Source: Clostridium sp.
GTDB lineage: Bacteria > Bacillota > Clostridia > Lachnospirales > Lachnospiraceae
Reading direction: 5' to 3'
Assembly (NCBI GenBank): GCA_023664605.1
Contig: JAMPFF010000012.1
Location: forward strand, 1-64,000
Length of the DNA stretch: 64,000 nucleotides
The notes under the pieces were generated by a model. The model saw only the letters and a program-made list of their open reading frames with translations, did no database searches and was not told the origin of the DNA. Both the position numbers and the translations under genes were made by a program. Of this stretch, positions 1 through 64,000 are shown one piece after another (positions within the stretch are counted from its first letter, which is position 1; each line of letters opens with the position of its first letter).

Positions 1-40
1 ACGTTTTGGTTAAGTAAGTTATTTACTTTACTTGTATTAT

Positions 41-67
41 ATATCGGTGGCTTTTCGATTTACTTTA
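41..67 (-). promoter_or_regulatory. sigma-D (FliA) promoter reading out of the left edge
   Basis: On the minus strand a TAAA -35 box (64-67) is followed after 16 bases by CCGATAT (41-47). This matches the Bacillus sigma-D consensus (TAAA, about 15 bases, GCCGATAT) and has the same 16-base spacing as the promoters at 3.5 and 15.5 kb. It lies just downstream of the FliT-like gene and reads out of the window. By analogy with fliD-fliS-flagellin clusters the target is probably a flagellin gene, but that gene is not visible here. Confidence 0.72.
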
Positions 68-92
68 GAGGTAAATTGAAATTTTTTTAATT

Positions 93-566
93 TTATTTCT
101 TATTATCATAAAACTGAGGCGCTACACAATTCAGATTATTCATATTGTTATAGTAACCTCTCGCCACTTTGGATTTAGACACACCGTTACGGATAGCTGT
201 ACGCGCTTTCTTAAACTGATTTTCCGCTAATACCTTATTCCGCATATTCCCTGCATTTACCGTTACCACTTTATCGGTAATCTGCTGAATCAGTTCCTGC
301 ATCGCTGCAATTTCCTGACGGTATTTATCCTTATCACGCATCATGTCTTCGCGGACACGGTCATATAAAGATTCAAATCCGGCGTCTAACTGCTCCAACT
401 GTTCAATCAATTTGTTCTGTGCATCCACGGTTTCTTCAAACGTATCCATATCGAATTCTTCCTGTTTGAGAATCGTTTCCTGAAGCGTATTCTGTTCTAT
501 TATCCTGTTTAAAGTCTCGCTTTTCTTTTCCAGACTCTGCACTAATATCTGCACACAATTTTCCAT
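93..566 (-). CDS. FliT/FlgN-like flagellar chaperone (putative)
   Basis: A 157-residue, almost wholly helical, acidic protein with long coiled-coil stretches (about residues 1-110) and a basic, Asn-rich tail. There is no signal peptide. It is the last gene of the flaG-fliD-fliS operon, 18 bases after fliS, exactly where firmicutes place fliT, the cytoplasmic chaperone of the FliD cap protein. The family is poorly conserved in sequence, so the assignment rests on size, helical character and position. An AGAGG ribosome site lies six bases before the ATG. A FlgN-type fold is equally possible, and the C-terminal Asn/Arg-rich segment is unusual for either. Confidence 0.6.
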   Translation of the reverse strand: MENCVQILVQSLEKKSETLNRIIEQNTLQETILKQEEFDMDTFEETVDAQNKLIEQLEQLDAGFESLYDRVREDMMRDKDKYRQEIAAMQELIQQITDKVVTVNAGNMRNKVLAENQFKKARTAIRNGVSKSKVARGYYNNMNNLNCVAPQFYDNKK

Positions 567-584
567 GTCAAACCTCTTTTATGC

Positions 585-956
585 TTAGTGAGCGCGTTTC
601 ATAACCTCTTTCCAGGTATCGCGCATACTTCTAAGATGCGTGTTTACTTCTTCGAGAATTTCTTTATCTTTCTTGACATTCGCTTCAAACAATCTCTGTA
701 GAACATATACATACACTCGGTCGAAATCCTCCCATACCGGATACTTATGATCCAGCGTATTACGGAATTCTTCAATAATACGCTGGGTCTTTATAATATT
801 AGTATGCGCCTTTTCGATATCATTTTGTTCAATCCCCATAATCGCTATGTTACAAAACTTAATAGCGCCTTCATATAGCATCAATGTAAGTTCCGCCGGA
901 GAGGCCGTTAAAATCTTACTATTGTTATACTGTGCATATGGGTTTGGTGTCTGCAT
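585..956 (-). CDS. fliS: Flagellin export chaperone FliS
   Basis: A 123-residue FliS-family protein. It has the typical N-terminal NPYAQY segment, the LTLMLYEGAIKFCN helix and the IIEEFRNTLDH helix of the four-helix bundle. FliS binds the C-terminus of newly made flagellin in the cytoplasm, prevents early polymerisation and hands it to the FlhA export gate. Length is normal for the family. A GGAGGAG ribosome site precedes the ATG. It follows fliD by about 60 bases and precedes the FliT-like gene, so all are probably on the sigma-D transcript that starts near 3.5 kb. Confidence 0.95.
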   Translation of the reverse strand: MQTPNPYAQYNNSKILTASPAELTLMLYEGAIKFCNIAIMGIEQNDIEKAHTNIIKTQRIIEEFRNTLDHKYPVWEDFDRVYVYVLQRLFEANVKKDKEILEEVNTHLRSMRDTWKEVMKRAH

Positions 957-1016
957 CGTACTTCTCCTCCTTGATTCGCTGCACAGGCAGATTTCTCATG
1001 CTTCCATACCGCCTTA

Positions 1017-2954
1017 TCAGCCGCTGAACATACCTGAAATCGCACTGTTTTTGGATTCCAGTTTTGCGAGCGCTGTCTCCATTTTAGAGAATTTGCTGTA
1101 CCACTTATCCATCAGGTCGTTTAACTTAGATTCCTGTTTTGCTATCTTTTCGGTATAAGCGTCGTACTCTTCTTTCATCTCTTTATCATTGTAAACAGTA
1201 AACGCACTGCTCATTGTAGTGGCGCTCATTTTGCCCATCAAGTCATCATGCATATTATTAGCTAACTGCGAAAAGAATGAAATGACACTGTCCGGGTCGG
1301 AAGCAATCATGGCACGAAGCTTATCTTCTTCGTTCTTCGTATTGGCATCTTCCGTATCGCCATCGATATGATATACGCCCTTTTCATTATCTCCTGCATT
1401 AAAATAGCCTAATGTGTTAATACCGAAATCGGACAGATACATCTGCTTTCCGTTTACGGTAGCGCCCTTTAACATAATGGACTTCATAGCGTCTTTTACT
1501 GTTCCCAATGTAGAATCCCGGCGAAGCAAAGACTCTTTAATCTTCTTCTCCCACTCTTCAATCTCGGAATCAGACATAGAATCTTTTTCTTCTGATGTAA
1601 GCGGATCATATCCTTTGGAAGAATCTGCATTATAAAGAGTATCCATCTCTTTAATCAGATTATTGTATTCCGTAAAGAAATTCTTAATCATATTATAGAT
1701 ACCTTCGGTATCTTCACCGGTCGATAACGTAATCGTCTCGCTCGTCTCCGCTAACATTGTCATCGTAAGGCCATTGATTTCAAAGGTATTGGTGGATGAT
1801 GTAAATTCAGCGCCGTTTAATGTAATCACGGCATCCTGACCTTTTACTTTGGTTGCGCCGTCAGAAGCTGTATAGCTGCTAAGATTATTTACGACAGCCT
1901 TAGCGTCATTAATCTTCTGGTCAAAATCTGTTTTTACTTTCGTTTCCAAAGCCGATGTTCCGGATACCACATCTTTGCCATCTTCTTGTGTTACGCTGAA
2001 ATACTGTGCATTGTCAGCAATCTTCGCCGTATTATCATTCAGCTTTGTCTGCAGCTCTGTTATCTTATCATCAATGACTTTGATATCGTCTGCAGTTAAA
2101 GTAGTATCGCTCTTCTGCGTATTAAGTGCATCAAGCTGTTCCTGAATGCTCTTATTCTCTGCCGTTAAGCTGTCATTTTCTTTCTTATAAGCCTCTGCTC
2201 GCTTAAGTATTTCCGCATCAATCGCTGCCTGGCCTGCCGCCGTAAAGTTACCGCTGCCATCGCCGTAGTCATTCGCCCATGTTTTATAAGCGTCAGCATT
2301 TAAACTCTCTGCTGTCAGCATACCCAAGGACGAAAGAATATCCATACCAGCCGTATTGTTTCCAACCAGATTAAAGTTTGCTTTTTCTCCGCTGTTTTGG
2401 GAACTTACAAAAAATCTCTGTGATTTTTCATCAAAACTTGCATTCAATCCTGCCGCTTTAAGTTGGTTTACCAGACCGGAAATCGTCGTATTTTCATCTA
2501 CATTAATATCCGTATACTTATCACCCACAACAACACTGAAACTGCCTGCGCTTGTGATACCCAAATCAGCCATTGTGGAACTCGCTGTAAGCGTCTTGCC
2601 GGTTTTCTTTGACAAGTCAGCGCCTGTCAGATAACCCTGCTTTGCAAGATTGGTAATCTTTAAATCCTGTACGCCGTTTACCGCTTTAGAGCCGGTAACA
2701 ACACTGACTGCATTGGAATTAGACACTTTCGTCGTCTTCTTCTGATAAGAAGCCTGAAATCTCATGCCATCCAATACATTCGTATAGAAATTATAAATTT
2801 TCGTATTGAGCGCTTTCCAAGCGTCCTGCTTCCAGCTTAACTTGGTCTGTGCCTTTGTCAAAGATGACTTTTTTACGCTCTGTGCGGAAACAAGTTCGCT
2901 GATAATACTTTCTGTATCCAATCCTGAATACATACCGGTAATTCTGATTGCCAT
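1017..2954 (-). CDS. fliD: Flagellar filament cap protein FliD (HAP2)
   Basis: A 645-residue FliD. The N-terminal domain (residues 1-100) starts with the family signature IRITGMYSGLDTESII followed by a helical D0 region. The C-terminal region ends with the helical segment that mediates cap oligomerisation. FliD forms the pentameric or hexameric cap that folds flagellin at the filament tip. The protein is longer than typical FliD proteins (about 450-500 aa) because of a central insert that includes a coiled coil at roughly residues 255-320, rich in Glu, Gln, Asn and Lys. A GGAGG ribosome site precedes the ATG. It lies between flaG and fliS in the sigma-D operon. Confidence 0.96.
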   Translation of the reverse strand: MAIRITGMYSGLDTESIISELVSAQSVKKSSLTKAQTKLSWKQDAWKALNTKIYNFYTNVLDGMRFQASYQKKTTKVSNSNAVSVVTGSKAVNGVQDLKITNLAKQGYLTGADLSKKTGKTLTASSTMADLGITSAGSFSVVVGDKYTDINVDENTTISGLVNQLKAAGLNASFDEKSQRFFVSSQNSGEKANFNLVGNNTAGMDILSSLGMLTAESLNADAYKTWANDYGDGSGNFTAAGQAAIDAEILKRAEAYKKENDSLTAENKSIQEQLDALNTQKSDTTLTADDIKVIDDKITELQTKLNDNTAKIADNAQYFSVTQEDGKDVVSGTSALETKVKTDFDQKINDAKAVVNNLSSYTASDGATKVKGQDAVITLNGAEFTSSTNTFEINGLTMTMLAETSETITLSTGEDTEGIYNMIKNFFTEYNNLIKEMDTLYNADSSKGYDPLTSEEKDSMSDSEIEEWEKKIKESLLRRDSTLGTVKDAMKSIMLKGATVNGKQMYLSDFGINTLGYFNAGDNEKGVYHIDGDTEDANTKNEEDKLRAMIASDPDSVISFFSQLANNMHDDLMGKMSATTMSSAFTVYNDKEMKEEYDAYTEKIAKQESKLNDLMDKWYSKFSKMETALAKLESKNSAISGMFSG

Positions 2955-2972
2955 TCTATATTCCCTCCTGTC

Positions 2973-3413
2973 TTATCTTTTCTCGTCCACAAGAATGCCG
3001 GCCATCTCCCAAACTTTAGCAATCATGTCTAAAGTTTTCTCCGGCGGGAACTCTTTGATTACTTCTTTTGTGTCCTTATCCACAATTTTAATCGTAATCC
3101 TGTTCGTTTTCTCATGAACGCCAAAAACTGCCTCTTCGTTACTGTTACCGATTTTTCGGTTCATTTCCGCGACTGCTCTTTTCATGTTCTCCGTCGCTGC
3201 CTGAGAAGCTGCGGACTGCTGCTGTCCACCGTTCTTTTCACTGCCGCTTTGTTCATTCTCTGCCTGTGCCTGCGCTACGGATGCAGTCGTAGTGTCTACG
3301 TTTACTGTCTGTCCACCAGCCGGAACTTCCGTGTTCACTGGTTCTGTCGGCGCCGCCTTTACGATTGGCTGAGCCTGAAATGTCATTACGCTGTTTAATG
3401 GTTCAATTGCCAT
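2973..3413 (-). CDS. flaG: FlaG family flagellar protein
   Basis: A 146-residue protein. The C-terminal third carries the FlaG signature: a NRITIKIVDKDTKEVIKEFPPEKTLD stretch in two parts, then a helix around MIAKVWEMAGILVDEKR. The N-terminal half is a low-complexity, Gln/Ala/Ser/Thr-rich linker. FlaG proteins influence filament length and are usually encoded just before fliD. I place the start at the ATG at 3413, because the GGAGG site is about nine bases before it. A TTG two codons upstream would be too close. It is the first gene after the sigma-D promoter at 3501-3528. Confidence 0.88.
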   Translation of the reverse strand: MAIEPLNSVMTFQAQPIVKAAPTEPVNTEVPAGGQTVNVDTTTASVAQAQAENEQSGSEKNGGQQQSAASQAATENMKRAVAEMNRKIGNSNEEAVFGVHEKTNRITIKIVDKDTKEVIKEFPPEKTLDMIAKVWEMAGILVDEKR

Positions 3414-3500
3414 TTTCAATCACCTCCATGTGATATTTTGTTAATAGTATCTTAATAAAATAGAATCGTCCGGAATCTGCGCACAGAATCCTTTGCTATG

Positions 3501-3528
3501 TATATCGGAAAAAATTTTAAATAATTTA
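3501..3528 (-). promoter_or_regulatory. sigma-D promoter of flaG-fliD-fliS-fliT-like
   Basis: On the minus strand TAAA (3525-3528) is separated by 16 bases from CCGATATA (3501-3508). This is a near-perfect sigma-D promoter about 90 bases upstream of the flaG ATG. The spacing and the -10 element match the other two strong sigma-D sites in the window. The spacer is extremely AT-rich. Confidence 0.8.
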
Positions 3529-3543
3529 GGGCAAAAAAGAAAT

Positions 3544-4716
3544 TTATTCAGGAAATAAAACAGAAATTATTTTCTGAAGCTGGTGTTTATATGTATAGCA
3601 GTTTTTCACTTTCTGATAGCCGTTATATCCGATTTTAATCCGTTCTTTCTCATGTCTCAGATAATAATCTATTTTTTCAATCATTTCCTCCGGCGTTTTA
3701 AATAAAACAATCTCTTTGTCCTCTTCAAAAAGTTCCGCAGCTTCCTCCTGATAGTTGGACAATACAAAGCCCCCAACGCTCATAATATCAAAAACCCGCA
3801 GCGGTACGCCGCTTTCTATGCTGCGTAAGGTAATATTTAAATTAATTTTACTCGCATAAAATACTCTATAGGCGTCATCCGGATTTACTTCCGGAAACCT
3901 TGCGATTTCCGGGGGAACAATTTCTTTTTCTCTGGTATATAAACGCAGACGATACTGCTGCGCCAGCACGGAAAGTAATAAAGTTCGCTCTACATTCGTC
4001 AGTTTCCTGCCAAGAAACCACTGTCTGACATAATAATCCTCCGGCATATCATAACACTCCATATGAGCGCGCATCTGTGGATAAAACGTTCTGACGGCCT
4101 CAATCACTTTATCCGACATAAAAGCCTCAAGACGGCTTTGCCCATCCCATATAAAAGCGCTTCCTTCTATTGCCAAAGTAAAAATATCCTGAATATCTGC
4201 AGGAAAGTTCTGTATATATTCATCATAGACATTCTGGGAATACAGACTGCCGACAAAAGAAATATCACTGGCAAATTTTTGTATCTCCTTTTCTGTAATA
4301 ACAAGCTTCTCCGCCTGAAAAATATCTGCCGCCAACGGAAGATAATACGCATTGTTACAACCTGCCGATTTTATTATCTCATATTCCTTTTTATCAAAAT
4401 AGAAAAAATAACAATTATCATATGTAAAGGCGTTTGTTTGCCATGTGCTAAACATTGGCGAATCCATCCCATATATGGCAACCTTTATCCCATATCTTCC
4501 CGCCTGCCTCACAACTGCTTCTATATAAATATGCGCCAAGATAAAATCCACCGGATTATTCTGCAAAAAATGGGAAAATCTTTCTTCCTGCGCCTCATCC
4601 TCATCAATATCCTCTGCAAATTCCGGATAATACGCCACAGTATGCCCCATTCTGTCCAGCTCGAACATCGCGTTCATAGTCTGCTGTATTTTACTCGTAA
4701 TAAATAAAACTTTCAT
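3544..4716 (-). CDS. CgeB-like GT-B glycosyltransferase, copy 1
   Basis: A 390-residue protein of the CgeB/DUF3880 plus Glyco_trans_1_2 type. The N-terminal Rossmann-like half begins MKVLFITSKIQQ and has an HIYIEA block. The C-terminal nucleotide-sugar half contains ASKINLNITLRSIESGVPLR followed by VFDIMSVGGF, the acceptor/donor-site signature of the family. It is cytoplasmic, with no signal peptide or membrane segment. It is about 60 percent identical by eye to the next gene and more distantly related to the one at 6041. Its position inside the flagellar cluster suggests flagellin glycosylation; donor sugar and acceptor are unknown. The ribosome site is weak (AAAGGA, long spacing). Confidence 0.8.
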   Translation of the reverse strand: MKVLFITSKIQQTMNAMFELDRMGHTVAYYPEFAEDIDEDEAQEERFSHFLQNNPVDFILAHIYIEAVVRQAGRYGIKVAIYGMDSPMFSTWQTNAFTYDNCYFFYFDKKEYEIIKSAGCNNAYYLPLAADIFQAEKLVITEKEIQKFASDISFVGSLYSQNVYDEYIQNFPADIQDIFTLAIEGSAFIWDGQSRLEAFMSDKVIEAVRTFYPQMRAHMECYDMPEDYYVRQWFLGRKLTNVERTLLLSVLAQQYRLRLYTREKEIVPPEIARFPEVNPDDAYRVFYASKINLNITLRSIESGVPLRVFDIMSVGGFVLSNYQEEAAELFEEDKEIVLFKTPEEMIEKIDYYLRHEKERIKIGYNGYQKVKNCYTYKHQLQKIISVLFPE

Positions 4717-4761
4717 TTTTCTGTATTTTTCCTTTTAAAATTACTTTTCTTCCCGGTTATG

Positions 4762-5931
4762 TCAATATAAAACCGAAATCAGCTTATTCAACTGCTGCTC
4801 ATAGGAATAACAGTTTTTCACTTTCTGATAGCCATTGATGCTGATTTTGACTCTTTCTTCTTCATGGGCAAGATAATAATCTATTTTTTCAATCATTTCT
4901 TCCGGTGTTTTAAATAGGACAATCTCCTTATCCTCTTCAAAAAGTTCCGCCAACTCCTCCTGCCAGTTGGACAAGGCAAAACCGCCTACGCTCATGATAT
5001 CAAAAATCCGCAGCGGTACGCCGCTTTCAATACTGCGAAGCGTAATATTGAGGTTAATTTTGCTGGCGTAATACACTTTATATGCGCCATCAACATCCGT
5101 CTCCGGGAATCTTTTTACCCCGGGCGGAACAATTTCTTTCTCCCTTGTATATAAATGGAAATGCTGATAACGTTCCGCCAATAGCTCCACAAGCAGCGTC
5201 CGTTCAATATTTGTCAATTTCCTATTAAAAAACCACGCTTTAATATACTGCATTTCCGGCAGATTATATTCTTTTAATTCTTCAAACACTCTTGAAAACC
5301 GTTCTTTGACTTCGTCTATCATTTCCTGTGTTAAAAGAGCGCCCATTCTGTCTTTTCCATCCCATAAAAAAGCGCACTCTTCCATGATTTCAGACATTGC
5401 ATTTTTAAACTTTGGAGAAAAATACTGCGTATACTCATCATAGAGATTTTCGGAGTATAAACTGCCAACAAAGGAAATATCACAACCAAGGTTTCGTACT
5501 TCCTCATCTGTAATGACAATATTTCCAGCCCGATGGATTGCCGCCGCCAAAGGCAGATAGTAAGCATTGCTGCAGCCCATATTTTTTGCCATCTGATACT
5601 CTTTTTTATCAAAATAAAAATAATAGCAGTGAGTATAGGAAAAAGCTTCTTGCCACCATGTTTCAAATGATGGCGAATCCACGGAATATACGGCAAACTT
5701 GACTCCGTATTTCTTCGTCTGTCTTGCCACTGCTCCTATATAAAAATGCGACAATACAAAATCCACCCGGTTATCACGCAGGAAATTGCCAAACTTCTCT
5801 TCATGTTCCTCATCCTGTTGAATCTCGTCATCATTTTCCGGATAACAGAATGTCTCATGCCCCATCCTGTCTAACGCCATTAATGCGCTGATATTCTGCA
5901 GGCTTGCACTTTGAATAAATAATATCTTCAT
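4762..5931 (-). CDS. CgeB-like GT-B glycosyltransferase, copy 2
   Basis: A 389-residue paralogue of the preceding gene with the same domain order: an N-terminal half starting MKILFIQSASLQ, and a C-terminal half with the ASKINLNITLRSIESGVPLR and IFDIMSVGGF blocks. The two differ most between residues 170 and 260, which may set acceptor specificity. It is upstream of copy 1 on the same strand with a 45-base gap, so the two are probably co-transcribed. An AAGGA ribosome site precedes the ATG. It is divergent from copy 3 at 6041, and the 109-base gap between them holds both promoters. Flagellin glycosylation is inferred from context only. Confidence 0.8.
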   Translation of the reverse strand: MKILFIQSASLQNISALMALDRMGHETFCYPENDDEIQQDEEHEEKFGNFLRDNRVDFVLSHFYIGAVARQTKKYGVKFAVYSVDSPSFETWWQEAFSYTHCYYFYFDKKEYQMAKNMGCSNAYYLPLAAAIHRAGNIVITDEEVRNLGCDISFVGSLYSENLYDEYTQYFSPKFKNAMSEIMEECAFLWDGKDRMGALLTQEMIDEVKERFSRVFEELKEYNLPEMQYIKAWFFNRKLTNIERTLLVELLAERYQHFHLYTREKEIVPPGVKRFPETDVDGAYKVYYASKINLNITLRSIESGVPLRIFDIMSVGGFALSNWQEELAELFEEDKEIVLFKTPEEMIEKIDYYLAHEEERVKISINGYQKVKNCYSYEQQLNKLISVLY

Positions 5932-5961
5932 TTTTCCTTTTTCCTCTTGGAACTTATCCCC

Positions 5962-5988
5962 ATTTCGGTTACACTTATATATGTATTA
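5962..5988 (-). promoter_or_regulatory. Possible weak sigma-D promoter for the glycosyltransferase pair
   Basis: On the minus strand TAAT (5985-5988), 16 bases, then CCGAAAT (5962-5968). It has the spacing of the strong sigma-D sites in this window but departs from consensus at one base in each box. It would place the two glycosyltransferases in the motility regulon. Confidence 0.3.
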
Positions 5989-6040
5989 TTCAATATAAGA
6001 ATAACATAATCACAAATCATTTGTCTATAAGGAGCCGTTT

Positions 6041-7225
6041 ATGGAAATTTTGTTTTACCGCTATAACAGCATATGTGAGCCGGATATTTTACAGGTCTTT
6101 ACCGGCTTTGGCGTCACCGTACATACGGAAGATATGGAGATGACGGATAAAAGCATCACGCCCGCACAGTGCGCGGCGAAAGTGACCGAGTGGATTACAG
6201 GGCATCCATTAGCCTTTGTATTCAGCATCAACTTTTTTCCGGCAATTTCCTATACCTGTAATCATTTCAAGGTTCCATATGTCTGCTGGAGTGTGGACAG
6301 CCCCGTGCCGGAGCTGTTTTCCAATGCCCTCAAAAATAAATGGAACCGGATTTTTCTCTTTGACAGGGCGCAGTATGAGTTTTTCCATCCTTATAACCCC
6401 GATAATATTTATTATCTGCCGCTTGCCACTAATGCTAAACGGATGGAGCAGGTGATTCTTTCCATGACGGAAGAAGATTTTTCTAAATATGACAATGATG
6501 TCGTTTTTGTTGGTTCCCTCTATTCGGAAAAATGCCGCTATGATAAGTTAAGCGGGCTTTCCGACTATACAAAAGGCTATGTAAACGGCTTAATCCAGGC
6601 GCAGATGCGGGTGTTTGGCTATAATTTTATTTATGACGCATTACCGGAGCGCGTGATAGATGAAATTGCCGCCGCCGATTCCGAATTTTATAAGGGAGAG
6701 GATGTTTTCTTAGATACCGACCGCTATCTGAGCGCCCATCAATATATCGGCATGAAGCTTGCCAACGTCGAGCGGGAACATATTCTCCGCGCGCTTTCGG
6801 AAAAGTTTAACGTATCGCTTTATACATACAGCGATACTTCCATGCTTCCCAAAGTACATAACAAAGGCGGCGCCAATACCCTGACGCAGATGCCTAAGAT
6901 TTTCCATGCCGGTAAAATCAACCTCAATATCACCATGCGCCCGATTGAAACCGGCCTTTCCCTGCGTATCTGGGATGTGCTTGGCTGTGGCGGTTTCCTT
7001 ATCAGCAACTATCAGGCGGAAATCCCGGAATATTTCGAGATTGGCAAAGATTTGGATGTTTATGAAAGCGAGTCCGATTTAATGGCCAAAGTCGATTACT
7101 ATCTGACACACGACGCACAGCGGATGGAAATCGCCATAAGCGGATATGAAAAAGTGGCGAAATACCATACTTATGAGATACGTCTTACCGAGATGTTACG
7201 CATGTTATATAACAATCCACTCTGA
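6041..7225 (+). CDS. CgeB-like GT-B glycosyltransferase, copy 3 (divergent)
   Basis: A 394-residue homologue of the two genes on its left, on the opposite strand and clearly more diverged. The conserved blocks are SVDSPVPELF, FLFDRAQYEFF, DVVFVGSLYSEKC, AGKINLNITMRPIETGLSLR and IWDVLGCGGF. The length is typical of the family and no membrane segment is seen. An AAGGAG site lies seven bases before the ATG. Its last 21 bases overlap the 3' end of the convergent GT2 gene, so the two transcripts are antisense at their ends. It is the only plus-strand gene in the first 20 kb. Confidence 0.8.
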   Translation: MEILFYRYNSICEPDILQVFTGFGVTVHTEDMEMTDKSITPAQCAAKVTEWITGHPLAFVFSINFFPAISYTCNHFKVPYVCWSVDSPVPELFSNALKNKWNRIFLFDRAQYEFFHPYNPDNIYYLPLATNAKRMEQVILSMTEEDFSKYDNDVVFVGSLYSEKCRYDKLSGLSDYTKGYVNGLIQAQMRVFGYNFIYDALPERVIDEIAAADSEFYKGEDVFLDTDRYLSAHQYIGMKLANVEREHILRALSEKFNVSLYTYSDTSMLPKVHNKGGANTLTQMPKIFHAGKINLNITMRPIETGLSLRIWDVLGCGGFLISNYQAEIPEYFEIGKDLDVYESESDLMAKVDYYLTHDAQRMEIAISGYEKVAKYHTYEIRLTEMLRMLYNNPL

Positions 7226-8326
7226 ACCATACTTCTCTAACAATTCGGCCCATTTCTCCAAATAGTTCCGCATCAGTCTGTTTAATTCCGGAACATTCTC
7301 TTTTGTCAATTCCATCTCTAATAATGCCTGTATCATCATATTCCAGCCATCCGTTCCCTCGACAACATAGGAATTATTGCGTATATTAGGAAATAATTGG
7401 AGCGTTATTTTCTTAAAAAGATTCAGTTCCTCTTCGGATATGATATCTCCTCTGGCAATCAGCATCCTGATACTCATCTTAAGGCCCCACCCGTAAAACA
7501 TATATTCCAGTTCCTTATAATACTTCTCAAGCAATCCTCTTTCTTCAAAATCTTTTACAATATGCAGCCACACCTGAATATTATCAAACTTCTTATCATC
7601 CCAGCTGCTTCTCATACTACTGTTTGGAGACTGAAAATAGCAGTAAAGTTCTGCATATATTAAAACATGTTTCCTTTCATATACCCGAACCGGTAATGTA
7701 AAAGAGGGTTCTTCACAAATTAAATGTTCCGCAAAGCGAATATGATTATCCTGTATCATATGTAAACGATATATTTTATTCCAGCACCCCAATCCGCAGT
7801 CATCAGTACAATACATCAGAAATGTCTTTTTATCCTCGTCATCCTCATCAAATTCCCTTATTTCACATTTTATTTTTTCTTCTATCCCTGTCGCAATGTC
7901 CGTTCCTTCCATATACTTATCCGGCATATCCGGATTTATTTCCGTTACTTCTTCAAATTGAAACTCCACCACATCTGCCGCATGCTTTACGGCTATGCGG
8001 TATAATATCTCCATAGCATCCAGTTTAAGCCAGTCATCCGCATCACAGAACATAAGATACTCACCGCCGGCATATAACACTCCGACATTCCTCGCCCCCC
8101 CCTGGCGTAAATTTTGCTCAAGCGGGATGACTATAATATTATCGGAGTATCTTTTTTCATACTCCATCATTAAGGACAGCGTAGCGCCATTGTCTGTCGA
8201 AGCATCATCCACAAGGATAATCTCTATATTTTCCAGCCCTATTGTCTGTTTCAATATAGATTCCATACACCTGTCCAAATACTCCGCCGCATTATAACAT
8301 GGTATCACTACGCTTATCTTTTTCAT
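7205..8326 (-). CDS. GT2 family glycosyltransferase
   Basis: A 373-residue GT-A enzyme. It starts with the family signature SVVIPCYNAAEYL, has DDAST at about residue 40, and the metal-binding DADDW at about residue 96. The C-terminal 200 residues are helical and have no recognised domain. It transfers a sugar from a nucleotide donor; the acceptor is unknown. It lies directly downstream of csrA behind a terminator-like hairpin, and an AAGGAG site precedes the ATG. Codons around residue 76 (QGGARN) include a run of eight G residues. A slip of one base there would truncate the protein near residue 80, so this gene could be phase variable like poly-G glycosyltransferase genes in other bacteria. 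Confidence 0.85.
   Translation of the reverse strand: MKKISVVIPCYNAAEYLDRCMESILKQTIGLENIEIILVDDASTDNGATLSLMMEYEKRYSDNIIVIPLEQNLRQGGARNVGVLYAGGEYLMFCDADDWLKLDAMEILYRIAVKHAADVVEFQFEEVTEINPDMPDKYMEGTDIATGIEEKIKCEIREFDEDDEDKKTFLMYCTDDCGLGCWNKIYRLHMIQDNHIRFAEHLICEEPSFTLPVRVYERKHVLIYAELYCYFQSPNSSMRSSWDDKKFDNIQVWLHIVKDFEERGLLEKYYKELEYMFYGWGLKMSIRMLIARGDIISEEELNLFKKITLQLFPNIRNNSYVVEGTDGWNMMIQALLEMELTKENVPELNRLMRNYLEKWAELLEKYGSEWIVI
8095..8102 (-). repeat. G8 homopolymer inside the GT2 gene
   Basis: Eight C residues on the plus strand, eight G on the coding strand, in the codons for QGGAR. The present length keeps the gene open. Gly-Gly-Ala-Arg-Asn is close to a normal GT2 motif, so the tract may be incidental. 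Confidence 0.9.
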
Positions 8327-8371
8327 AATTTTATACTCCTTCGCTTCTTCTAAAAACAGTGCATAAAGTGC

Positions 8372-8405
8372 AAAAAGGAGAAGCAGTTACCATTTCCACT
8401 TCTCC
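8372..8405 (-). terminator. Rho-independent terminator after csrA
   Basis: On the minus strand GGAGAAG (8399-8405) pairs with CTTCTCC (8377-8383) across a 15-base loop and is followed by five T residues. It lies 22 bases past the csrA stop and would end the flgM-to-csrA transcript before the GT2 gene. Confidence 0.72.
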
Positions 8406-8426
8406 ATCTTATCATGTTTATTCTTC

Positions 8427-8645
8427 TCACTTCAACAGATTCTGCAATGCTTCCAGCCCGTCCACGTTGACCGCTTCTTTATTGGCGTCTTGAATCTGTA
8501 TATAAACTTCTTTACGGTATACAGGTACTTCTTTCGGTGCGTTAATGCCAAGCTTTACCTGTTCTCCCTTAATTTCCAGCACCGTTACTTCCACGTTATT
8601 GTTAATAACAAGCGCTTCGCCTTTTTTTCTGGATAAAGCTAACAT
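8427..8645 (-). CDS. csrA: Carbon storage/translation regulator CsrA
   Basis: A 72-residue CsrA beginning [20 protein letters not shown]. It contains the conserved [19 protein letters not shown] segment that forms the beta-sheet RNA-binding surface. CsrA binds GGA motifs in the flagellin mRNA leader and blocks translation. FliW, encoded directly upstream, sequesters it. The ATG follows the fliW stop codon without a gap, so the two are translationally coupled. It is the last gene of the flgM operon. Length and sequence are normal for the family. Confidence 0.97.
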
Positions 8646-9107
8646 TTATTCACCCACTTTCTCTTTATTCTGATTCAGGATATCATAAATCGGGAATTTC
8701 ACCGGATATTCATCACCCTCAACAATAACCTGCGTCGCTTTTTTTTCGGCCGCGTTGATGATGATGGGACCTTTTAAATTGACGGACATCTTCGTCAAAT
8801 CCTTAGGCACGGTAACCGTCACAAGCACCAACAGTTCCTCCGTATTTAACTCTCCCAAAGGTTTTAAAAGTTCATCATCCACTTCCGGGTTATAGTCAGG
8901 ACATACAATCAACGGGTCCATGACTGGCATGGCAAATGCCGGTTCCTGTAAGGACTGTAACCAATGGATGGAATCCGAACCTTTCTCGGAATCATGCAAA
9001 AGCGCAAACTCCGTCAAATCCGGGAAACCAACAATTCCCTTTGGAAATGTTATGATTCTGTCATCATCAATCGTAATCTCACCAAATACTTTTGTTGTTA
9101 CATTCAT
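8646..9107 (-). CDS. fliW: Flagellar assembly factor FliW
   Basis: A 153-residue FliW with the family motifs ITFPKGIVGFPDLTEFAL and FAMPVMDPLIV, and the NLKGPIIINAAEKKATQVI block near the C-terminus. In Bacillus FliW binds either flagellin or CsrA: free flagellin releases FliW to CsrA, lifting repression of hag translation as needed. The tight fliW-csrA pair is typical of Gram-positive flagellates. It sits 24 bases downstream of flgL. The ribosome site is a GAGGG about ten bases before the ATG. Confidence 0.97.
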   Translation of the reverse strand: MNVTTKVFGEITIDDDRIITFPKGIVGFPDLTEFALLHDSEKGSDSIHWLQSLQEPAFAMPVMDPLIVCPDYNPEVDDELLKPLGELNTEELLVLVTVTVPKDLTKMSVNLKGPIIINAAEKKATQVIVEGDEYPVKFPIYDILNQNKEKVGE

Positions 9108-9131
9108 AAGTTTTCCCTCTATTCTTCCCTT

Positions 9132-10985
9132 TTAGATATAGTTCATCAGATTTGTCTGCATAATCTTACTGGTTGCCATCAGCGCCGCCTCATAAGCCAG
9201 TTCAGAACTCTTTAACTGCACGGCCACTTCCGTTACATCCACATCCTCATTATTGCTCTGCAAATCCTTAAAAGTAGCTTTCTGGTTCATCAGTCTGTCA
9301 CTGATTAAATCCAGACGGCTTCCTCTTGTTCCGTTGTTCGTCACCGCTACATTCGCATCATCAATGTACTTCTGGTATCTTGTAATCTGGTTTTCAAACT
9401 TCGTCTGCACATTATCCCTGATATAAGTATAGGCCTTATTCATGGCATCCAGTTGCTTCTTCAAATCCGCGTACTGCGTACTGTCTTCCGCATACTCTTT
9501 CATTTTATCTTCGATATTAGCGATTTTAGCCTCCGCATCCTGAAGCTGTTTTAAGTAAATGGTAAAATCATCTATATCTCTTTGCGCGCCATGTGTAAAT
9601 ACTTCGTCCGCATGGGTATTTACCTGAATGGTCTGATTGAAACCTACATTATAATAAATATCCTGGTCTCTGCCGTCGGCGTTATACTCGATGGCATTTC
9701 TCATGATGGCATCGACGTCCGCCTGCGCCGCGTCAACATCCGCCTGCGCCGTATCGATAGCGCCCTGCCATGTTGCAATCTGCGTCCTTAAAGTATTCAC
9801 CTGCGCTTGTGCCGCTGCTATAGCGCCCGCATTTGTCGCCAGTCTCAAATCTCTCTTGGCTTTCTCCAAGTCTTTCTGCGCCTGTTCTATCTTTGGCTCA
9901 TTTTCCTGCTTCGCAATCGCCAGTGTATTCTGTGCCTGCTGCAAAACAGTCTGTTTATCCGACAGGGTCATGGCCGCGTCCGCATGCTGCGCATCCGTTG
10001 CCACACATTTAAAGTAATGAACAGGATTGATGTCGCCTGTCTGCCAGTTGCTCTTTGCGTATTTCACAGAAATTCCCGAACTTTCCGTTAATTTGCTATA
10101 ATAATCTTCATTGAAGACAATCTCACCGCTTTCCGCCACATAAGCAAGACCTTTCTCGCTGCCGTCGGCAAGCGCCTTATAAGCCGATTCCGCATCCGCA
10201 TAGGCCGTTACCGTCATTGGATTGCCGTCTTTATCGGTAATCTGGAACACATCATCTATCGGATTCGGCGTAGCGGTATTATTCATAGGATAAGTGATGG
10301 CATTGCCGCCCGCATCCGTTGTCTTTAAGTTCAAATTATCATAAGACAAACGATAGCGGTACAGTTTGGTGTTGGTTACGTCCAATTCCGTTCCCTCTGC
10401 ATCACCTGTAGTGGTATTAGTCGTAATCTTAGACCAATCCGTATAACTTACGCTTAAAATATCATGATAGCCCATGCTTTCCTGGATAACATAAGTTTTC
10501 AGGTTCTCCGGGTCTTTTGTAAACTCTTTAATATCCTCTTCCCTGAAAGTAATCGGTGTATCGGTCCTAAAACCGGAGAAAACATATCTTCCCGCATAAT
10601 CCACATTACCGCTTGCATAAAACTCATTTGTCAAAGACTTCATCTGTGTCACAAGAATTTCCAAATCTTCCGCCGTATAGGACTTCTGGGAAGCTTCCGT
10701 TACCTGCTCGTACAGATTCTTCAATACGCTGCCCACCGTATCAAGGGCATCTCCCGTAATACTCAGCCAGCTATCTGCATCCGGCGCGTTTTTATCATAA
10801 TACTGCGTTACGGTCGTAACATTCGTACGCAGACGAAGCGCTCTGATTGCCACAACCGGGTCATCGGACGGTCTCGTAATCTTACTCTGATTCGTCATCT
10901 GGTTGCTCAACTTATCTTCCAGAATCTTATTCTGGTTGATATTATACAGCGAATTATTCCGCATGATTTTATTCGTCATTCTCAT
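9132..10985 (-). CDS. flgL: Hook-filament junction protein FlgL (HAP3), enlarged
   Basis: A 617-residue FlgL. The N-terminal flagellin-like helix (MTNKIMRNNSLYNINQN and SRITRPSDDPVVAIRALRLR-like segment) and the C-terminal helix (TEVAVQLKSSELAYEAALMA) are well conserved. The protein is about twice the length of Bacillus FlgL (about 300 aa). The extra sequence occupies roughly residues 190-520 and contains an Ala/Gln/Lys-rich coiled coil at about 330-420. FlgL joins the hook to the filament together with FlgK. It lies 18 bases after flgK. The surface-exposed insert is probably specific to this lineage. Confidence 0.94.
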   Translation of the reverse strand: MRMTNKIMRNNSLYNINQNKILEDKLSNQMTNQSKITRPSDDPVVAIRALRLRTNVTTVTQYYDKNAPDADSWLSITGDALDTVGSVLKNLYEQVTEASQKSYTAEDLEILVTQMKSLTNEFYASGNVDYAGRYVFSGFRTDTPITFREEDIKEFTKDPENLKTYVIQESMGYHDILSVSYTDWSKITTNTTTGDAEGTELDVTNTKLYRYRLSYDNLNLKTTDAGGNAITYPMNNTATPNPIDDVFQITDKDGNPMTVTAYADAESAYKALADGSEKGLAYVAESGEIVFNEDYYSKLTESSGISVKYAKSNWQTGDINPVHYFKCVATDAQHADAAMTLSDKQTVLQQAQNTLAIAKQENEPKIEQAQKDLEKAKRDLRLATNAGAIAAAQAQVNTLRTQIATWQGAIDTAQADVDAAQADVDAIMRNAIEYNADGRDQDIYYNVGFNQTIQVNTHADEVFTHGAQRDIDDFTIYLKQLQDAEAKIANIEDKMKEYAEDSTQYADLKKQLDAMNKAYTYIRDNVQTKFENQITRYQKYIDDANVAVTNNGTRGSRLDLISDRLMNQKATFKDLQSNNEDVDVTEVAVQLKSSELAYEAALMATSKIMQTNLMNYI

Positions 10986-11002
10986 AGTCGTACCACACCT
11001 TT

Positions 11003-12829
11003 CTATACGCCTGTATCTAAAATCAACTTATCATAAATTTCCGTCAAAACCGAAATCATCTTGGACGCCAACGTGTAGGAGTTCTGGTATTTTACAAGGC
11101 TTACCGCCTCTTCGTCCTCATCAACGCCGGAGATTGAGATTCTCTGGTTATCGATGCTCGTCTCCAGGCTTAAATATGTCGTGTAGAATGTTTCGGCATT
11201 CTCCGCGCTGAGAGCCGCGTCGTCCAAAACGCATTCCAGAAATCCGCCCGCATCCCTTCCACGGAAAGAGAACTGGTTGGTATCGGACTGCATGGAAATG
11301 ACTTTCTTCACCTGATCGCATTCCTCAACGCCGTTCGTCGCATCGCCCCTTGTTCCTAAAAGGGAAGCGTCTTTAATTAATTCTTCGACAATGGCAACGT
11401 TGCCTGCCGTCATATAATAATAACCTTTGCCGTTTCTTCTGGAATCATTCAATTCCGCCTCTTTATACTGTCCGACTCCGGTTGCATAATTACCTGTCAT
11501 GATAATTCCCGCATCATCCCCGTCTGCCGTTACACCATCCGTGAAGATGCCGTTAAGAGCCTTGGCGAAATCACGCAGCCATTCGTTCATCTGCTTCATA
11601 TAGTAAGGAACGCCCTGATATTTTACTTCCGCGCCGATGGAAACGTCTCTTCCCTCTTTGCCGGGCAATAACGGCTGGTCGCTCTTTACATTATCAATCG
11701 TAAAGGTATAGTTGCCGTCTCCGTCATAAGTCCAGTCGGTATAGTAATAAATCTGGCTGCCGATATTGATTTTTCCGCCGGTATCGGACAGATTACATTT
11801 ACTCATATTATTCAAATGAAGTGCCGTCGTGCTGACCGTTATCGTCGTTGTCTCTTTATGATAATAGAGGCCTTCCATTGTGCCGTTAAAATATTCTCCG
11901 TTGTTACCGTCACGCATCTGAACCAGTCCGCGCAGTTCGCCGCCCATCGACTCATTGTAAAGGCCAAACTCGATGCCGTCCGTCCAAGCGATATCATAAA
12001 GTCCGTCAACATCCGACTGATTGACTTTCTCTTCTTTCGTCCTTGCGACGCATTCCAACTGTCTGTAATCATCCTGGTCTACCAAAATCTGGTCTCCCGC
12101 AATCCTGACAATACATCTGTACGCGCCGGATTCCCTTCCATCCTGGTCTAAAATCGGCGTTTCCTGTACTTTAATATTCACAATGCCCGAAAGCTGGTCT
12201 AACATCACGTCTCTTTTATCGCGAAGCTCATTTGCCACCACGCCCGTCAGCTCGATAACGCTAATCTGCTTATTGACGCTGGCTAATTCCTGCGCCAGAG
12301 AGTTAATGGTGTCAACGCGCATCTTAATTTCGTCGTTGACGTCGGACTGTAAATTCTGCATATTGCCATACATATTATTAAAATAATCCGTCATGCTCTT
12401 TACGCTGGAAACATACTGCGCTTTTGTAGAAGTGGAGCTGGCGTTTTTCGTAATCTCCTCCAACGCATTTGACATCTGGTTGAAAATCGTCTTAAAACCT
12501 GTCACATTATTATCCGTCAGGTAATTTTCTATGGTACGCATATAATATGCTTTCACGTCATATTCGCCAAGACGCGTCTCATTCTCACGATATTTATTAT
12601 CATAAAAATTATCGCGGATACGCTCAATGGCAATCGTCTCAACGCCTGCGCCCGCACAACCATATGATGCAAAAACGCGGAGCGCATTTGCTGCCTCTGT
12701 GATAACAGTCTGACGGCTGTAGCCTTCCGTACTGGCATTGCTGATATTATTACCGGTCGTATTGAGCGCCGCATTTGCTGCCCGCAGTCCCGAAGATGCT
12801 ATTGTTAATCCAAAAAATGTTGACGGCAT
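11003..12829 (-). CDS. flgK: Hook-filament junction protein FlgK (HAP1), copy 1
   Basis: A 608-residue FlgK. The N-terminus has the rod/hook-type signature STFFGLTIASSGLRAANAALNTTGNNISN followed, after a break, by TEGYSRQ. The C-terminus ends with the helical ISGVDEDEEAVSLVKYQNSYTLASKM-type block shared by all HAP1 proteins. FlgK is exported and forms the first layer of the hook-filament junction. A GGGAGG site precedes the ATG. It is directly downstream of a second flgK copy, 25 bases away. The two share their ends but differ greatly in the central domain. Confidence 0.94.
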   Translation of the reverse strand: MPSTFFGLTIASSGLRAANAALNTTGNNISNASTEGYSRQTVITEAANALRVFASYGCAGAGVETIAIERIRDNFYDNKYRENETRLGEYDVKAYYMRTIENYLTDNNVTGFKTIFNQMSNALEEITKNASSTSTKAQYVSSVKSMTDYFNNMYGNMQNLQSDVNDEIKMRVDTINSLAQELASVNKQISVIELTGVVANELRDKRDVMLDQLSGIVNIKVQETPILDQDGRESGAYRCIVRIAGDQILVDQDDYRQLECVARTKEEKVNQSDVDGLYDIAWTDGIEFGLYNESMGGELRGLVQMRDGNNGEYFNGTMEGLYYHKETTTITVSTTALHLNNMSKCNLSDTGGKINIGSQIYYYTDWTYDGDGNYTFTIDNVKSDQPLLPGKEGRDVSIGAEVKYQGVPYYMKQMNEWLRDFAKALNGIFTDGVTADGDDAGIIMTGNYATGVGQYKEAELNDSRRNGKGYYYMTAGNVAIVEELIKDASLLGTRGDATNGVEECDQVKKVISMQSDTNQFSFRGRDAGGFLECVLDDAALSAENAETFYTTYLSLETSIDNQRISISGVDEDEEAVSLVKYQNSYTLASKMISVLTEIYDKLILDTGV

Positions 12830-12854
12830 AACTCTACCTCCCGTTATCCTTTCT

Positions 12855-14534
12855 CTATCTGCCTAATGTTGTAATAATGTGTTCCAGCATTTCGCTGATA
12901 ACGTTAATATATCGGCTGGAAGCATTATAGGCATTCTGAAACATAATCATATTTGTCAATTCTTCATCCGAAGAAACGCCAACTACCTGCTCTCTGGCGT
13001 TGCACAGGGAATCGGTTGTAAGCGTCTGGCTTTCCATAACGTCTCCGAATACAGCTCCGGAATTTGCCACCTGCGATACCAGATTCTTATAATAATCAGT
13101 GAAGCAGACCGGCGTCTGTACATTCGGATTCAATGTATAAATCGTCTCCTGAAAAGCAGTTTTTAACTTCTCCATCGTCGCATTGTCTTCCGAACTGTCC
13201 GTCAGCCTAAAGGACAGTAACGACGGATTCTGGCGAAGTTCCATATTAATCGTCACATTTCCTACGCTCCATCCGGCATCCACCACCGTTCCGTCCGGCA
13301 ATGTATAAGTCTCGCCGTCGTCTACGATTTTTTCAAACAACTGATAAGGATTGCCGTTTGCATCCCGTAAATACATGGAATCGGGATAGGTCGCTCTTTC
13401 CAAATCGGCCGCATCGCTTAAAATTCCGTTAATTTTCGTAACGACCGCATTAATCAACTGGTCAAACTCCGCCTGGATATTCATAATGATGGACTGTGAA
13501 ATATGTCTGTCATACCAGCCCTCTTCATATTCGTTCTCATTATTGATATCTTTTATTTCCTGTGCCGTCGCGCGATGGTCGCCTCTTGCCAGCACCGTAC
13601 TCTTTAAAGAGCCGATATCCGTATTCAAATCGGAAGATATCGTTCTGGTAAGGTCAAATACCTGACAGGAAACCAGTTCTTCTTTCGGCAGATATTTATT
13701 GCCATATTCATCATAGCTGTAATGCGCCAGCATCTTCCAGTACGGCGTATAAAAACCGGTAAGCGGGTCGGTATAAAGCAGCATCTCGTTGACAAGTCCG
13801 CCTTTTACCAAATCCACGCCCTCTAACTTCACGCTGACATATCCCGAGATATCTTCACTATAGGAAATGGAGGCCAACTGGGAAAGCTGATCTAAAAGAT
13901 AGTTTCTCTGGTCTCTCAAGTCATTGGCATGTTCCACGCCGCCCTCTACTCTGGCAATCTGTTTATTTAATGCTTCTATCTGCTGTGCGTACTGGTTGAT
14001 GGTATCAACATCTTCCGCCACCGTTTTATTCATATTGTCCTGATATTCGCATAGACTGTTATAAACAGCCTGCGCTTTCGTAATAAATTCATAAGAACGC
14101 GTTACGAATAAATTCTGATTTACCGACGCCGTAGGGTCTTTGCTCAACTCCTCTACAGCCGTCCACAAATCAGTAACCGCTATGGAAAAAGCATGGCCGT
14201 CATAGGACTCGCCTATGATGTCCTCAATCTCTTCCATTGCATTATAAGAAACCTCGTAAAAAGCGCTTCTGCCCGATTCACGACGGTAATTTTTGTCCAA
14301 AAAATAATCTCTTACTTGTCTTGTTTGGGAATAAGTGACGCCCAGACCTAACTGCTGCCAACTGGTAGACTGGCTTTTGTTAATCGTAATATAACTTTTC
14401 GTAGCCTGTGCTACCTGCTGTCTCGTATAACCAAGAGTGTCCAGGTTTGACATATTATGCGCTGTCGTATTAAGCGCATTATTTGAAGTTTGTAATCCCG
14501 ATACGCCTAAATAGAGGCTTCCCATTAATGACAT
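12855..14534 (-). CDS. flgK: Hook-filament junction protein FlgK, copy 2
   Basis: A 559-residue HAP1 homologue. The N-terminus carries GSLYLGVSGLQTSNNALNTT and NLDTLGYTRQQV, and the C-terminus LTNMIMFQNAYNASSRYINVISEMLEHI. It is a distinct paralogue of the next gene rather than a recent duplication, since the middle regions show little similarity. Tandem flgK-like genes are seen in several motile Lachnospiraceae. Whether both are in one filament or are used alternately is not known from sequence. The AAGGATGG ribosome site is about nine bases from the ATG. It lies between flgN and flgK copy 1. Confidence 0.92.
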   Translation of the reverse strand: MSLMGSLYLGVSGLQTSNNALNTTAHNMSNLDTLGYTRQQVAQATKSYITINKSQSTSWQQLGLGVTYSQTRQVRDYFLDKNYRRESGRSAFYEVSYNAMEEIEDIIGESYDGHAFSIAVTDLWTAVEELSKDPTASVNQNLFVTRSYEFITKAQAVYNSLCEYQDNMNKTVAEDVDTINQYAQQIEALNKQIARVEGGVEHANDLRDQRNYLLDQLSQLASISYSEDISGYVSVKLEGVDLVKGGLVNEMLLYTDPLTGFYTPYWKMLAHYSYDEYGNKYLPKEELVSCQVFDLTRTISSDLNTDIGSLKSTVLARGDHRATAQEIKDINNENEYEEGWYDRHISQSIIMNIQAEFDQLINAVVTKINGILSDAADLERATYPDSMYLRDANGNPYQLFEKIVDDGETYTLPDGTVVDAGWSVGNVTINMELRQNPSLLSFRLTDSSEDNATMEKLKTAFQETIYTLNPNVQTPVCFTDYYKNLVSQVANSGAVFGDVMESQTLTTDSLCNAREQVVGVSSDEELTNMIMFQNAYNASSRYINVISEMLEHIITTLGR

Positions 14535-14566
14535 AACGTTACCATCCTTAACAATTACTTACTTTT

Positions 14567-15085
14567 CTACTGTTTCGCATCAAATGATTTTGCACTCGCG
14601 CCAATCACGTCTCCGGTATTATAAGCTCCCTTATTATAATTGGCTGTTTCCGGAGCCATCTTCATTGCCTGAAGAACATTCATGTTGAACTGTACCATAT
14701 CCAATGCGCTTTGAATCAATTCCCTATTCTGCTCATTAATTCTTGCAACATGCCGCACATTTAACTGCAGCTTGTCAAAAACTGCTGCCAGCTTCTGCTG
14801 TTCTTCCGGTCTTTGGCCGAGCATTTTAATCAAATCTACAATTTTTAAATTAGTAACATCCTTGTTAAGTACATTCGCTATATCATGGACAGCCTCATTC
14901 CTTAAAGTATCCAAATGATTAATCCTGCTTACGATATACTGTTCTTCATCCGTGATTTTCTCTAACTGTTCCAGATTCTCAGACACAATGACCGGTGTTT
15001 TTTGCATGGACAAGTTTAATAAGTTCTCGTATTCCATGTTTTCTTTTTCTAAAACATCTATCAAGTTCTCCATTAAGCTTGCCAC
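14567..15085 (-). CDS. flgN: FlgN family export chaperone
   Basis: A 172-residue helical protein with the FlgN pattern: an N-terminal LIDVLEKENMEYENLLNLS helix, a central coiled coil, and a C-terminal helix around HVARINEQNRELIQSALDMVQFNMNVL. FlgN is the cytoplasmic chaperone for FlgK and FlgL, whose genes follow. The start codon is GTG at 15085, supported by a GAGGG site six bases upstream. The in-frame ATG four codons later is too far from it. It follows flgM by 16 bases. Confidence 0.9.
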   Translation of the reverse strand: MASLMENLIDVLEKENMEYENLLNLSMQKTPVIVSENLEQLEKITDEEQYIVSRINHLDTLRNEAVHDIANVLNKDVTNLKIVDLIKMLGQRPEEQQKLAAVFDKLQLNVRHVARINEQNRELIQSALDMVQFNMNVLQAMKMAPETANYNKGAYNTGDVIGASAKSFDAKQ

Positions 15086-15101
15086 GCTAAACCCTCACTT
15101 C

Positions 15102-15395
15102 TTACACTGAAAATATTCTGGAACTTTCTTCATATTTCTGCAGTAATCTCTCTGCAAAGCTCTCCCCGCTTACAAAATAGCTGCCATTCTGAATTTCAGC
15201 TTTCAGAGGAGCGATTACATCTTCCCTGATATCACTGCTTGCATTCACTGCCGCTTTTGCAGACTGGAAATCTTTACCGATACTGGAAATCTGTATCTGG
15301 TCGGATTTGCTTCCGCTTGCCGTTACAGGTGTCTTTACCGCTTTCTTAGAATTATTATATAACTGCTGGACCTGAGTATATGCTTCAACACGCAT
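15102..15395 (-). CDS. flgM: Anti-sigma-D factor FlgM
   Basis: A 97-residue FlgM. The N-terminal half is disordered and Lys/Ser-rich; the C-terminal half (DIREDVIAPLKAEIQNGSYFVSGESFAERLLQ, read in parts) is the sigma-28-binding helix region. FlgM holds sigma-D inactive until it is removed, by export in enterics, when the hook is complete. It is the first gene of the seven-gene late operon ending with csrA, and is itself behind a sigma-D promoter, giving an autoregulatory loop. An AAGGAGG site precedes the ATG. Confidence 0.93.
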   Translation of the reverse strand: MRVEAYTQVQQLYNNSKKAVKTPVTASGSKSDQIQISSIGKDFQSAKAAVNASSDIREDVIAPLKAEIQNGSYFVSGESFAERLLQKYEESSRIFSV

Positions 15396-15472
15396 TTTTG
15401 ACTCCTCCTTCCTGTCCGTTCCATGATTCTTCGTTGATAATCTGAATCCTTATTTATCAACTGCTATTAAAT

Positions 15473-15499
15473 GTATCGGATAATTTTTCAAAGACTTTA
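15473..15499 (-). promoter_or_regulatory. sigma-D promoter of the flgM-csrA operon
   Basis: On the minus strand TAAA (15496-15499) is followed after 16 bases by CCGATAC (15473-15479), about 78 bases upstream of the flgM ATG. It is in the gap after the response-regulator gene, so flgM is likely transcribed independently of the upstream kinase operon, perhaps with read-through. Confidence 0.78.
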
Positions 15500-15540
15500 G
15501 AGGGTCATCCTAATTTTTTTTAATTGCAGTCCACAAAATA

Positions 15541-16350
15541 TTAATCTAACAGATATTCCGCGGCTATACGGCACAAATGCCCGCACGTTTCTTCTCCCCA
15601 TGAATAATTCGGCATATATCGGCCGTCAAATAAGGTGTCTTTTATACATTTTCCATCCAATACCTCATAATAATCACAGTTAATCTCCTGTTTATTGATA
15701 TGGCAGCTTCCTCTCGCACTGTCAAATATATTCTCCACGCCGTATTCCTTAAACATCATGCGCAGATAAAGGATTGCCTTACGGTAAAGTCCTTTTACCC
15801 TTTCATCATAGCGTCTGTTTTCCCAGAGCATTTCCACCGCTTTTTTCATGCTGACTTCACCGCCGTTATCAATGCAAAGCGCAAATAGCTCTTTGGCTTT
15901 CTGATTGGAAAAAGTCACCAGTTCCCCGTCTATAAAAACATCAAATTCGCCAAATGTACGGACCATGACCCTTTTGCGCAGCCTGCCGGATAAATATCGG
16001 ACTCTCTCAAGCGCATCAGCCACATCCGCCGCACTGTATGGCTTCAATATATAATAGTCCGCCTTTATGTCCACAATCGCTTCCTTTATATATTCTTCAT
16101 AAGCGCTGATATAAATAATGAGCATATCGCGATTGATCTGCTTCAATTTTCTGCCAAGCGCGATACCGTCCATATCCGGCAGTTTCACATCCAAAAACGC
16201 AAGCTCCACCGTATGTTCCCCGGCATAGGCAAGCGCCGTTTCGGCGTCCGTAAAACATTCCCGCAGCTCGATATCCATATCCTGACATTCGATGAAAAAC
16301 TGTTTCATGCTCCATGGCTCATCATCCACCAAAATAGCCCTTATCCTCAT
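15541..16350 (-). CDS. SARP-type two-component response regulator
   Basis: A 269-residue regulator. The receiver domain (1-125) has the acidic pair DDE, phosphoacceptor Asp in LAFLDVKLPDMDG and the conserved Lys in YILKPY. The C-terminal half (about 135-225) is a winged helix of the SARP/OmpR type (VRTFGEFDVFIDGELV, then AKELFALCIDN). A short BTAD-like tail includes INCDYYEVLDGK. The start at 16350 follows a good AAAGGATGG site; an earlier in-frame ATG has none. The gene overlaps the upstream kinase by 29 bases, so kinase and regulator are a cognate pair. It lies directly before flgM, but a motility role is only suggested by this location. Confidence 0.88.
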   Translation of the reverse strand: MRIRAILVDDEPWSMKQFFIECQDMDIELRECFTDAETALAYAGEHTVELAFLDVKLPDMDGIALGRKLKQINRDMLIIYISAYEEYIKEAIVDIKADYYILKPYSAADVADALERVRYLSGRLRKRVMVRTFGEFDVFIDGELVTFSNQKAKELFALCIDNGGEVSMKKAVEMLWENRRYDERVKGLYRKAILYLRMMFKEYGVENIFDSARGSCHINKQEINCDYYEVLDGKCIKDTLFDGRYMPNYSWGEETCGHLCRIAAEYLLD

Positions 16351-17023
16351 GATGCACCATCCTTTCTGATTGTTTATCCTCCGGCGTTTTAGGAATATGT
16401 AAGGTAACAACCGTGCCGACTCCCAATAAACTCTCCATCTCCAAACTGCCGTCCGCCATATTTTCCATTAAATATTTTACCCTTTGCAATCCGCCCGCCT
16501 GCGCGCTGTCATCAGCAGGCAGCACACTGTATTGCGACGTTTCAAACCCGATGCCGTCATCCTCCACCTGTACAATGTATTCCGCAGCGGTCTGATATGT
16601 CCGAAGCGTCACCATGCCCTTTCTTCTGCCTCTTTGCAGCCCGTGCCTGACGGCATTGTCCACAAGCGGAGGCAGCGATAACGGCGGCAGCATAAAATCT
16701 TCCGTCTGAATATCCGTATGGAACATAATATTATCGCCAAACCTCATCTTTTCCAGATTAAGATAAGTAATCACATGCGCCGCCTCTTCTCTAAAAAGGA
16801 TATTTTCCCTATGCGTCAACGTGTGAAGCACGGCTCTTAGGTACTTTGAAAAGTCATAAATCATATCGTAGGCCAAATCGGCATTGGTCTTGGCAGCAAT
16901 GCGGATAGCGCCCAGCGTGTTGAAAATAAAATGAGGGTCTATCTGATGTATAATGCGTTCTCTTTCCTGTTCCTTTATCTTTTCCGTCTCTTCAGGACTA
17001 TCATATTTACAGCTTTGTTTCAT
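16322..17023 (-). CDS. Soluble LytS/YpdA-type histidine kinase
   Basis: A 233-residue kinase of the His_kinase (PF06580) type. The phosphoacceptor segment HQIDPHFIFNTLGAIR is at about residues 26-41, with the N-box PPLVDNAVRHGLQRG and the G-box VEDDGIGFE in the ATPase half. It has no transmembrane or sensor domain, so it must receive its signal from a partner protein, plausibly the hybrid kinase encoded six bases upstream. This family usually pairs with LytTR or AraC-type regulators; here the partner is a SARP-type regulator. The ribosome site is weak, consistent with coupling. Confidence 0.88.
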   Translation of the reverse strand: MKQSCKYDSPEETEKIKEQERERIIHQIDPHFIFNTLGAIRIAAKTNADLAYDMIYDFSKYLRAVLHTLTHRENILFREEAAHVITYLNLEKMRFGDNIMFHTDIQTEDFMLPPLSLPPLVDNAVRHGLQRGRRKGMVTLRTYQTAAEYIVQVEDDGIGFETSQYSVLPADDSAQAGGLQRVKYLMENMADGSLEMESLLGVGTVVTLHIPKTPEDKQSERMVHHEDKGYFGG

Positions 17024-17029
17024 AACTCT

Positions 17030-18550
17030 TTAGCATTTCTGATATTGTAACAATATATTCCGAATATCTTCCCTATCATATGGCTTCAACAGACAGCCGC
17101 TCATTTCGGCGGATACCGCCCCGTCGTCCGCCGTGACAGCGATAATCGGCAGCCCGCTGTCTTTTCTGTCCATATTCCTGATGGCCCGAACCGCTTCCAT
17201 ACCGCTTATCTTTGGCATATGAATATCCATTAAAACCACATCATAATAGTTTTCCTCTGAGCGCCTAAAAATTTCTATGACTTCCCTGCCGTCACGGCTT
17301 ATATCCGCCGCAACCCCCAATTCATACAGATATTGGCACAAAACCGCCATATTGCCTTCTTCATCTTCCGCAATTAAGGCTCTTTTTACGGTAATTATCT
17401 CATCCGGACAAGTCTCTGGCGCACAGGATGCGGATGACGCCGCCAAATCATACAGCATATCGTCAGCGTCCGCTTCCAGATTTACGGACACTTTCGTTCC
17501 TGCTCCAACCTGACTGGCAATAACTATTTCTCCCTGTAAAAGCTCCACCAGACGCTTCGTTATCGTAAGGCCCAGACCGCTTCCCTGCGCCGTCTTTTTC
17601 CTCCGCTCTCTTGTATAGCTTTCCCACGCCGCAGGTAAAAATGCCTGTTCCATACCGATTCCCGTATCTGTCACCTCTAAAAGGAGCCTGACCCTTTTTT
17701 CTTCCAGATATGTCTGCGCCATGCGGCAGACAACGCTGCCCCCGCTGTCGGTATATTTGATTGCATTGGAAATCAAATTCGTAAGAATCTGCCGGATAAC
17801 ATCCTTATATAGATACAGATATTGGTATATCGGTTTTTCCGATAAAAACTCCAATCGGACATTCTTCTTCGTCGCCTCTGTTTCAAACATCCTCCGGAGG
17901 CAGTCTGCCAGTTCCTCCATAGTGACAGTTTCTAATTTCATGACATTTTTCCTGTCCTCTATCGCTGAAATTTGCAAAACGCTGCTTGCCAGACGCTGCA
18001 AATAGTCCGCAGAAAAAACGGCATTCTCCAAATATCTGTTTTCCCCAAACGTCTCTCTGTCCGCCTGTAGAATATGCAGATTTCCGCAAAGGCTGTTGAG
18101 AGACGATCTGATTTCATGCGCAAGATACGCCGTAATATCCTCTCGGGAACGCTCTTGTATGGCATCGGTCACATCTTCACCGATGGCAATGATATTTTTT
18201 CCGGAGTCTTCCCGAAGAAAAGTTATCCTTTTGCCGTACATATGTCCTTTTATTAATACATGACACTGTACCATGTACTTCCCCTCCAGGGAAAGTTTTC
18301 CGGTAATATGAGCTAATTTCATATTTTCGGAAAACTCCTCCCTACCGGTATCAAGCCCGCTTTGCAGGCTTTGCAGCAAATCCTCGTATCTTCCTTCTTT
18401 TTGCAGGGAATATGGCAGGTTTCTCTTTTTGTACTTCCTAATATACGTGCCTTTGCGTATATTAATATACAATACGAAATCGAAGATTCCTTCTGCCAAA
18501 ATAAGATTGACCTGTTTTTTCGCATAATGGTCTTCCAGGAATTTAAACAT
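17030..18550 (-). CDS. Soluble hybrid histidine kinase with receiver domain
   Basis: A 506-residue protein. It has a PAS-like N-terminal region (1-130) without membrane segments, then a HisKA domain with AHEIRSSLNSL. A HATPase domain follows, with the N-box ILTNLISNAIKYTD, TDTGIGME and GSGLGLTITKRL. A C-terminal receiver (about 390-506) has the phosphoacceptor Asp in VVLMDIHMPKISG and the Lys in LLKPY. I choose the ATG at 18550, because a GGAG site lies nine bases before it. It is the first gene of a three-gene signalling operon. The receiver is slightly shortened between the conserved Thr and Lys. The N-terminal sensor ligand cannot be read from sequence. Confidence 0.86.
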   Translation of the reverse strand: MFKFLEDHYAKKQVNLILAEGIFDFVLYINIRKGTYIRKYKKRNLPYSLQKEGRYEDLLQSLQSGLDTGREEFSENMKLAHITGKLSLEGKYMVQCHVLIKGHMYGKRITFLREDSGKNIIAIGEDVTDAIQERSREDITAYLAHEIRSSLNSLCGNLHILQADRETFGENRYLENAVFSADYLQRLASSVLQISAIEDRKNVMKLETVTMEELADCLRRMFETEATKKNVRLEFLSEKPIYQYLYLYKDVIRQILTNLISNAIKYTDSGGSVVCRMAQTYLEEKRVRLLLEVTDTGIGMEQAFLPAAWESYTRERRKKTAQGSGLGLTITKRLVELLQGEIVIASQVGAGTKVSVNLEADADDMLYDLAASSASCAPETCPDEIITVKRALIAEDEEGNMAVLCQYLYELGVAADISRDGREVIEIFRRSEENYYDVVLMDIHMPKISGMEAVRAIRNMDRKDSGLPIIAVTADDGAVSAEMSGCLLKPYDREDIRNILLQYQKC

Positions 18551-18587
18551 AACGGAGTCTCCAGATATTCTCATGTGCCGTCTGATT

Positions 18588-19400
18588 CTACAGTTTTTTC
18601 ATGAACGCAATCTCATCTTTTGCAATATCCGGATTCATTTCTTCACGCAAAAGATACATATCCGGGCGGTTTGCATGAAGCCATTTGGAAATTGCCTCAT
18701 ATTGGATAACGCCTTTTCCAAGAGGCACAGGCCGGTAATTTCCTTTTTCATCAAAATAAAAGTCCTTGATGTGCATTGCCTCTATGTATTTCCCCGTGCA
18801 TTCCAGCCACTCGCCCCAATATGCGCTCTGGTCGGTCGTATCGGGAAACTCTAACAGGTTGGAGGCATCAAAAATCATCCGCAGATATTTCTCGTCTCCT
18901 ACTTTATCCATAACATCCAAGACGGCTTCCAGATTTTCCAAAGGATGCCAGTAAACAGGCTCTATCGCCAGTTTTACATCTAAACGCGCCGCCTCTTCCA
19001 CAACGCGTTTGACGCCGTCTATCATGGACGGATACCATTTCGCCTTTTGTTCCGCGCTCAGATGGGGATAGGCGGTCTCCGTGCCGACCACGTTCGCGCC
19101 GACTTCCTTGCTGTAAGCCAGGCACTTTTTTAATGTCCGCACCGCATAATCCCTGACTTCCTCATCCGGATTGCCCAAATCCATATAGCAGCCGAATACC
19201 GGAATTTCCACTTTCCATTCCTCAAAGGCTCTCCGAATCCGCTCTAAATGGCTTCCCGTAATATCCTCGTAGCTGTCGATTCCCGTAAAGACTTTCGGCA
19301 GCGCAAGCTGCGCCGCTTCATATCCTTCTTCATGGAGCGTCTGCGCCGCTTTTTCAATTTCCATTTTTCCGTAATCATGCGCTCTTACGCCTATTTTCAT
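18588..19400 (-). CDS. Sugar phosphate isomerase/epimerase-like TIM-barrel protein
   Basis: A 270-residue AP_endonuc_2-type TIM-barrel protein, as in sugar isomerases and epimerases. Visible metal-site candidates are the Glu in AIEPVYW, the Asp in MIFDASN, the His in AMHIKDF and the Glu in LLREEM. I choose the ATG at 19400, since a GGAGG site lies six bases before it. It follows the rhamnose mutarotase gene by 68 bases on the same strand and is divergent from the GH105 gene, so it probably acts on a sugar or sugar acid from rhamnogalacturonan. The exact substrate cannot be told from sequence. Confidence 0.8.
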   Translation of the reverse strand: MKIGVRAHDYGKMEIEKAAQTLHEEGYEAAQLALPKVFTGIDSYEDITGSHLERIRRAFEEWKVEIPVFGCYMDLGNPDEEVRDYAVRTLKKCLAYSKEVGANVVGTETAYPHLSAEQKAKWYPSMIDGVKRVVEEAARLDVKLAIEPVYWHPLENLEAVLDVMDKVGDEKYLRMIFDASNLLEFPDTTDQSAYWGEWLECTGKYIEAMHIKDFYFDEKGNYRPVPLGKGVIQYEAISKWLHANRPDMYLLREEMNPDIAKDEIAFMKKL

Positions 19401-19468
19401 ATTAATCCTCCATTCTTGCTCAACTTGCGTAAACCGAGCAAGTTCGGTTGAAAAATTCATTTTTCACA

Positions 19469-19780
19469 TTAATCGAGATGGAACAGCGGTTTTAAATCTA
19501 TCGACACCGGGCTGTTATCAGGGTTGGTCTCCATGATATCCGCCATAAAATCCCACCATTTCCGGTTAATTGCCGTATCCGCGCCCTTTGCCCAGAGTTC
19601 TTCATCCTCTATCTCAATATAGCCAAATAATGTCAGCGTTTCCTTGTCCAGAAAAATCGAATAATTTTTCCCGCCATGCTCATGTATCATGTCTTTCATT
19701 TCCTGCCACAGTTCATTATGGCGTTTTTCATACTCCGCTTCCTGTCCGGGATACAGCTTCATTTTAAAACCTTTAATCAT
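19469..19780 (-). CDS. rhaM: L-rhamnose mutarotase
   Basis: A 103-residue dimeric alpha/beta-barrel protein of the RhaM/RhaU family. It begins IKGFKMKLYPGQEAEYEKRHNELW, read in parts, with the likely catalytic Tyr17 and His21. It then has IFLDKETLTLFGYIE and the Trp-Trp motif KWWDFMADIM. It interconverts the anomers of L-rhamnose in the cytoplasm. In this locus it would act on rhamnose released by the GH112 phosphorylase and GH105 hydrolase. Length is normal. A GGAG site precedes the ATG. Confidence 0.93.
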   Translation of the reverse strand: MIKGFKMKLYPGQEAEYEKRHNELWQEMKDMIHEHGGKNYSIFLDKETLTLFGYIEIEDEELWAKGADTAINRKWWDFMADIMETNPDNSPVSIDLKPLFHLD

Positions 19781-20096
19781 AGTGTTTGTCTCCTTTTTTC
19801 ATCATATTTTCTCTATACCGCTAAAAATGTACTTATATTGTATCATACCCGCGCCGGAATCTCTACAGCTATTTTCAGCCTATTTAGTGTATATATAAGC
19901 AGTGTCATTCGTGCGTACAGAGCTACAACTCATGCATAAAATGAATTTTATATTCCTGATATGTTACCATCGCAGTATCACGATTTCCGTCTTCTTTGAC
20001 ATTATGGTCGAAATTGCTGTATTTTTGTATGAAAGCAATATAGCGGAAAAAGGCGATTTTTTGTATAATAAACATATTATGGAAGGAGGGTTTATT
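19781..20096. promoter_or_regulatory. Divergent regulatory region, rhaM / GH105
   Basis: A 316-base gap with no gene. On the minus strand an extended -10 (TGATACAAT, 19837-19845) faces rhaM and has no clear -35. On the plus strand TTGACA (19996-20001) is followed 18 bases later by TATTTT (20020-20025), a weak promoter for the GH105 operon. The poor boxes fit activator-dependent transcription, plausibly by the AraC protein encoded at 25160. I see no clear AraC repeat. Confidence 0.4.
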
Positions 20097-21146
20097 ATGC
20101 AGTTAGAATTTAACAAAGAACAGATTGAAGATGTGATTGACAGAATCGTGGATAGGACCATGAAAATGGACTTAACATGGGACTGGCCGTGCGGCGTGGC
20201 TTACTACGGCATCAGCGAGGCTTATGAGAAAACGAAGAAAGAAAAATACCTGACGCTTTTAAAAGACCGTATAGATGAATTAATTGCGCTTGGCCTCCCC
20301 AAGGTATGGACCGTCAATGCCTGTGCTATGGGCCACTGCCTGGTTACGCTCTATCAGGCCACCGGTGAACAGAAATACTGGGATCTTGTCATGAGCAAAA
20401 TAGAATATTTGCAAAAAGAAGCTCTCCGCTTCGGCGATAACGTATTACAGCATACGGTATCCGCCAACAACGATTTTCCGGAACAGGCATGGGCCGATAC
20501 GCTGTTTATGGCAGCCTTTTTCTTACTCCGGGTAGGCGTTATCAATAAAGATGAAGAAATGATTGAAGATGCCCTGAATCAATGGTACTGGCACATCAAT
20601 TATTTACAGGATGACAAAACAGGCTTTTATTATCATGGCTATAACAATATTACCAAAGACCATATGTCCGGCATTTACTGGGGCAGAGCCAATGCCTGGG
20701 CGGCATATACGATGTCCAAGGTGGGCAGCGTTTTACCGGAATGCTATCTTTATCCGAAATATCTGAATATCGCGGGTTCTTTAAATGACCAGCTTGCCGC
20801 TTTGAAAACGGTACAGACGCCGAACGGTCTCTGGCGCACGGTCTTAAACGACGAACAGTCCTATGAAGAAATTTCGGCCGCAGCGGGTATCGCCGCAGCC
20901 ATGCTGGAACGCGGCAATCCGTTACATATCCGCTATATCAATAAGGCGATTCAGGGGCTTTTGGACAATGTCAGTGAAGACGGACGGGTGATGAACGTAT
21001 CGGGCGGCACCGCCGTTATGAAAGATATCGAGGGCTACCGCGGCATTTCCAGACGCTGGATTCAGGGCTGGGGTCAGGGTCTTGCACTCGCCTTTTTCAG
21101 CAATGTATTAGTTTCCGCAGATATCGCCAAGGACGGCGCGCTCTAA
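20097..21146 (+). CDS. GH105 unsaturated rhamnogalacturonyl hydrolase
   Basis: A 349-residue (alpha/alpha)6-barrel protein of the YteR/YesR type. Key blocks are WDWPCGVAYYGI, the general-acid Asp134 in EQAWADTLFMAAFFL, YHGYN, WGRANAWAAYTM and RRWIQGWGQGL. GH105 enzymes hydrate the unsaturated uronate left by rhamnogalacturonan lyases and release rhamnose-containing product. There is no signal peptide, so it is cytoplasmic and acts on imported oligosaccharides. I choose the ATG at 20097, preceded by GGAAGGAGGG; the frame is open for 65 more codons upstream without a usable start. It is the first gene of a three-gene plus-strand operon. Confidence 0.93.
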   Translation: MQLEFNKEQIEDVIDRIVDRTMKMDLTWDWPCGVAYYGISEAYEKTKKEKYLTLLKDRIDELIALGLPKVWTVNACAMGHCLVTLYQATGEQKYWDLVMSKIEYLQKEALRFGDNVLQHTVSANNDFPEQAWADTLFMAAFFLLRVGVINKDEEMIEDALNQWYWHINYLQDDKTGFYYHGYNNITKDHMSGIYWGRANAWAAYTMSKVGSVLPECYLYPKYLNIAGSLNDQLAALKTVQTPNGLWRTVLNDEQSYEEISAAAGIAAAMLERGNPLHIRYINKAIQGLLDNVSEDGRVMNVSGGTAVMKDIEGYRGISRRWIQGWGQGLALAFFSNVLVSADIAKDGAL

Positions 21147-21176
21147 GATTTATCGGGAAAAAGAGGCTCTTTTGGT

Positions 21177-22979
21177 ATGTATAGACAGAACTATTATTTT
21201 TCATCAGATTCCGGCTTTGACAAAGCGGATGACGCCCAAGATACCATCTATGTCAAGGCCGAAGACTTATATACGGACGAACGGGGATACGGTTTTATCA
21301 CACAGCAGAACATGGAAAACCAGCCGCTTTTGATGTTTCCTGAATATAACGGCGGCTTTATGCCGGTTCCCTGGTACCGCGTCTTAGACTTTAGCAAAGT
21401 CGATAAACGAAGACAGATTCCTCTGCGTTTTAAATGCGCGGTTCCCGAGGATGGCAGTTACCGGATTACCATGACAATCCATGCCCGGAAAGATATGTCC
21501 GATATTCGTATTTTTACAGGCAGGCGTTGTCTTGCCGCTTATATAGAAAAGCTTCCTGCGGGAGAGACTTTCTGTCAGGATATGTATGTGGAAGTATGCG
21601 GCATCATCCCCCGCGGACAGGAAAAGCCGTATGAGAACCGCTGTATCGAGCTGTCAATTACTTCCGACAGAGCGATGACAGCTGACGGGGCTGTGGCAGA
21701 TGGAGCGATGGCATCCGATGGAGCGGCGGCAGATGAAGCGTTTGCAGAGGCGGCTGTCAAGATAGAAATAGAAGAAATTAGCTGTCCGGTACTTTATATC
21801 GCCGGGGATTCCACGGTAACCGACCAGTCCGCGGAATATCCTTACGCCCCGCAGACAAGCTATGCGGGCTGGGGGCAGATGCTTCCTTATTTTATCAAAG
21901 GCGTGCTGACGGTCTCCAATCACTCCCACTCGGGGCTGACTACGGAGAGTTTCCGCAGCGAGGGTCATGCGGACATTCCCATGAGCCGCTCTAAAGCGGG
22001 TGATTACATGCTCTTTCAGTTCGGGCATAACGACCAGAAACTCATGCACTTAAAGGCGTATGAGGGTTACTCTTCCAATCTGGAAAGATATATTACAGAA
22101 TGCCGCGAAAAGGGCGTTTATCCGATATTAGTCACTCCCGTTGCACGCAATACCTGGCGCGGCAGCGACGGTACCTACAATGACTTATTGAAAGACTATG
22201 CCGACGCCTGTTTGGAACTTGGACAGCGTCTGTCCGTTCCGGTTTTGGATTTGCACCGTTTCAGCATGGAATTTATCATAGGCTTGCAAAAAGAAAACGC
22301 CAAAAAATATTTCTATCCGTCTGATTATACGCACCATAACGATTTCGGCGCGCAGCGGATGGCCGCCATTATCTGTGAACAAATCCGACAGACATGCCGG
22401 GATGTGGGTACAGGCTATGCGTGGCTCGCCGCACAAATGGACGAACGGCCCCGCCTCTGGAACGAACCGGAACCTATGGAACCTTTACAGAAACCGGAAG
22501 ATTTTTCCCTGGAGGATGCTCCCGAGGAATTTGCAGAACCCGACAGACTGTCGGACATTCTGCTGCGGGCGGAAGCTTTGGATATGGTTATCCGCAGAGC
22601 CGGATTTTTTATGACAAATGTTTATAATGATTATTTTACCGATATTGTCGGTCATGAGTGGTATGCCGGCATTATAGAATGCGGACTATCAAACGGCATT
22701 ATCAACGCGGCGGACTATCCGGATAAAAAATTCGAGCCGCAAGAGCCGGTAACACTGTTAGATTTTATCAGATTTCTGATGATGGCATATAAAAGCAGAA
22801 AAACACTGCCGCCAGTGCAGCCCTGTCCTTATGACGACGTTGTGGATAAGCCACTGCAGCCTCTTGTATCGGCGGCTTATCAACTGGACATTCTTGCACA
22901 GGACGGCACGGACGTTCTAAATCATTCCATCGACCGCCATCAGGGTGCGGCGTTATGCCGGAAATTGAAAATTATGTAG
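21177..22979 (+). CDS. CE12-type rhamnogalacturonan acetylesterase with SLH-like C-terminus
   Basis: A 600-residue protein. Residues 1-200 are a beta-rich region with an Ala/Asp/Gly repeat (MTADGAVADGAMASDGAA) as linker. Residues about 200-420 form an SGNH hydrolase: catalytic Ser in IAGDSTVTDQ, FQFGHNDQK, and the Asp/His pair in PSDYTHHNDFGA. Residues about 470-600 resemble two S-layer-homology modules (YFTDIVGHEWYAGIIECGLSNG, then PYDDVVDKPLQPLVSAAYQ). It removes acetyl groups from rhamnogalacturonan fragments. No signal peptide is seen, which is odd for an SLH-like tail. It lies between GH105 and GH112 genes. Confidence 0.85.
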   Translation: MYRQNYYFSSDSGFDKADDAQDTIYVKAEDLYTDERGYGFITQQNMENQPLLMFPEYNGGFMPVPWYRVLDFSKVDKRRQIPLRFKCAVPEDGSYRITMTIHARKDMSDIRIFTGRRCLAAYIEKLPAGETFCQDMYVEVCGIIPRGQEKPYENRCIELSITSDRAMTADGAVADGAMASDGAAADEAFAEAAVKIEIEEISCPVLYIAGDSTVTDQSAEYPYAPQTSYAGWGQMLPYFIKGVLTVSNHSHSGLTTESFRSEGHADIPMSRSKAGDYMLFQFGHNDQKLMHLKAYEGYSSNLERYITECREKGVYPILVTPVARNTWRGSDGTYNDLLKDYADACLELGQRLSVPVLDLHRFSMEFIIGLQKENAKKYFYPSDYTHHNDFGAQRMAAIICEQIRQTCRDVGTGYAWLAAQMDERPRLWNEPEPMEPLQKPEDFSLEDAPEEFAEPDRLSDILLRAEALDMVIRRAGFFMTNVYNDYFTDIVGHEWYAGIIECGLSNGIINAADYPDKKFEPQEPVTLLDFIRFLMMAYKSRKTLPPVQPCPYDDVVDKPLQPLVSAAYQLDILAQDGTDVLNHSIDRHQGAALCRKLKIM

Positions 22980-22991
22980 GAGGGATTATAT

Positions 22992-25154
22992 ATGGAAAAG
23001 CAACGTGGCGGCTTTACGCTGCCGGGAGAATCAGGCTATGAAGAACTCACTTTAAAACTTGCCGAAAAATGGGGTGCGGATGTTATCCGCGACAGCGACG
23101 GCACGGAATTATCGGAGGACATAATCCACGCGGGATACGGTATTTATTCCACGCTCTGCATTATCCGCGACCACAACGAATGGGCAAAGGAAAACCGCGA
23201 TAAACTGCAGCAGACGTTTTTATGCACCGAACCGGTAACCGCTGTATCCACAGACAGCCAAGGGCTGACGATAGCGTTGATGGATGATTTTTTTACGGAG
23301 CAGTTTGAGATAAACGACTGTCCTGCCTCCATGAAATACTGGCAGGTCTATGACAGGACTTCCAATACGCTTCTTCCCACCGCCGGCTGGACATACGATA
23401 AAGCGCAGGGAACCGTTACGATACATAATGTGACGCCGTGGCATAAATATACGGTAAGTTTTCTTGCCTACCGTATTTGGGAAGAAATTTCCATGTACAA
23501 CCATACCACCAACAACTGGGATAAAGAGCATTTGATGCAGATTGACCCCAGATACCCGGAAACCCGTGAATATTTAACCGGCTGGCTGAAAAAATGGTGT
23601 GAATCCCATCCCGATACGACCGTTGTGCGTTTTACGTCGCTTTTTTATAATTTCGTCTGGATTTGGGGTTCGCACGAAGAATGCCGCTCTCTTTTCACGG
23701 ACTGGGGCTCTTATGATTTTACGGTGAGCGAACGGGCGTTGGACGAGTTTGCCGAACAGTACGGCTACTCTATGACCGCGGAGGACTTCATCAACCAGGG
23801 CAAGCGCCATGTGACGCATATGCCGGGCGACGCGCACAAATCCGACTGGATGAAATTTATTAACGACTTTGTTATCTCCTTTGGAAAACAATTAGTCGAT
23901 ATCGTACATAGCTATGGCAAAAAGGCTTATGTCTTTTACGACGACAGCTGGGTTGGCTTAGAGCCTTACAACGGAAGATTTGGCGAATTTGGCTTTGACG
24001 GTCTGATTAAGTGCGTCTTTTCCGGTTACGAGGCAAGACTTTGTGCGGGAGTCGATGTACCCGTGCACGAACTCAGATTACATCCGTACCTGTTCCCGGT
24101 GGGGCTTGGCGGCGCGCCGACCTTTATGGAGGGCGGAGACCCTACGACGGAGGCAAAACGTTACTGGAACCATATCAGACGGGCGCTTTTACGCTCTCCG
24201 GTAGACAGAATCGGACTTGGCGGCTATCTGCATTTAACGGAAGGATTTCCTGATTTCTGTGATTATATCGAGCAGCTTACGCAGGAATTTCATATGATTC
24301 AGGATTTTCATAAAAAAGGAGCGCCCTACTGCATCAAAACTAAAGTTGCGGTACTGCATTCCTGGGGCGCGCTGCGTTCCTGGACGCTGTCAGGGCATTT
24401 CCATGAAACGTACCAGCACGACTTAATCCATATCAACGAGGCTCTTGCAGGACTTCCGGTGGAAGTATCTTTCCTTTTCTTTGAGGATGTGAAAGCAGGA
24501 CGCCTAAATGGCATCGACGTCGTTATCAACGCCGGTTACGCAGGAAGCGCATGGAGCGGCGGGGACGCATGGAAAGACGATAAGCTTATAGAAGTTTTAA
24601 CGGAGTGGGTATACCGGGGCGGTACTTTTATCGGCGTCAACGAGCCGTCCGCAACGACCGGTTACGATACATATTTCAGAATGGCTCATGTACTCGGTGT
24701 GGACGAGGACACCGGAGAAAGAATCTGCCACGGGAAATGGCTCTTTGACGCCTCCGATGCACAAGGATTAGTTCCCGACGGCGCGGCGCTTGTGGCTAAA
24801 CCGAACCGTTATCTGACGGACGGCAAGGCGAAAGTGTTGATGGCGCAAGATACGACGCCGGTATTGTCTGTACATGATTTTGGCAAAGGTAAAGGAATCT
24901 ATCTGTCCTCATTCCAGTTTACGGACGCTAACACGAGGCTTCTGTATCAGCTTATCCGTTACGCGGGAGGTGAAAAGCCTGCCGGAATGTATATGACGGA
25001 TAACTGTTACACCGAATGCGCTTATTATCCGGAAAGCAAGACATTAGTTGTCATCAACAATAGTGAAGAGGTGCAGACGACACGGGTAGAAACCCATGCC
25101 GGTGTAAAAGAACTGACATTGGACGCGTTTGCAACGGTATTTATCAATCTGTGA
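22992..25154 (+). CDS. GH112 phosphorylase, probably beta-1,4-galactosyl-L-rhamnose phosphorylase
   Basis: A 720-residue cytoplasmic GH112 enzyme. It shows the family blocks GRFTLP-like GGFTLPGESGYEELT, KWGADVIRDSDGTELSE, RDHNEWAKEN, VSFLAYRIWEEISMYNHTTN, DTTVVRFTSLFYNF and RSPVDRIGLGGYL. GH112 members phosphorolyse beta-galactosides of either HexNAc or L-rhamnose, giving galactose 1-phosphate. The neighbours (rhamnose mutarotase, GH105, CE12) favour the galactosyl-rhamnose type described from Clostridium phytofermentans over lacto-N-biose phosphorylase. GGAGG precedes the ATG. It ends five bases from the convergent AraC gene. Confidence 0.9.
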   Translation: MEKQRGGFTLPGESGYEELTLKLAEKWGADVIRDSDGTELSEDIIHAGYGIYSTLCIIRDHNEWAKENRDKLQQTFLCTEPVTAVSTDSQGLTIALMDDFFTEQFEINDCPASMKYWQVYDRTSNTLLPTAGWTYDKAQGTVTIHNVTPWHKYTVSFLAYRIWEEISMYNHTTNNWDKEHLMQIDPRYPETREYLTGWLKKWCESHPDTTVVRFTSLFYNFVWIWGSHEECRSLFTDWGSYDFTVSERALDEFAEQYGYSMTAEDFINQGKRHVTHMPGDAHKSDWMKFINDFVISFGKQLVDIVHSYGKKAYVFYDDSWVGLEPYNGRFGEFGFDGLIKCVFSGYEARLCAGVDVPVHELRLHPYLFPVGLGGAPTFMEGGDPTTEAKRYWNHIRRALLRSPVDRIGLGGYLHLTEGFPDFCDYIEQLTQEFHMIQDFHKKGAPYCIKTKVAVLHSWGALRSWTLSGHFHETYQHDLIHINEALAGLPVEVSFLFFEDVKAGRLNGIDVVINAGYAGSAWSGGDAWKDDKLIEVLTEWVYRGGTFIGVNEPSATTGYDTYFRMAHVLGVDEDTGERICHGKWLFDASDAQGLVPDGAALVAKPNRYLTDGKAKVLMAQDTTPVLSVHDFGKGKGIYLSSFQFTDANTRLLYQLIRYAGGEKPAGMYMTDNCYTECAYYPESKTLVVINNSEEVQTTRVETHAGVKELTLDAFATVFINL

Positions 25155-25159
25155 TGGAA

Positions 25160-26122
25160 TCACCATTCAGGGGACATCCAGCCGGAATATTCCATAATGG
25201 ACATATTCTGCGCCTGCTTGTCCGACTGGAGCATCTGCCGTCTGTATTCTCTGGGCGACTGTTGCATCAGGCGGAAAAAATAACGGTTATAGCTGGAAAC
25301 AGACTGGAATCCTACCGCCTCCGAGATGCTTAAAATAGAATCGTCCGTACTGCAGAGCAGGCTGCACGATTTCTGGATGCGGGTATTATTGACATAGTTT
25401 AAAGGCGAAATTCTCATAATGGAGTTAAAAATCCGCCTGAAATGCGTCGGGCTCCAATGGCACAAATCAGCGAGAAATTCGATGCTGAACTGACGCATAT
25501 AGTTATTCTCAATATAATCCAGTGCGGGAGCGATGGAAAGCGGACTTGCCGAATCGGAAAATCCCTTGTCCGGTTCGCCGTCTGCCTCTTCCGCCTGGGA
25601 TTGTATACGGTAAATTTCAATATAAAGAGACAATAACAGTCCCTTTACCGAGAACTGGTACCCTAATCTTTCCGCTTTCAACTCTTTTAAGATAACGTCA
25701 AGGAGCTGATAGACGGTGGGATATTCATCTTTATTCAGAATATATTGAAAATTTTTGAAAAAATAAGGCGTCAGGTCATAGTTTTCCCATGTGGAGGGCA
25801 AAGAATGCCTGAACAGCTCTTTCGGGTCTATATAGATATACGACCATTGGCTCGCCGTTCCCGGATTACTGTATGTGGTATGCGGCACATTACGGGGAAT
25901 AATCGTAACATCCCCCCCCTGGAAAGGAAAACGCTCTCCATATAATTCCATTGTTCCCCCCTCCGAATGGCAGATACCGATTTCCAGACAATTATGGAAA
26001 TGGAGCCTTTCACTCGGTTTATCCGAAATTTTCCAATGCTCTCCGGTAAGCAGCAGAATTGGAAAATGCGGCGGAAGATAATAGTTACGGTATTCTGTTA
26101 TTGCATTTGCAGGTTTTGACAT
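25160..26122 (-). CDS. AraC family transcriptional regulator with cupin domain
   Basis: About 320 residues. The N-terminal half is an AraC-type cupin (EIGICHSEGGTMELYGERF; GGDVTIIPRNVPHT). The C-terminal half has two helix-turn-helix motifs (FSIEFLADLCHWSPTHFRRIF and ILSISEAVGFQSVSSYNRYFFRL, read in parts). It probably activates the rhamnogalacturonan genes on either side in response to an oligosaccharide. Start: ATG at 26122, with GGGGA eight bases before it; an ATG five codons upstream (26137) is also possible, its Shine-Dalgarno lying inside a strong hairpin. The coding sequence contains a G8 run near codon 70. Confidence 0.88.
   Translation of the reverse strand: MSKPANAITEYRNYYLPPHFPILLLTGEHWKISDKPSERLHFHNCLEIGICHSEGGTMELYGERFPFQGGDVTIIPRNVPHTTYSNPGTASQWSYIYIDPKELFRHSLPSTWENYDLTPYFFKNFQYILNKDEYPTVYQLLDVILKELKAERLGYQFSVKGLLLSLYIEIYRIQSQAEEADGEPDKGFSDSASPLSIAPALDYIENNYMRQFSIEFLADLCHWSPTHFRRIFNSIMRISPLNYVNNTRIQKSCSLLCSTDDSILSISEAVGFQSVSSYNRYFFRLMQQSPREYRRQMLQSDKQAQNMSIMEYSGWMSPEW
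25912..25919 (-). repeat. G8 homopolymer inside the AraC gene
   Basis: Eight C residues on the plus strand, eight G on the coding strand, within the codons for FQGGDVT of the cupin domain. At the present length the gene is open. A one-base slip would remove both DNA-binding motifs. Confidence 0.9.
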
Positions 26123-26140
26123 ATTTATATTCCCCATTCT

Positions 26141-26176
26141 AAAGAGTTCCCCGATATAAAATCGGGGAACTCTTTT
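26141..26176 (-). terminator. Strong hairpin between the binding-protein gene and araC
   Basis: A perfect 15-bp inverted repeat (26141-26155 and 26161-26175) with a five-base loop. On the minus strand it lies 40 bases past the stop of the solute-binding protein gene and directly before the araC start. Its 3' arm ends in three T, so it can work as a terminator of the transporter operon, though the T-run is short. It also contains the GGGGA that would serve the upstream araC start, so it may limit araC translation. Confidence 0.65.
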
Positions 26177-26214
26177 GTCATACTACTATAGCTTACTTTA
26201 TCTTACTATACTTC

Positions 26215-28020
26215 TTATTTGAAGAACTGTGCTGCCTGCTCTACATAGTCGCCATTGTCAAAAGCAGCTTTCTTCTCATCAATGATTGCCTGGTAACCTG
26301 CAGCAAGGTATTCCTCACATGCAGCCGCATAGTTTGCTTCAAAGTCTGCTTCGGAACCCATGACAATCTTGTCACGAAGCTCTGCATACTTGGTATACAA
26401 AGTATCCTTGTACTCATCATTTGCCGCGATAGATACAGTAAATGAGCAGTCCGGAGATGCCATACCTGCATCATAGCAAGCAAGCTGTCCTTCGTAGTTA
26501 GCCTTAATATCTGCAAAGAACTGGTCAGAATCAGGATAGCCAAGAGGCGTGATTGCCTGAATGTCCTTGTCAACGCTACCCTGGGAAGCGGTAGCTGTTA
26601 CCAGACACCACATATCTACGTTGTTGTTATGACTCATTACTTTATCTGCAGGCTGCTCTTCTACAGGAATAGCCTTAGGAGTGCCATTCTCATCATAGTT
26701 GAAGTTTACACCCTCTTCGCCCCACTGTAATGTGAAGAGAACATCCGGCTGGCTCATCCATTCAAGATACATAGCGAACGCTTTCATCTCATCTTCTGAC
26801 GCCGTAGCAGAGAAACCGATATACTGTCCGAAAATGCTGTTCGGACGGAAACCTGAGCAGGAACCATCTGAATAAGTTACAGGACCCGGATTTACTATGA
26901 TGCCAAGTTTACCGTCAGGATTTGCCTCATAGAACTGGTCTAACGCCTGTACATTATTGGTTGAATAGCATGAATATGTGAAGCTCTTTCCGGATACAAA
27001 ATCACTGATTTGATAATCAGCCGTCTTAGTATTATACTCTTTGTCAATATAGCCTAAATTATACAGCTTGTTGGTCCACTGCAATAATGCTTTCTGTGCA
27101 TCTGTCGGCAGAGCCGGAATATCATAATCACCTGTAGTAGCCCAGAGTTCCTTATCCTGAGGATAGCTTCTGTAAGCGTAGTTCTGGTCTACACCGTTAC
27201 CTTCAATCTTAGTTCCACCAAGGATAGAATCGCCGGTGCTCAGACCAAGTTCATCAATCTTCGCATACATCTCTAACAAATCAGCCGGGTCTGTAGGATA
27301 TTCATCATAACCTGCAGCCTCCACCCAGTCCTTACGGTAGAAAGTTACAGCCTGATAATTGGTCTGTCCATAAGGTCTTACGCCGATTAACAGAACATTC
27401 TCGCCGTTAATCTTGGTAAACTCATCCAAACCGTTCTCTTCCATTGCTGCCCAATAAGTAGGCGCAATCTGCTTGAACCATTCCACATCATACTCCTGCA
27501 GATAACCTTCACTCTGATATAAGGTTAAGTCGGGATAGTCATACTCGAAGCATACGGTCGGAAGAGCCTGTACGGAAGCCCACTGTGCATACATAGCATT
27601 CTCTTCGCCACGGGGAATAACCCAATCTTTGAAGTTTACATCAATGTTATACTTCTCGCCGAACTCCTTCTGAATCCATGCGGTCCAGTAGTTATCGCCC
27701 GCATCCGCTGCGCCGTTCGGCGTAGCGCGCTGATAAACAGGAATATTCAAAGTTACCGTGTTCTCAAAGGGAACAAAACCGTCAATCCCTGCAACTGCCG
27801 CAGTATCCGCCACCGTAGTATCCGCTGCAGGCGCACTGGTATCCGCGCTGCTGGAAGAACTGCTGCTGTCTGTTGTTGTGTTCGCTGTGTCTGTCGTACT
27901 TGACGTGTCTGCGCTGCTGCTTGAATCATCGCCGCTGCTTCCGCAGGCTGTCAAAGTACCTACCGCCATAACGCCCGCAAGCGCTAAAGCAAGTACTTTC
28001 TGAAGACTTTTCTTCTTCAT
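26215..28020 (-). CDS. Sugar ABC transporter substrate-binding lipoprotein
   Basis: A 601-residue lipoprotein. It has a positively charged N-terminus, a hydrophobic stretch and the lipobox LTAC (Cys about 26), then a 50-residue Ser/Thr/Asp/Ala linker and a family-1 extracellular solute-binding fold of the LplA type. It captures a carbohydrate outside the membrane and delivers it to the permeases encoded upstream. Given the neighbours, the ligand is probably a rhamnogalacturonan oligosaccharide. GGAGG precedes the ATG. The gene is last in the transporter operon, 59 bases after the second permease; separate stoichiometry is likely. Confidence 0.93.
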   Translation of the reverse strand: MKKKSLQKVLALALAGVMAVGTLTACGSSGDDSSSSADTSSTTDTANTTTDSSSSSSSADTSAPAADTTVADTAAVAGIDGFVPFENTVTLNIPVYQRATPNGAADAGDNYWTAWIQKEFGEKYNIDVNFKDWVIPRGEENAMYAQWASVQALPTVCFEYDYPDLTLYQSEGYLQEYDVEWFKQIAPTYWAAMEENGLDEFTKINGENVLLIGVRPYGQTNYQAVTFYRKDWVEAAGYDEYPTDPADLLEMYAKIDELGLSTGDSILGGTKIEGNGVDQNYAYRSYPQDKELWATTGDYDIPALPTDAQKALLQWTNKLYNLGYIDKEYNTKTADYQISDFVSGKSFTYSCYSTNNVQALDQFYEANPDGKLGIIVNPGPVTYSDGSCSGFRPNSIFGQYIGFSATASEDEMKAFAMYLEWMSQPDVLFTLQWGEEGVNFNYDENGTPKAIPVEEQPADKVMSHNNNVDMWCLVTATASQGSVDKDIQAITPLGYPDSDQFFADIKANYEGQLACYDAGMASPDCSFTVSIAANDEYKDTLYTKYAELRDKIVMGSEADFEANYAAACEEYLAAGYQAIIDEKKAAFDNGDYVEQAAQFFK

Positions 28021-28079
28021 AAATCTAATCCTCCTTTAAAATTGTGTATAGTTTATAGATACCCGGATATCCGGGAAAA

Positions 28080-29000
28080 CTATCCTTTAACGGCTCCTAC
28101 CATAGCTCCCTTTACAAAGTACTTCTGTAAGAAAGGATAAATGATAATAATAGGAACTGACACGAACATAATACATGCTGCCTGTAAAACCTCCGGCGTT
28201 GTAACATTGGAAGCTCCGCCCGTATCCCCAAGGGATGTTGAAATGGATGCCTCCGCGCCCTGCACAAGCAGAGCCAGTTTATACTGAATCATACGCTTGG
28301 AATCAGACCTGATATAGTACATATGGTCTGCGTATGCATTCCAACGCCCTACTGCATAGAACAGGGAAAGCGTCGCAATAATAGGCTTACTTAACGGCAG
28401 TACAATCTTCGCTAATATCTGGAAGTTCGTAGCTCCATCCAGAAACGCCGATTCCTCAAGGGAATCCGGAATGCTGCTCTGAAGATACGTTTTCATAACG
28501 AGCATATTGTAAGGCGAATAAATCAAGGGCAGAATCAATACCCACATTGAGTCAATCAGTTTCAGGTTATACATCAGGATAAAAGATGGAATCATACCCG
28601 CTGTAAAATACATCGGAACCATCAATACAAATGTGAAAAACCCTTTGCCTTTCAATCTCTTCTTGGAAAGCGGATATGCCGCACAGGTACAGACAATCAT
28701 GCCTAATGCCGTAAAAATCACTGTTACCACTACGCTGTAAATCATGGAACGCACCATGGATTTATCCGCAAAAACCTTGCTGTATGCGCTAAAGTTAATT
28801 TCCTTGGGCCAGAAGATAACTTCTTTCATCATAACCGGCATATCGCCTGAAATGGATTTCACCAAAAGGTGCCAGAACGGAAGGACACAGGTAGCGCATA
28901 AAATGACAAGCACTGCAATAATCAGCACGTCGCTGATATGAAATTTACTAATCGCACGGCTTCCGTCAGAAGCCGTCGCTTCCATATTTTTCTTTGCCAT
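28080..29000 (-). CDS. Carbohydrate ABC transporter permease, LplC/YtcP type
   Basis: A 306-residue inner-membrane protein with six predicted transmembrane segments, including LIIAVLVILCATCVLPFW near residue 30. It has the EAA loop (LEESAFLDGATNFQILAKIVLPLSKPIIATL), which contacts the ATPase. It ends with the family's typical FLQKYFVKGAMVGAVKG. It pairs with the upstream LplB-type permease. No ATPase gene is present, so a shared MsmX-type ATPase elsewhere is expected. The GGGGAG site is close to the ATG and the gap to the preceding gene is 11 bases. Confidence 0.93.
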   Translation of the reverse strand: MAKKNMEATASDGSRAISKFHISDVLIIAVLVILCATCVLPFWHLLVKSISGDMPVMMKEVIFWPKEINFSAYSKVFADKSMVRSMIYSVVVTVIFTALGMIVCTCAAYPLSKKRLKGKGFFTFVLMVPMYFTAGMIPSFILMYNLKLIDSMWVLILPLIYSPYNMLVMKTYLQSSIPDSLEESAFLDGATNFQILAKIVLPLSKPIIATLSLFYAVGRWNAYADHMYYIRSDSKRMIQYKLALLVQGAEASISTSLGDTGGASNVTTPEVLQAACIMFVSVPIIIIYPFLQKYFVKGAMVGAVKG

Positions 29001-29011
29001 ATTCTCCCCTC

Positions 29012-29959
29012 CTATAACAAACCGTCTTCGCCAAGCGCCTTAGCGATTTTATCAGACAACAGAACCAGCACTACGCCGACTAACGACTGGAAGAGACCTA
29101 CAGCGGTACCTTCCGAATATTTACCGGCGCCCATACCTTTTTCATAAATAAAGATAGCAAGCTGATACTGGAAATCCCTGACCTGCGTATTGTCAAAAGC
29201 GGTCAGACGCTCCAGGTTACTGCCCATAACGCGCCCTAAATTCATAATTAACAGCGTAACAATCGTGCTGCGGATGCCCGGCAGCGTAACATGCCACATC
29301 TTCTGCCACTTGTTAGCGCCGTCGATGATACACGCTTCATACAACTCGCCGTTGATACTGGTAATCGCCGCCAGATACAGGATGGTTCCCCAGCCCATGC
29401 CCTGCCATACGCCTACCAGCAGATATGTAACAGCCCAGTGCCATTTCTCATTCAAAAAGGGAATACCCTCTGTAATCGCTCCAATATTCGTCAACACGAT
29501 ATTAACAAGACCCGTGGACGGACGGAACATTGTATAGGCAACAGAACCGATGATTGCCCATGAAAGGAAGTGGGGCAGATAAAGAATGGTCTGCGTCACT
29601 TTTTTAAATTTCATAAAACGTAATTCATTTAACATCAGCGCCAGAATAATAGGCATCGGGAAGCCTACCAGCAAATCCAGTAAGTTAAACACGATGGAGT
29701 TTCTAAGCGACCTGATAAAATCAGAATCCTTAAATATCTTCTGAAATACCTCCATGCCGACCCAATCGCTGCCCGCGAACCCTTTCATCGGCTTGTAATT
29801 CATGAACGCCATACGAAGCCCCGGATACGCCGCATAGTTAAATACCACAACTAAGGCAACCGGAATCAGCAGCATCAAGTATAACTGCCAGTCTCTCTTT
29901 AACGCGCTTTTCCACGTCGTTTTCGTCTTTACGCCAGGCGTAGACTTTGGCTTTGCCAT
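29012..29959 (-). CDS. Carbohydrate ABC transporter permease, LplB type
   Basis: A 315-residue permease beginning KSALKRDWQLYLMLLIPVALVVVFNYAAYPG, with six predicted membrane segments. The EAA loop is near GELYEACIIDGANKWQKMWHVTLPGIRSTI, and the LplB ending is LSDKIAKALGEDGLL. It is the first gene of the importer operon (permease, permease, binding protein), with GGGAGGA before the ATG. It lies 311 bases from the divergent MFS gene. A candidate promoter and a 24-bp palindrome are directly upstream. Confidence 0.93.
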   Translation of the reverse strand: MAKPKSTPGVKTKTTWKSALKRDWQLYLMLLIPVALVVVFNYAAYPGLRMAFMNYKPMKGFAGSDWVGMEVFQKIFKDSDFIRSLRNSIVFNLLDLLVGFPMPIILALMLNELRFMKFKKVTQTILYLPHFLSWAIIGSVAYTMFRPSTGLVNIVLTNIGAITEGIPFLNEKWHWAVTYLLVGVWQGMGWGTILYLAAITSINGELYEACIIDGANKWQKMWHVTLPGIRSTIVTLLIMNLGRVMGSNLERLTAFDNTQVRDFQYQLAIFIYEKGMGAGKYSEGTAVGLFQSLVGVVLVLLSDKIAKALGEDGLL

Positions 29960-29994
29960 AAAATCATCCTCCCTCTTTACTAACGCTTTTTGTT

Positions 29995-30033
29995 GATATT
30001 GTACATTTCTACAATATCGGTGTTCTTATTATA
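29995..30033 (-). promoter_or_regulatory. Candidate promoter and operator of the sugar importer operon
   Basis: On the minus strand a perfect -10 TATAAT (30028-30033) has no convincing -35. Immediately downstream, at about +3 to +26, lies a perfect inverted repeat: arms GATATTGTA (29995-30003) and TACAATATC (30010-30018) around six bases. It could be a repressor operator or a 5' UTR hairpin 36 bases from the permease ATG. No regulator is identified for it. Confidence 0.5.
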
Positions 30034-30100
30034 GGATAAATTGACAAAGCATTCTATTCAATATATCCCTCAAACTATGCAAAAACGACCATTTACAAAA

Positions 30101-30149
30101 GCGCAACCCTGACGGCTTGCGCTCCAAGAATTTACTGTGTAAATTCTTG
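30101..30149. repeat. Two adjacent hairpins in the importer/MFS gap
   Basis: The first has arms GCGCAA and TTGCGC (30101-30106, 30117-30122). The second is a perfect 11-bp inverted repeat, CAAGAATTTAC, three bases, GTAAATTCTTG (30125-30149). A variant of the first recurs just after the MFS gene (31553-31570), and a variant of the second at 35964-35992. Function unknown; they may act as terminators or remnant mobile repeats. Confidence 0.5.
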
Positions 30150-30176
30150 CTGCATTTCCGCTGCGATTGTATTCAT

Positions 30177-30204
30177 TTGCATTACGCATCATTTATGCTA
30201 CAAT
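30177..30204 (+). promoter_or_regulatory. Promoter of the MFS gene
   Basis: TTGCAT (30177-30182), 16 bases, then TACAAT (30199-30204) preceded by TGC, an extended -10. Transcription would start near 30211, giving a leader of about 37 bases before the small leader peptide. Confidence 0.65.
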
Positions 30205-30247
30205 AATAAGGAATTACAAATGATATGAAAAAGGGGAAAGGCGCTCC

Positions 30248-30274
30248 ATGCCGCGCCATATGATAACTCAATGA
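30248..30274 (+). CDS. Eight-codon leader peptide upstream of the MFS gene
   Basis: A short frame encoding MPRHMITQ. It has a strong AAGGGGAAAGG ribosome site seven bases before its ATG. Its TGA stop overlaps the ATG of the transporter gene (ATGA), while that gene has no good ribosome site of its own. Translation of the transporter is therefore likely coupled to the leader. Leader peptides of this size control several antibiotic-efflux and ribosome-protection genes by ribosome stalling. Whether this one senses a drug is inference. Confidence 0.55.
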   Translation: MPRHMITQ

Positions 30275-31548
30275 GTACTGATTTTAAAAAATATATTATT
30301 TTCTGGCTGAGCCAGTCGGTATCGCAGTTAGGGAGCGCGATGACAGGCTTCGCCCTGATTTTATGGGCTTATACGCAGAACCATTCCGCACTGACGGTTT
30401 CTCTGATGTCATTTTGCAGCTATGTTCCTTATATTATTGTCAGCCTGTTTGCGGGAACTTTTGTGGATAATCATAATAAGAAAAAAATCATGCTGGCGGC
30501 GGATACGGGCGCGGCTCTTGCTTCCGTATGCGTCTTACTGCTTTACCTCACAGGCGGACTGCGGATAGGTCATATTTACCTTGTAAACTGCATTATCGGC
30601 TTTATGAACGCTTTCCAGTCCCCCGCCTCGTCCGTTGCCATCGGCAGGATTGTACCTAAGAATAAACTTGCCAACGTCAGCGGGATGAACTCTTTCTCCG
30701 CTAACTTAACATCCGTACTAACGCCCGTGCTTGCCGCATTCCTGTTTGCGCTAGACGGGTTAAGGCTGATTCTGATAATTGATTTTGCAAGCTTTCTTTT
30801 TGCTTTTTTTGTCCTGCTTTTTCTGATTTCCATCCCGGAAACGGAAAAAACGAATGCCAAAAAAGCCTCCCTGTTCGCAGGCTGTAAGGAGGGCTTTGCT
30901 TTCCTACGGGAAAACCGCGGGATTTTTACCATCATACTGACGATGGCGTTATTGAACTTCTTTTCCAGACTGACCTATGAAAATATTCTCTCGCCGATGA
31001 TTCTGTCGCGAAGCGGCGGCGACAGCGTCGCGCTCGATATTGTGAACGCGGTTATGGGAATTGGCGGCATCGTCGGCGGCATTCTGGTATCGGCTGGAAA
31101 ACTTTCCAAAAATAATGTGAAGATGATATATGTATCCGCCGCCGTTTCGTTCCTTTTAGGGGATTTGCTGATGGGGACGGGTCGAAACGTCATCGTCTGG
31201 TCGCTTGCAGGGCTTGCGGCAAGCCTGCCGATTCCCTTTATCAATGCCGGACAGAATGTCATCTTATATCAAAAAGTGCCGGACGAAATACAGGGCAGGG
31301 TTTTTGCCGTGCGCAGCGCCATCCAGTACAGCACCATCCCCGCCGGCATTTTATTGGGCGGTTTTCTTGCCGATTATGTATTCGAGCCATATATGCGCAC
31401 GGACAGTCCCGTTACGGATTTTCTGCATCTGCTGGTCGGAAACGGCGCAGGCAGCGGCATGGCGGTTATGTTCCTATGTACCGGCGTCTGCGGCGCTATA
31501 TTCAGCTGTCTGTCGTACCGCAGCCGGGAAATACAAAAACTTGGATAA
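30271..31548 (+). CDS. MFS efflux transporter, macrolide-efflux-like family
   Basis: A 425-residue membrane protein with about 12 predicted helices of the MFS_3 type. The N-terminus (FKKYIIFWLSQSVSQLGSAMTGFALILW, in parts) and the motif-A-like DNHNKKKIMLAADTGAAL loop resemble MefA-like exporters. The middle loop (about residues 190-215) is basic. Substrates cannot be assigned; related proteins export macrolides or are uncharacterised. It begins at the ATG overlapping the leader-peptide stop. It is a single-gene transcript, convergent with the unknown gene at 31615, sharing a terminator region. Confidence 0.85.
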   Translation: MSTDFKKYIIFWLSQSVSQLGSAMTGFALILWAYTQNHSALTVSLMSFCSYVPYIIVSLFAGTFVDNHNKKKIMLAADTGAALASVCVLLLYLTGGLRIGHIYLVNCIIGFMNAFQSPASSVAIGRIVPKNKLANVSGMNSFSANLTSVLTPVLAAFLFALDGLRLILIIDFASFLFAFFVLLFLISIPETEKTNAKKASLFAGCKEGFAFLRENRGIFTIILTMALLNFFSRLTYENILSPMILSRSGGDSVALDIVNAVMGIGGIVGGILVSAGKLSKNNVKMIYVSAAVSFLLGDLLMGTGRNVIVWSLAGLAASLPIPFINAGQNVILYQKVPDEIQGRVFAVRSAIQYSTIPAGILLGGFLADYVFEPYMRTDSPVTDFLHLLVGNGAGSGMAVMFLCTGVCGAIFSCLSYRSREIQKLG

Positions 31549-31602
31549 AAATGCAACCCCGGCGGCTTGCACGCCACCACGATTACAACAATTTTCGATA
31601 AA

Positions 31603-31627
31603 AAACGGGCGTTATTAACGCCCGTTT
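31603..31627 (-). terminator. Terminator that contains the stop codon of the 143-aa gene
   Basis: An 11-bp stem, AAACGGGCGTT (31603-31613) with AACGCCCGTTT (31617-31627), loop of three. On the minus strand it is followed by a run of T residues. The TAA stop of the unknown gene lies in the loop and arm. A ribosome finishing the gene would melt the hairpin. Confidence 0.75.
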
Positions 31628-32046
31628 ATAAAATGTATCAATTTCTTTACCGCTTCTTCTATGTGTTTGTCGTTCTCCATCGGCAGCGACTCCCGCATTC
31701 CGTTAAGCGCTTTTAAATCCTCATTATCCAATGTGATAACGTGTTCCTGTTCATTGTCCGGTTTCGGAATCGCATATGCGTCCATCTCCTTTTCCAGTTC
31801 ATTTAAGCGGCGCATAATATCGGTAATCTGCACTCTTCCCAAATCCACTGCGTCAAGAAGCTCCCCGTAGATATCTGCTATCTTCTGGCAATCCGGAATA
31901 TCTTCATATATCAGTTCCGGGTCCTCCATGATGCCGGATTCATTACCGTTTCCATAGACATACCTGTTGTCTTTGATATTTCTGTCCAGGAAATTCAATG
32001 TCTGCGTTATCGTACCGCCTTCCACTGTGATAATAAGCTTTGCCAT
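31615..32046 (-). CDS. Uncharacterised 143-aa protein
   Basis: I do not recognise this protein. It is acidic and soluble. The N-terminal strand-rich part (MAKLIITVEGGTITQTLNFLD) is followed by helices, including a charged one (DIMRRLNELEKEMDAYAI), and a C-terminal helix (HIEEAVKKLIHFINGR). There is no signal peptide. A good AAGGAGG site precedes the ATG, and it has its own promoter and terminator, so it is a real monocistronic gene. It lies between an MFS gene and an adenosine-deaminase-like gene, neither of which suggests a role. Confidence 0.75.
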   Translation of the reverse strand: MAKLIITVEGGTITQTLNFLDRNIKDNRYVYGNGNESGIMEDPELIYEDIPDCQKIADIYGELLDAVDLGRVQITDIMRRLNELEKEMDAYAIPKPDNEQEHVITLDNEDLKALNGMRESLPMENDKHIEEAVKKLIHFINGR

Positions 32047-32095
32047 AGCCCGTATCCTCCTTTTACGACATCTTTGTATAAAATTTTGCGCATAT

Positions 32096-32125
32096 ATTCT
32101 AGCACATCTTATACAAAAAATTCAA
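32096..32125 (-). promoter_or_regulatory. Promoter of the 143-aa gene
   Basis: On the minus strand TTGAAT (32120-32125), 18 bases, TAGAAT (32096-32101) with TGC just before the -10. It lies about 50 bases upstream of the start codon. Confidence 0.55.
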
Positions 32126-32168
32126 TATCTTTGCCGGAGGATTTTTAATATTTTTCTCGAATATTTTT

Positions 32169-33896
32169 CTATCCGATAGAAAGTTCAGCGCATATTTCAT
32201 CCACAAAGCGATTCCATTCCCCGTTCAGCGTTTCCATTGCCTCATCATAGGGAAACACGCTCCTTGCTCCATAAGAAAATTTCCGGTAAAGAAAGGCAAT
32301 ATAGACGGACGCCTTAATCGCTTCCAAAGGAAGTTCCATCCCGACATATGCCTCCCAATAGTCATAGGAAAGGCCGCCGTTTCCCAAAAGCAGAGGGTCG
32401 TCATTGGCAATCACGCAGCAAATGCCGTTTTTCATCAATTCATACGCCGAATGATTGCGGATATCATGATAATAATGCAAAAGCTGGTTGCTGATAGGAC
32501 AGATTTCCAGTACCGGCTCGATTAATTTCTCCCGCTCCTCCCCCTCATGATAAGCCGTAATCTCATCCGCCGTCGCCCGGAACAAATTCATATTAAAGCC
32601 ATGCCCGATTCTGTGTCTGGAAACGATTGCCGCGTCCGTTACATTATCATCCGCTTTCCAACAGCTCTCCCCGTCATGCAAAAAGAAGTTGATACGCTTG
32701 ATTCTTTCGCTTTTATCCGGACTCTCATGCCCATAACCCGTACCGAAAGGCTGATAAATAACAGTCTCCACATAAGCCGACGTCGGCTGCCCGCGGTCTT
32801 CCTCGCTTACAAAGTCAAAACCGATAATCCGCTTCGCATATGCAGGATTTTCTTTTAATGTGATTGCCGCGTCCACTTTCATCGAGAGTTTAGCCAGTTC
32901 CGCTTCTTTTGCCGGGTCTAAATCCCTTCTGGCGTTTAAAATAAGCCTGAAAGAAAATGTTTCGGGAACCAGTCCTCTTTGCACCGCCTCTAAACGCGCT
33001 TCTTCCAAAAGAATCAGGAAGCGTTCATCGGGATGGTGCGGGTCTGTCTGCGCCGTCAATTCCTTAAAGTACAAATGCCGGTCAACATGATATTCCTGAT
33101 GCCTGCCTGCATAACTCCAAATTTCGTTTTCCATCTCAGAAGAACAAAATTCCTGAAAACCGCTGCGCATTTCCACATAACCGATATTATCCCCGGCACA
33201 TTCCTTAAAAAAGGCAATATGATATTCCCGGTAAAAATCTTCATTAGTAAAAAGATTATCGATTCTGGCAAAAATATGATTAAATTCCGTCCAGATATCC
33301 ACTGTCTTTTCACTCTCGTCACTGCAGATGGAAAGTTTCCTTTTTAAATTTTCCATTTCCATCTCATTATCCATAATGTGCGCAAAGCTGACAACCTCTA
33401 TATTTTCCGCTCCCCTTAGCTGATATACAAATAAAAGCATACCCTCCAAATATTTCGTCTCCCCCTCTTCGCACCTTGTCACAACCACAATCGGCGGAAA
33501 TTTATCCGGCTCATGCAGCGCTTTGACGCTCCATTCTTTTAACAGCTCCAAATAAGCGTCCGTTGACAACGCCGCCGCGCTATGGACGTGTAAAAGCCCG
33601 CCCTTTGGCATTTTACGGAAAATGCGCCACAACGTATCGCCTTTTTCTTTTATCCATTCTTTGACATGATAAAAAGGGATTGCCGCAGGATAAAGTTCCT
33701 CTCCCCGTATCATTTTTTGCTTCATATCCTCCCGCAGGGCGTCCATGTACTGCTTTAATTTTGCTTCTTTCGGATTGTCTTTCCCGATTTTAATATCTAA
33801 CCGCTTATAAAACCAACGCGCTTCGTTCAGGATGTCGATTGCTTTCTTCTCCCATCCGTATTTTGTTATATCATCTTGATATACGCTGTTTCCCAT
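32169..33896 (-). CDS. ADA2/ADGF-like adenosine deaminase
   Basis: A 575-residue amidohydrolase. The metal-binding HxH is at 103-105 (PKGGLLHVHSAA). Further blocks are FFLHDGES, SRHRIGHGF, LEICPISNQLLHYYHDIRNH and VIANDDPLLLGNGGLSYDYWEA, including the catalytic Glu/His/Asp positions of the family. These blocks and the N-terminal helical extension match the ADA2/ADGF (CECR1) branch better than bacterial Add. It probably converts adenosine or deoxyadenosine to inosine. Unlike animal ADA2 there is no signal peptide. Start: ATG at 33896 with AGGAGG six bases before it. Confidence 0.82.
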   Translation of the reverse strand: MGNSVYQDDITKYGWEKKAIDILNEARWFYKRLDIKIGKDNPKEAKLKQYMDALREDMKQKMIRGEELYPAAIPFYHVKEWIKEKGDTLWRIFRKMPKGGLLHVHSAAALSTDAYLELLKEWSVKALHEPDKFPPIVVVTRCEEGETKYLEGMLLFVYQLRGAENIEVVSFAHIMDNEMEMENLKRKLSICSDESEKTVDIWTEFNHIFARIDNLFTNEDFYREYHIAFFKECAGDNIGYVEMRSGFQEFCSSEMENEIWSYAGRHQEYHVDRHLYFKELTAQTDPHHPDERFLILLEEARLEAVQRGLVPETFSFRLILNARRDLDPAKEAELAKLSMKVDAAITLKENPAYAKRIIGFDFVSEEDRGQPTSAYVETVIYQPFGTGYGHESPDKSERIKRINFFLHDGESCWKADDNVTDAAIVSRHRIGHGFNMNLFRATADEITAYHEGEEREKLIEPVLEICPISNQLLHYYHDIRNHSAYELMKNGICCVIANDDPLLLGNGGLSYDYWEAYVGMELPLEAIKASVYIAFLYRKFSYGARSVFPYDEAMETLNGEWNRFVDEICAELSIG

Positions 33897-33978
33897 ATTC
33901 TTCCTCCTCACCATTTTTTCATAAAAAATACATTAAAAATGCAGGCAGTACAGAATACTGCCCGCATCCTAAACATTT

Positions 33979-34599
33979 TTATGCCGGAATAAAGATTCCG
34001 TTTGCATAGTCATATGTGATTGTCTGCTCGGACACCGAACCCTCGTATGCCACTTCAATCGCATTGCTGAATTCTCTTGTGGTAACGACGCCGTTATCCA
34101 CATCAGCGGCAAGAAATACTTTTAATTTCTCTTTCGGCGCCATAACAGCAGTATGATTGTAAGGAAGCGTGATGACGTTAATCGGATTGCCCATCTGCAG
34201 TTCGTCATTGACTCTTACCGGCTGCGCCAAGCCAAATGACAGATACGGATACATACTCATTTCGTTTCTTACGCCATATTCATTCTTGTTTACGCAATCA
34301 TCTGCTTTCGCATTCTGGAATACCGCGTTTTCAAACTGGTACAGCACATTGTCAACTGCCTGTTCTTCCGATAATTTAGTGATAATCGCGCCGCTTTGCG
34401 TCTCCTGTCTGGATGAATAAAGGAAATAATCCTCTTCCCACTCGATGGTATTTACTTCAAACGGCAGCGTGGATACCCAGATTACGCTCTTTCCTTTATT
34501 TCCCGTAACCTCCTTGGTAATCGCCAGTTTTTCGCCCGACGCATAAATAGCGTTTAAGGCGTCTTTGTCAAACTTTACTATTAACTTATAACTAGACAT
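33979..34599 (-). CDS. Uncharacterised 206-aa beta-rich protein
   Basis: I do not recognise the family. The protein begins SSYKLIVKFDKDALNAIYASGEKLAITK and appears almost all-beta, with alternating hydrophobic strands throughout. It ends in a TITYDYANGIFIPA strand. It has no signal peptide, membrane segment or catalytic motif that I can see. An AAAGGAG site precedes the ATG. A 10-bp-arm palindrome lies 56 bases upstream within the likely promoter. It is flanked by the ADA2-like gene and a tyrosine recombinase gene. The all-beta character could fit a carbohydrate-binding or pore-forming protein, but this is a guess. Confidence 0.7.
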   Translation of the reverse strand: MSSYKLIVKFDKDALNAIYASGEKLAITKEVTGNKGKSVIWVSTLPFEVNTIEWEEDYFLYSSRQETQSGAIITKLSEEQAVDNVLYQFENAVFQNAKADDCVNKNEYGVRNEMSMYPYLSFGLAQPVRVNDELQMGNPINVITLPYNHTAVMAPKEKLKVFLAADVDNGVVTTREFSNAIEVAYEGSVSEQTITYDYANGIFIPA

Positions 34600-34654
34600 T
34601 TTTTGTCTCCTTTCTGATTTTCCTTGTTTTTTTTGACGTCATTTTTGAGCTCAC

Positions 34655-34677
34655 TTACATAATACAATATTATGTAA
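34655..34677 (-). promoter_or_regulatory. Palindromic candidate operator of the 206-aa gene
   Basis: Perfect inverted repeat: TTACATAATA (34655-34664), three bases, TATTATGTAA (34668-34677). On the minus strand it overlaps a -10-like TACATA, about 16 bases after a TTGAAA. A dimeric regulator binding here would block or control the gene. Confidence 0.5.
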
Positions 34678-34844
34678 ATCACTTTTTTTGTTTTTCAATC
34701 AATTAAGTGATTACGAAACTTTATTTTTATAACCTTGTATTGTGCCATATAGACAATTTTCAAACGCCTACCTCGTTATCCAGCCGATAGCTAACCGTTA
34801 TCTGCCCAAAAAAGAAAAAATTTTGAAAAAATAATAAAAAGCAG

Positions 34845-34873
34845 TTGACATTGTGAAATTAATATTGTATTAA
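34845..34873 (+). promoter_or_regulatory. Strong promoter pointing antisense into the recombinase gene
   Basis: TTGACA (34845-34850), 17 bases, TATTAA (34868-34873). This is the closest match to a sigma-A consensus in the window, but no plus-strand gene lies downstream. The transcript would run through 34880 onwards, antisense to the recombinase. It may make a regulatory RNA or be out of its original context. Confidence 0.6.
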
Positions 34874-34921
34874 GTGAAGCATCCGCAAAGCGTAAAGAGC
34901 GTTTCAATTCAATGAACGGAT

Positions 34922-35737
34922 TCAGATACCCAGCATATCCATCCTGTGCCGTTTTTCTTCTATGGAAGAGAGCGTATAGATTCTTGTGGTTTCCAGATTG
35001 GCATGACCTAAGATATCTCCGAGTTCCGCCAGATTGCCATATTTATTCATATAGGTTTTGGCAAACAGATGACGGAAGCTGTGCGGACTTACTTTTTTCC
35101 TGTCCACTCCCGCCCGATACGCAAGTTTATTTAACATCTGCCAGACGGCGTTTCTACTGATTTCCTTTCCCTTTTCTCCCTCAAATAAAATCCCGGCGTC
35201 AATGTGTTCCTCCAGACAATACTGTAAAAGCGTTTTCGCCAGTTCACCGGGAATATAAATTTCACGGCTTTTCCCTTTATTATAGACGTCAACGCTTCCC
35301 GCCCTTACGGCTTCCACCGTAATATAACGCAGTTCACCCACGCGGATTCCTGTTCCCGCAAGCACCCTCATAATCATGTAATATTTTTTCCTGCCTGTCT
35401 GTGCGGCATAATCCAACAGTTTATAATACTCTTGTATGGAAAGTACGTTGTTTAGGCTTCTCCTTGCCTGTATGCGATTGGTTTTTACAATATAGCCGGG
35501 GTATCCCGCCCATTTCAGATAGCGGTTCAGGGAAATAATATAGATGTTGACCGTTCTTGGCCGGTAGATGGTTTTGATATGTTCCACATACTGTTGAATC
35601 ATGTTTTTGTCATGTTCCCAGTTTTGGCATACCGTTACAAAATCTTTTGCCCTTGCTACATACAAAAGAATTGTATTTTGGCTTAATCCTGCCTCTTTTA
35701 AAAACATTTCATAAGCTATTATTGTTTTCTGTTCCAT
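34922..35737 (-). CDS. Tyrosine recombinase/phage-integrase family protein
   Basis: A 271-residue protein. The N-terminal SAM-like core-binding domain (1-90) is followed by a catalytic domain with the first Arg in LAGTGIRVGELRYI, the HxxR box SPHSFRHLFAKTY, the His in DILGHANLETTRIYT, and the Tyr nucleophile in that last block. All key residues are present. It is XerC/XerD-like in size. Start: ATG at 35737 with AAGGAGG upstream; the longer frame has no site. It is a lone recombinase without phage or plasmid genes nearby. It may excise, integrate or invert a local element, but no att-like repeats were recognised. Confidence 0.9.
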   Translation of the reverse strand: MEQKTIIAYEMFLKEAGLSQNTILLYVARAKDFVTVCQNWEHDKNMIQQYVEHIKTIYRPRTVNIYIISLNRYLKWAGYPGYIVKTNRIQARRSLNNVLSIQEYYKLLDYAAQTGRKKYYMIMRVLAGTGIRVGELRYITVEAVRAGSVDVYNKGKSREIYIPGELAKTLLQYCLEEHIDAGILFEGEKGKEISRNAVWQMLNKLAYRAGVDRKKVSPHSFRHLFAKTYMNKYGNLAELGDILGHANLETTRIYTLSSIEEKRHRMDMLGI

Positions 35738-36196
35738 ATTGTATTTTCCTCCTTTATCCAAAAGGTCTGCGCCGTTTTCTGCCTCACAAAGTATGTGGCA
35801 TCCGGCGGAGAGCGGGAAAATACGCTGTCCGTACTCATAACATTATTTTATACTGTCTGCGGGGCAAATATGGTTTTAGGGGAAAAAATGCAGGAAAAAC
35901 GGCAAAAAAAACAATGTGGGCAGGACAGAGATGAATCCCTTGTCGGTACGCTCTCGCTTCGTGACAGATAATTTACAGAGTAAATTTTCTGTTAAACATA
36001 AACGGCAGTAAATTCGTAAAAGACCTCATTAACTGCCGGTGTTTTTCAAGAACCTCTGCGGGATTCATGTCTGCCTTGCCAAGTCTAAACTAAAACAATA
36101 GATGAAAATTGATTTTCCTTGCCTACAAATAAAGCGCGTGCTATACTGGGTTTAAATATCATATGAGGTAATTGTGAAAGAGAGGCGACGTATTCT
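35738..36196. other. Intergenic region with hairpins
   Basis: A 459-base gap. An imperfect hairpin (ACAGATAATTTAC, three bases, GTAAATTTTCTGT; 35964-35992) resembles the one at 30125-30149. A second inverted repeat has arms CGGCAGT and ACTGCCG (36003-36009, 36032-36038). The promoter of the His-rich gene lies at 36119-36147. Small plus-strand frames here lack ribosome sites. Nothing else recognised. Confidence 0.55.
36119..36147 (+). promoter_or_regulatory. Promoter of the His-rich secreted protein gene
   Basis: TTGCCT (36119-36124), 17 bases, TATACT (36142-36147) with an extended TGC before the -10. About 40 bases of leader precede the gene's ribosome site. Confidence 0.65.
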
Positions 36197-36454
36197 ATGC
36201 GTATAAAGAAAATGTTTAGCGCGCTTATGGCGGCTGTCCTGATATCAGTCCTTTTCGTTATGCCGGTTTCCGCCCACGGGCATCATGGGCATAGTTCCCA
36301 TCACAGCCAGACAACCAAAACAACGATAACGGCGGCGGATACCGACTGTCCTGTCTGCACCGTAGACGGATGCACCGAAACGGGGAAGCATATGCACGAC
36401 GGGCATGAGTACTGCGGGTCTATCCATAAATACAGGCATCATTGTCATTCATAA
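36197..36454 (+). CDS. Small secreted His/Cys-rich protein
   Basis: An 85-residue protein. It has an N-terminal signal peptide (basic MRIKKMF, hydrophobic stretch, cleavage likely after PVSA). The mature part of about 58 residues has 14 His and four Cys, with HGHHGHSSHH near the start, a DCPVCTVDGC motif and a HHCH end. This suggests metal binding (zinc, copper or nickel) outside the membrane, with paired cysteines as ligands or disulfides. No known family is recognised. It has its own promoter and a shared terminator with the pilus operon. The ribosome site is modest (GAGAGG). Confidence 0.78.
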   Translation: MRIKKMFSALMAAVLISVLFVMPVSAHGHHGHSSHHSQTTKTTITAADTDCPVCTVDGCTETGKHMHDGHEYCGSIHKYRHHCHS

Positions 36455-36462
36455 TCAAGCAC

Positions 36463-36498
36463 AAAGCCCTTGGAAACATTCTGTTTCCAAGGGCTTTT
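36463..36498. terminator. Bidirectional terminator between His-rich gene and pilus operon
   Basis: A perfect 16-bp stem (36463-36478 with 36482-36497) and a three-base loop, with A-run before and T-run after. It sits between convergent genes and can end both transcripts; on the minus strand it closes the five-gene pilus operon. Confidence 0.88.
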
Positions 36499-36499
36499 A

Positions 36500-38101
36500 T
36501 TAATTGTCCTGATTCCGCATACACCGCACAGTGACGCGGTTGGCGCCGCCATAGGTACAGGTGAAAAGCGTCAGGCTGTATCCGGCTCCGGTCATCTCTT
36601 CTAACGCTTCCGGGGCAAGCACGTCCACCGCGTCCACGGTATAGCGGTATACAGTGCCGTCCATATCCGTAAACAACACTTCGTTTCCTTTTTCCAGCTT
36701 CGAGAGCATCCCAAAATGATACGGGTAGTTGTGGGCTGCGATCACCAGATTATCCTCATCTGTCGAACCGTAGTACCGACAGGGCGCGATTTTTAACCTT
36801 TCATAATTCCATCTGTCCATAACCGGCAGCTCTAACTGCAGGCACGGCACGCTGACATATCCGATATAGTCATAACCGTCGATTTCTTCCGCCGGGTCAG
36901 CGTTGCTTTCACCGGCGCTTTCACCGATATTTATATGAACTTCGGGCTGGCTGTTTTCTATCGTATCTTTTACCTTTACAAGCGCCGTCTGCGACATATC
37001 CTGCGCGGCGCGCGCTTCGCGCCTGTTCCATAAAAAGAGGCTGAGTCCTGACAATATAAGCAAAACGCCTATGATGATATTTGCCGGAACGCTTCTTTTT
37101 GGTCTGCCCATGCGACGCGCTATCCCAAACAGAACCATTGCCGCGCCGCTGAGCGCCAATACGGGAACGGGCCAGTTCATCTGCCCGGTCTGGGGCAGTT
37201 TCGTCTTTATTTCCACTTCCTGCGAAAGCGGCATCCATGGCGCGGGTGTCTCCGCGTATGCGGTTTCCGCCTCCCAGTACGGGTCGGGGTCGGGATCTGG
37301 GTCTGGGTCGGGATCCGGGTCTGGATCGGGGTCGGGGTCGGGATCAGGATCCGGGTCCGGGTCAGGGTCAATCGTTATCATCCTTAGGGAAAACTTGCTG
37401 CGGGCATCCACATCATACACATAATCCCCATTTTCCAGAAGCGGCACCGACACCAGAAACGGATTTAACGGTTCATAGCCCTGTGACGCTTCGCTCTGGC
37501 GGATCAGATACACGCCTGTCGGCAGATTTTTAAACACTACCTTGCCGTCTACATTTTCTTCTATATAATAATAGCCGTCCAGCTTATTTTTTTCATGCTT
37601 CTTTTGTTCCGTGCCATTGGTCTGGCTGAAATTTTCCGGGTTGTCTTGGTCTTGGTTGTCCTTGTCTTGGTTTTCCTGCTCTTTTTCGTACTCCGCTTCG
37701 ATGTTCTGCACATACGCCGCCAGTCCGGCTGCCAAATCAGCGGATTGTATGTCGGTCAGTTCTCCTCCATAATCGACAAAAGGCTCTGTCCAGCCGAATT
37801 TGTAACGGATGCGTCTTTCTTCGCTTTGATATTCCACAATCTGTCCTACCCGGTAGGCTTTTAAGACTCCACCGATGACGGCTTCGCCGTTATACTTCAT
37901 TTCTACCGTGATAGAACCCTTGCGTCCGGCGTCAGGACGCGGAAACGCCTCTTCGCCCTCCCACTGCGCGCGGACAGTAAGAGGCGTATGAGAAAAAGAA
38001 ACAAAAAGGCATACTGCGAGCGCAGCGGTCAGAAACCTGACTGCCGTGTGTCCGACGCTATGCGCGCATACGCGTTTTCTTTTCTTCCATCTATTTCCCA
38101 T
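36500..38101 (-). CDS. Pilin-like LPQTG protein fused to a sortase domain
   Basis: A 533-residue fusion. Order: signal peptide (about 20-45, cleavage near VRAQ); a pilin-like beta domain with GKVVFKNLPTGVYLIRQSEASQGYEPL, similar to an E-box region; a (Asp-Pro)15 rod (245-274); the sorting motif LPQTG at 302-306; a hydrophobic segment and basic RRMGRPKR; a second membrane segment (about 338-358); and a C-terminal sortase (about 405-533) with His457 in IAAHNY, Cys515 in TLFTC and Arg522. One protein thus carries both a sortase substrate motif and a catalytic domain. It follows the class C sortase gene and ends the pilus operon. It may be the pilus base and its own cell-wall anchoring sortase. 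No frameshift is evident. Confidence 0.82.
   Translation of the reverse strand: MGNRWKKRKRVCAHSVGHTAVRFLTAALAVCLFVSFSHTPLTVRAQWEGEEAFPRPDAGRKGSITVEMKYNGEAVIGGVLKAYRVGQIVEYQSEERRIRYKFGWTEPFVDYGGELTDIQSADLAAGLAAYVQNIEAEYEKEQENQDKDNQDQDNPENFSQTNGTEQKKHEKNKLDGYYYIEENVDGKVVFKNLPTGVYLIRQSEASQGYEPLNPFLVSVPLLENGDYVYDVDARSKFSLRMITIDPDPDPDPDPDPDPDPDPDPDPDPDPDPDPYWEAETAYAETPAPWMPLSQEVEIKTKLPQTGQMNWPVPVLALSGAAMVLFGIARRMGRPKRSVPANIIIGVLLILSGLSLFLWNRREARAAQDMSQTALVKVKDTIENSQPEVHINIGESAGESNADPAEEIDGYDYIGYVSVPCLQLELPVMDRWNYERLKIAPCRYYGSTDEDNLVIAAHNYPYHFGMLSKLEKGNEVLFTDMDGTVYRYTVDAVDVLAPEALEEMTGAGYSLTLFTCTYGGANRVTVRCMRNQDN
37281..37370 (-). repeat. Hexanucleotide repeat encoding (Asp-Pro)15
   Basis: Fifteen 6-base units of the form GGRTCN (plus strand), with third-position variation. 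Loss or gain of units keeps the frame and would change the length of the Asp-Pro rod of the pilin-sortase fusion. Confidence 0.92.
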
Positions 38102-38149
38102 TATCCTGCATTTCCTATCCTGTTAGTTTCCATACCGAAACTTCAACTT

Positions 38150-39016
38150 TCATTCCGGCTCGTTCCTTTCGTTCCTGGCGCGCTCTTTCTTCCGCATATT
38201 CTTAGCGCGGCACGCGCGGTACACGAGCGCAATCAGAAACAGTACAAGCATCGGCGCCGCCGCTGCCGAAACAACTAATGGCGTCTCAATCTGTACGGCG
38301 TCCGCGGTGATGCGGACCGTTTCCTGTGCCGTCTGCTGCTCTATCCTCCTGCCCCGCACCAGCATCCGATGGGAATTGACCCCGTACGGCGTACAGGTCA
38401 CCAGGGTGCATAAATCCTCGCCCGGAACGATGGCAAGCGCCTCCGTTTCTTCCGGCAGTACCACAAGGATTTGGTCTATTTCATAGGTCATCACTTCGTC
38501 CAGCACGCAGAGCAGGAATATATCCCCCTCCGCCATCCTGTCCAAATCGGTAAAAAGCCTTGCGCTTGGGAGCCCTCTGTGTCCCGACAATACGCTGTGG
38601 ACGCTTTCGCCGCCCACCGGAAGGGAACTTCCCTCCAAATGTCCTATCGCCGTCTGCAGAACGCCCTCCGACGTCCCATGATAAATCGGCAGCCGACAGT
38701 CTATCTTCGGTATTTCGATATATCCCATAACGCCCTGTCCGCCGATGTTAAGCTGCGCTTCATACCGTTCTTCCCATGCCTCCGGCAGTTCGACCGCCCC
38801 GCCGATTTCGGCAAGTTCCTCATTATAGGCATGAGCGTCCGATAAAATTTTCATATAATCCTCATCATCCAGAGACGCCGTCGCCTCGGCATATCCGGTA
38901 ATCGCACGGCTCTGGTGCATCTGATTCCAGCGGTCGCTCACTGTCGGATAAAGAATCAGTGAAAGCCCCGCCAGAAAAATCAATATAAAGATGACCGTAG
39001 TCAGATGCCTGCGCAT
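38150..39016 (-). CDS. Class C (pilus-polymerising) sortase
   Basis: A 288-residue sortase. It has an N-terminal membrane segment (8-26), the catalytic domain with His146 in VLSGHRGLP, Cys208 in TLVTCTPYGVNSHR and Arg217, and a second hydrophobic segment (about 248-268) followed by a basic tail, typical of class C enzymes. It joins pilin subunits by isopeptide bonds between the LPXTG threonine and a pilin lysine. AAGGAGG precedes the ATG. It lies between the major pilin gene and the pilin-sortase fusion gene, with 42 and 48 base gaps. Confidence 0.93.
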   Translation of the reverse strand: MRRHLTTVIFILIFLAGLSLILYPTVSDRWNQMHQSRAITGYAEATASLDDEDYMKILSDAHAYNEELAEIGGAVELPEAWEERYEAQLNIGGQGVMGYIEIPKIDCRLPIYHGTSEGVLQTAIGHLEGSSLPVGGESVHSVLSGHRGLPSARLFTDLDRMAEGDIFLLCVLDEVMTYEIDQILVVLPEETEALAIVPGEDLCTLVTCTPYGVNSHRMLVRGRRIEQQTAQETVRITADAVQIETPLVVSAAAAPMLVLFLIALVYRACRAKNMRKKERARNERNEPE

Positions 39017-39058
39017 GAAACGCCTCCTTCAAAAATGCTGTATTCGATACCGCGTAAA

Positions 39059-40753
39059 TTACTCTTTTTTAGCGTCCGCGCGCCTTTTGACGATGAAGAA
39101 AGCTGCCGCCGCCAGCATCAGCACAACGCCGCACACATAGAAAAGAGTCGTACCCATGCCGCCCGTAGCCGGTAAGAAAGTACCGTCGCTGTTGGCAACG
39201 TGCGCGATGACTTCCTGCGTGGTATAGCCATCACCCGTCATTATGCTTCCCGTTGTCGTGTCGATGACCGCGTTAATCACGACCGTTTCAGGGTCTTTTA
39301 ACAGGTTATAGCCTGCGGGCGCTTCTACCTCAATCAGATAGTAAGTGCCGTTTGCCAGACCCGCAAATGAAGCTGCTCCGTTATTATCTGTCGTCACTAC
39401 CGTGATACCGCTTGTCGTTAAATCCGGCACAGTCGGCGTACCATCCGCAGCATCGGCGGATTTTACCCATTCTATATTTGTCAGATTAGCCGGGTCGGTA
39501 TTAGCGTCTGTCCCTGAAAAAGTTCCCTTATAGTATTCCGCGTCATTTCCCGTATTTCTTTTCAGGACAAACTTCGCGCCCGGCAATTTCGCGCTCATAT
39601 CCGTCTCATCCTGCACTTTTTTATACTTATCGACGATAACGCTGGAGCTTAACGTCCTGACAATCTGCGGCGTAGATTCCGCCAGGCTGTCAGGGTCGGT
39701 GCCGTATTCGAGTTTGGCTTCATTTTCGGATATCACGTTTACCGCGTCTTTATTGACCTTGGCGGTATATGTAATCGTGATATCATCACCGCTGGCATAC
39801 TTATAGTTGTCCCCGCTTTTTTCCAGCAAATCCAGCGACAGGTTAAAACCGCCGCCGCTTGTACCGGCTACCGGATCCGTATAGCGGATTTTATTGCCCG
39901 TCAACGTACCGCTTTCGGTTGTCTCTGTAAGAGTAACCGTCTGCGTGCCGATTTTGACGGTCACGTCCTTTTGGAAAGTCAATCCTTTCTGCATGGTATC
40001 TGCCGCACGGTATATATAGGTCGCCGCGCCGGAAGTGTCCGGCACTTTTCCCGTAATCGTATAAGTAATCGTCTGCCCTACCTGTACGTCTTTGCCCGTC
40101 ACCGGATCGTCGCCGGTAAACGTCTCCGTATCGATAGCCGAAATCTCTTTTTCAAAAGGCGTATCGTTCTTATCGCTGATGGTTGCGTCGGGCGTCGTAG
40201 TCGTCAAATTACAGAGCGCCTGCGTCGCTTCCCCATTTTTGCTCAATACGAAATAGTAGCCTAACGCCAGGTTTTGCGCGGTTAAACTTGTCTGGCTCTC
40301 CCCGGCGGGTCCCATCGAAAAATTCGCAGAAATGCTGCCGACGTTAGCCTTTAAATGGTTGGCAAAACCAGCCGCGCTGAACGCGCTTTCCTCAATGCTC
40401 ACCACATACTCGTCCGCGCCCGCCGCTTTTGTCAGAATCAGCCCGTTACCCGCGGTATCCGCATAATTTTTTACAATCGTATACCAATCGGAAGTTCCCG
40501 ACAGGGAATAACTGTAAGAAGTCGTACCTCCCAAAGTCCTATAGGTGACGTCAAAAATCTTATAGCCGTAATAAGTCACCCCGTCCTTGGGATTACTGAC
40601 GGTGATGCTTCCTTTTCCCGCGTCATCTATGGATGACTGTTCCGTTGACGTCGCCCGCGCCGTTAATGGCAGCGCCGCGCAGACTGCCGCCGCCAGCATG
40701 ATACATGCCGTTAATGCGGCAAGCTTTTTTCTTATGTGTCCTTTTTGTTTCAT
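39059..40753 (-). CDS. Major pilin, SpaH/EbpB family, LPATG anchored
   Basis: A 564-residue surface protein. It has a signal peptide (KKLAALTACIMLAAAVCAALPLTARA, in parts), an N-terminal pilin domain, a middle domain with YTYTAKVN-like strands, and a C-terminal Cna-B/SpaA-type domain. The E-box is GTYYLIEVEAPAGYNLL, needed for the internal isopeptide bond. Sorting signal: LPATG at 527-531, a hydrophobic segment and KRRADAKKE. The pilin-motif lysine is perhaps in ISDKNDTPFEKEI. Start: ATG at 40753 with AAAGGAG; the longer frame has no ribosome site. It is the backbone subunit polymerised by the neighbouring class C sortase. Confidence 0.92.
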   Translation of the reverse strand: MKQKGHIRKKLAALTACIMLAAAVCAALPLTARATSTEQSSIDDAGKGSITVSNPKDGVTYYGYKIFDVTYRTLGGTTSYSYSLSGTSDWYTIVKNYADTAGNGLILTKAAGADEYVVSIEESAFSAAGFANHLKANVGSISANFSMGPAGESQTSLTAQNLALGYYFVLSKNGEATQALCNLTTTTPDATISDKNDTPFEKEISAIDTETFTGDDPVTGKDVQVGQTITYTITGKVPDTSGAATYIYRAADTMQKGLTFQKDVTVKIGTQTVTLTETTESGTLTGNKIRYTDPVAGTSGGGFNLSLDLLEKSGDNYKYASGDDITITYTAKVNKDAVNVISENEAKLEYGTDPDSLAESTPQIVRTLSSSVIVDKYKKVQDETDMSAKLPGAKFVLKRNTGNDAEYYKGTFSGTDANTDPANLTNIEWVKSADAADGTPTVPDLTTSGITVVTTDNNGAASFAGLANGTYYLIEVEAPAGYNLLKDPETVVINAVIDTTTGSIMTGDGYTTQEVIAHVANSDGTFLPATGGMGTTLFYVCGVVLMLAAAAFFIVKRRADAKKE

Positions 40754-40787
40754 TGCCTCACTCTCCTTTGTGTGTTGTTGTGTTTCG

Positions 40788-41423
40788 TTACCAGACCGGC
40801 CCGATGCCGTTTGCCCCCCACAGGCGCAATACAATCCTGCCGATGACATCTTCTTTTGCAATACATCCAATCTGTGCGTTCCTGCTGTCCGCGGAAATAT
40901 CTCTTGCATCCCCTAAGACGAAATACTCTCCTTCGGGAACGCTGCATGGCAGTTCTATACTACAGGTTCCTGCGCTTCTGTCTGTCAGATACGATTCAAA
41001 CAGAGGCGCCCCGTCCACATAGACCATGCCGTCCGCGGCAATGTCCACCTGACTGCCCGGTTCCGCAATCAGGCGTTTTACCAATATTTTATTGTGGTAC
41101 CAAAAAGCGATGATATCTCCCTGACGCCAGTCCTGCCCTTTCAGCGCCGCCACCATTTCCCCTTTCTCCAATGTTGGCGACATGGAGTTTCCGTAAATAC
41201 GAAATACCGGCATAAAGAGAGTTCCCGCCAAAACCGCCGCTGCGGCGATGATAAGAATCATGCCGCGGATGCGCGCGCCGAAAGTCCGTTTCCGGGACGG
41301 CGCCGCTACTTCTTTCTGCGCTGCCATTGCAGCTGTACTACCCGTATCAGGACTTTGCACAGCATGGCGGGCGTCATTTTCTTTTGCTGCTTTTTCTCCC
41401 GTTGTTTTCTCCTCCCTCCCCAT
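40788..41423 (-). CDS. lepB: Signal peptidase I of the pilus operon
   Basis: A 211-residue S26 signal peptidase. It has one membrane segment (about 54-74), the catalytic Ser80 in GNSMSPTL, Lys116 in LVKRLIAEPG and the GDARDISADSR box. Pilus operons often carry their own signal peptidase, which is needed to mature pilins. The first 118 bases overlap the end of the giant surface-protein gene in another frame, so translation is likely coupled to it. No strong ribosome site precedes the ATG at 41423, and a later start is possible. The long basic N-terminus (about 50 residues) is unusual. Confidence 0.88.
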   Translation of the reverse strand: MGREEKTTGEKAAKENDARHAVQSPDTGSTAAMAAQKEVAAPSRKRTFGARIRGMILIIAAAAVLAGTLFMPVFRIYGNSMSPTLEKGEMVAALKGQDWRQGDIIAFWYHNKILVKRLIAEPGSQVDIAADGMVYVDGAPLFESYLTDRSAGTCSIELPCSVPEGEYFVLGDARDISADSRNAQIGCIAKEDVIGRIVLRLWGANGIGPVW

Positions 41424-44400
41424 AAAACTGCATTGGCGGATAGTATCATCGCGCCTGTTATATAGAACGGAAGGACGCCAACCCCTCCGGTAATCGGGAA
41501 TTTCAGACCGGGGTCGTCGTATACCGGCAAGACCTCGTCTCTCCTGCTAATCTTATAAAAGCTTTCGTCTAACTTAAAGCCTGTCGGCGGGTCTAACTCC
41601 CGCACATAATATCCGTCGTCCTCCAAACCTGTCCAGAGGATTTCACCATCGGCGTTGGTAACACTGAAGTCTTTCAGGTACAATTTCATCGCCGCGTCGG
41701 AGCTGTCGCCGTAATCCGCTGTCAGCATCGACTGTAAAACGGAGCCGTAGCGTTCCAGCCACTCGAAACGTTCGCCGTCCTTTTCAGTGATAGCGGATAA
41801 ATCTATCATCTGCGCCACATCGGTGGTATAAAGCCCAAAAAGCGCGTCCGAAAGGAATAATATCTTTTCTTTGTCTTTATCGTCCGTCGGGTCGTAGCCC
41901 TTGCTTCTGCTGTCCATCTTGAACAACTGCCCCGTCCAGACTTTACTCTGGTTGGTGACGACAATGACCGGTTCGTAAAGCTCGTCATATACAAATTCCG
42001 ACGTCAACTGTCCGTTTACTTTCACCGTAAACAGGGGCAGATCTTCCGGCGCCGTAACCTGCTTTACCACATAGGAAGCGCCGTCCTCCCAGAAGAAGCT
42101 CTCGTCGCCGCTTTGCTCTTTCCACCATACTACTTCCGGTTCCAGATTGCGGATATTGCGCAGTTCCCTGTTATTTTCACTCTGTCCCGTTCCTACCGTG
42201 ACACTGAAACGAAGCTGCTGCGCCGCAATCGCGGTGCCGTCCTCTCTGACGCCTTCTTCCTTATCTATCGTAAAGGTAAATTCCTGCGGCTCTTTTGTAT
42301 TGACATACGGATTCTGCCCATAGTCAATCAACTTCTCGTACAGTATCGGAATCGCCGGAATCTGTACGCCCGTACGGATGGAAGAAGCCTCCATCGCCGA
42401 AGCGTTACTGAAACGCTCAAAGCGGTACCCGAAAGAGTTCCATGCGCACTGTCCGGGCGTCGGCGTTTCTACGCCCTCCGGCGTCACTCCGGTCTCTATC
42501 GCCGCCCGGTATTGGACGACGATGGTCCGCCCCGCTTTCATTAAGGAGCGGTAAGCGTCGGCGTTCGCCGCGTCGAACACCGTGTTGGGGTCTTTTATTT
42601 CAATACGGAAAGAACGCGCTTTTGTGATATCCCCAAATTCTTCCGCGGTTTTCCAGCCGTTCGCCGCCAGACTATCCGCCGTCGTCGTATTCCATCCGGC
42701 GTCGTCCGCCTGGAAGAGCCAGTCGCTCGACGCTACGCTCGTATTCTCGCTGTATAGAATCTGGTAGCAGTCCTTGGGAAGTTCCCGCAGCTTATCTTCG
42801 TCTATGTCCGTGCCGTCTCCCGCGCCCACGTCAGCGGTATCGCCGGCGTCGGCGAAAGCGGAAGCAGAGGCGGTATCGGTATCGGCGTCATAATAGTAGA
42901 GTTCCAAATGGAAACCGTCCTTAGCGGGCGTCACCGTAAAGTCGGAATTACGGGGAACTTTGCTGTTAAACGGCATCTTGTCCCCCACATACGGCAGAGT
43001 GTTTATGATAACCATATTCTTAATGGAATACAGCCTGTCCGCCTCGCTCTGCACCGTATCGCCCGCATTCGCCACATGGTTTAGTACGCTCAACGTATAT
43101 GTCAGCGTATTCTCGGTATCCTGCTGCAAAATCTTATTTTCCCGGGTGAGGACGTCGCGGATATCGTCCGAAATTTCCGGTTCGGTCTCTTCCTCGCCCG
43201 CTTTTTTATTCTCTTTTACTTTTATCCATGCCGCCGTGGACTGTCCGGTGCTGACGGACACATAGCCTAACGCCATAATGCCCGCCGGCGTATCCGTATC
43301 GCTTGCGACAGGATCCCCCGCGCTATCGATGGCAATACCCTCGCTCACATCCGCTTTCGTATAAGGCTGCGCCGGTTCCATCACAACGCGGTTCGCATAG
43401 GAAGAACGGGTCGAGTCCTGACTGTGGTACATATCATAGCTTGTCCAATAGCTTAACTTCCTGCTGTTTTCCACCACTTTGCCGTTTGCAAAAGAGGCGG
43501 GACCGACGCCGTAAATCTTATCCCCGGTAAAATCAAACTCCATCGTTTCCGCGGGATGCCCGTCGCCGAATACATCCTCTTTATAGAAGTAAACCCGCAC
43601 GCCGCCAAAGACTTCCGCATAGCATCCGCTGCCTTCTTTCATTGCTATGTCTCTGCTTTCGGCAACCTGCACTGTCTCGGAGCCGATTTTGAGTTTATCC
43701 CTGTCCGTTTTCTCCACCGGTTCGCCGTTTTCCAGCTTCGTTTGTTCCGTAAAGCGCGTTATGGTAAACGTCCTATCGTAATTGATTCCCATTTGAGAAG
43801 TCATCTTCACTTCGCCGTTAAATACATAAGGCCACTGCACGCTGTCTTTTACGACATAATCCGTCAAAGAGTTCGTGCCGCCATTGACAAGTTCCGCTTC
43901 CCACTGCACTATATGTTCTAAGGCGGCGCCGTCCTGCGGGTCATACGCAGTCTCGCCCTGCGCCACTTTCTTCTGCACGGGAGCGCCTTTCGTCACGCCC
44001 GGTTTCGCCTCTTCACGCGTCATGGTCGGCGCGGACGCCACCCACTTGCCTGTATCGGAGGGGTTAGGATGCAAAAAGCCGCACTCTGCAGCAATCTCGT
44101 CGCTCTCCCAAAACTCCGCCATACCCTCGTTGGAATTTTGATAACTGCTTCTATGCGCGTCCACGCCCTCTACCTGCGTAATCTGTCCCACACGGTAAGA
44201 ATCGTCTACGGGCATCGCCGCGGATAAATCCACTTCGTCCGGCGTATTCTGATAAGCGTCCACCTCGAAACGGACTTCCATCGCAAGATATTGTCCCGGT
44301 CTTAAGAAATATTTTCCCGCCACCCTGTCATAAACATCTGTATAAGTATCTCCAAGCGCGATATCTAACTCCGCTTCATTCGGCCTTTGTCCGTCCGCTT

Positions 44401-47400
44401 CCTGTCCGCCGTCCGGATAATAATAGGAAACTTTCACGCCAATGATATCCACCCTCCGAATACTGCCGGGCGGGGATTCGTCCGTTACCGACACATCCGT
44501 CACATTCCAGTTCGGCAGATTGGTCGTCACATAGTATTTCGGCGGAGCTTTTAAGGTAAATCCCTCCGGAATCTTGATATGGACGGGATTGAGGAACAGG
44601 TTGCTCTTGCCGTGGTTATAAATGACAACATAATATTTCACAAGGCGCGTTTCTTCATCACTGTTCGCATACACATACCCATACGGGTCGCCGTCCGTGC
44701 CATAAACGCCGGTCTTTAAAAACACCTGCGTCGGTCTGGCTATCTGATGTAATATCCTGCCGGTAAGGCTCTGGTAATGGACAGTATTATATATATTGTC
44801 GTCCGCCGCCGCAGCGCTGTATGCGTTCCAATCCTCCTGCTTTTGCGGGAACTGCAGGGTGACATAGATATATAAGGTCCTGTTATAAGGTATGGTAAAA
44901 TCCGCAAACGAGAGCTTATACTGCCCTGCCGCCTTTTCCACGCCGTCCGCCGTCTCATCCACGAGGTCTATGCGGGCAAAACCCGCACCGCCCGGATCAT
45001 AGGCTTCATATTCCGCGCTCTGCCCTTTTGGGGCAACCCGCTCTTTTAAGGCGTACGACACCTGTACGTTCTCATTTAACTTCCATGCAAACTGCCCGTA
45101 TGTGCAAGGCAGCATATCGTATAATTCTCCCTCTTTTAACGTATAATCCCCAATCCAATATTCATCAAAAGACAATCGGTAGGTGACGGACGTTCCCACG
45201 CCCAGATACGTCATATTCTGGTCTTTCGCCACCTCTTCCTGCTTCGTGCCGATTGCTTCGGGATTGGTGATAATCTCCTTTTTCAAAACTTCCTGCCGAT
45301 AGCCGCCGCTGTATATCGCATACAGGCGGGTAGAGAAGTTATTGCTTTTATAATTATTGGCGTACAGCACGGAACTTGCCGACGGACGCGTCTGTCCGCC
45401 GTCCGCTTCCTGTACGGCGTTCGGTTCCATCACATATGTCAATAACTGATATTTACGCGTACCCTTGGGGCTTATGCTTTTCTCATACCATCTAAGCTGC
45501 GTCTGTTCATCGCCCTGCGTGGACGCCAGCGAAACGGAATCGACATAAAAATCCGCCTCCATGCCGCCCAGCCACACGCCGGAGAGCTGTTCTGCGTTTT
45601 CCGTAGGTTTTATCATATAATATGTCTTATCTTTAAAAACAAAGGTATCATATCCCTTATCCGCAAGCGCGGCATTTAACTCCACGGGCGCCAGCAGACA
45701 TTGGTTCGTATCTAACGTCTGCATAAAGGGCAAATCCTCATGGACAATGCTGTTGCCGTTCATATATTCCATCTTGTACCATAGGACAATGCCCGGGCAT
45801 ATCCATTGCGCCTCATCCGCCCCTACCAGCAGTTCCTCCCCCGTATTGCCATCGATACCCGTAACGTTCATCTTCAATGTGGACGTATTGTAATTCGTAT
45901 CCCTGACCGACTTTGCCACATCATAAAGAGAGCCGTTTTCATTCTTCAGGGTAAAGACAGCCTGCGCCGTAGGCCGCCTGTTATCCGACGTATCGAACAA
46001 ATGATATGTATGCTGGGAATCTGCGCTCAAATAGCGGTGTCCCTGCATTTCATCCGTCTTGACCGTAGCCTGATAGGAGCCTATCGTCCAAAGATAGGTT
46101 TTCCCCTCCGCATCCGTATACGGTCCCACTTCCTTACTCCTTGCCGCGTCGGTGACATTCCATGTAATCTTATAAAGCCCCGTCGGAACCAGATAGCCGT
46201 TTTCTTCTAACGCCGCCTGAATATTCGCCTCCAGCGTGTCTTTGTCCTCTGAAAAAGGAATCGACTGCGTCTCCCCGTTATTGACTTTAATAGTCAACCC
46301 AACAGGCTTTCTTGCCGTGGACGTATCTGCACCGCCGTCTCCCGTCTCCGTCCCGTCGTCCGTATCAACCGCCGCCTCCCATTCTACCGTCAGGGTAAGC
46401 GTCGCCTTAGACGCCGGGCTAATGTCTCGATAGGTATTAAGAAGATTCTCCTCCGTTGTGGAGACAGCGTCCGTTCCGGTATGGAACACGCCCAGTTTAT
46501 AGGAGCCGCCCTGATAAAGCGCCGCATCCTGAATCACTATTGTGTCCGTCTCTATATATTCGCTCTCCCCCAGAACGATATCCGCCATCTGTCCCGCCGA
46601 AAGATAGAGATAACCGTTATCGTTCACTACCTCGTCCGTAATCTTATAGAGGCTGACACGGGAAGAGTTGGGTCCCTTATTTTCCGCGACAAAAGAGATA
46701 TCCATCTCCATGCCGCGCCCTCTTTCTTTCGGAAAATCATATCGGCGGTAGAGTTCCACGATACCCTCGGTGGGCGTTAAGAACTCATAGGCAGTAATCT
46801 CCTGCGTCTCGTCGGGTTCTGAAAACTGGTAATAAAAGACAGCCTTGATCTTATATTCGATTTTCTGCCCCAAGTCCTGATAAAAATCATAGTCCTCCCC
46901 AATAAGGACGGCGGCGTTGGAATAATCGGCATAGCTTAACCAGAGAGAGTAAAGAAGTCTATTGTATATATTGCCGTTTGCATCCGTAATAGAATAGCTA
47001 TACTCATAAACAAGTTCCCTGCCATCCTCACTGATGGAAATAACCTCTCCTTTCGAAGGGCTGAGCCTCGCCGCGACGGTGTCCGCATCCGCCCAGTATA
47101 ACCCCTCCGGCAGCGTAACCGTATAATGAAGTCGGATGTCGGTGACTGCATCCTTTCCATACTTCGTGGAATTTAACGCCGCGCCATCCCTATATACAGT
47201 CTTGGGGGATATCCCTCCATGCCGGTCTTTAAATTTCGGTTTATGCGTCGCAGTGTCAATCGTAGCCTGCGTGGTTCTCTTATAGCCACTAGCGGTCAAT
47301 TCATAGAGGTTTCGCTTCGTTCCCCACGCCAGCATCATATAATTAACGTCGCCGGAGAAGCCGCCGAATACCTCGTCGTCCTCATCATCGCCGCCAGCCT

Positions 47401-50400
47401 GCGTATCGTCCGGTATCTCCCCCCAGACGCAGAGCCCGCCGCCCCAGACCCCTATCGGGTACATCACCGATTCGCTGTCCGTAAAGGCGACGCCGTTCCA
47501 TGTCAGGGTCGCGCCCGCAGGCAGGGCAAAAGAAACGCAGTAACAGCCCGATATCCTGTCATATTCAATCTTTGCCAGCTTAGAGTATTTCGTATTATTG
47601 ACGACATACTCTATCTGATGCGTACCCGTGCCAATACCCTCAAACTGCGGGTCGGACGCCTCGAAATACACACGGAAAGGCGTCTCTAAATTGCCCGTAC
47701 CGTATGTCTGCGCCGTCAGGTCGAAAGCAACTCCCTCCCCCGTCAAAAGGCGGTAGGCGTCCTCTTTATACTCCGGCTCGCCGGAGCCGGATGTTTTACG
47801 GAGCGTTATCGTCATCTTCCCCACGTTAGGATTGGTATAGGTCAGGGAACGCATGGGTTTTCCCCTGCCGGAAACATCTTCATCCCCCTCTTCCAGCCCC
47901 GTGTTCTCAAACGCTTTCTTAATGGCGGGCGTACCGTTTGCGCCAAACAGCGCGTTTGCCTCTTTGCGCGTGGTAACGCCATTGACGACGGACAGCGTCG
48001 GGCAGTCCGCAAAAGCGCGCGCGCTTAAGGTAATCTGTCCGGGATTTGCTGCCGTAACGCTCTCCAAATCAGCCGCCGCCATGACCGCATGTTGGATAAC
48101 GCCTGTTACTCTATAAGTGCGGGCATACCTGCTATCCACGTCCGCCATCATCTCCTGCGTGGTGGTAATCGCCGACGGTATATAAAGCGAGGTAACGCCG
48201 GGCGGACAGTATGCGAGAGACGCCGTCCCCGCCGTCGGATTCAGGGCATAGAGAACCCCCTCCTGCGTTACATAGTAAGCCCCCTCCAGCGCATTGACCG
48301 GATAGGGCGCGTTAGGAAAGACTTCCTGCCCCGCCTCCGGCTCTAAGATAACCACGTTGGGTCCCACAAAATTGACTTCCGAATACTTCTGCCAAAACGT
48401 CTGCGCCGTCAAATGGTTGACCGCAGTATCGATATAGAGCGTGGACGACGACGATATACCGCGGTCTCCCAGCAGTACGGACCAATCCGCGCTCCCGCCG
48501 TCCGCTTCCGCCATAGCGCGATCGTCATCCCCCCGAAACCAGACCGTATTCACATAAGAGTGCACAACAGAAGATGATATATAATACGGCACAATGCTGC
48601 TGTAACTGCCGCTGCCGCTTTTTAACGCCGGCGCCATGCCCGTATGCAGCGTCGTCAAACCCTTACAATTCCGAAATGCCTCGCTAACTATCGTACAGGG
48701 CGCATCCGGCAGATATAAATTCTCTCCTAACTTCTCACAGTAATAAAAAGCCTCTTTGCCAATCATTTTGACGCCGTCGGGAATCCGCAAATCTCCGGTC
48801 AGGCTGCGGCAATTATAAAATGCCCTCTCTCCTATCTCCGTCAGCGCGGCGGGCAGTTTTATATCTCCCGCCAATCCGCAGCCTTCAAATGCTTTCGCAC
48901 CGATACGCTTGACGCCGTCGGGAAAATTGACGCCGCACTCCGCGCTTGGATTGATACCAGCTAGCTTATTAGCATATATAAACAAGCTGTCGGGTATCTC
49001 TTCTAAGGTTTCCGGCAGATGCACTTCCACCAGCTCATTCTTATAAATCGCGCCCGCATCGATAAGCGTAATCCCCTCTTTTGCCGTCAGCTTCGTCACA
49101 TACTGCATACCCTGAAAGCCCATCTTATCCGTGATATGTACAAGACCTCCCGGAATTTCCACTTCCTTTAAATTCCTACAGGAATTATACGCATCCGCCG
49201 GAGCCTCTATATCCGTTAATTCTTCCGGGAAATGGATGGTCTGCATACCGCAGGAATCAAAGGCACGGCTTCCCAACTGCAGCTTCCTCGTATTTCCGCT
49301 ACCGTCCGCAAAGACGACGTCGGTTATCTTGCCAGCGCCATATTTAAATGCCTCATCATCAATGATTGTCAGGCTCTCCGGCAGGTGCATCTTCCCGCTT
49401 AACGCACCGCAATAGTAAAAAGCGCTTTTGCCTATCCGCGTAATCCCCTCCGGGATATTGACAGCATACTCTTCGTTCGGATTGATGCGGGCAAGGTTCG
49501 TAGCATATGCAAACAAACTGTCGGATATCTCCCCTAAACTGCCCGGCAGATGTACTTCCACCAGATTATTCGGATAAATCGCACCCGTATCGACAGCCGT
49601 AATGCCATCGCTTATCGTAAGGTCGGTTATGTTTGTCATGTTCTGGAAGCCCATATCTGTCGTGATATGCTCAAGACCTTTGGGAATCGTCAGTCTCGTC
49701 AGCTTATTACAACCCTTATAGGTATTTTGATATTTGCCGTCGGAAACGACCCCGGTTAGCGACGTAAGGTTTTGCGGAAACACTATCTCTTCCAATAGTG
49801 AACAGTAGCTAAAACTCTCTGTTCCAAAGGTAAGCTCTCTCTTGTCTCCGCCCTCGGCAAAGACAATCTCCGTCACCTTAGTGCAGAAAGTAAAAGCGTT
49901 TGCACCTATCTCCGTCAGGCTTTCCGGCAGACACACTCTACCGCTTAACGCGCCGCAGTTACGAAAGGCGTCGCTGCCTATCCGCGTAATCCCCTCCGGG
50001 ATATTGACAGCATACTCTTCAGTCGGATTGATGCGGACAAGGTTTGAAGCTCCGAAGAACAAGCCGTTGGGTATCTCCTTTAAGCTGTCCGGCAGATGCA
50101 CTTCCACCAAGCTCCTATTCTTTGCAGAATCTTTATTACTATTAAAGAGGTTCTCCTCGATAGCCGTAATCCCATCGCCTATCGTGAGGTCTGTTACGGC
50201 TGTCATGTACTGGAATCCCATATCCGCCGTGATAGTCCCAAGGCTTCCCGGAATCGTCAGTTTCGTCAGCTTATTACAACCCTTATAGGTATTTTGATAT
50301 TTGTCATCGGAAATGACCCCGGTTAGCGACGTGAGATTTTCCGGAAACACTATCTCTTCCAATGACGAACAGTTCTGAAAACTATAGGCGTCAAAGGTAA

Positions 50401-52752
50401 GCGCGCCGGTTTTGCTTTTGGCAAAGACAAATTTCGTCACTTTATTGCAGTTATAAAAAGCTTCTTTGCCTATCTGCGTCAAACCCTCCGGCAGATACAC
50501 TATCCCGCTTAACTCCTGGCAGTTATAAAAGGCTTGGCTGCCTATCCGCGTAAGCGCCGACGGAAGATTGATATCACGCTCATCGGTCGGATTGATGCGG
50601 GCAAGTTTAGTAGCGCCGGAAAACAATTTGTCGGGTATCTCTTCTAAGTCGTCCGGCAGATATACTTCCTCCAGATTATTCGCCCAAATCGCGCCCGACT
50701 CGACAGCCGTAATCCCATCGCTTATCGTAAGGTTGGTTATATATTGCATATGCCGGAAGCCCATATCTGTCGTGATAACAGGTCCAAGACTTCCCGGAAT
50801 CTTCAGTGTATTCAGATTATAACAACCGCTGTAGGTACCGGCAATAGCCCCTTTCAACGATGTAAGGTTTTCCGGGAACACTATCTCTTCCAACAGCGAG
50901 CAGCCAGTAAAACTAGAGCTTCCAAAGGTAAGCTCCCTGTTTTCTCCGCCCTCGGCAAAGACAATCTTCGTCACATTACTACAGCCATAAAAAGCGGATG
51001 CGCCTATCTCCTCTAAGCCCTCCGGCAGACGCACTGTCCCGCTTAACGCTTTGCAATACTGAAAAGCGTTTGCCCCTATCCGTTTAACCCCCGCCGGGAT
51101 ATTGATATCGCATTCCGGGGTCGGATTGATGCGGGCAAGGGGCGCATTAGAAGCAACGTAAAACAAACTGTTGGATATCTCCTCTAAACTCTCCGGCAGA
51201 TTTACTTCCACCAGGCTGCTCTTAGGCAGCGCGTTCCCCTCGATAGCCGTAATGCCCTCTCCCACCGTAAGTTTTTCTATAGGCATATACTGGAAGCCCA
51301 TCCCCGTCGTGACAGTCCCGAGGCTTCCCGGAATCGTCATTTCTTTTAGGGACGTGCAGGCATTACACGCATTGCTATAAACTGACAGGGACGTCAGTCC
51401 TTGCGGGAAATGGAGCGATTCCAGCGCGCTGCAGTAAGAAAACGCATTGTAGTCAATCGTCAGTTCCCTGGGACTGCCGCCGTCTTGTATATATATCTCG
51501 GTGATAGCCGTACACCCTGAAAAAGCAGTATTGCCAATCCTGGTAACGGTCGTTGGCAGGGTGACTTTCTCTATCGTCGTGCAGTCCCTAAAAGCTCCGT
51601 TTCTAACGACGGTTACGCCCTCTTCTATCACGACTTTTTTTACATCGAGGTCTTTCCACGCGCTCGCAGAGTTGTCCATCGCGCCCGTGCCGCTTATGAC
51701 TAACGTCTCCGTATCGGCGTCGTATGTCCATGTGACGTTGGCGCCGCAGGTTCCGCTGTTCTCCGTGGCTTCTTCCGCCAGCGCAGCCAGCTTCTCTTTA
51801 TCGTCCGGCTCTGCGTCTTTCTCCGCTTCTACGTCTTTGTCCGCCTCTTCGCCATCCTCCGCGTCCCCGTCCGCGCCGTCCTCAACATCTTCGCCATCTT
51901 CCAGTTCGCCGTCTGCGGCGTCGGGGTCTTTGTCAGGGTCTTTTTCGGTGTTATCGCCGGGGGTGCTGCCTGTGTTGCCGTTCGGGTCTTTATCAGAGTT
52001 GGTGTCGGGGTCTTTGTCGGTATTGGTGTTCGGGTCTTTGTTCGTGTTATCGCCCGTATTACCGCCGGAGGTGTTGTCTGTGTTACCGCCGGAATTGTTG
52101 TCCGTGTTGGTGTCGGGGTTGTTGCTCGTATCGCCGCCGGGGGTGCTGCCTGTGTTGGTATCACCGCCGGAGGTGTTGTCGGTATTGTTATTCGTATTGT
52201 TGTCAGGGGTTTTGTCCGCACCGCCGCTGCCGGAGTTATCTGCACTGCTGACGGCGGCGACTGTGAATGCTGCCACGCTGGCGGTGGTATTCGGGCTGCC
52301 GGATGTGGCTGTGAATGTTGCCGCGTTGGCGGTGCTGTTAGCTGTGGTATTGAGGTTGCCGGATGTGGCTGCGAATGTTGCCGCGTTGGCGGTATTTGCC
52401 GCCGCAAGGGAAAGTGCATTAACGTCGGAGGTGTTGCGTTTAGATGTATTGAATTTAGACGTAGTAAGTTCAGGGGTATTAAGTACAGACGTAGTAAGCC
52501 CGGAAGTATTGAGTTCAGATATATTGAGTTCGGATGTATTGATTTTAAGCGTATCCGCGGCAGGAAAAATTGCAGGGGCTATTTTACCCCCCCCGAAAGG
52601 GAAACGCTGTGGAGTACGCTGTTTGCACTGACATGAGAAACCGCTCCAAAAGAGGCATAGACCACACCACAAGTAACCATCTCATTGGAGCATACCATTG
52701 AGACAGCCAGGATTACTGCAATTATCCTCAGAATACCTGTCTTGTATTTCAT
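41306..52752 (-). CDS. Giant LRR surface protein/pilus tip adhesin, out of frame at a G8 tract
   Basis: The first 55 codons (from ATG 52752, AAAGGA upstream) encode a signal peptide with cleavage near VVYA. The frame then ends at a TAG right after a run of eight G. One extra G (or two fewer) joins it to a 3,780-codon frame, giving about 3,815 aa. Domains in that frame: a 15-base repeat region (NTSEL-like), a Thr/Asn/Asp linker, BspA-type leucine-rich repeats (about 1,040 aa), a very long beta-rich stalk with repeated domains, a C-terminal Cna-B-like domain, and the anchor FPITGG, a membrane segment and a basic tail. It is the first gene of the pilus operon. Present state: phase OFF, or an assembly error in the tract. 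Confidence 0.85.
48640..51770 (-). repeat. BspA-type leucine-rich repeat region with five super-repeats
   Basis: Short LRR_5 units of about 23 residues (for example IGANAFQYCKALSGTVRLPEGL, near consensus IGxxAFxxCxxLxxxxLPxxL) are grouped in super-repeats. The landmark MGFxxM (MGFQYM, MGFRHM, MGFQYM, MGFQNM, MGFQGM) recurs five times at intervals of about 535-570 bases. Such regions mediate adhesion in other bacteria. Copies differ by substitutions and small indels that keep the frame. Confidence 0.88.
52425..52550 (-). repeat. 15-base tandem repeats in the N-terminal region of the giant gene
   Basis: About eight degenerate units coding for Asn/Thr-Thr-Ser-x-Leu or similar (NTSELNISELNTSGLTTSVL). 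Further Thr/Asn/Ala repeats follow to about 52250. Multiples of three keep the frame. Confidence 0.75.
52587..52594 (-). repeat. G8 tract that sets the reading frame of the giant adhesin
   Basis: Eight C on the plus strand. With eight G the signal-peptide frame reads TCG GGG GGG GTA AAA TAG and stops. With nine (or six) it continues into the giant frame. It is directly after the signal peptide, a typical place for a slipped-strand contingency switch. Confidence 0.88.
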
Positions 52753-52824
52753 TGCTGCGTTTCCTTTATCCTCTCTTTTAGCGGCTGGAATCGTTAGAAT
52801 CATTTTTTGTCAAATAGTACCTAT

Positions 52825-52853
52825 ATTTTACATGATTCCAAAATATTTTACAA
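52825..52853 (-). promoter_or_regulatory. Promoter of the pilus operon
   Basis: On the minus strand TTGTAA (52848-52853), 17 bases, TAAAAT (52825-52830), with ATG directly before the -10. It lies about 70 bases upstream of the giant gene's ATG and would serve all five pilus genes. Confidence 0.55.
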
Positions 52854-52905
52854 TGTTTTTTTGTGTTTTGCCTTTTGAGAAAAGAATGCCTCCTATCCCG
52901 CCGCC

Positions 52906-53958
52906 CTATTTTCTTGTATTTGATTTCAGCATTTCTATTTTATCGAGAAGTTCTTTGATAGTTTTCTCATTTTCGGCAAGTTTTGCGTCCCGTTCGGCAA
53001 GTTTGGCGTCTTTTTCGACAATAATCTTCTTATCTTCTGCAATAATCTTTTCCCTTTCCGCAAGCATCTTCTTATCTTCTTCGATAATCTTCTTGCTCTC
53101 CGCAATCTCTCTTTCATACGCCCGTATATCCAGACAATATTCTTCACGGTCACGGCAGCGCTTAAGAATCTGCTCTTCGGCGCTTAACTGAAAAATGGTT
53201 TTGGATGCTTCGTTAATGTAGGGGTCTTTCGCTGCTAACATCTTGATCTCCTCCCATGTGGCGGCTTTAAAGAGCTTAGCCCAGTCATAAATATGATATT
53301 TTTTGTCGTCATCGGTTGCAAGTTCTATACGAGATAAGTCTACCACACTTAAGGTCAGGTTGTCACTATAAAGATGATGATTTTTTACGTTAAGAAGTTT
53401 ATAAGTGGCATAAAATTCAGGATAATCATCAAACAGCGTGTAATCCAGAAAGCCGATATGTATGACGGGTTTAACCTCTGCATAATCCTGACCGTGGTTC
53501 AGCATATCAAAAGAGCGGCAGAGATAACTGACGGAGCGGTTGGACCAGATGAGCCTGCCCGTCACCTGCATTTCAAGATTAATACGGGAGCGGTTATTTA
53601 ATTTAACATTAATGTCCAGACGAAATTCCTTGTTTTTAATGGATTCCCCTAAGATGATAGGATTTGTGATTTCCACGGATGCGATATCTTCTTCATGAAG
53701 ATGGAGAAGTGAACAGATAAGACCGTGCAAAGCCTTGTTGTTAGTCTGGAAAACCGCCCTGAACATATAGTCGTTAGTCATGCTGTAGGGAATAGCTCCG
53801 TGGGCGTCCTTAAGTAAATCGTTTGGAAGTACGTCATTTGGAAGTAAATCATCTGGATTAAAAATTGAGGCTGCATTTTTAAGATTTGTTGTTTTTGATT
53901 TGTCATTTTTTGATTCATAGATATGTCTCCTTATGTGGTGTAAGATAACAGAAAGCAT
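52906..53958 (-). CDS. Rpn/PD-(D/E)XK nuclease family transposase-like protein
   Basis: A 350-residue protein as the longest frame. The Rpn-type nuclease core starts near residue 60 (MTNDYMFRAVFQ) and includes the active-site Asp in KEFRLDINVKLNN and Glu-x-Gln in INLEMQVTG, with QDYAEVKPVIHIGFLDY. The C-terminal 90 residues are a coiled coil of short repeats (KKIIEEDKKMLAEREKI, then AERDAKLAENEK). Rpn proteins are DNA endonucleases that promote recombination and occur in many copies in gut Firmicutes. The start is unclear: the best ribosome site (AAGGAG) serves an ATG in another frame, whose short frame ends overlapping the ATG at codon 60. Translation may begin at 60 by coupling. Confidence 0.82.
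   Translation of the reverse strand: MLSVILHHIRRHIYESKNDKSKTTNLKNAASIFNPDDLLPNDVLPNDLLKDAHGAIPYSMTNDYMFRAVFQTNNKALHGLICSLLHLHEEDIASVEITNPIILGESIKNKEFRLDINVKLNNRSRINLEMQVTGRLIWSNRSVSYLCRSFDMLNHGQDYAEVKPVIHIGFLDYTLFDDYPEFYATYKLLNVKNHHLYSDNLTLSVVDLSRIELATDDDKKYHIYDWAKLFKAATWEEIKMLAAKDPYINEASKTIFQLSAEEQILKRCRDREEYCLDIRAYEREIAESKKIIEEDKKMLAEREKIIAEDKKIIVEKDAKLAERDAKLAENEKTIKELLDKIEMLKSNTRK
53816..53860 (-). repeat. 15-base tandem repeat near the start of the Rpn gene
   Basis: Three units (53816-53830, 53831-53845, 53846-53860) with about 70-80 percent identity, encoding the NPDDLLPNDVLPNDLLK region upstream of the nuclease core. Confidence 0.75.
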
Positions 53959-54008
53959 ACAGTCTGCTTTCCATCAAATGAATTAGTCGAATGACCGAAT
54001 ATAAATTA

Positions 54009-54037
54009 TTTATATCACATTTAAGAGAAAAATGCAA
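54009..54037 (-). promoter_or_regulatory. Promoter of the Rpn gene
   Basis: On the minus strand TTGCAT (54032-54037), 17 bases, TATAAA (54009-54014), with an extended TGA before the -10. It sits in a 398-base, AT-rich intergenic region (53959-54356) shared with the divergent gene. No other gene is seen in this gap. Confidence 0.65.
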
Positions 54038-54226
54038 TTATTTCTTTTGTAAAATTTTTCTTTACATAAAAGTGGAAAAACTCAAATTTTTTGTGTATAA
54101 TTGCACAATACTATATCCAGTATTTTTCAGCTCAAATTAAGGTATTTTCTACTATATCTATACGCAAAATAACAGTTGTCGTGATTTCGTATATATTTTT
54201 TCTACACGCATTTAGGGCGGAAGTTT

Positions 54227-54255
54227 TTGCATTTTGTTTCCGGCTATGGTATAAA
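54227..54255 (+). promoter_or_regulatory. Promoter of the 294-aa PD-(D/E)XK-like gene
   Basis: TTGCAT (54227-54232), 17 bases, TATAAA (54250-54255) with an extended TGG. It has the same -35, spacing and -10 as the divergent Rpn promoter. The leader is about 95 bases. Confidence 0.7.
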
Positions 54256-54356
54256 GATATCAACGCTTCGCTTTTTTTCACGGAAAGCACTGTGCAGTTC
54301 TGAAACGGATTACCGTATGTCAATCTATTCTATTTATTCTACGAAAGGGATTTTTC

Positions 54357-55241
54357 ATGTCAAATAAAAAACACAATACTAACTGGCACGAGGCGGCAGT
54401 CTGCGCTATACAAATTGATTTGCAGGAATACAGCCACCTTTTGCAGTTCCTATCTGAATATGCGCTCGGCAAAAATCATTACCGTATCGACCTGCTTGTC
54501 ATCAAAAAACTATGCACGGAGGTAATCCCGAAAAACATTGCCCGCATCTTTAAAACCTACAACCTGTTTGAGATAAAAGGGGTTGGTTCAAGCATTAACA
54601 CGGATTCTTATTACAAGGCTATCGGTTATGCCGGGCTTCTCATCCATCAGAGCGGAAAGCGCAACCAATACAGCGCGCTGGATATCAGCCTGTCTTTTTT
54701 AAGTTTTCACTATCCGAAGAGGTTAATGGAGCATTTGCAAAAAGAACGGAAATTAGTAGTTGAAAAAATTTCTAAAGGAGTGTATTATATCATTAATGAG
54801 ATATTTAATATTCAAATTATCGTTACTAAGGAGCTCCCTCCGGAAGATAACCTATATCTGCATTGCCTGACCGATAATCTAAGTAATGCCGCCCTTATCA
54901 ACAGGCTGGTTAATGATTATCGATCACACCGTGAACAGGATATTTATATAAAATATATGAACCAACTGACAAACGCCAATTCAAATAAGAAAGGAACATC
55001 GCCTATGTTTGAAGAAATGATGGAACGCGCAAGAATGGAAGCTGAGGCTTATTATAACAATTTAGTAGATACGTTGAACGCAAAAATTGAGCAGTTAGCT
55101 TCTTCTAATGAACAGTTAGCTTCTTCTATTAAAAAGTTATCTTCTGATAATAAGCAGTTATCTTCTCTATATGAACAAACGGCTTTGGAAGTTGACTATC
55201 TGAAGAATCTGCTGAAGCAAAACAATATTCAATTTACTTAA
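54357..55241 (+). CDS. PD-(D/E)XK-like protein with coiled-coil tail
   Basis: A 294-residue protein. The N-terminal half has a likely restriction-endonuclease-fold core: Asp in YRIDLLVIKKL, then after about 20 residues the E-x-K motif LFEIKG, followed by SYYKAIGYAGLLIHQ. The C-terminal 80 residues are a heptad coiled coil with 7-residue repeats (EQLASSNEQLASSIKKLSSDN). This architecture resembles the neighbouring Rpn protein, with which it shares a promoter design. It may be a nuclease or a nuclease-fold regulator. A GAAAGGG ribosome site precedes the ATG. I know no experimental function. Confidence 0.7.
   Translation: MSNKKHNTNWHEAAVCAIQIDLQEYSHLLQFLSEYALGKNHYRIDLLVIKKLCTEVIPKNIARIFKTYNLFEIKGVGSSINTDSYYKAIGYAGLLIHQSGKRNQYSALDISLSFLSFHYPKRLMEHLQKERKLVVEKISKGVYYIINEIFNIQIIVTKELPPEDNLYLHCLTDNLSNAALINRLVNDYRSHREQDIYIKYMNQLTNANSNKKGTSPMFEEMMERARMEAEAYYNNLVDTLNAKIEQLASSNEQLASSIKKLSSDNKQLSSLYEQTALEVDYLKNLLKQNNIQFT
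55089..55172 (+). repeat. 21-base tandem repeats encoding coiled-coil heptads
   Basis: Four units (55089-55109, 55110-55130, 55131-55151, 55152-55172) coding for x-Gln-Leu-x-Ser-Ser-x. The frame is preserved by gain or loss of units, so coiled-coil length can vary. Confidence 0.85.
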
Positions 55242-55253
55242 ACTAAAAAATTT

Positions 55254-55293
55254 ACGGGCTGGCAGAACGTTAAATTCCCTTCCAGCCCGTTTT
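55254..55293. terminator. Terminator between convergent genes
   Basis: Arms ACGGGCTGG (55254-55262) and CCAGCCCGT (55282-55290) with a 19-base loop. T-run on the plus side; on the minus side a T-rich stretch follows after three bases. It can serve both the coiled-coil protein gene and the deacetylase gene. Confidence 0.75.
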
Positions 55294-55307
55294 CGCAGAA
55301 TTTATTG

Positions 55308-56147
55308 CTATGAGGCGAGGCGTTTTGTCTCTCCCGGCTCAATTTTTTCCATGTCTCCGCCTACGCTAATCCATACCGGAATTGCGTTCGGATTATAGAC
55401 CATATCGCCCGCCGCGGAGAATTTCAGGTTTGCCGCGGCGTTCATATAATCTACAATTTCAATATTGGTCGCATACCAGATATCATCCCTGCCGCCGATA
55501 TATTCGCAGAACCTCTCCATCTTTGCCCATTCATTATCATCTTCGCCGAATTCATAGCTGTGACCCCAGACATACATCATATAAAGATACTGTGTCTTAT
55601 GCAGGTCGGCAAAACGCTCCGCATTTTCCATCAGATTGTGATTGTGATGGCAGGTCGATTTCCATTCCAGATAATCCGCCGGGAAAGCAAAATCATCCGT
55701 ATTGCCGACAACGCGGCTGTATTCTATGCCGCAGGCGGGAAGCATCTGCATAATTTCCTTACTGTAGGAGCCGTTCGGGTAGCTAAGCCCCCGTACCGGA
55801 TAGCCGCATGCCGCCTCCAACACTTTTCTGTCCTCTATAATCTGCTGCACCACCTGAGACAGCGGGCATCTGGCTATGGTCGGATGCGTATAAGTATGGC
55901 AGGACACCTCATGCCCCTTATATAATTCTTTCACCTCGTCAAACCGTATTCGCGGGATTTCCCCCATATCGTCAAAAAGTCCTTTCCCATTGATATGGAA
56001 AGTGCCTTTGATACCATATTTATTAAATATGGCAATCAGCCTGCGGTCATGGATTTTACCGTCGTCATAGCTCATTGTCAAAACCTTGTGTTTCCCGCCG
56101 GGAAAACAGGTATAAATGGTTGTGAATTTTTGCTGTTTAGGTGTCAT
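55308..56147 (-). CDS. Polysaccharide deacetylase family protein
   Basis: A 279-residue CE4-type NodB protein. The metal-binding motifs are TMSYDDGKIHD (first Asp pair), and SCHTYTHPT (two His), with SYPNGSY and the C-terminal YVWGHSYEF likely supplying the base and aromatic positions. It has no signal peptide, unlike cell-wall GlcNAc deacetylases, so it may act on a cytoplasmic sugar or be exported otherwise. AAAGGAG precedes the ATG. It is alone on its transcript, followed by the bidirectional terminator. Confidence 0.85.
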   Translation of the reverse strand: MTPKQQKFTTIYTCFPGGKHKVLTMSYDDGKIHDRRLIAIFNKYGIKGTFHINGKGLFDDMGEIPRIRFDEVKELYKGHEVSCHTYTHPTIARCPLSQVVQQIIEDRKVLEAACGYPVRGLSYPNGSYSKEIMQMLPACGIEYSRVVGNTDDFAFPADYLEWKSTCHHNHNLMENAERFADLHKTQYLYMMYVWGHSYEFGEDDNEWAKMERFCEYIGGRDDIWYATNIEIVDYMNAAANLKFSAAGDMVYNPNAIPVWISVGGDMEKIEPGETKRLAS

Positions 56148-56169
56148 TGTTTTTGCTCCTTTCCGGGAT

Positions 56170-56760
56170 TTATATTGTTGTTTCCGATGCTTCTACCGAA
56201 TCATCCGTGAAAACCTGCGTAGGGATATCCGGAAGAGCAATCTGCACCTCCGCGTTCTCCGCTTTGCCTTGCGGGTCATATTCTTCAGGCTCTTCTTCCT
56301 CGCCCCAAAGAGAATCATATTTCTCATGTTCTTCCATCTGATGAATCATCTGCGCACTCTTTGCCGCCTGATATAACTCGTCACTGTACTCTAACAGTTT
56401 TTTCTCATCCGTATAAGGCACTTCGTCTCCGTTTGACATTCTCCTTGCCACAGTCATAATTTTAGACAATTCAATGCCCATATCCTGCATAACGTCTGCC
56501 TGCTGCTTACTGACTTCCGCATTCCATACCGCCGCATACTGCTCTGTTAAAGAATCCAATACTTTCTGGTTTTCATCAAATTTTTCCTGCGTTGCTTCTA
56601 TGGAAAGCTGTAAAGTCGCCGCCTGTTCCGAAAATTGAGAAGAGCCTGTCGTTTCAAACTTCTTCTGCGCCTCGTCTCTTTGCTTAATAAGGGTTTTCGT
56701 CTGATTAATTAAATCCTGCCTGTAGGCACGATAGATAGATTGAGCCTCTGATATTTTCAT
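56170..56760 (-). CDS. Uncharacterised helical protein, possible sigma-D gene
   Basis: I do not recognise this 196-residue protein. It is soluble, almost wholly helical, Gln/Glu/Lys-rich (heptads from about residue 20 to 90), and ends in an acidic low-complexity tail (GEEEEPEEYD). Start: ATG at 56760, preceded by AAGGATGG at a good distance, as in the response-regulator gene; an ATG four codons earlier is directly on the site. About 50 bases upstream is a sigma-D-like promoter (56811-56837), which would make it part of the motility regulon. The helical profile resembles flagellar chaperones or structural linkers, but no homology is claimed. Confidence 0.72.
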   Translation of the reverse strand: MKISEAQSIYRAYRQDLINQTKTLIKQRDEAQKKFETTGSSQFSEQAATLQLSIEATQEKFDENQKVLDSLTEQYAAVWNAEVSKQQADVMQDMGIELSKIMTVARRMSNGDEVPYTDEKKLLEYSDELYQAAKSAQMIHQMEEHEKYDSLWGEEEEPEEYDPQGKAENAEVQIALPDIPTQVFTDDSVEASETTI

Positions 56761-56810
56761 AGTGTCCGCCATCCTTTACGATTGTATTGCACATCCTTGT
56801 GCTACTATAG

Positions 56811-56837
56811 TTATCGTCATTTTCTGAAATTATTTTA
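56811..56837 (-). promoter_or_regulatory. Possible sigma-D promoter of the helical protein gene
   Basis: On the minus strand TAAA (56834-56837), 16 bases, ACGATAA (56811-56817). It matches the spacing of the strong sigma-D promoters; the -10 differs at two flanking bases while keeping the CGATA core. Confidence 0.45.
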
Positions 56838-56890
56838 ATAGCTTCCTCCATTCCGAAGCGTCACAAATTCCAGGTTGAAAAAAATGCTCA

Positions 56891-57829
56891 TCAGAGATTT
56901 TTTTCAACCTTTTCCTCAATCCACCATTTATCTATATAGGGATTTCCGTCCTCATCCCATAAAATAATAAACTGCGCCAATGCCACACACTGTACGTTTC
57001 CGCCCTCACCGGACAGATATTCGGACGCCTGTAATGCGTTTTTCCCCTGATATTTTACCGGGTGCAGGTCGTAAAAACCTCTTACATTGCCGCCTACCCA
57101 ATGCGCTTCTTTTGCCGGTTCAAATACATTTTCCGCAGTAAAATAAAGATTTTCCTTCAAATAATCGCAGTATGCGCTATAGCGGTTCTTCTCCGGTTCC
57201 TGATATACCATAATAGTAATTCCCCTGTCATACTCTTCCAGCAAATCCGACGGCAGCTCCATCCTTTTAAAACCATGATGTTGATACTTCAAAACCGCCT
57301 TATAGGAATCGCCTACAGCGCCGCAGCCGGTTCCCTGCATACTGAGTACAATTTCCAGCTTTTCATCATTATCAATATCCTCCGCAAAAAAATCAAACCC
57401 TCCATAATAGCAGGCCTCCTCTTCCGCAAAACAGTATGGTTCATCTTCATTCATATAAATCCACACGCAGCCGGAACCATAAGGCGTCAGAAATTCTTCC
57501 TCTTCTCCACGTTCCAAAATCATGACAAGCAAATCGTCCTGCCCATTTTTGTCCATATCATTTATGACTAATCCGGTCAACATCATCATATCATCTTGGA
57601 AAATGTTATCCGCAAGAATCCTTTTCCAATACTTTTGCGCTTTCTTTCTCTCGATTCCCTGTTTATCGGCGTTTTCATAGAATAAAACGGCGTTGCCGGA
57701 GTCGGCTTGCGCAGTATTCTGTGACTGTTCTTTATATGAAAAAAGCATTCTACCGCACAAGAAAATCATTCCTGTGCAAAATAAAACGCCTGTTATTATC
57801 ATTATTTTTTTATTCAGTTTCTCCACCAT
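56891..57829 (-). CDS. Membrane-anchored protein with FG-GAP/EF-like acidic repeats
   Basis: A 312-residue protein. An N-terminal signal anchor (IMIITGVLFCTGMIFLCGRMLF) is followed by a soluble, acidic, probably extracellular domain. It has two Asp-rich loops (INDMDKNGQDDLLVM and EDIDNDEKLEIVLSM), typical of FG-GAP/VCBS-like beta-propeller or calcium-binding repeats. The function is unknown. Start: ATG at 57829, preceded by AGGAGGAG; nine codons upstream is another ATG without a good site. It is the only gene of its transcript as far as I can see. Confidence 0.72.
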   Translation of the reverse strand: MVEKLNKKIMIITGVLFCTGMIFLCGRMLFSYKEQSQNTAQADSGNAVLFYENADKQGIERKKAQKYWKRILADNIFQDDMMMLTGLVINDMDKNGQDDLLVMILERGEEEEFLTPYGSGCVWIYMNEDEPYCFAEEEACYYGGFDFFAEDIDNDEKLEIVLSMQGTGCGAVGDSYKAVLKYQHHGFKRMELPSDLLEEYDRGITIMVYQEPEKNRYSAYCDYLKENLYFTAENVFEPAKEAHWVGGNVRGFYDLHPVKYQGKNALQASEYLSGEGGNVQCVALAQFIILWDEDGNPYIDKWWIEEKVEKNL

Positions 57830-57927
57830 GCTCTCCTCCTGTATGTATCGTTCCATTACGTTCTATTGTACAGGAGAAAAGCATCATAATCGTATCATAA
57901 TTGCATCATAGTTGCATCATTTTTATA

Positions 57928-59064
57928 TTATCTAAATCTATATTTTCCCTTTCCATAACCTGCTGCCGGCTCAATTACATCCGCTTCCAGCAGTTTTTTT
58001 AATAATTCTGATGCAGCAGAATCCTGTATCCCTAATCTTTCCTTTACTGCACTTCTTCCAAATATACGCTCTTTTCCAAAATATCGAAAAAGGTCTTGCG
58101 TATGCCGTATTGTCTTTTTTGTATACTGCTGCATCCTGCGACTGTATACGACATCTGCGCCAATGTCCGGTTTTCGGATTCCAATATACGGTTTTTGTGT
58201 ATCAATGTCCGGTTCGTGTACACTATTATCTATTTTTCTATATTCCTTAAAAATTCCACTAATATGCATTGACCTATTGTGCAATTCATTTTTCTCATCA
58301 AGCAATAAATTTTTTAAAAACAACTCCAAAAACTCTGTTGTCGCATGCACATCATTTTTCAAGTCATTATAATTTGCCCTTACAAGCGCATTCCTGAAAT
58401 ACCACGCATTCTCGGCAAAAATATCGTTTGTGATATCAAACCCCAGCGTCCTGAGATATTTGATGAAAAATACCGCCGTCGTCCTTGTATTTCCTTCGGC
58501 AAACACATGAATCTGCCATAACTTGGATATAAAAACAGCAAGGTGATGGATAATCTCATCCATCGCCAATCCGTTATAACTGTAATTTTTTTCCTGTAAA
58601 AAATCGTACTCCAACGTTGCACGAAGCTCTGATGCACTACCATATAAGATTGTCGCCCCGTCTAACACCCATTCCTTTTTGGTAATATTATAATTGCGTA
58701 ATTTTCCGGCATGTGCATAAATTCCTTGAAATAACCTTTTATGAATTGAAATGTATTCATTCGGCGTAAAACTGAATGCCCTTTCAGAAAGCAGCTTTGC
58801 AATACGCGCGGACACCTTGTCCGCCTCCTCTATGCGATTGCCCGATTTTTCAGGATTTTGGGCATAATATCTGTCCAAAAGTTCCTGTGCCTCCTCAATG
58901 GTAATCTCACCCTCAATATTTTGCATAGCTGTATCTTTCAAATACTTCGACGGCTTTAATCCATCAACAGCCTGAAGCCCCATTGCAATATGCCAAGCAT
59001 AGCCTCTATCGCGCTTGCTTGGTTCTGTTTGTTTTATATACTCTTTAAAAGGGTCTCTATCCAT
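57928..59064 (-). CDS. Fic domain protein with degenerate inhibitory motif
   Basis: A 378-residue protein. The Fic core (about 100-260) has the motif HVFAEGNTRTTA at 186-197. The second Arg of the canonical HxFx(D/E)GN(G/K)RxxR is Ala197 and the G/K position is Thr. Near the N-terminus, IEGEIT (Glu51) resembles the (S/T)xxxE(G/N) inhibitory helix of class II Fic proteins, but the S/T is Met47. The C-terminal part (about 310-378) is a winged-helix-like region. Fic enzymes usually AMPylate proteins; with this motif the activity may be altered. A GAGGA site precedes the ATG. Confidence 0.85.
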   Translation of the reverse strand: MDRDPFKEYIKQTEPSKRDRGYAWHIAMGLQAVDGLKPSKYLKDTAMQNIEGEITIEEAQELLDRYYAQNPEKSGNRIEEADKVSARIAKLLSERAFSFTPNEYISIHKRLFQGIYAHAGKLRNYNITKKEWVLDGATILYGSASELRATLEYDFLQEKNYSYNGLAMDEIIHHLAVFISKLWQIHVFAEGNTRTTAVFFIKYLRTLGFDITNDIFAENAWYFRNALVRANYNDLKNDVHATTEFLELFLKNLLLDEKNELHNRSMHISGIFKEYRKIDNSVHEPDIDTQKPYIGIRKPDIGADVVYSRRMQQYTKKTIRHTQDLFRYFGKERIFGRSAVKERLGIQDSAASELLKKLLEADVIEPAAGYGKGKYRFR

Positions 59065-59159
59065 TCAAATTCCTCTTGTTCCCATCCACGTAAACACTTA
59101 TTCATTCCAAATATTCGCAACGTCGGAAGATTTCACTGCTCCTTTTAAAAAATTGCCTT

Positions 59160-59750
59160 TTATATCTGTATGTCCAGTGAATTTCCGGCGTCTGACCGGA
59201 CGGCAGACTCTGCATTTTCTCCATATTCTTTTTTCAACCGCGCCAGCTCATCATTATAAATAGAGGTAAATACTCTGGCTCTCGCAAACTCTGCGTCAGT
59301 GCTTATAGCTTTCCAATTTCCGGATTCCGGATTGTAAGAAAGCGTTTTATTCCCATTCGCATCCCAGAACATACACGCCGCATTCATTTTGCCGCCTGTC
59401 TTTTTCATACTGGATTCATAAATCGCTTTTCTGTCCGGCGATACCGTTTCGCCATGCCGCATACACAATTCCCTGTATGCTGCGTCATCCCTTTTTCCGG
59501 TCGAAAACTCTTTTCTGGCAAGTTCTTTTATCGCTTCTTCAAATTCCTCCTCCGACATCACTGGCTTATCACGTTTTGTCATAATCGTATTCCAGTTTGG
59601 TTTCGTAAACTTGATATCAACAGGCGTAAAGCGCAACGCAAAATTTCCGTAATCGCATTGCGCCAACGGACTGTTTATCTTTTTCTTATTTCCAAACATA
59701 TGCTGCACCATATCAGCATACTGCGAATAATTATCTCTTGTTACCTGCAT
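59160..59750 (-). CDS. Uncharacterised 196-aa protein, possible sigma-D gene
   Basis: I do not recognise the family. The protein has a conserved-looking core, including DYGNFALRFTPVDIKFTKPNW, then a charged helix (EEEFEEAIKELARKEF) and an aromatic strand region (ACMFWDANGNKTLSYNPESGNW). No signal peptide or membrane segment. Start: ATG at 59750, eight bases after AAGGAG; the ATG two codons earlier is too close. A candidate sigma-D promoter lies about 65 bases upstream. It is beside the Fic gene, but in a separate transcript. Confidence 0.72.
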   Translation of the reverse strand: MQVTRDNYSQYADMVQHMFGNKKKINSPLAQCDYGNFALRFTPVDIKFTKPNWNTIMTKRDKPVMSEEEFEEAIKELARKEFSTGKRDDAAYRELCMRHGETVSPDRKAIYESSMKKTGGKMNAACMFWDANGNKTLSYNPESGNWKAISTDAEFARARVFTSIYNDELARLKKEYGENAESAVRSDAGNSLDIQI

Positions 59751-59814
59751 CTGCATCTCTCCTTATAATCTCCTGATAATGCTAACACTGGAATTTATAT
59801 ATATTTCATTATTA

Positions 59815-59842
59815 ATATCGGATATCTTTGTCATTATTTTTA
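59815..59842 (-). promoter_or_regulatory. Possible sigma-D promoter of the 196-aa protein gene
   Basis: On the minus strand TAAA (59839-59842), 17 bases, CCGATAT (59815-59821). The -10 is perfect; the spacing is one base longer than in the flagellar promoters (or AAAA at 16). Confidence 0.5.
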
Positions 59843-60019
59843 GATGCGCCATATGAAAGGCGGTTTTTATTCGTCTTATACTTTAACAAACGGAGGTCTG
59901 TTGTCAGAAAGCAATCACATCACATCCTGCAATAATTGCGCTTGCGCATCATATGGGCGATTAAATATAGTATATCCGCTCTTTTGAAATTATGCAAGAA
60001 TAAGAGCAGACCAAACGCA

Positions 60020-60757
60020 TCAAGCCTCAAAACTCCTCTCTTTCCTATCCACAATATAACTCGTCGTAATGGCCACCTGTGAAGGCACATAGCATGTCCA
60101 GACAAGCAGACAGATTACATGGTAAAATACAGTAACGGAAACGGTTGACGAATCTGCAAAAAGCGTACGAATCATAATGGAACCGTCGCAGCCTAAAAAT
60201 AAGGTCATTCCTGTTGCAAAAAGCAGTGATTTACAGGATTTTTCTTTTATATAGTATATCCATGCAATAATCATGTTGATAACCAACTGCGTCATGGACC
60301 ATGCAGCTATAGCGTAGGGCAATGACAGTTTACCACAGGCATACAACACACCCAGTAAAAGTATATATGCCACAATTCTGATTCCGCCAATCAAGGGTGT
60401 CATTTTCAAATAGAACGCATAAACCGTCTGCACCAACGCAAAGAATAAATATCCAAAGACCAGCAGTTCCTTACCTCCAATTAAAACCAGAAATACATCT
60501 GCACATGCCGTCAACAGCAATGCAAGCGGAATCCCCCATACGCTTATGCTTTTTTTGTTAATCTCCGGCATTTGGCTGTTAAATTCAGAACAGGCATAGA
60601 TAATCACAATAAGATTTAAGAAAATAGCAGAATACATAAACAAGTGTAAAATCCACGGCTTTGCTGTCTGTTCTGCAATCTTGATTGCGCAAAAAATGAC
60701 AAACTCTATAACAATATAAGCTGCCAGCCGTTTTTCATAAGATTCCTTTTTCATCAT
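60020..60757 (-). CDS. Integral membrane protein, YhhN-like
   Basis: A 245-residue protein with about seven or eight predicted membrane helices. The block LLTACADVFLVLIGGKELLVFGYLFFALVQTVYAF resembles the YhhN (lysoplasmalogenase-like) family, where an acidic residue lies inside the second helix, and another acidic motif GCDGSIMIRT lies near the end. The assignment is tentative. GGAGG precedes the ATG. It is 117 bases downstream of the methyltransferase gene on the same strand. Confidence 0.6.
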   Translation of the reverse strand: MMKKESYEKRLAAYIVIEFVIFCAIKIAEQTAKPWILHLFMYSAIFLNLIVIIYACSEFNSQMPEINKKSISVWGIPLALLLTACADVFLVLIGGKELLVFGYLFFALVQTVYAFYLKMTPLIGGIRIVAYILLLGVLYACGKLSLPYAIAAWSMTQLVINMIIAWIYYIKEKSCKSLLFATGMTLFLGCDGSIMIRTLFADSSTVSVTVFYHVICLLVWTCYVPSQVAITTSYIVDRKERSFEA

Positions 60758-60873
60758 AAAAGTGTCCTCCTAAATAGTGAAATACACTTTTATCATACAA
60801 CAGACAGCTATAAAAATCAGTAATCTTGCCAAAGAAGAGCAAAATATGGCAAAATTTGCTGGTTACTCATTAT

Positions 60874-61638
60874 TTACTTCCTTATATACCAATTATATCC
60901 GAAAAAAATCAATGTCTGCCTTCTACCGGCAAAAATATCACGCAATGTTCTTTTCATCCATAACCTGACATCCTCTTCCGTTAATTCCCCGCTCTCTATT
61001 TTTACATTCACATTTGACTGTATCATCATAAATGCAATAAAATCATCTAATTCAAAATCATACTCCATTTCATAACTTATCTGTTTCTCCATCACAAAAC
61101 CATGCGATAAATCTTCCTGTTTCCAAATATCTTCCTTTCTGGGCGGCTTAGGAAATTTTTGCAGATATTGTTTTTGATACCATTCCGTATATTCTGCATT
61201 TCCTCTCATACCATCTGTTATCCAAAAATCGTATATAACCATAAGACCATTCTCTTTCATAATCTGACTTGCCTTATGCAGAAACTTTTCTCTGTCTACC
61301 CAGTTGATAACGCCCGCCGCCGTCATGACGTCATACTTTTCCTCCGGTATGATTGTTTCCTCAGCCTTTGCAACATAAAAATGATATGTCTTATCTTTAT
61401 AAAGATAATTGCAAACATTTATCATTTCGGGTGAAATATCCGTTCCGGTCACCTTTTCGCATATCAGCTTTAATCCCTTTGTTGATAATCCTGCACCACA
61501 GCCTACATCCAGCCCGTTCTGAAAGCTGTTTGTGACGCCGCAGTCTTTTTTTATCTGCTCCATTACCTGTTTGTGAAGCCACGGTCTTTTTGTGTATCCT
61601 TCTGCAATTCTCCGGCTGTCAAATGATTTACTGTCCAT
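60874..61638 (-). CDS. Class I SAM-dependent methyltransferase
   Basis: A 254-residue methyltransferase of the Methyltransf_11 type. The SAM-binding motif I is GLDVGCGAGLSTKGL; motif II is the acidic TGTDISPEMI; motif post-I is KYDVMTAAGVINWVD. The C-terminal region is variable. The substrate is unknown (small molecule or quinone-like acceptors are typical). Start: ATG at 61638, preceded by AGGAAG at a good spacing; the GTG three codons upstream is too close. It is 32 bases downstream of the ldh gene, so co-transcription is possible. Confidence 0.85.
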   Translation of the reverse strand: MDSKSFDSRRIAEGYTKRPWLHKQVMEQIKKDCGVTNSFQNGLDVGCGAGLSTKGLKLICEKVTGTDISPEMINVCNYLYKDKTYHFYVAKAEETIIPEEKYDVMTAAGVINWVDREKFLHKASQIMKENGLMVIYDFWITDGMRGNAEYTEWYQKQYLQKFPKPPRKEDIWKQEDLSHGFVMEKQISYEMEYDFELDDFIAFMMIQSNVNVKIESGELTEEDVRLWMKRTLRDIFAGRRQTLIFFGYNWYIRK

Positions 61639-61670
61639 GTTCCGCACTTCCTGATGCTATTGCCATAAGT

Positions 61671-62639
61671 TTATTTTTCCGCCCCAACGCTTTCCAACAG
61701 TTTCTTCGTATATTCCCTGATTACGCCGACAGATTCTTTAAATCTTGCCAGCTCTTTCGGCGTCATATGGATTTCTAATACATCTGATACGCCGCTGCGG
61801 TTTAAGACTACCGGCACGCCCGCGTAAACATCTTTTTCGCCGTATTCGCCCTCTAACAGTGTAGATACCGGGATAATCCGGTTTTCATCATTTAAAATCG
61901 CCTTGATGATTCCTGCACAGGTAGTTGCAATTCCATAGTAAGTGGTTCCTTTCCGGTTGAGAATCTCCCAGCCTTCCTGTGTAATTTTATAGAGAAGTTC
62001 TTCCAAGTCAACCTCCCCGACCAGTTCCTTGTTATCGGCAATCACATCATAAAAAGGCTTGCCCGCTACGGTTACGGTTGACCACGGAACCATCTGCGAA
62101 TCCCCATGTTCTCCCATCGAATAGGCATGAACGCTTCTGGGGTCTACTTTCACAAGCTGAGCAATCATGTTTTGCAGTCTTGCAGAATCAATCGCGGTGC
62201 CTGTTCCGATTACCTGATTTTTCGGCAGTCCTGATAATATCTTTACATAGTGTGTGATGATATCCACCGGATTGGAAATTACCAGAAAAATCCCGTCAAA
62301 CCCGCTTGCCATAATAGGGTCAATAATAGATTTACAGATTTTGGCGCTGAGTTCCAAAGTATCCAGTCTTGTCTGTCCCTGTTTGGGCGGCGCACCCGCC
62401 GTTATCACAATAATATCCACATCCCCGCAGTCGCTATATTCACCTGTCTTTACCTTGACATTGCGGTTAAGATATTCTATGGAATCCTGCAAATCAAGCA
62501 TCTCGCCATAAGCACGCTCCTTATTAATATCAATCATCAACACTTCATCACAGATTCCCTGGGTAATTAAGCTGAATGCCGTGGTAGAACCTACCAGACC
62601 GCATCCCACAATCGCAACTTTACTTCTTGTAATTTTCAT
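61671..62639 (-). CDS. ldh: L-lactate dehydrogenase
   Basis: A 322-residue NAD-dependent LDH. The N-terminal Rossmann fold has VAIVGCGLVGSTTAFSL, followed by TAGAPPKQGQTRLD (substrate-loop Arg residues) and the active-site His in MGEHGDSQMVPWS. It converts pyruvate to L-lactate, regenerating NAD. The Gln-rich loop (PKQGQTR) is typical of LDH rather than malate dehydrogenase. Start: ATG at 62639, with AAGGAGG upstream; an ATG five codons earlier overlaps it. It lies 39 bases downstream of the amidotransferase-like gene. Confidence 0.94.
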   Translation of the reverse strand: MKITRSKVAIVGCGLVGSTTAFSLITQGICDEVLMIDINKERAYGEMLDLQDSIEYLNRNVKVKTGEYSDCGDVDIIVITAGAPPKQGQTRLDTLELSAKICKSIIDPIMASGFDGIFLVISNPVDIITHYVKILSGLPKNQVIGTGTAIDSARLQNMIAQLVKVDPRSVHAYSMGEHGDSQMVPWSTVTVAGKPFYDVIADNKELVGEVDLEELLYKITQEGWEILNRKGTTYYGIATTCAGIIKAILNDENRIIPVSTLLEGEYGEKDVYAGVPVVLNRSGVSDVLEIHMTPKELARFKESVGVIREYTKKLLESVGAEK

Positions 62640-62678
62640 GGTAACCTCCTTCATTCTATCTCATGCTATTTTATCAAT

Positions 62679-63377
62679 TCAACAATACGCCACAAAAGCC
62701 GCAAATATTTTCCTGCTGCTTTCATCTTTTTGATGGGAAAATTCGGGATGCCACTGCACTCCCCAGACAAAGTTTTTCGATTCCATACATACAGCTTCCA
62801 CAATCCCATCTTCCGACACTGCCATAACCTGTAATCCGGGAGCTATCATTTTAACAGCCTGATGGTGATAGCTGTTTACCCCAATCACATCTGTCCGTAA
62901 CAGATGATACAAAGCGGAATCTCTCATAATCTTTACCGTATGGCATACCTCATCATAAGGCGGCGGCATATGATGCTCTATCTTAGACGGATGCTGCAAG
63001 GGGATATCCTGATACAAGTTTCCGCCCAAAGCCGCATTGATAAACTGGATGCCGCGGCATATGCCAAGAACCGCCTTATCGTGTGCAAGGGCATAGTCAA
63101 GAACCTGTTTTTCCAACTTATCCCTCATCTCACAGCTTGCAACGAGCTCCGGTATCGGTTTTTCTCCATACATTTCCGGAGAGACGTCATGACCGCCCGT
63201 AAATAAAAATCCACCGCACAAATCGCACAGTTGCACAACTTCCTCACCATCCGCTTTCATTGGAAAAATAATCGGCAGTCCGCCAGCTTCCGCAATGCCG
63301 TCAAGATAGCCCGGCAGCATCCAAAGACTTTCCTTTTCATCATCCCATAGGGGTAATATACCAATTACTTTTTTCAT
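62679..63377 (-). CDS. Gamma-glutamyl-gamma-aminobutyrate hydrolase family (C26) protein
   Basis: A 232-residue class I glutamine amidotransferase-like hydrolase of the PuuD/peptidase C26 type. The nucleophile Cys is in AVLGICRGIQ (about residue 104), the oxyanion-loop is in FLFTGGHDVSP, and the His-Glu pair is in GVQWHPEFS. Members hydrolyse gamma-glutamyl amides, for example gamma-glutamyl-GABA or other gamma-glutamyl conjugates. It is cytoplasmic. AAGGCGG precedes the ATG. It is between the truncated aspartoacylase-like gene and ldh on the same strand. Confidence 0.9.
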   Translation of the reverse strand: MKKVIGILPLWDDEKESLWMLPGYLDGIAEAGGLPIIFPMKADGEEVVQLCDLCGGFLFTGGHDVSPEMYGEKPIPELVASCEMRDKLEKQVLDYALAHDKAVLGICRGIQFINAALGGNLYQDIPLQHPSKIEHHMPPPYDEVCHTVKIMRDSALYHLLRTDVIGVNSYHHQAVKMIAPGLQVMAVSEDGIVEAVCMESKNFVWGVQWHPEFSHQKDESSRKIFAAFVAYC

Positions 63378-63448
63378 CTGTCAATACCGCCTTATCAAAT
63401 CAACTTGTTATACAGCTTATTTTCCCTGTAAAAATTCTTTTCATAAAT

Positions 63449-64000
63449 TCACACCATACGATATATCAGCTTAAACACTGCCGTATCCGCATAGGTAAGC
63501 GGCTCGTTATGGGCAAAAAATACAATGCCGTCCACCGGGGATTTTAAAATCTCTTTTACTTCTCCCTCGTAAGGGTCTATAATGCGGGCAAGAATCTGTT
63601 CTTTTAAAACCTCTTCGCCTACCTTGACCGCCGACTCAAAGATGCCCGATACACCGGTACGCACCGATATCATATCCGTATCCTGCACCACATGGGAGAT
63701 ATAACCCTCATGTCCGTGATAGTCCACAATTCCTTCTTTCGATAAAAAAGTAAGGATGCTGTGGACCGCCGACGCAGCGCTTTCTTTATCAATGCTTACG
63801 GTTGTCGTCGTATACAGGCTGAACGCATGGGTTTCCCATATCTGCCAGTTATAATTTAACGTAGTCGTATCATAAGGGCGCGGGTTTCTCACCACCACAT
63901 AGGGCATACCGAATTTCTTTGCCAGTTCCACATCCTCGAAACCGGTTTTCATCATCCGCACATGGGGCGTAAAATTCCCCGGCATATAGAAAGATGATAG
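63449..64000 (-). CDS. Succinylglutamate desuccinylase/aspartoacylase family protein, partial
   Basis: The 3' part of a gene that continues beyond the right edge; about 183 codons are visible and the frame is open to the end. It has NPRPYDTTTLNYNWQIW and WETHAFSLYT, with the C-terminal beta-sandwich-like region typical of the AstE/AspA (M14-like) superfamily. The zinc-binding HxxE region would be off the edge. It probably deacylates an N-acyl amino acid. Stop at 63449. Confidence 0.75.
   Translation of the reverse strand, partial: LSSFYMPGNFTPHVRMMKTGFEDVELAKKFGMPYVVVRNPRPYDTTTLNYNWQIWETHAFSLYTTTTVSIDKESAASAVHSILTFLSKEGIVDYHGHEGYISHVVQDTDMISVRTGVSGIFESAVKVGEEVLKEQILARIIDPYEGEVKEILKSPVDGIVFFAHNEPLTYADTAVFKLIYRMV

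Follow-up and report, generated by a model that had tools for sequence, protein, structure and literature searches.

A run of eight G on the minus strand of the stretch of Clostridium sp. DNA analysed here (64,000 nucleotides, contig JAMPFF010000012.1, positions 1 to 64,000; hereafter the window) is, with a probability that we put at about 0.8, a contingency switch working by slipped-strand replication slippage and placed in the first gene of a sortase-dependent pilus operon. Of the readings considered, phase variation has the best support: the tract lies at the joint between a signal peptide and a giant leucine-rich repeat (LRR) adhesin, Lachnospiraceae bacterium UBA7143 carries a tract of another length at that joint, tract length decides in parallel genes of the genus whether they are in frame or split, and two near-identical stretches of DNA at another locus differ in tract length only. 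The preliminary description of this DNA had called phase variation likely, and these observations support it. The features on which the argument rests are as follows.

52587..52594, minus strand: G8 tract, the proposed slippage switch, with TAAAA following it (sequence, tract counts, shuffles and split table)
52579..52752, minus strand: signal-peptide ORF of 57 codons, with its stop just past the G8 tract (sequence and translation)
52825..52853, minus strand: promoter-like site TTGTAA-17-TAAAAT, 5' of the signal-peptide ORF (consensus match only)
41306..52672, minus strand: giant frame of 3,788 codons, putative pilus tip adhesin (translation, Pfam matches and dN/dS)
40788..41423, minus strand: signal peptidase I, overlapping the 3' end of the giant frame (PF10502; 64% identity over 142 aa to UBA7143)
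39059..40909, minus strand: backbone pilin with GramPos_pilinBB and SpaA domains and LPATG near its end (Pfam; synteny in UBA7143)
38150..39016, minus strand: pilus sortase, presumably of class C from its place (PF04203; 75% identity over 266 aa to UBA7143)
36500..38101, minus strand: fusion of an ancillary pilin (LPQTG) with a second sortase domain (Pfam and comparison with UBA7143)
36463..36497, listed on the plus strand: terminator-like hairpin of 16 pairs, just past the operon end (hairpin search)

The minus strand does hold exactly eight G at 52587..52594, as the preliminary description had it. The 57-codon ORF starts at ATG 52752 and stops at 52581-52579; its N-terminus (MKYKTGILRIIAVILAVSMVCS...) resembles a Sec signal peptide, and AAGGA lies a few bases 5' of the ATG. 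The giant frame opens at 52681; taken from TTG 52672, it continues stop-free for 3,788 codons to 41306. No signal peptide was seen at its start by eye or with the hydropathy script, a simple and crude one that was used for all signal peptides in place of a trained predictor. The two frames are offset by -1; the frame arithmetic of the preliminary description, in which the signal peptide and a surface protein of 3,780 codons without an export signal of its own stood in different frames, is therefore right. Its statement that the frames meet exactly at the G8 run is correct in placing the tract at the joint and slightly too strong otherwise, as the frames overlap by ~100 nt (52681-52579) with the tract inside. 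Within this overlap the G8 tract is the obvious slippable element, and its length sets the reading frame of the gene, as in a slipped-strand phase-variable gene.

Two other roles for the tract were considered. That of a promoter spacer was rejected, as the tract shows more than two mismatches to TTGACA. That of an attenuator hairpin (GGGGG...CCCCT with a T-rich tail) was set aside: 2 terminator-like sites were found, against 2.1 in shuffled sequence, and the T-run is absent from UBA7143 by eye. Promoter-like sites number 4 in 1.2 kb on both strands, as compared to 1.6 expected. A gene for a PD-(D/E)XK nuclease family transposase (52906-53958) lies directly 5' of the pilus operon, and a search of a plasmid collection returned no match.

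The giant LRR protein is the first gene product of a sortase-dependent pilus operon. It contains BspA-type leucine-rich repeats (LRR_5, 11 stretches, E 1.6e-153 in Pfam), has a SpaA match near its C-terminus that falls slightly under the Pfam cut-off, and ends in FPITG followed by a hydrophobic stretch and a basic tail, in the manner of a sorting signal. The assignment of the operon is based on matches to PF16569, PF17802 and PF04203, on the LPATG, LPQTG and FPITG motifs and on synteny with UBA7143. The backbone pilin gene overlaps the signal peptidase I gene before it, and the ancillary pilin and second sortase, fused here, are two ORFs in UBA7143 (L001 20383-21645 and 21659-22357). The hairpin past the operon end, although listed on the plus strand, would also serve the minus-strand operon. 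From such operons in general, we infer that the giant LRR protein forms the pilus tip.

Under the proposed mechanism, replication slippage would alter the length of the G tract and thereby change the reading frame. A tract length that joins both frames would provide the LRR adhesin with an export signal and make it anchorable by the operon sortase (ON). With the tract out of register, as it is in this assembly (OFF), translation would stop within a few codons of the tract, yielding a short peptide in place of an exported adhesin. The long untranslated stretch would probably lower expression of the signal peptidase, pilin and sortases by polarity, so that the whole pilus would switch; that the downstream pilus genes should fall is argued by analogy with Bifidobacterium breve.

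By itself, a G8 tract is within chance expectation; its place and its kin are not ordinary. The window contains 3 runs of G8, as compared to 1.53 expected from dinucleotide shuffles, and 23 of 100 shuffles reach 3. The other two are in frame, at 8095-8102 within a family 2 glycosyltransferase (7205-8326) and at 25912-25919 within an AraC-type regulator (25160-26137). We claim no genome-wide excess of G8: scaling the window shuffle rate to 3.585 Mb gives ~86 expected, against 61 matches. In the strain's own genome 45 tracts have at least 8 G (30 G8, 14 G9 and 1 G10), and each was classed by whether it separates two ORFs. A split was called where a frame of at least 150 nt follows the tract and extends upstream of it by less than 100 nt, and another frame of at least 150 nt precedes the tract and ends within 100 nt of it; this rule was set only after the tract table had been inspected, and two tracts initially marked as split (L022 and L028) fail it. 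Clear two-ORF splits occur at 1 of the 30 G8 tracts, the one in the window, and at 6 of the 15 G9-G10 tracts (Fisher p = 0.0035). By Pfam, the six other splits include a CotH-kinase gene, a CDP-glycerol glycerophosphotransferase and a DUF4956 gene; two of the other three have a downstream piece that matches methyltransferases and the third an upstream piece that matches a methyltransferase start (the scan covered all pieces except those upstream in L032 and downstream in L030). In the CDP-glycerol glycerophosphotransferase gene (L013:2057-3437), the two pieces parted by a G9 tract, searched separately, match positions 6-224 and 230-366 of a single Pfam model that has 367 positions.

The assembly is a draft of 78 contigs, and the window G8 tract may be miscounted in it. 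A stronger form of this doubt is that the count is a homopolymer assembly or sequencing error and the true tract is fixed in frame, with no switching at all, which we regard as unlikely. Database lengths of G-tracts can differ from measured ones (Penno et al., PMC9187656), and all six G9 splits of the strain's own genome share a +1 offset, as a systematic error could produce. A preference for one ON length could also account for the shared offset. The window tract, at -1, differs from these six, and a miscount of this copy would still leave the tract a candidate switch. Error also leaves unexplained the tract at the same joint in UBA7143 and the genus-wide distribution of such tracts described below.

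Among named genomes, a relative of the giant protein was found in UBA7143 only, and the protein occurs in 2 of 77 genus genomes, the window's own and one (G024) that is apparently UBA7143. The two proteins are 57% identical over 2,886 aa, with dN 0.38 and dS 1.7 (near saturation), giving a dN/dS of ~0.22 for the giant frame. The whole operon is syntenic in UBA7143, with the pilin at 42% identity alongside the signal peptidase (64%) and sortase (75%). At the place equivalent to the window tract, directly after the signal peptide, UBA7143 has G10 followed by TAAAA, and its signal-peptide frame crosses the G10 in frame into an Asp/Asn/Pro-rich linker. Tract length thus varies between related copies, G8 in the window against G10 in UBA7143, in diverged flanks. 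A second break of the frame interrupts the UBA7143 gene ~0.5 kb past the tract and before the LRR region (L001 ~8190-8215), where the sequence is GA-rich and has no long homopolymer, and because of it this copy is not ON as assembled. UBA7143 supports the place of the tract and the change in its length, but does not offer a clean ON copy. The second break, together with the presence of the gene as an accessory in 2 of the 77 genomes, could also be taken to mean that the operon is being lost and that the G8 is a dead frameshift in a fixed loss-of-function allele. We consider this very unlikely: the giant gene does not look decayed, since its 3,788 stop-free codons are intact and constrained relative to UBA7143, the downstream genes are open, and the lesion falls in a tract of a length-variable class.

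Tracts also occur in the first genes of other pilus operons. Relatives of the operon sortase at E up to 1e-30 were found in 8 of 60 genus genomes, and six further pilus loci were read besides those of the window and UBA7143. Those of genomes G016 and G063, which are near-identical, have a G9 within an unbroken first gene of ~1,625 codons, and those of G064, G065 and G066 have no run of at least 7 G or C in the fetched stretch. The G026 pilus contig lacks the 5' end and falls outside the count, by which a tract lies in the first gene at 4 of the 7 pilus loci with a complete first gene, not all of them independent.

The window tract probably belongs to a genus-wide set of poly-G tracts. The string GGGGGGGGTAAAA (G8TAAAA) is found 119 times in 60 genus genomes, being present in 44 of them, as compared to 5 times for the reversed control; an assembly miscount does not explain this 119:5 ratio. 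In 148 genomes of the family's other genera the figures are 24 and 10. We read 115 of the 119 places, of which 111 are distinct by their 25-nt flanks and comprise 9 G8, 48 G9, 43 G10 and 11 G11 tracts. They are not copies of one cassette, an idea that was rejected, as they include promoter spacers besides intragenic runs. Among 44 rows with TAAAAT, TTGACA stands 15-20 nt away as an exact match in 10 (0 of 176 shifted tests) and with at most one mismatch in 14 (6 of 176), and 14 of the 111 tracts look like promoter spacers by this spacing. By a raw, uncontrolled count, 47 of the 111 are followed by at least 150 open codons in a frame that starts from the tract, one of which is also promoter-like, and the remaining 51 fall in neither class.

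Tract length is variable within this set. Copies that share flanks form 20 groups, one of which consists of two places within a single genome, and length differs in 11 and is constant in 9, copies of fewer than 8 G being invisible to the search. The rows that the 25-nt flank rule had set aside are the most telling and allow three closer comparisons. In the first (L071 and L067), 8,001 bp align with 0 mismatches and one gap, which is G11 against G10. In the second (L111 and L081, 97.5-99% identical), G8 stands against G10, and in the third (L045, L047 and L089) all copies are G9 at 96-97% identity. All such length-variant pairs are assemblies, so a miscount is possible for any single one. The tract of the first pair lies ~180 nt upstream of a 247-codon ORF (MEKYIDIHSHILPGIDDGS...), which we take to resemble a CpsB-type capsule phosphatase, and it may switch a capsule promoter. 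Several contigs end near tracts (places starting at 1, 1, 49 and 52), as either polymorphism or poor coverage of G runs could explain.

Of the 111 tracts, 6 have both a start resembling a signal peptide 90-260 nt ahead of them and at least 300 open codons behind; UBA7143, included on grounds of homology, brings the signal-peptide/poly-G loci to seven. Four of the seven are one amylopullulanase gene (L048/L145, L087, L090 and L115) with the layout signal peptide, poly-G, Gly-Lys. Its 140-nt upstream flanks are 89-95% identical and its 40-nt downstream flanks 70-97%, the downstream frame stays open for ~2,000 codons, as far as the sequence was fetched, and the one copy scanned (L087) has alpha-amylase, CBM26, CBM48 and FIVAR domains. 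Two copies with G9 (G068 and G065) are in frame, whereas those with G8 (G026) and G11 (G080) are split. A miscount leaves this G8/G9/G9/G11 series in four orthologues unexplained, and phase-variable starch use is a possible consequence of it. In G006, a G9 tract splits a further LRR gene.

These loci bear on the alternative that the two window frames are joined without any change in DNA. Long G runs can be slippery for both ribosomes and polymerases, and the -1 offset in the window is one that slippage on GGG-GGG codons could bridge, so that programmed -1 ribosomal frameshifting or transcriptional slippage would yield a fixed joined fraction. We think this quite unlikely. The seven loci do not share one offset: it is 0 in G068, G065 and UBA7143 (at the tract), -1 in the window, G026 and G080, and +1 in G006, and this variation speaks against a programmed frameshift because a programmed site should keep one offset. 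In addition, tract length differs on otherwise identical DNA in the G11/G10 pair.

With somewhat better than even confidence, we suggest that the genus has a poly-G phasome that spans the genome and comes in two architectures, one with tracts inside genes and one with tracts filling the spacers of TTGACA/TAAAAT promoters. We lean, to the same degree, towards an intragenic set that includes the pilus tip, the cell-surface amylopullulanase, an acyltransferase, the CDP-glycerol glycerophosphotransferase and methyltransferases. This wider proposal is more interesting and less certain than the window switch itself. If it is true, a gut commensal lineage randomises, cell by cell, not only its pili and surface glycans but also its access to starch. 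Lachnospiraceae are a main group of gut anaerobes, and their draft genomes would then list switchable surface genes as broken, while colonisation, phage sensitivity and starch use may differ from cell to cell within a clone. With the loci and tract lengths given here, switching can be tested in isolates and in existing reads.

The preliminary description had also remarked that poly-G switches are rarely reported in this group, which agrees with the literature as represented by titles and abstract starts. Judged on these, the matches listed for phase variation in Lachnospiraceae, Clostridia or Firmicutes contained no report of a poly-G switch in Lachnospiraceae, and neither did those listed for homopolymeric tracts in gut metagenomes. 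For Lactobacillus crispatus, a published study describes some strains with deletions in the pullulanase signal region, not a poly-G switch.

Simple-repeat phase variation is textbook in Gram-negative pathogens, and the Pil1 pilus of Streptococcus gallolyticus is sortase-dependent. The closest parallel to the window lies in another Gram-positive, B. breve UCC2003, for which Penno et al. (2022, PMC9187656) report G-tracts in the sortase-pilus genes bbr_0113 and bbr_1889. That precedent, the sortase-pilus operon headed by the giant protein and the abundance of such tracts in the genus are what the preliminary description had missed. In both organisms, poly-G separates a signal-peptide ORF from an LPXTG-type body in the first gene of the cluster and tract length decides whether the ORFs are joined; the window design is that of the known B. 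breve pilus switch, here in another phylum. For B. breve, Penno et al. report that transcript is lost past the short ORF, that the downstream genes depend on the tract and that pili become visible by microscopy once the frames are joined, although they note no direct evidence for the pilus proteins; in the window strain, by comparison, switching is deduced from sequence. The window also differs from what is described there (PMC9187656) in its BspA-type LRR body of ~3,800 codons, its operon with a signal peptidase and a fused pilin-sortase, and a tract followed by the genus-wide TAAAA. Pil1 (Danne et al. 2014, PMC3894217) is a further Gram-positive case of pilus-operon phase variation by repeat length; it differs in that GCAGA repeats lie in a leader peptide and act through transcription attenuation, whereas the window has poly-G inside the first structural gene. 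The wider pattern resembles the poly-G phasomes of Campylobacter and Neisseria, in which many homopolymer tracts lie in surface genes, both intragenic and in promoters. Those are Gram-negatives, whereas here the host is a member of the Lachnospiraceae and the candidates include a pilus operon and a surface starch enzyme.
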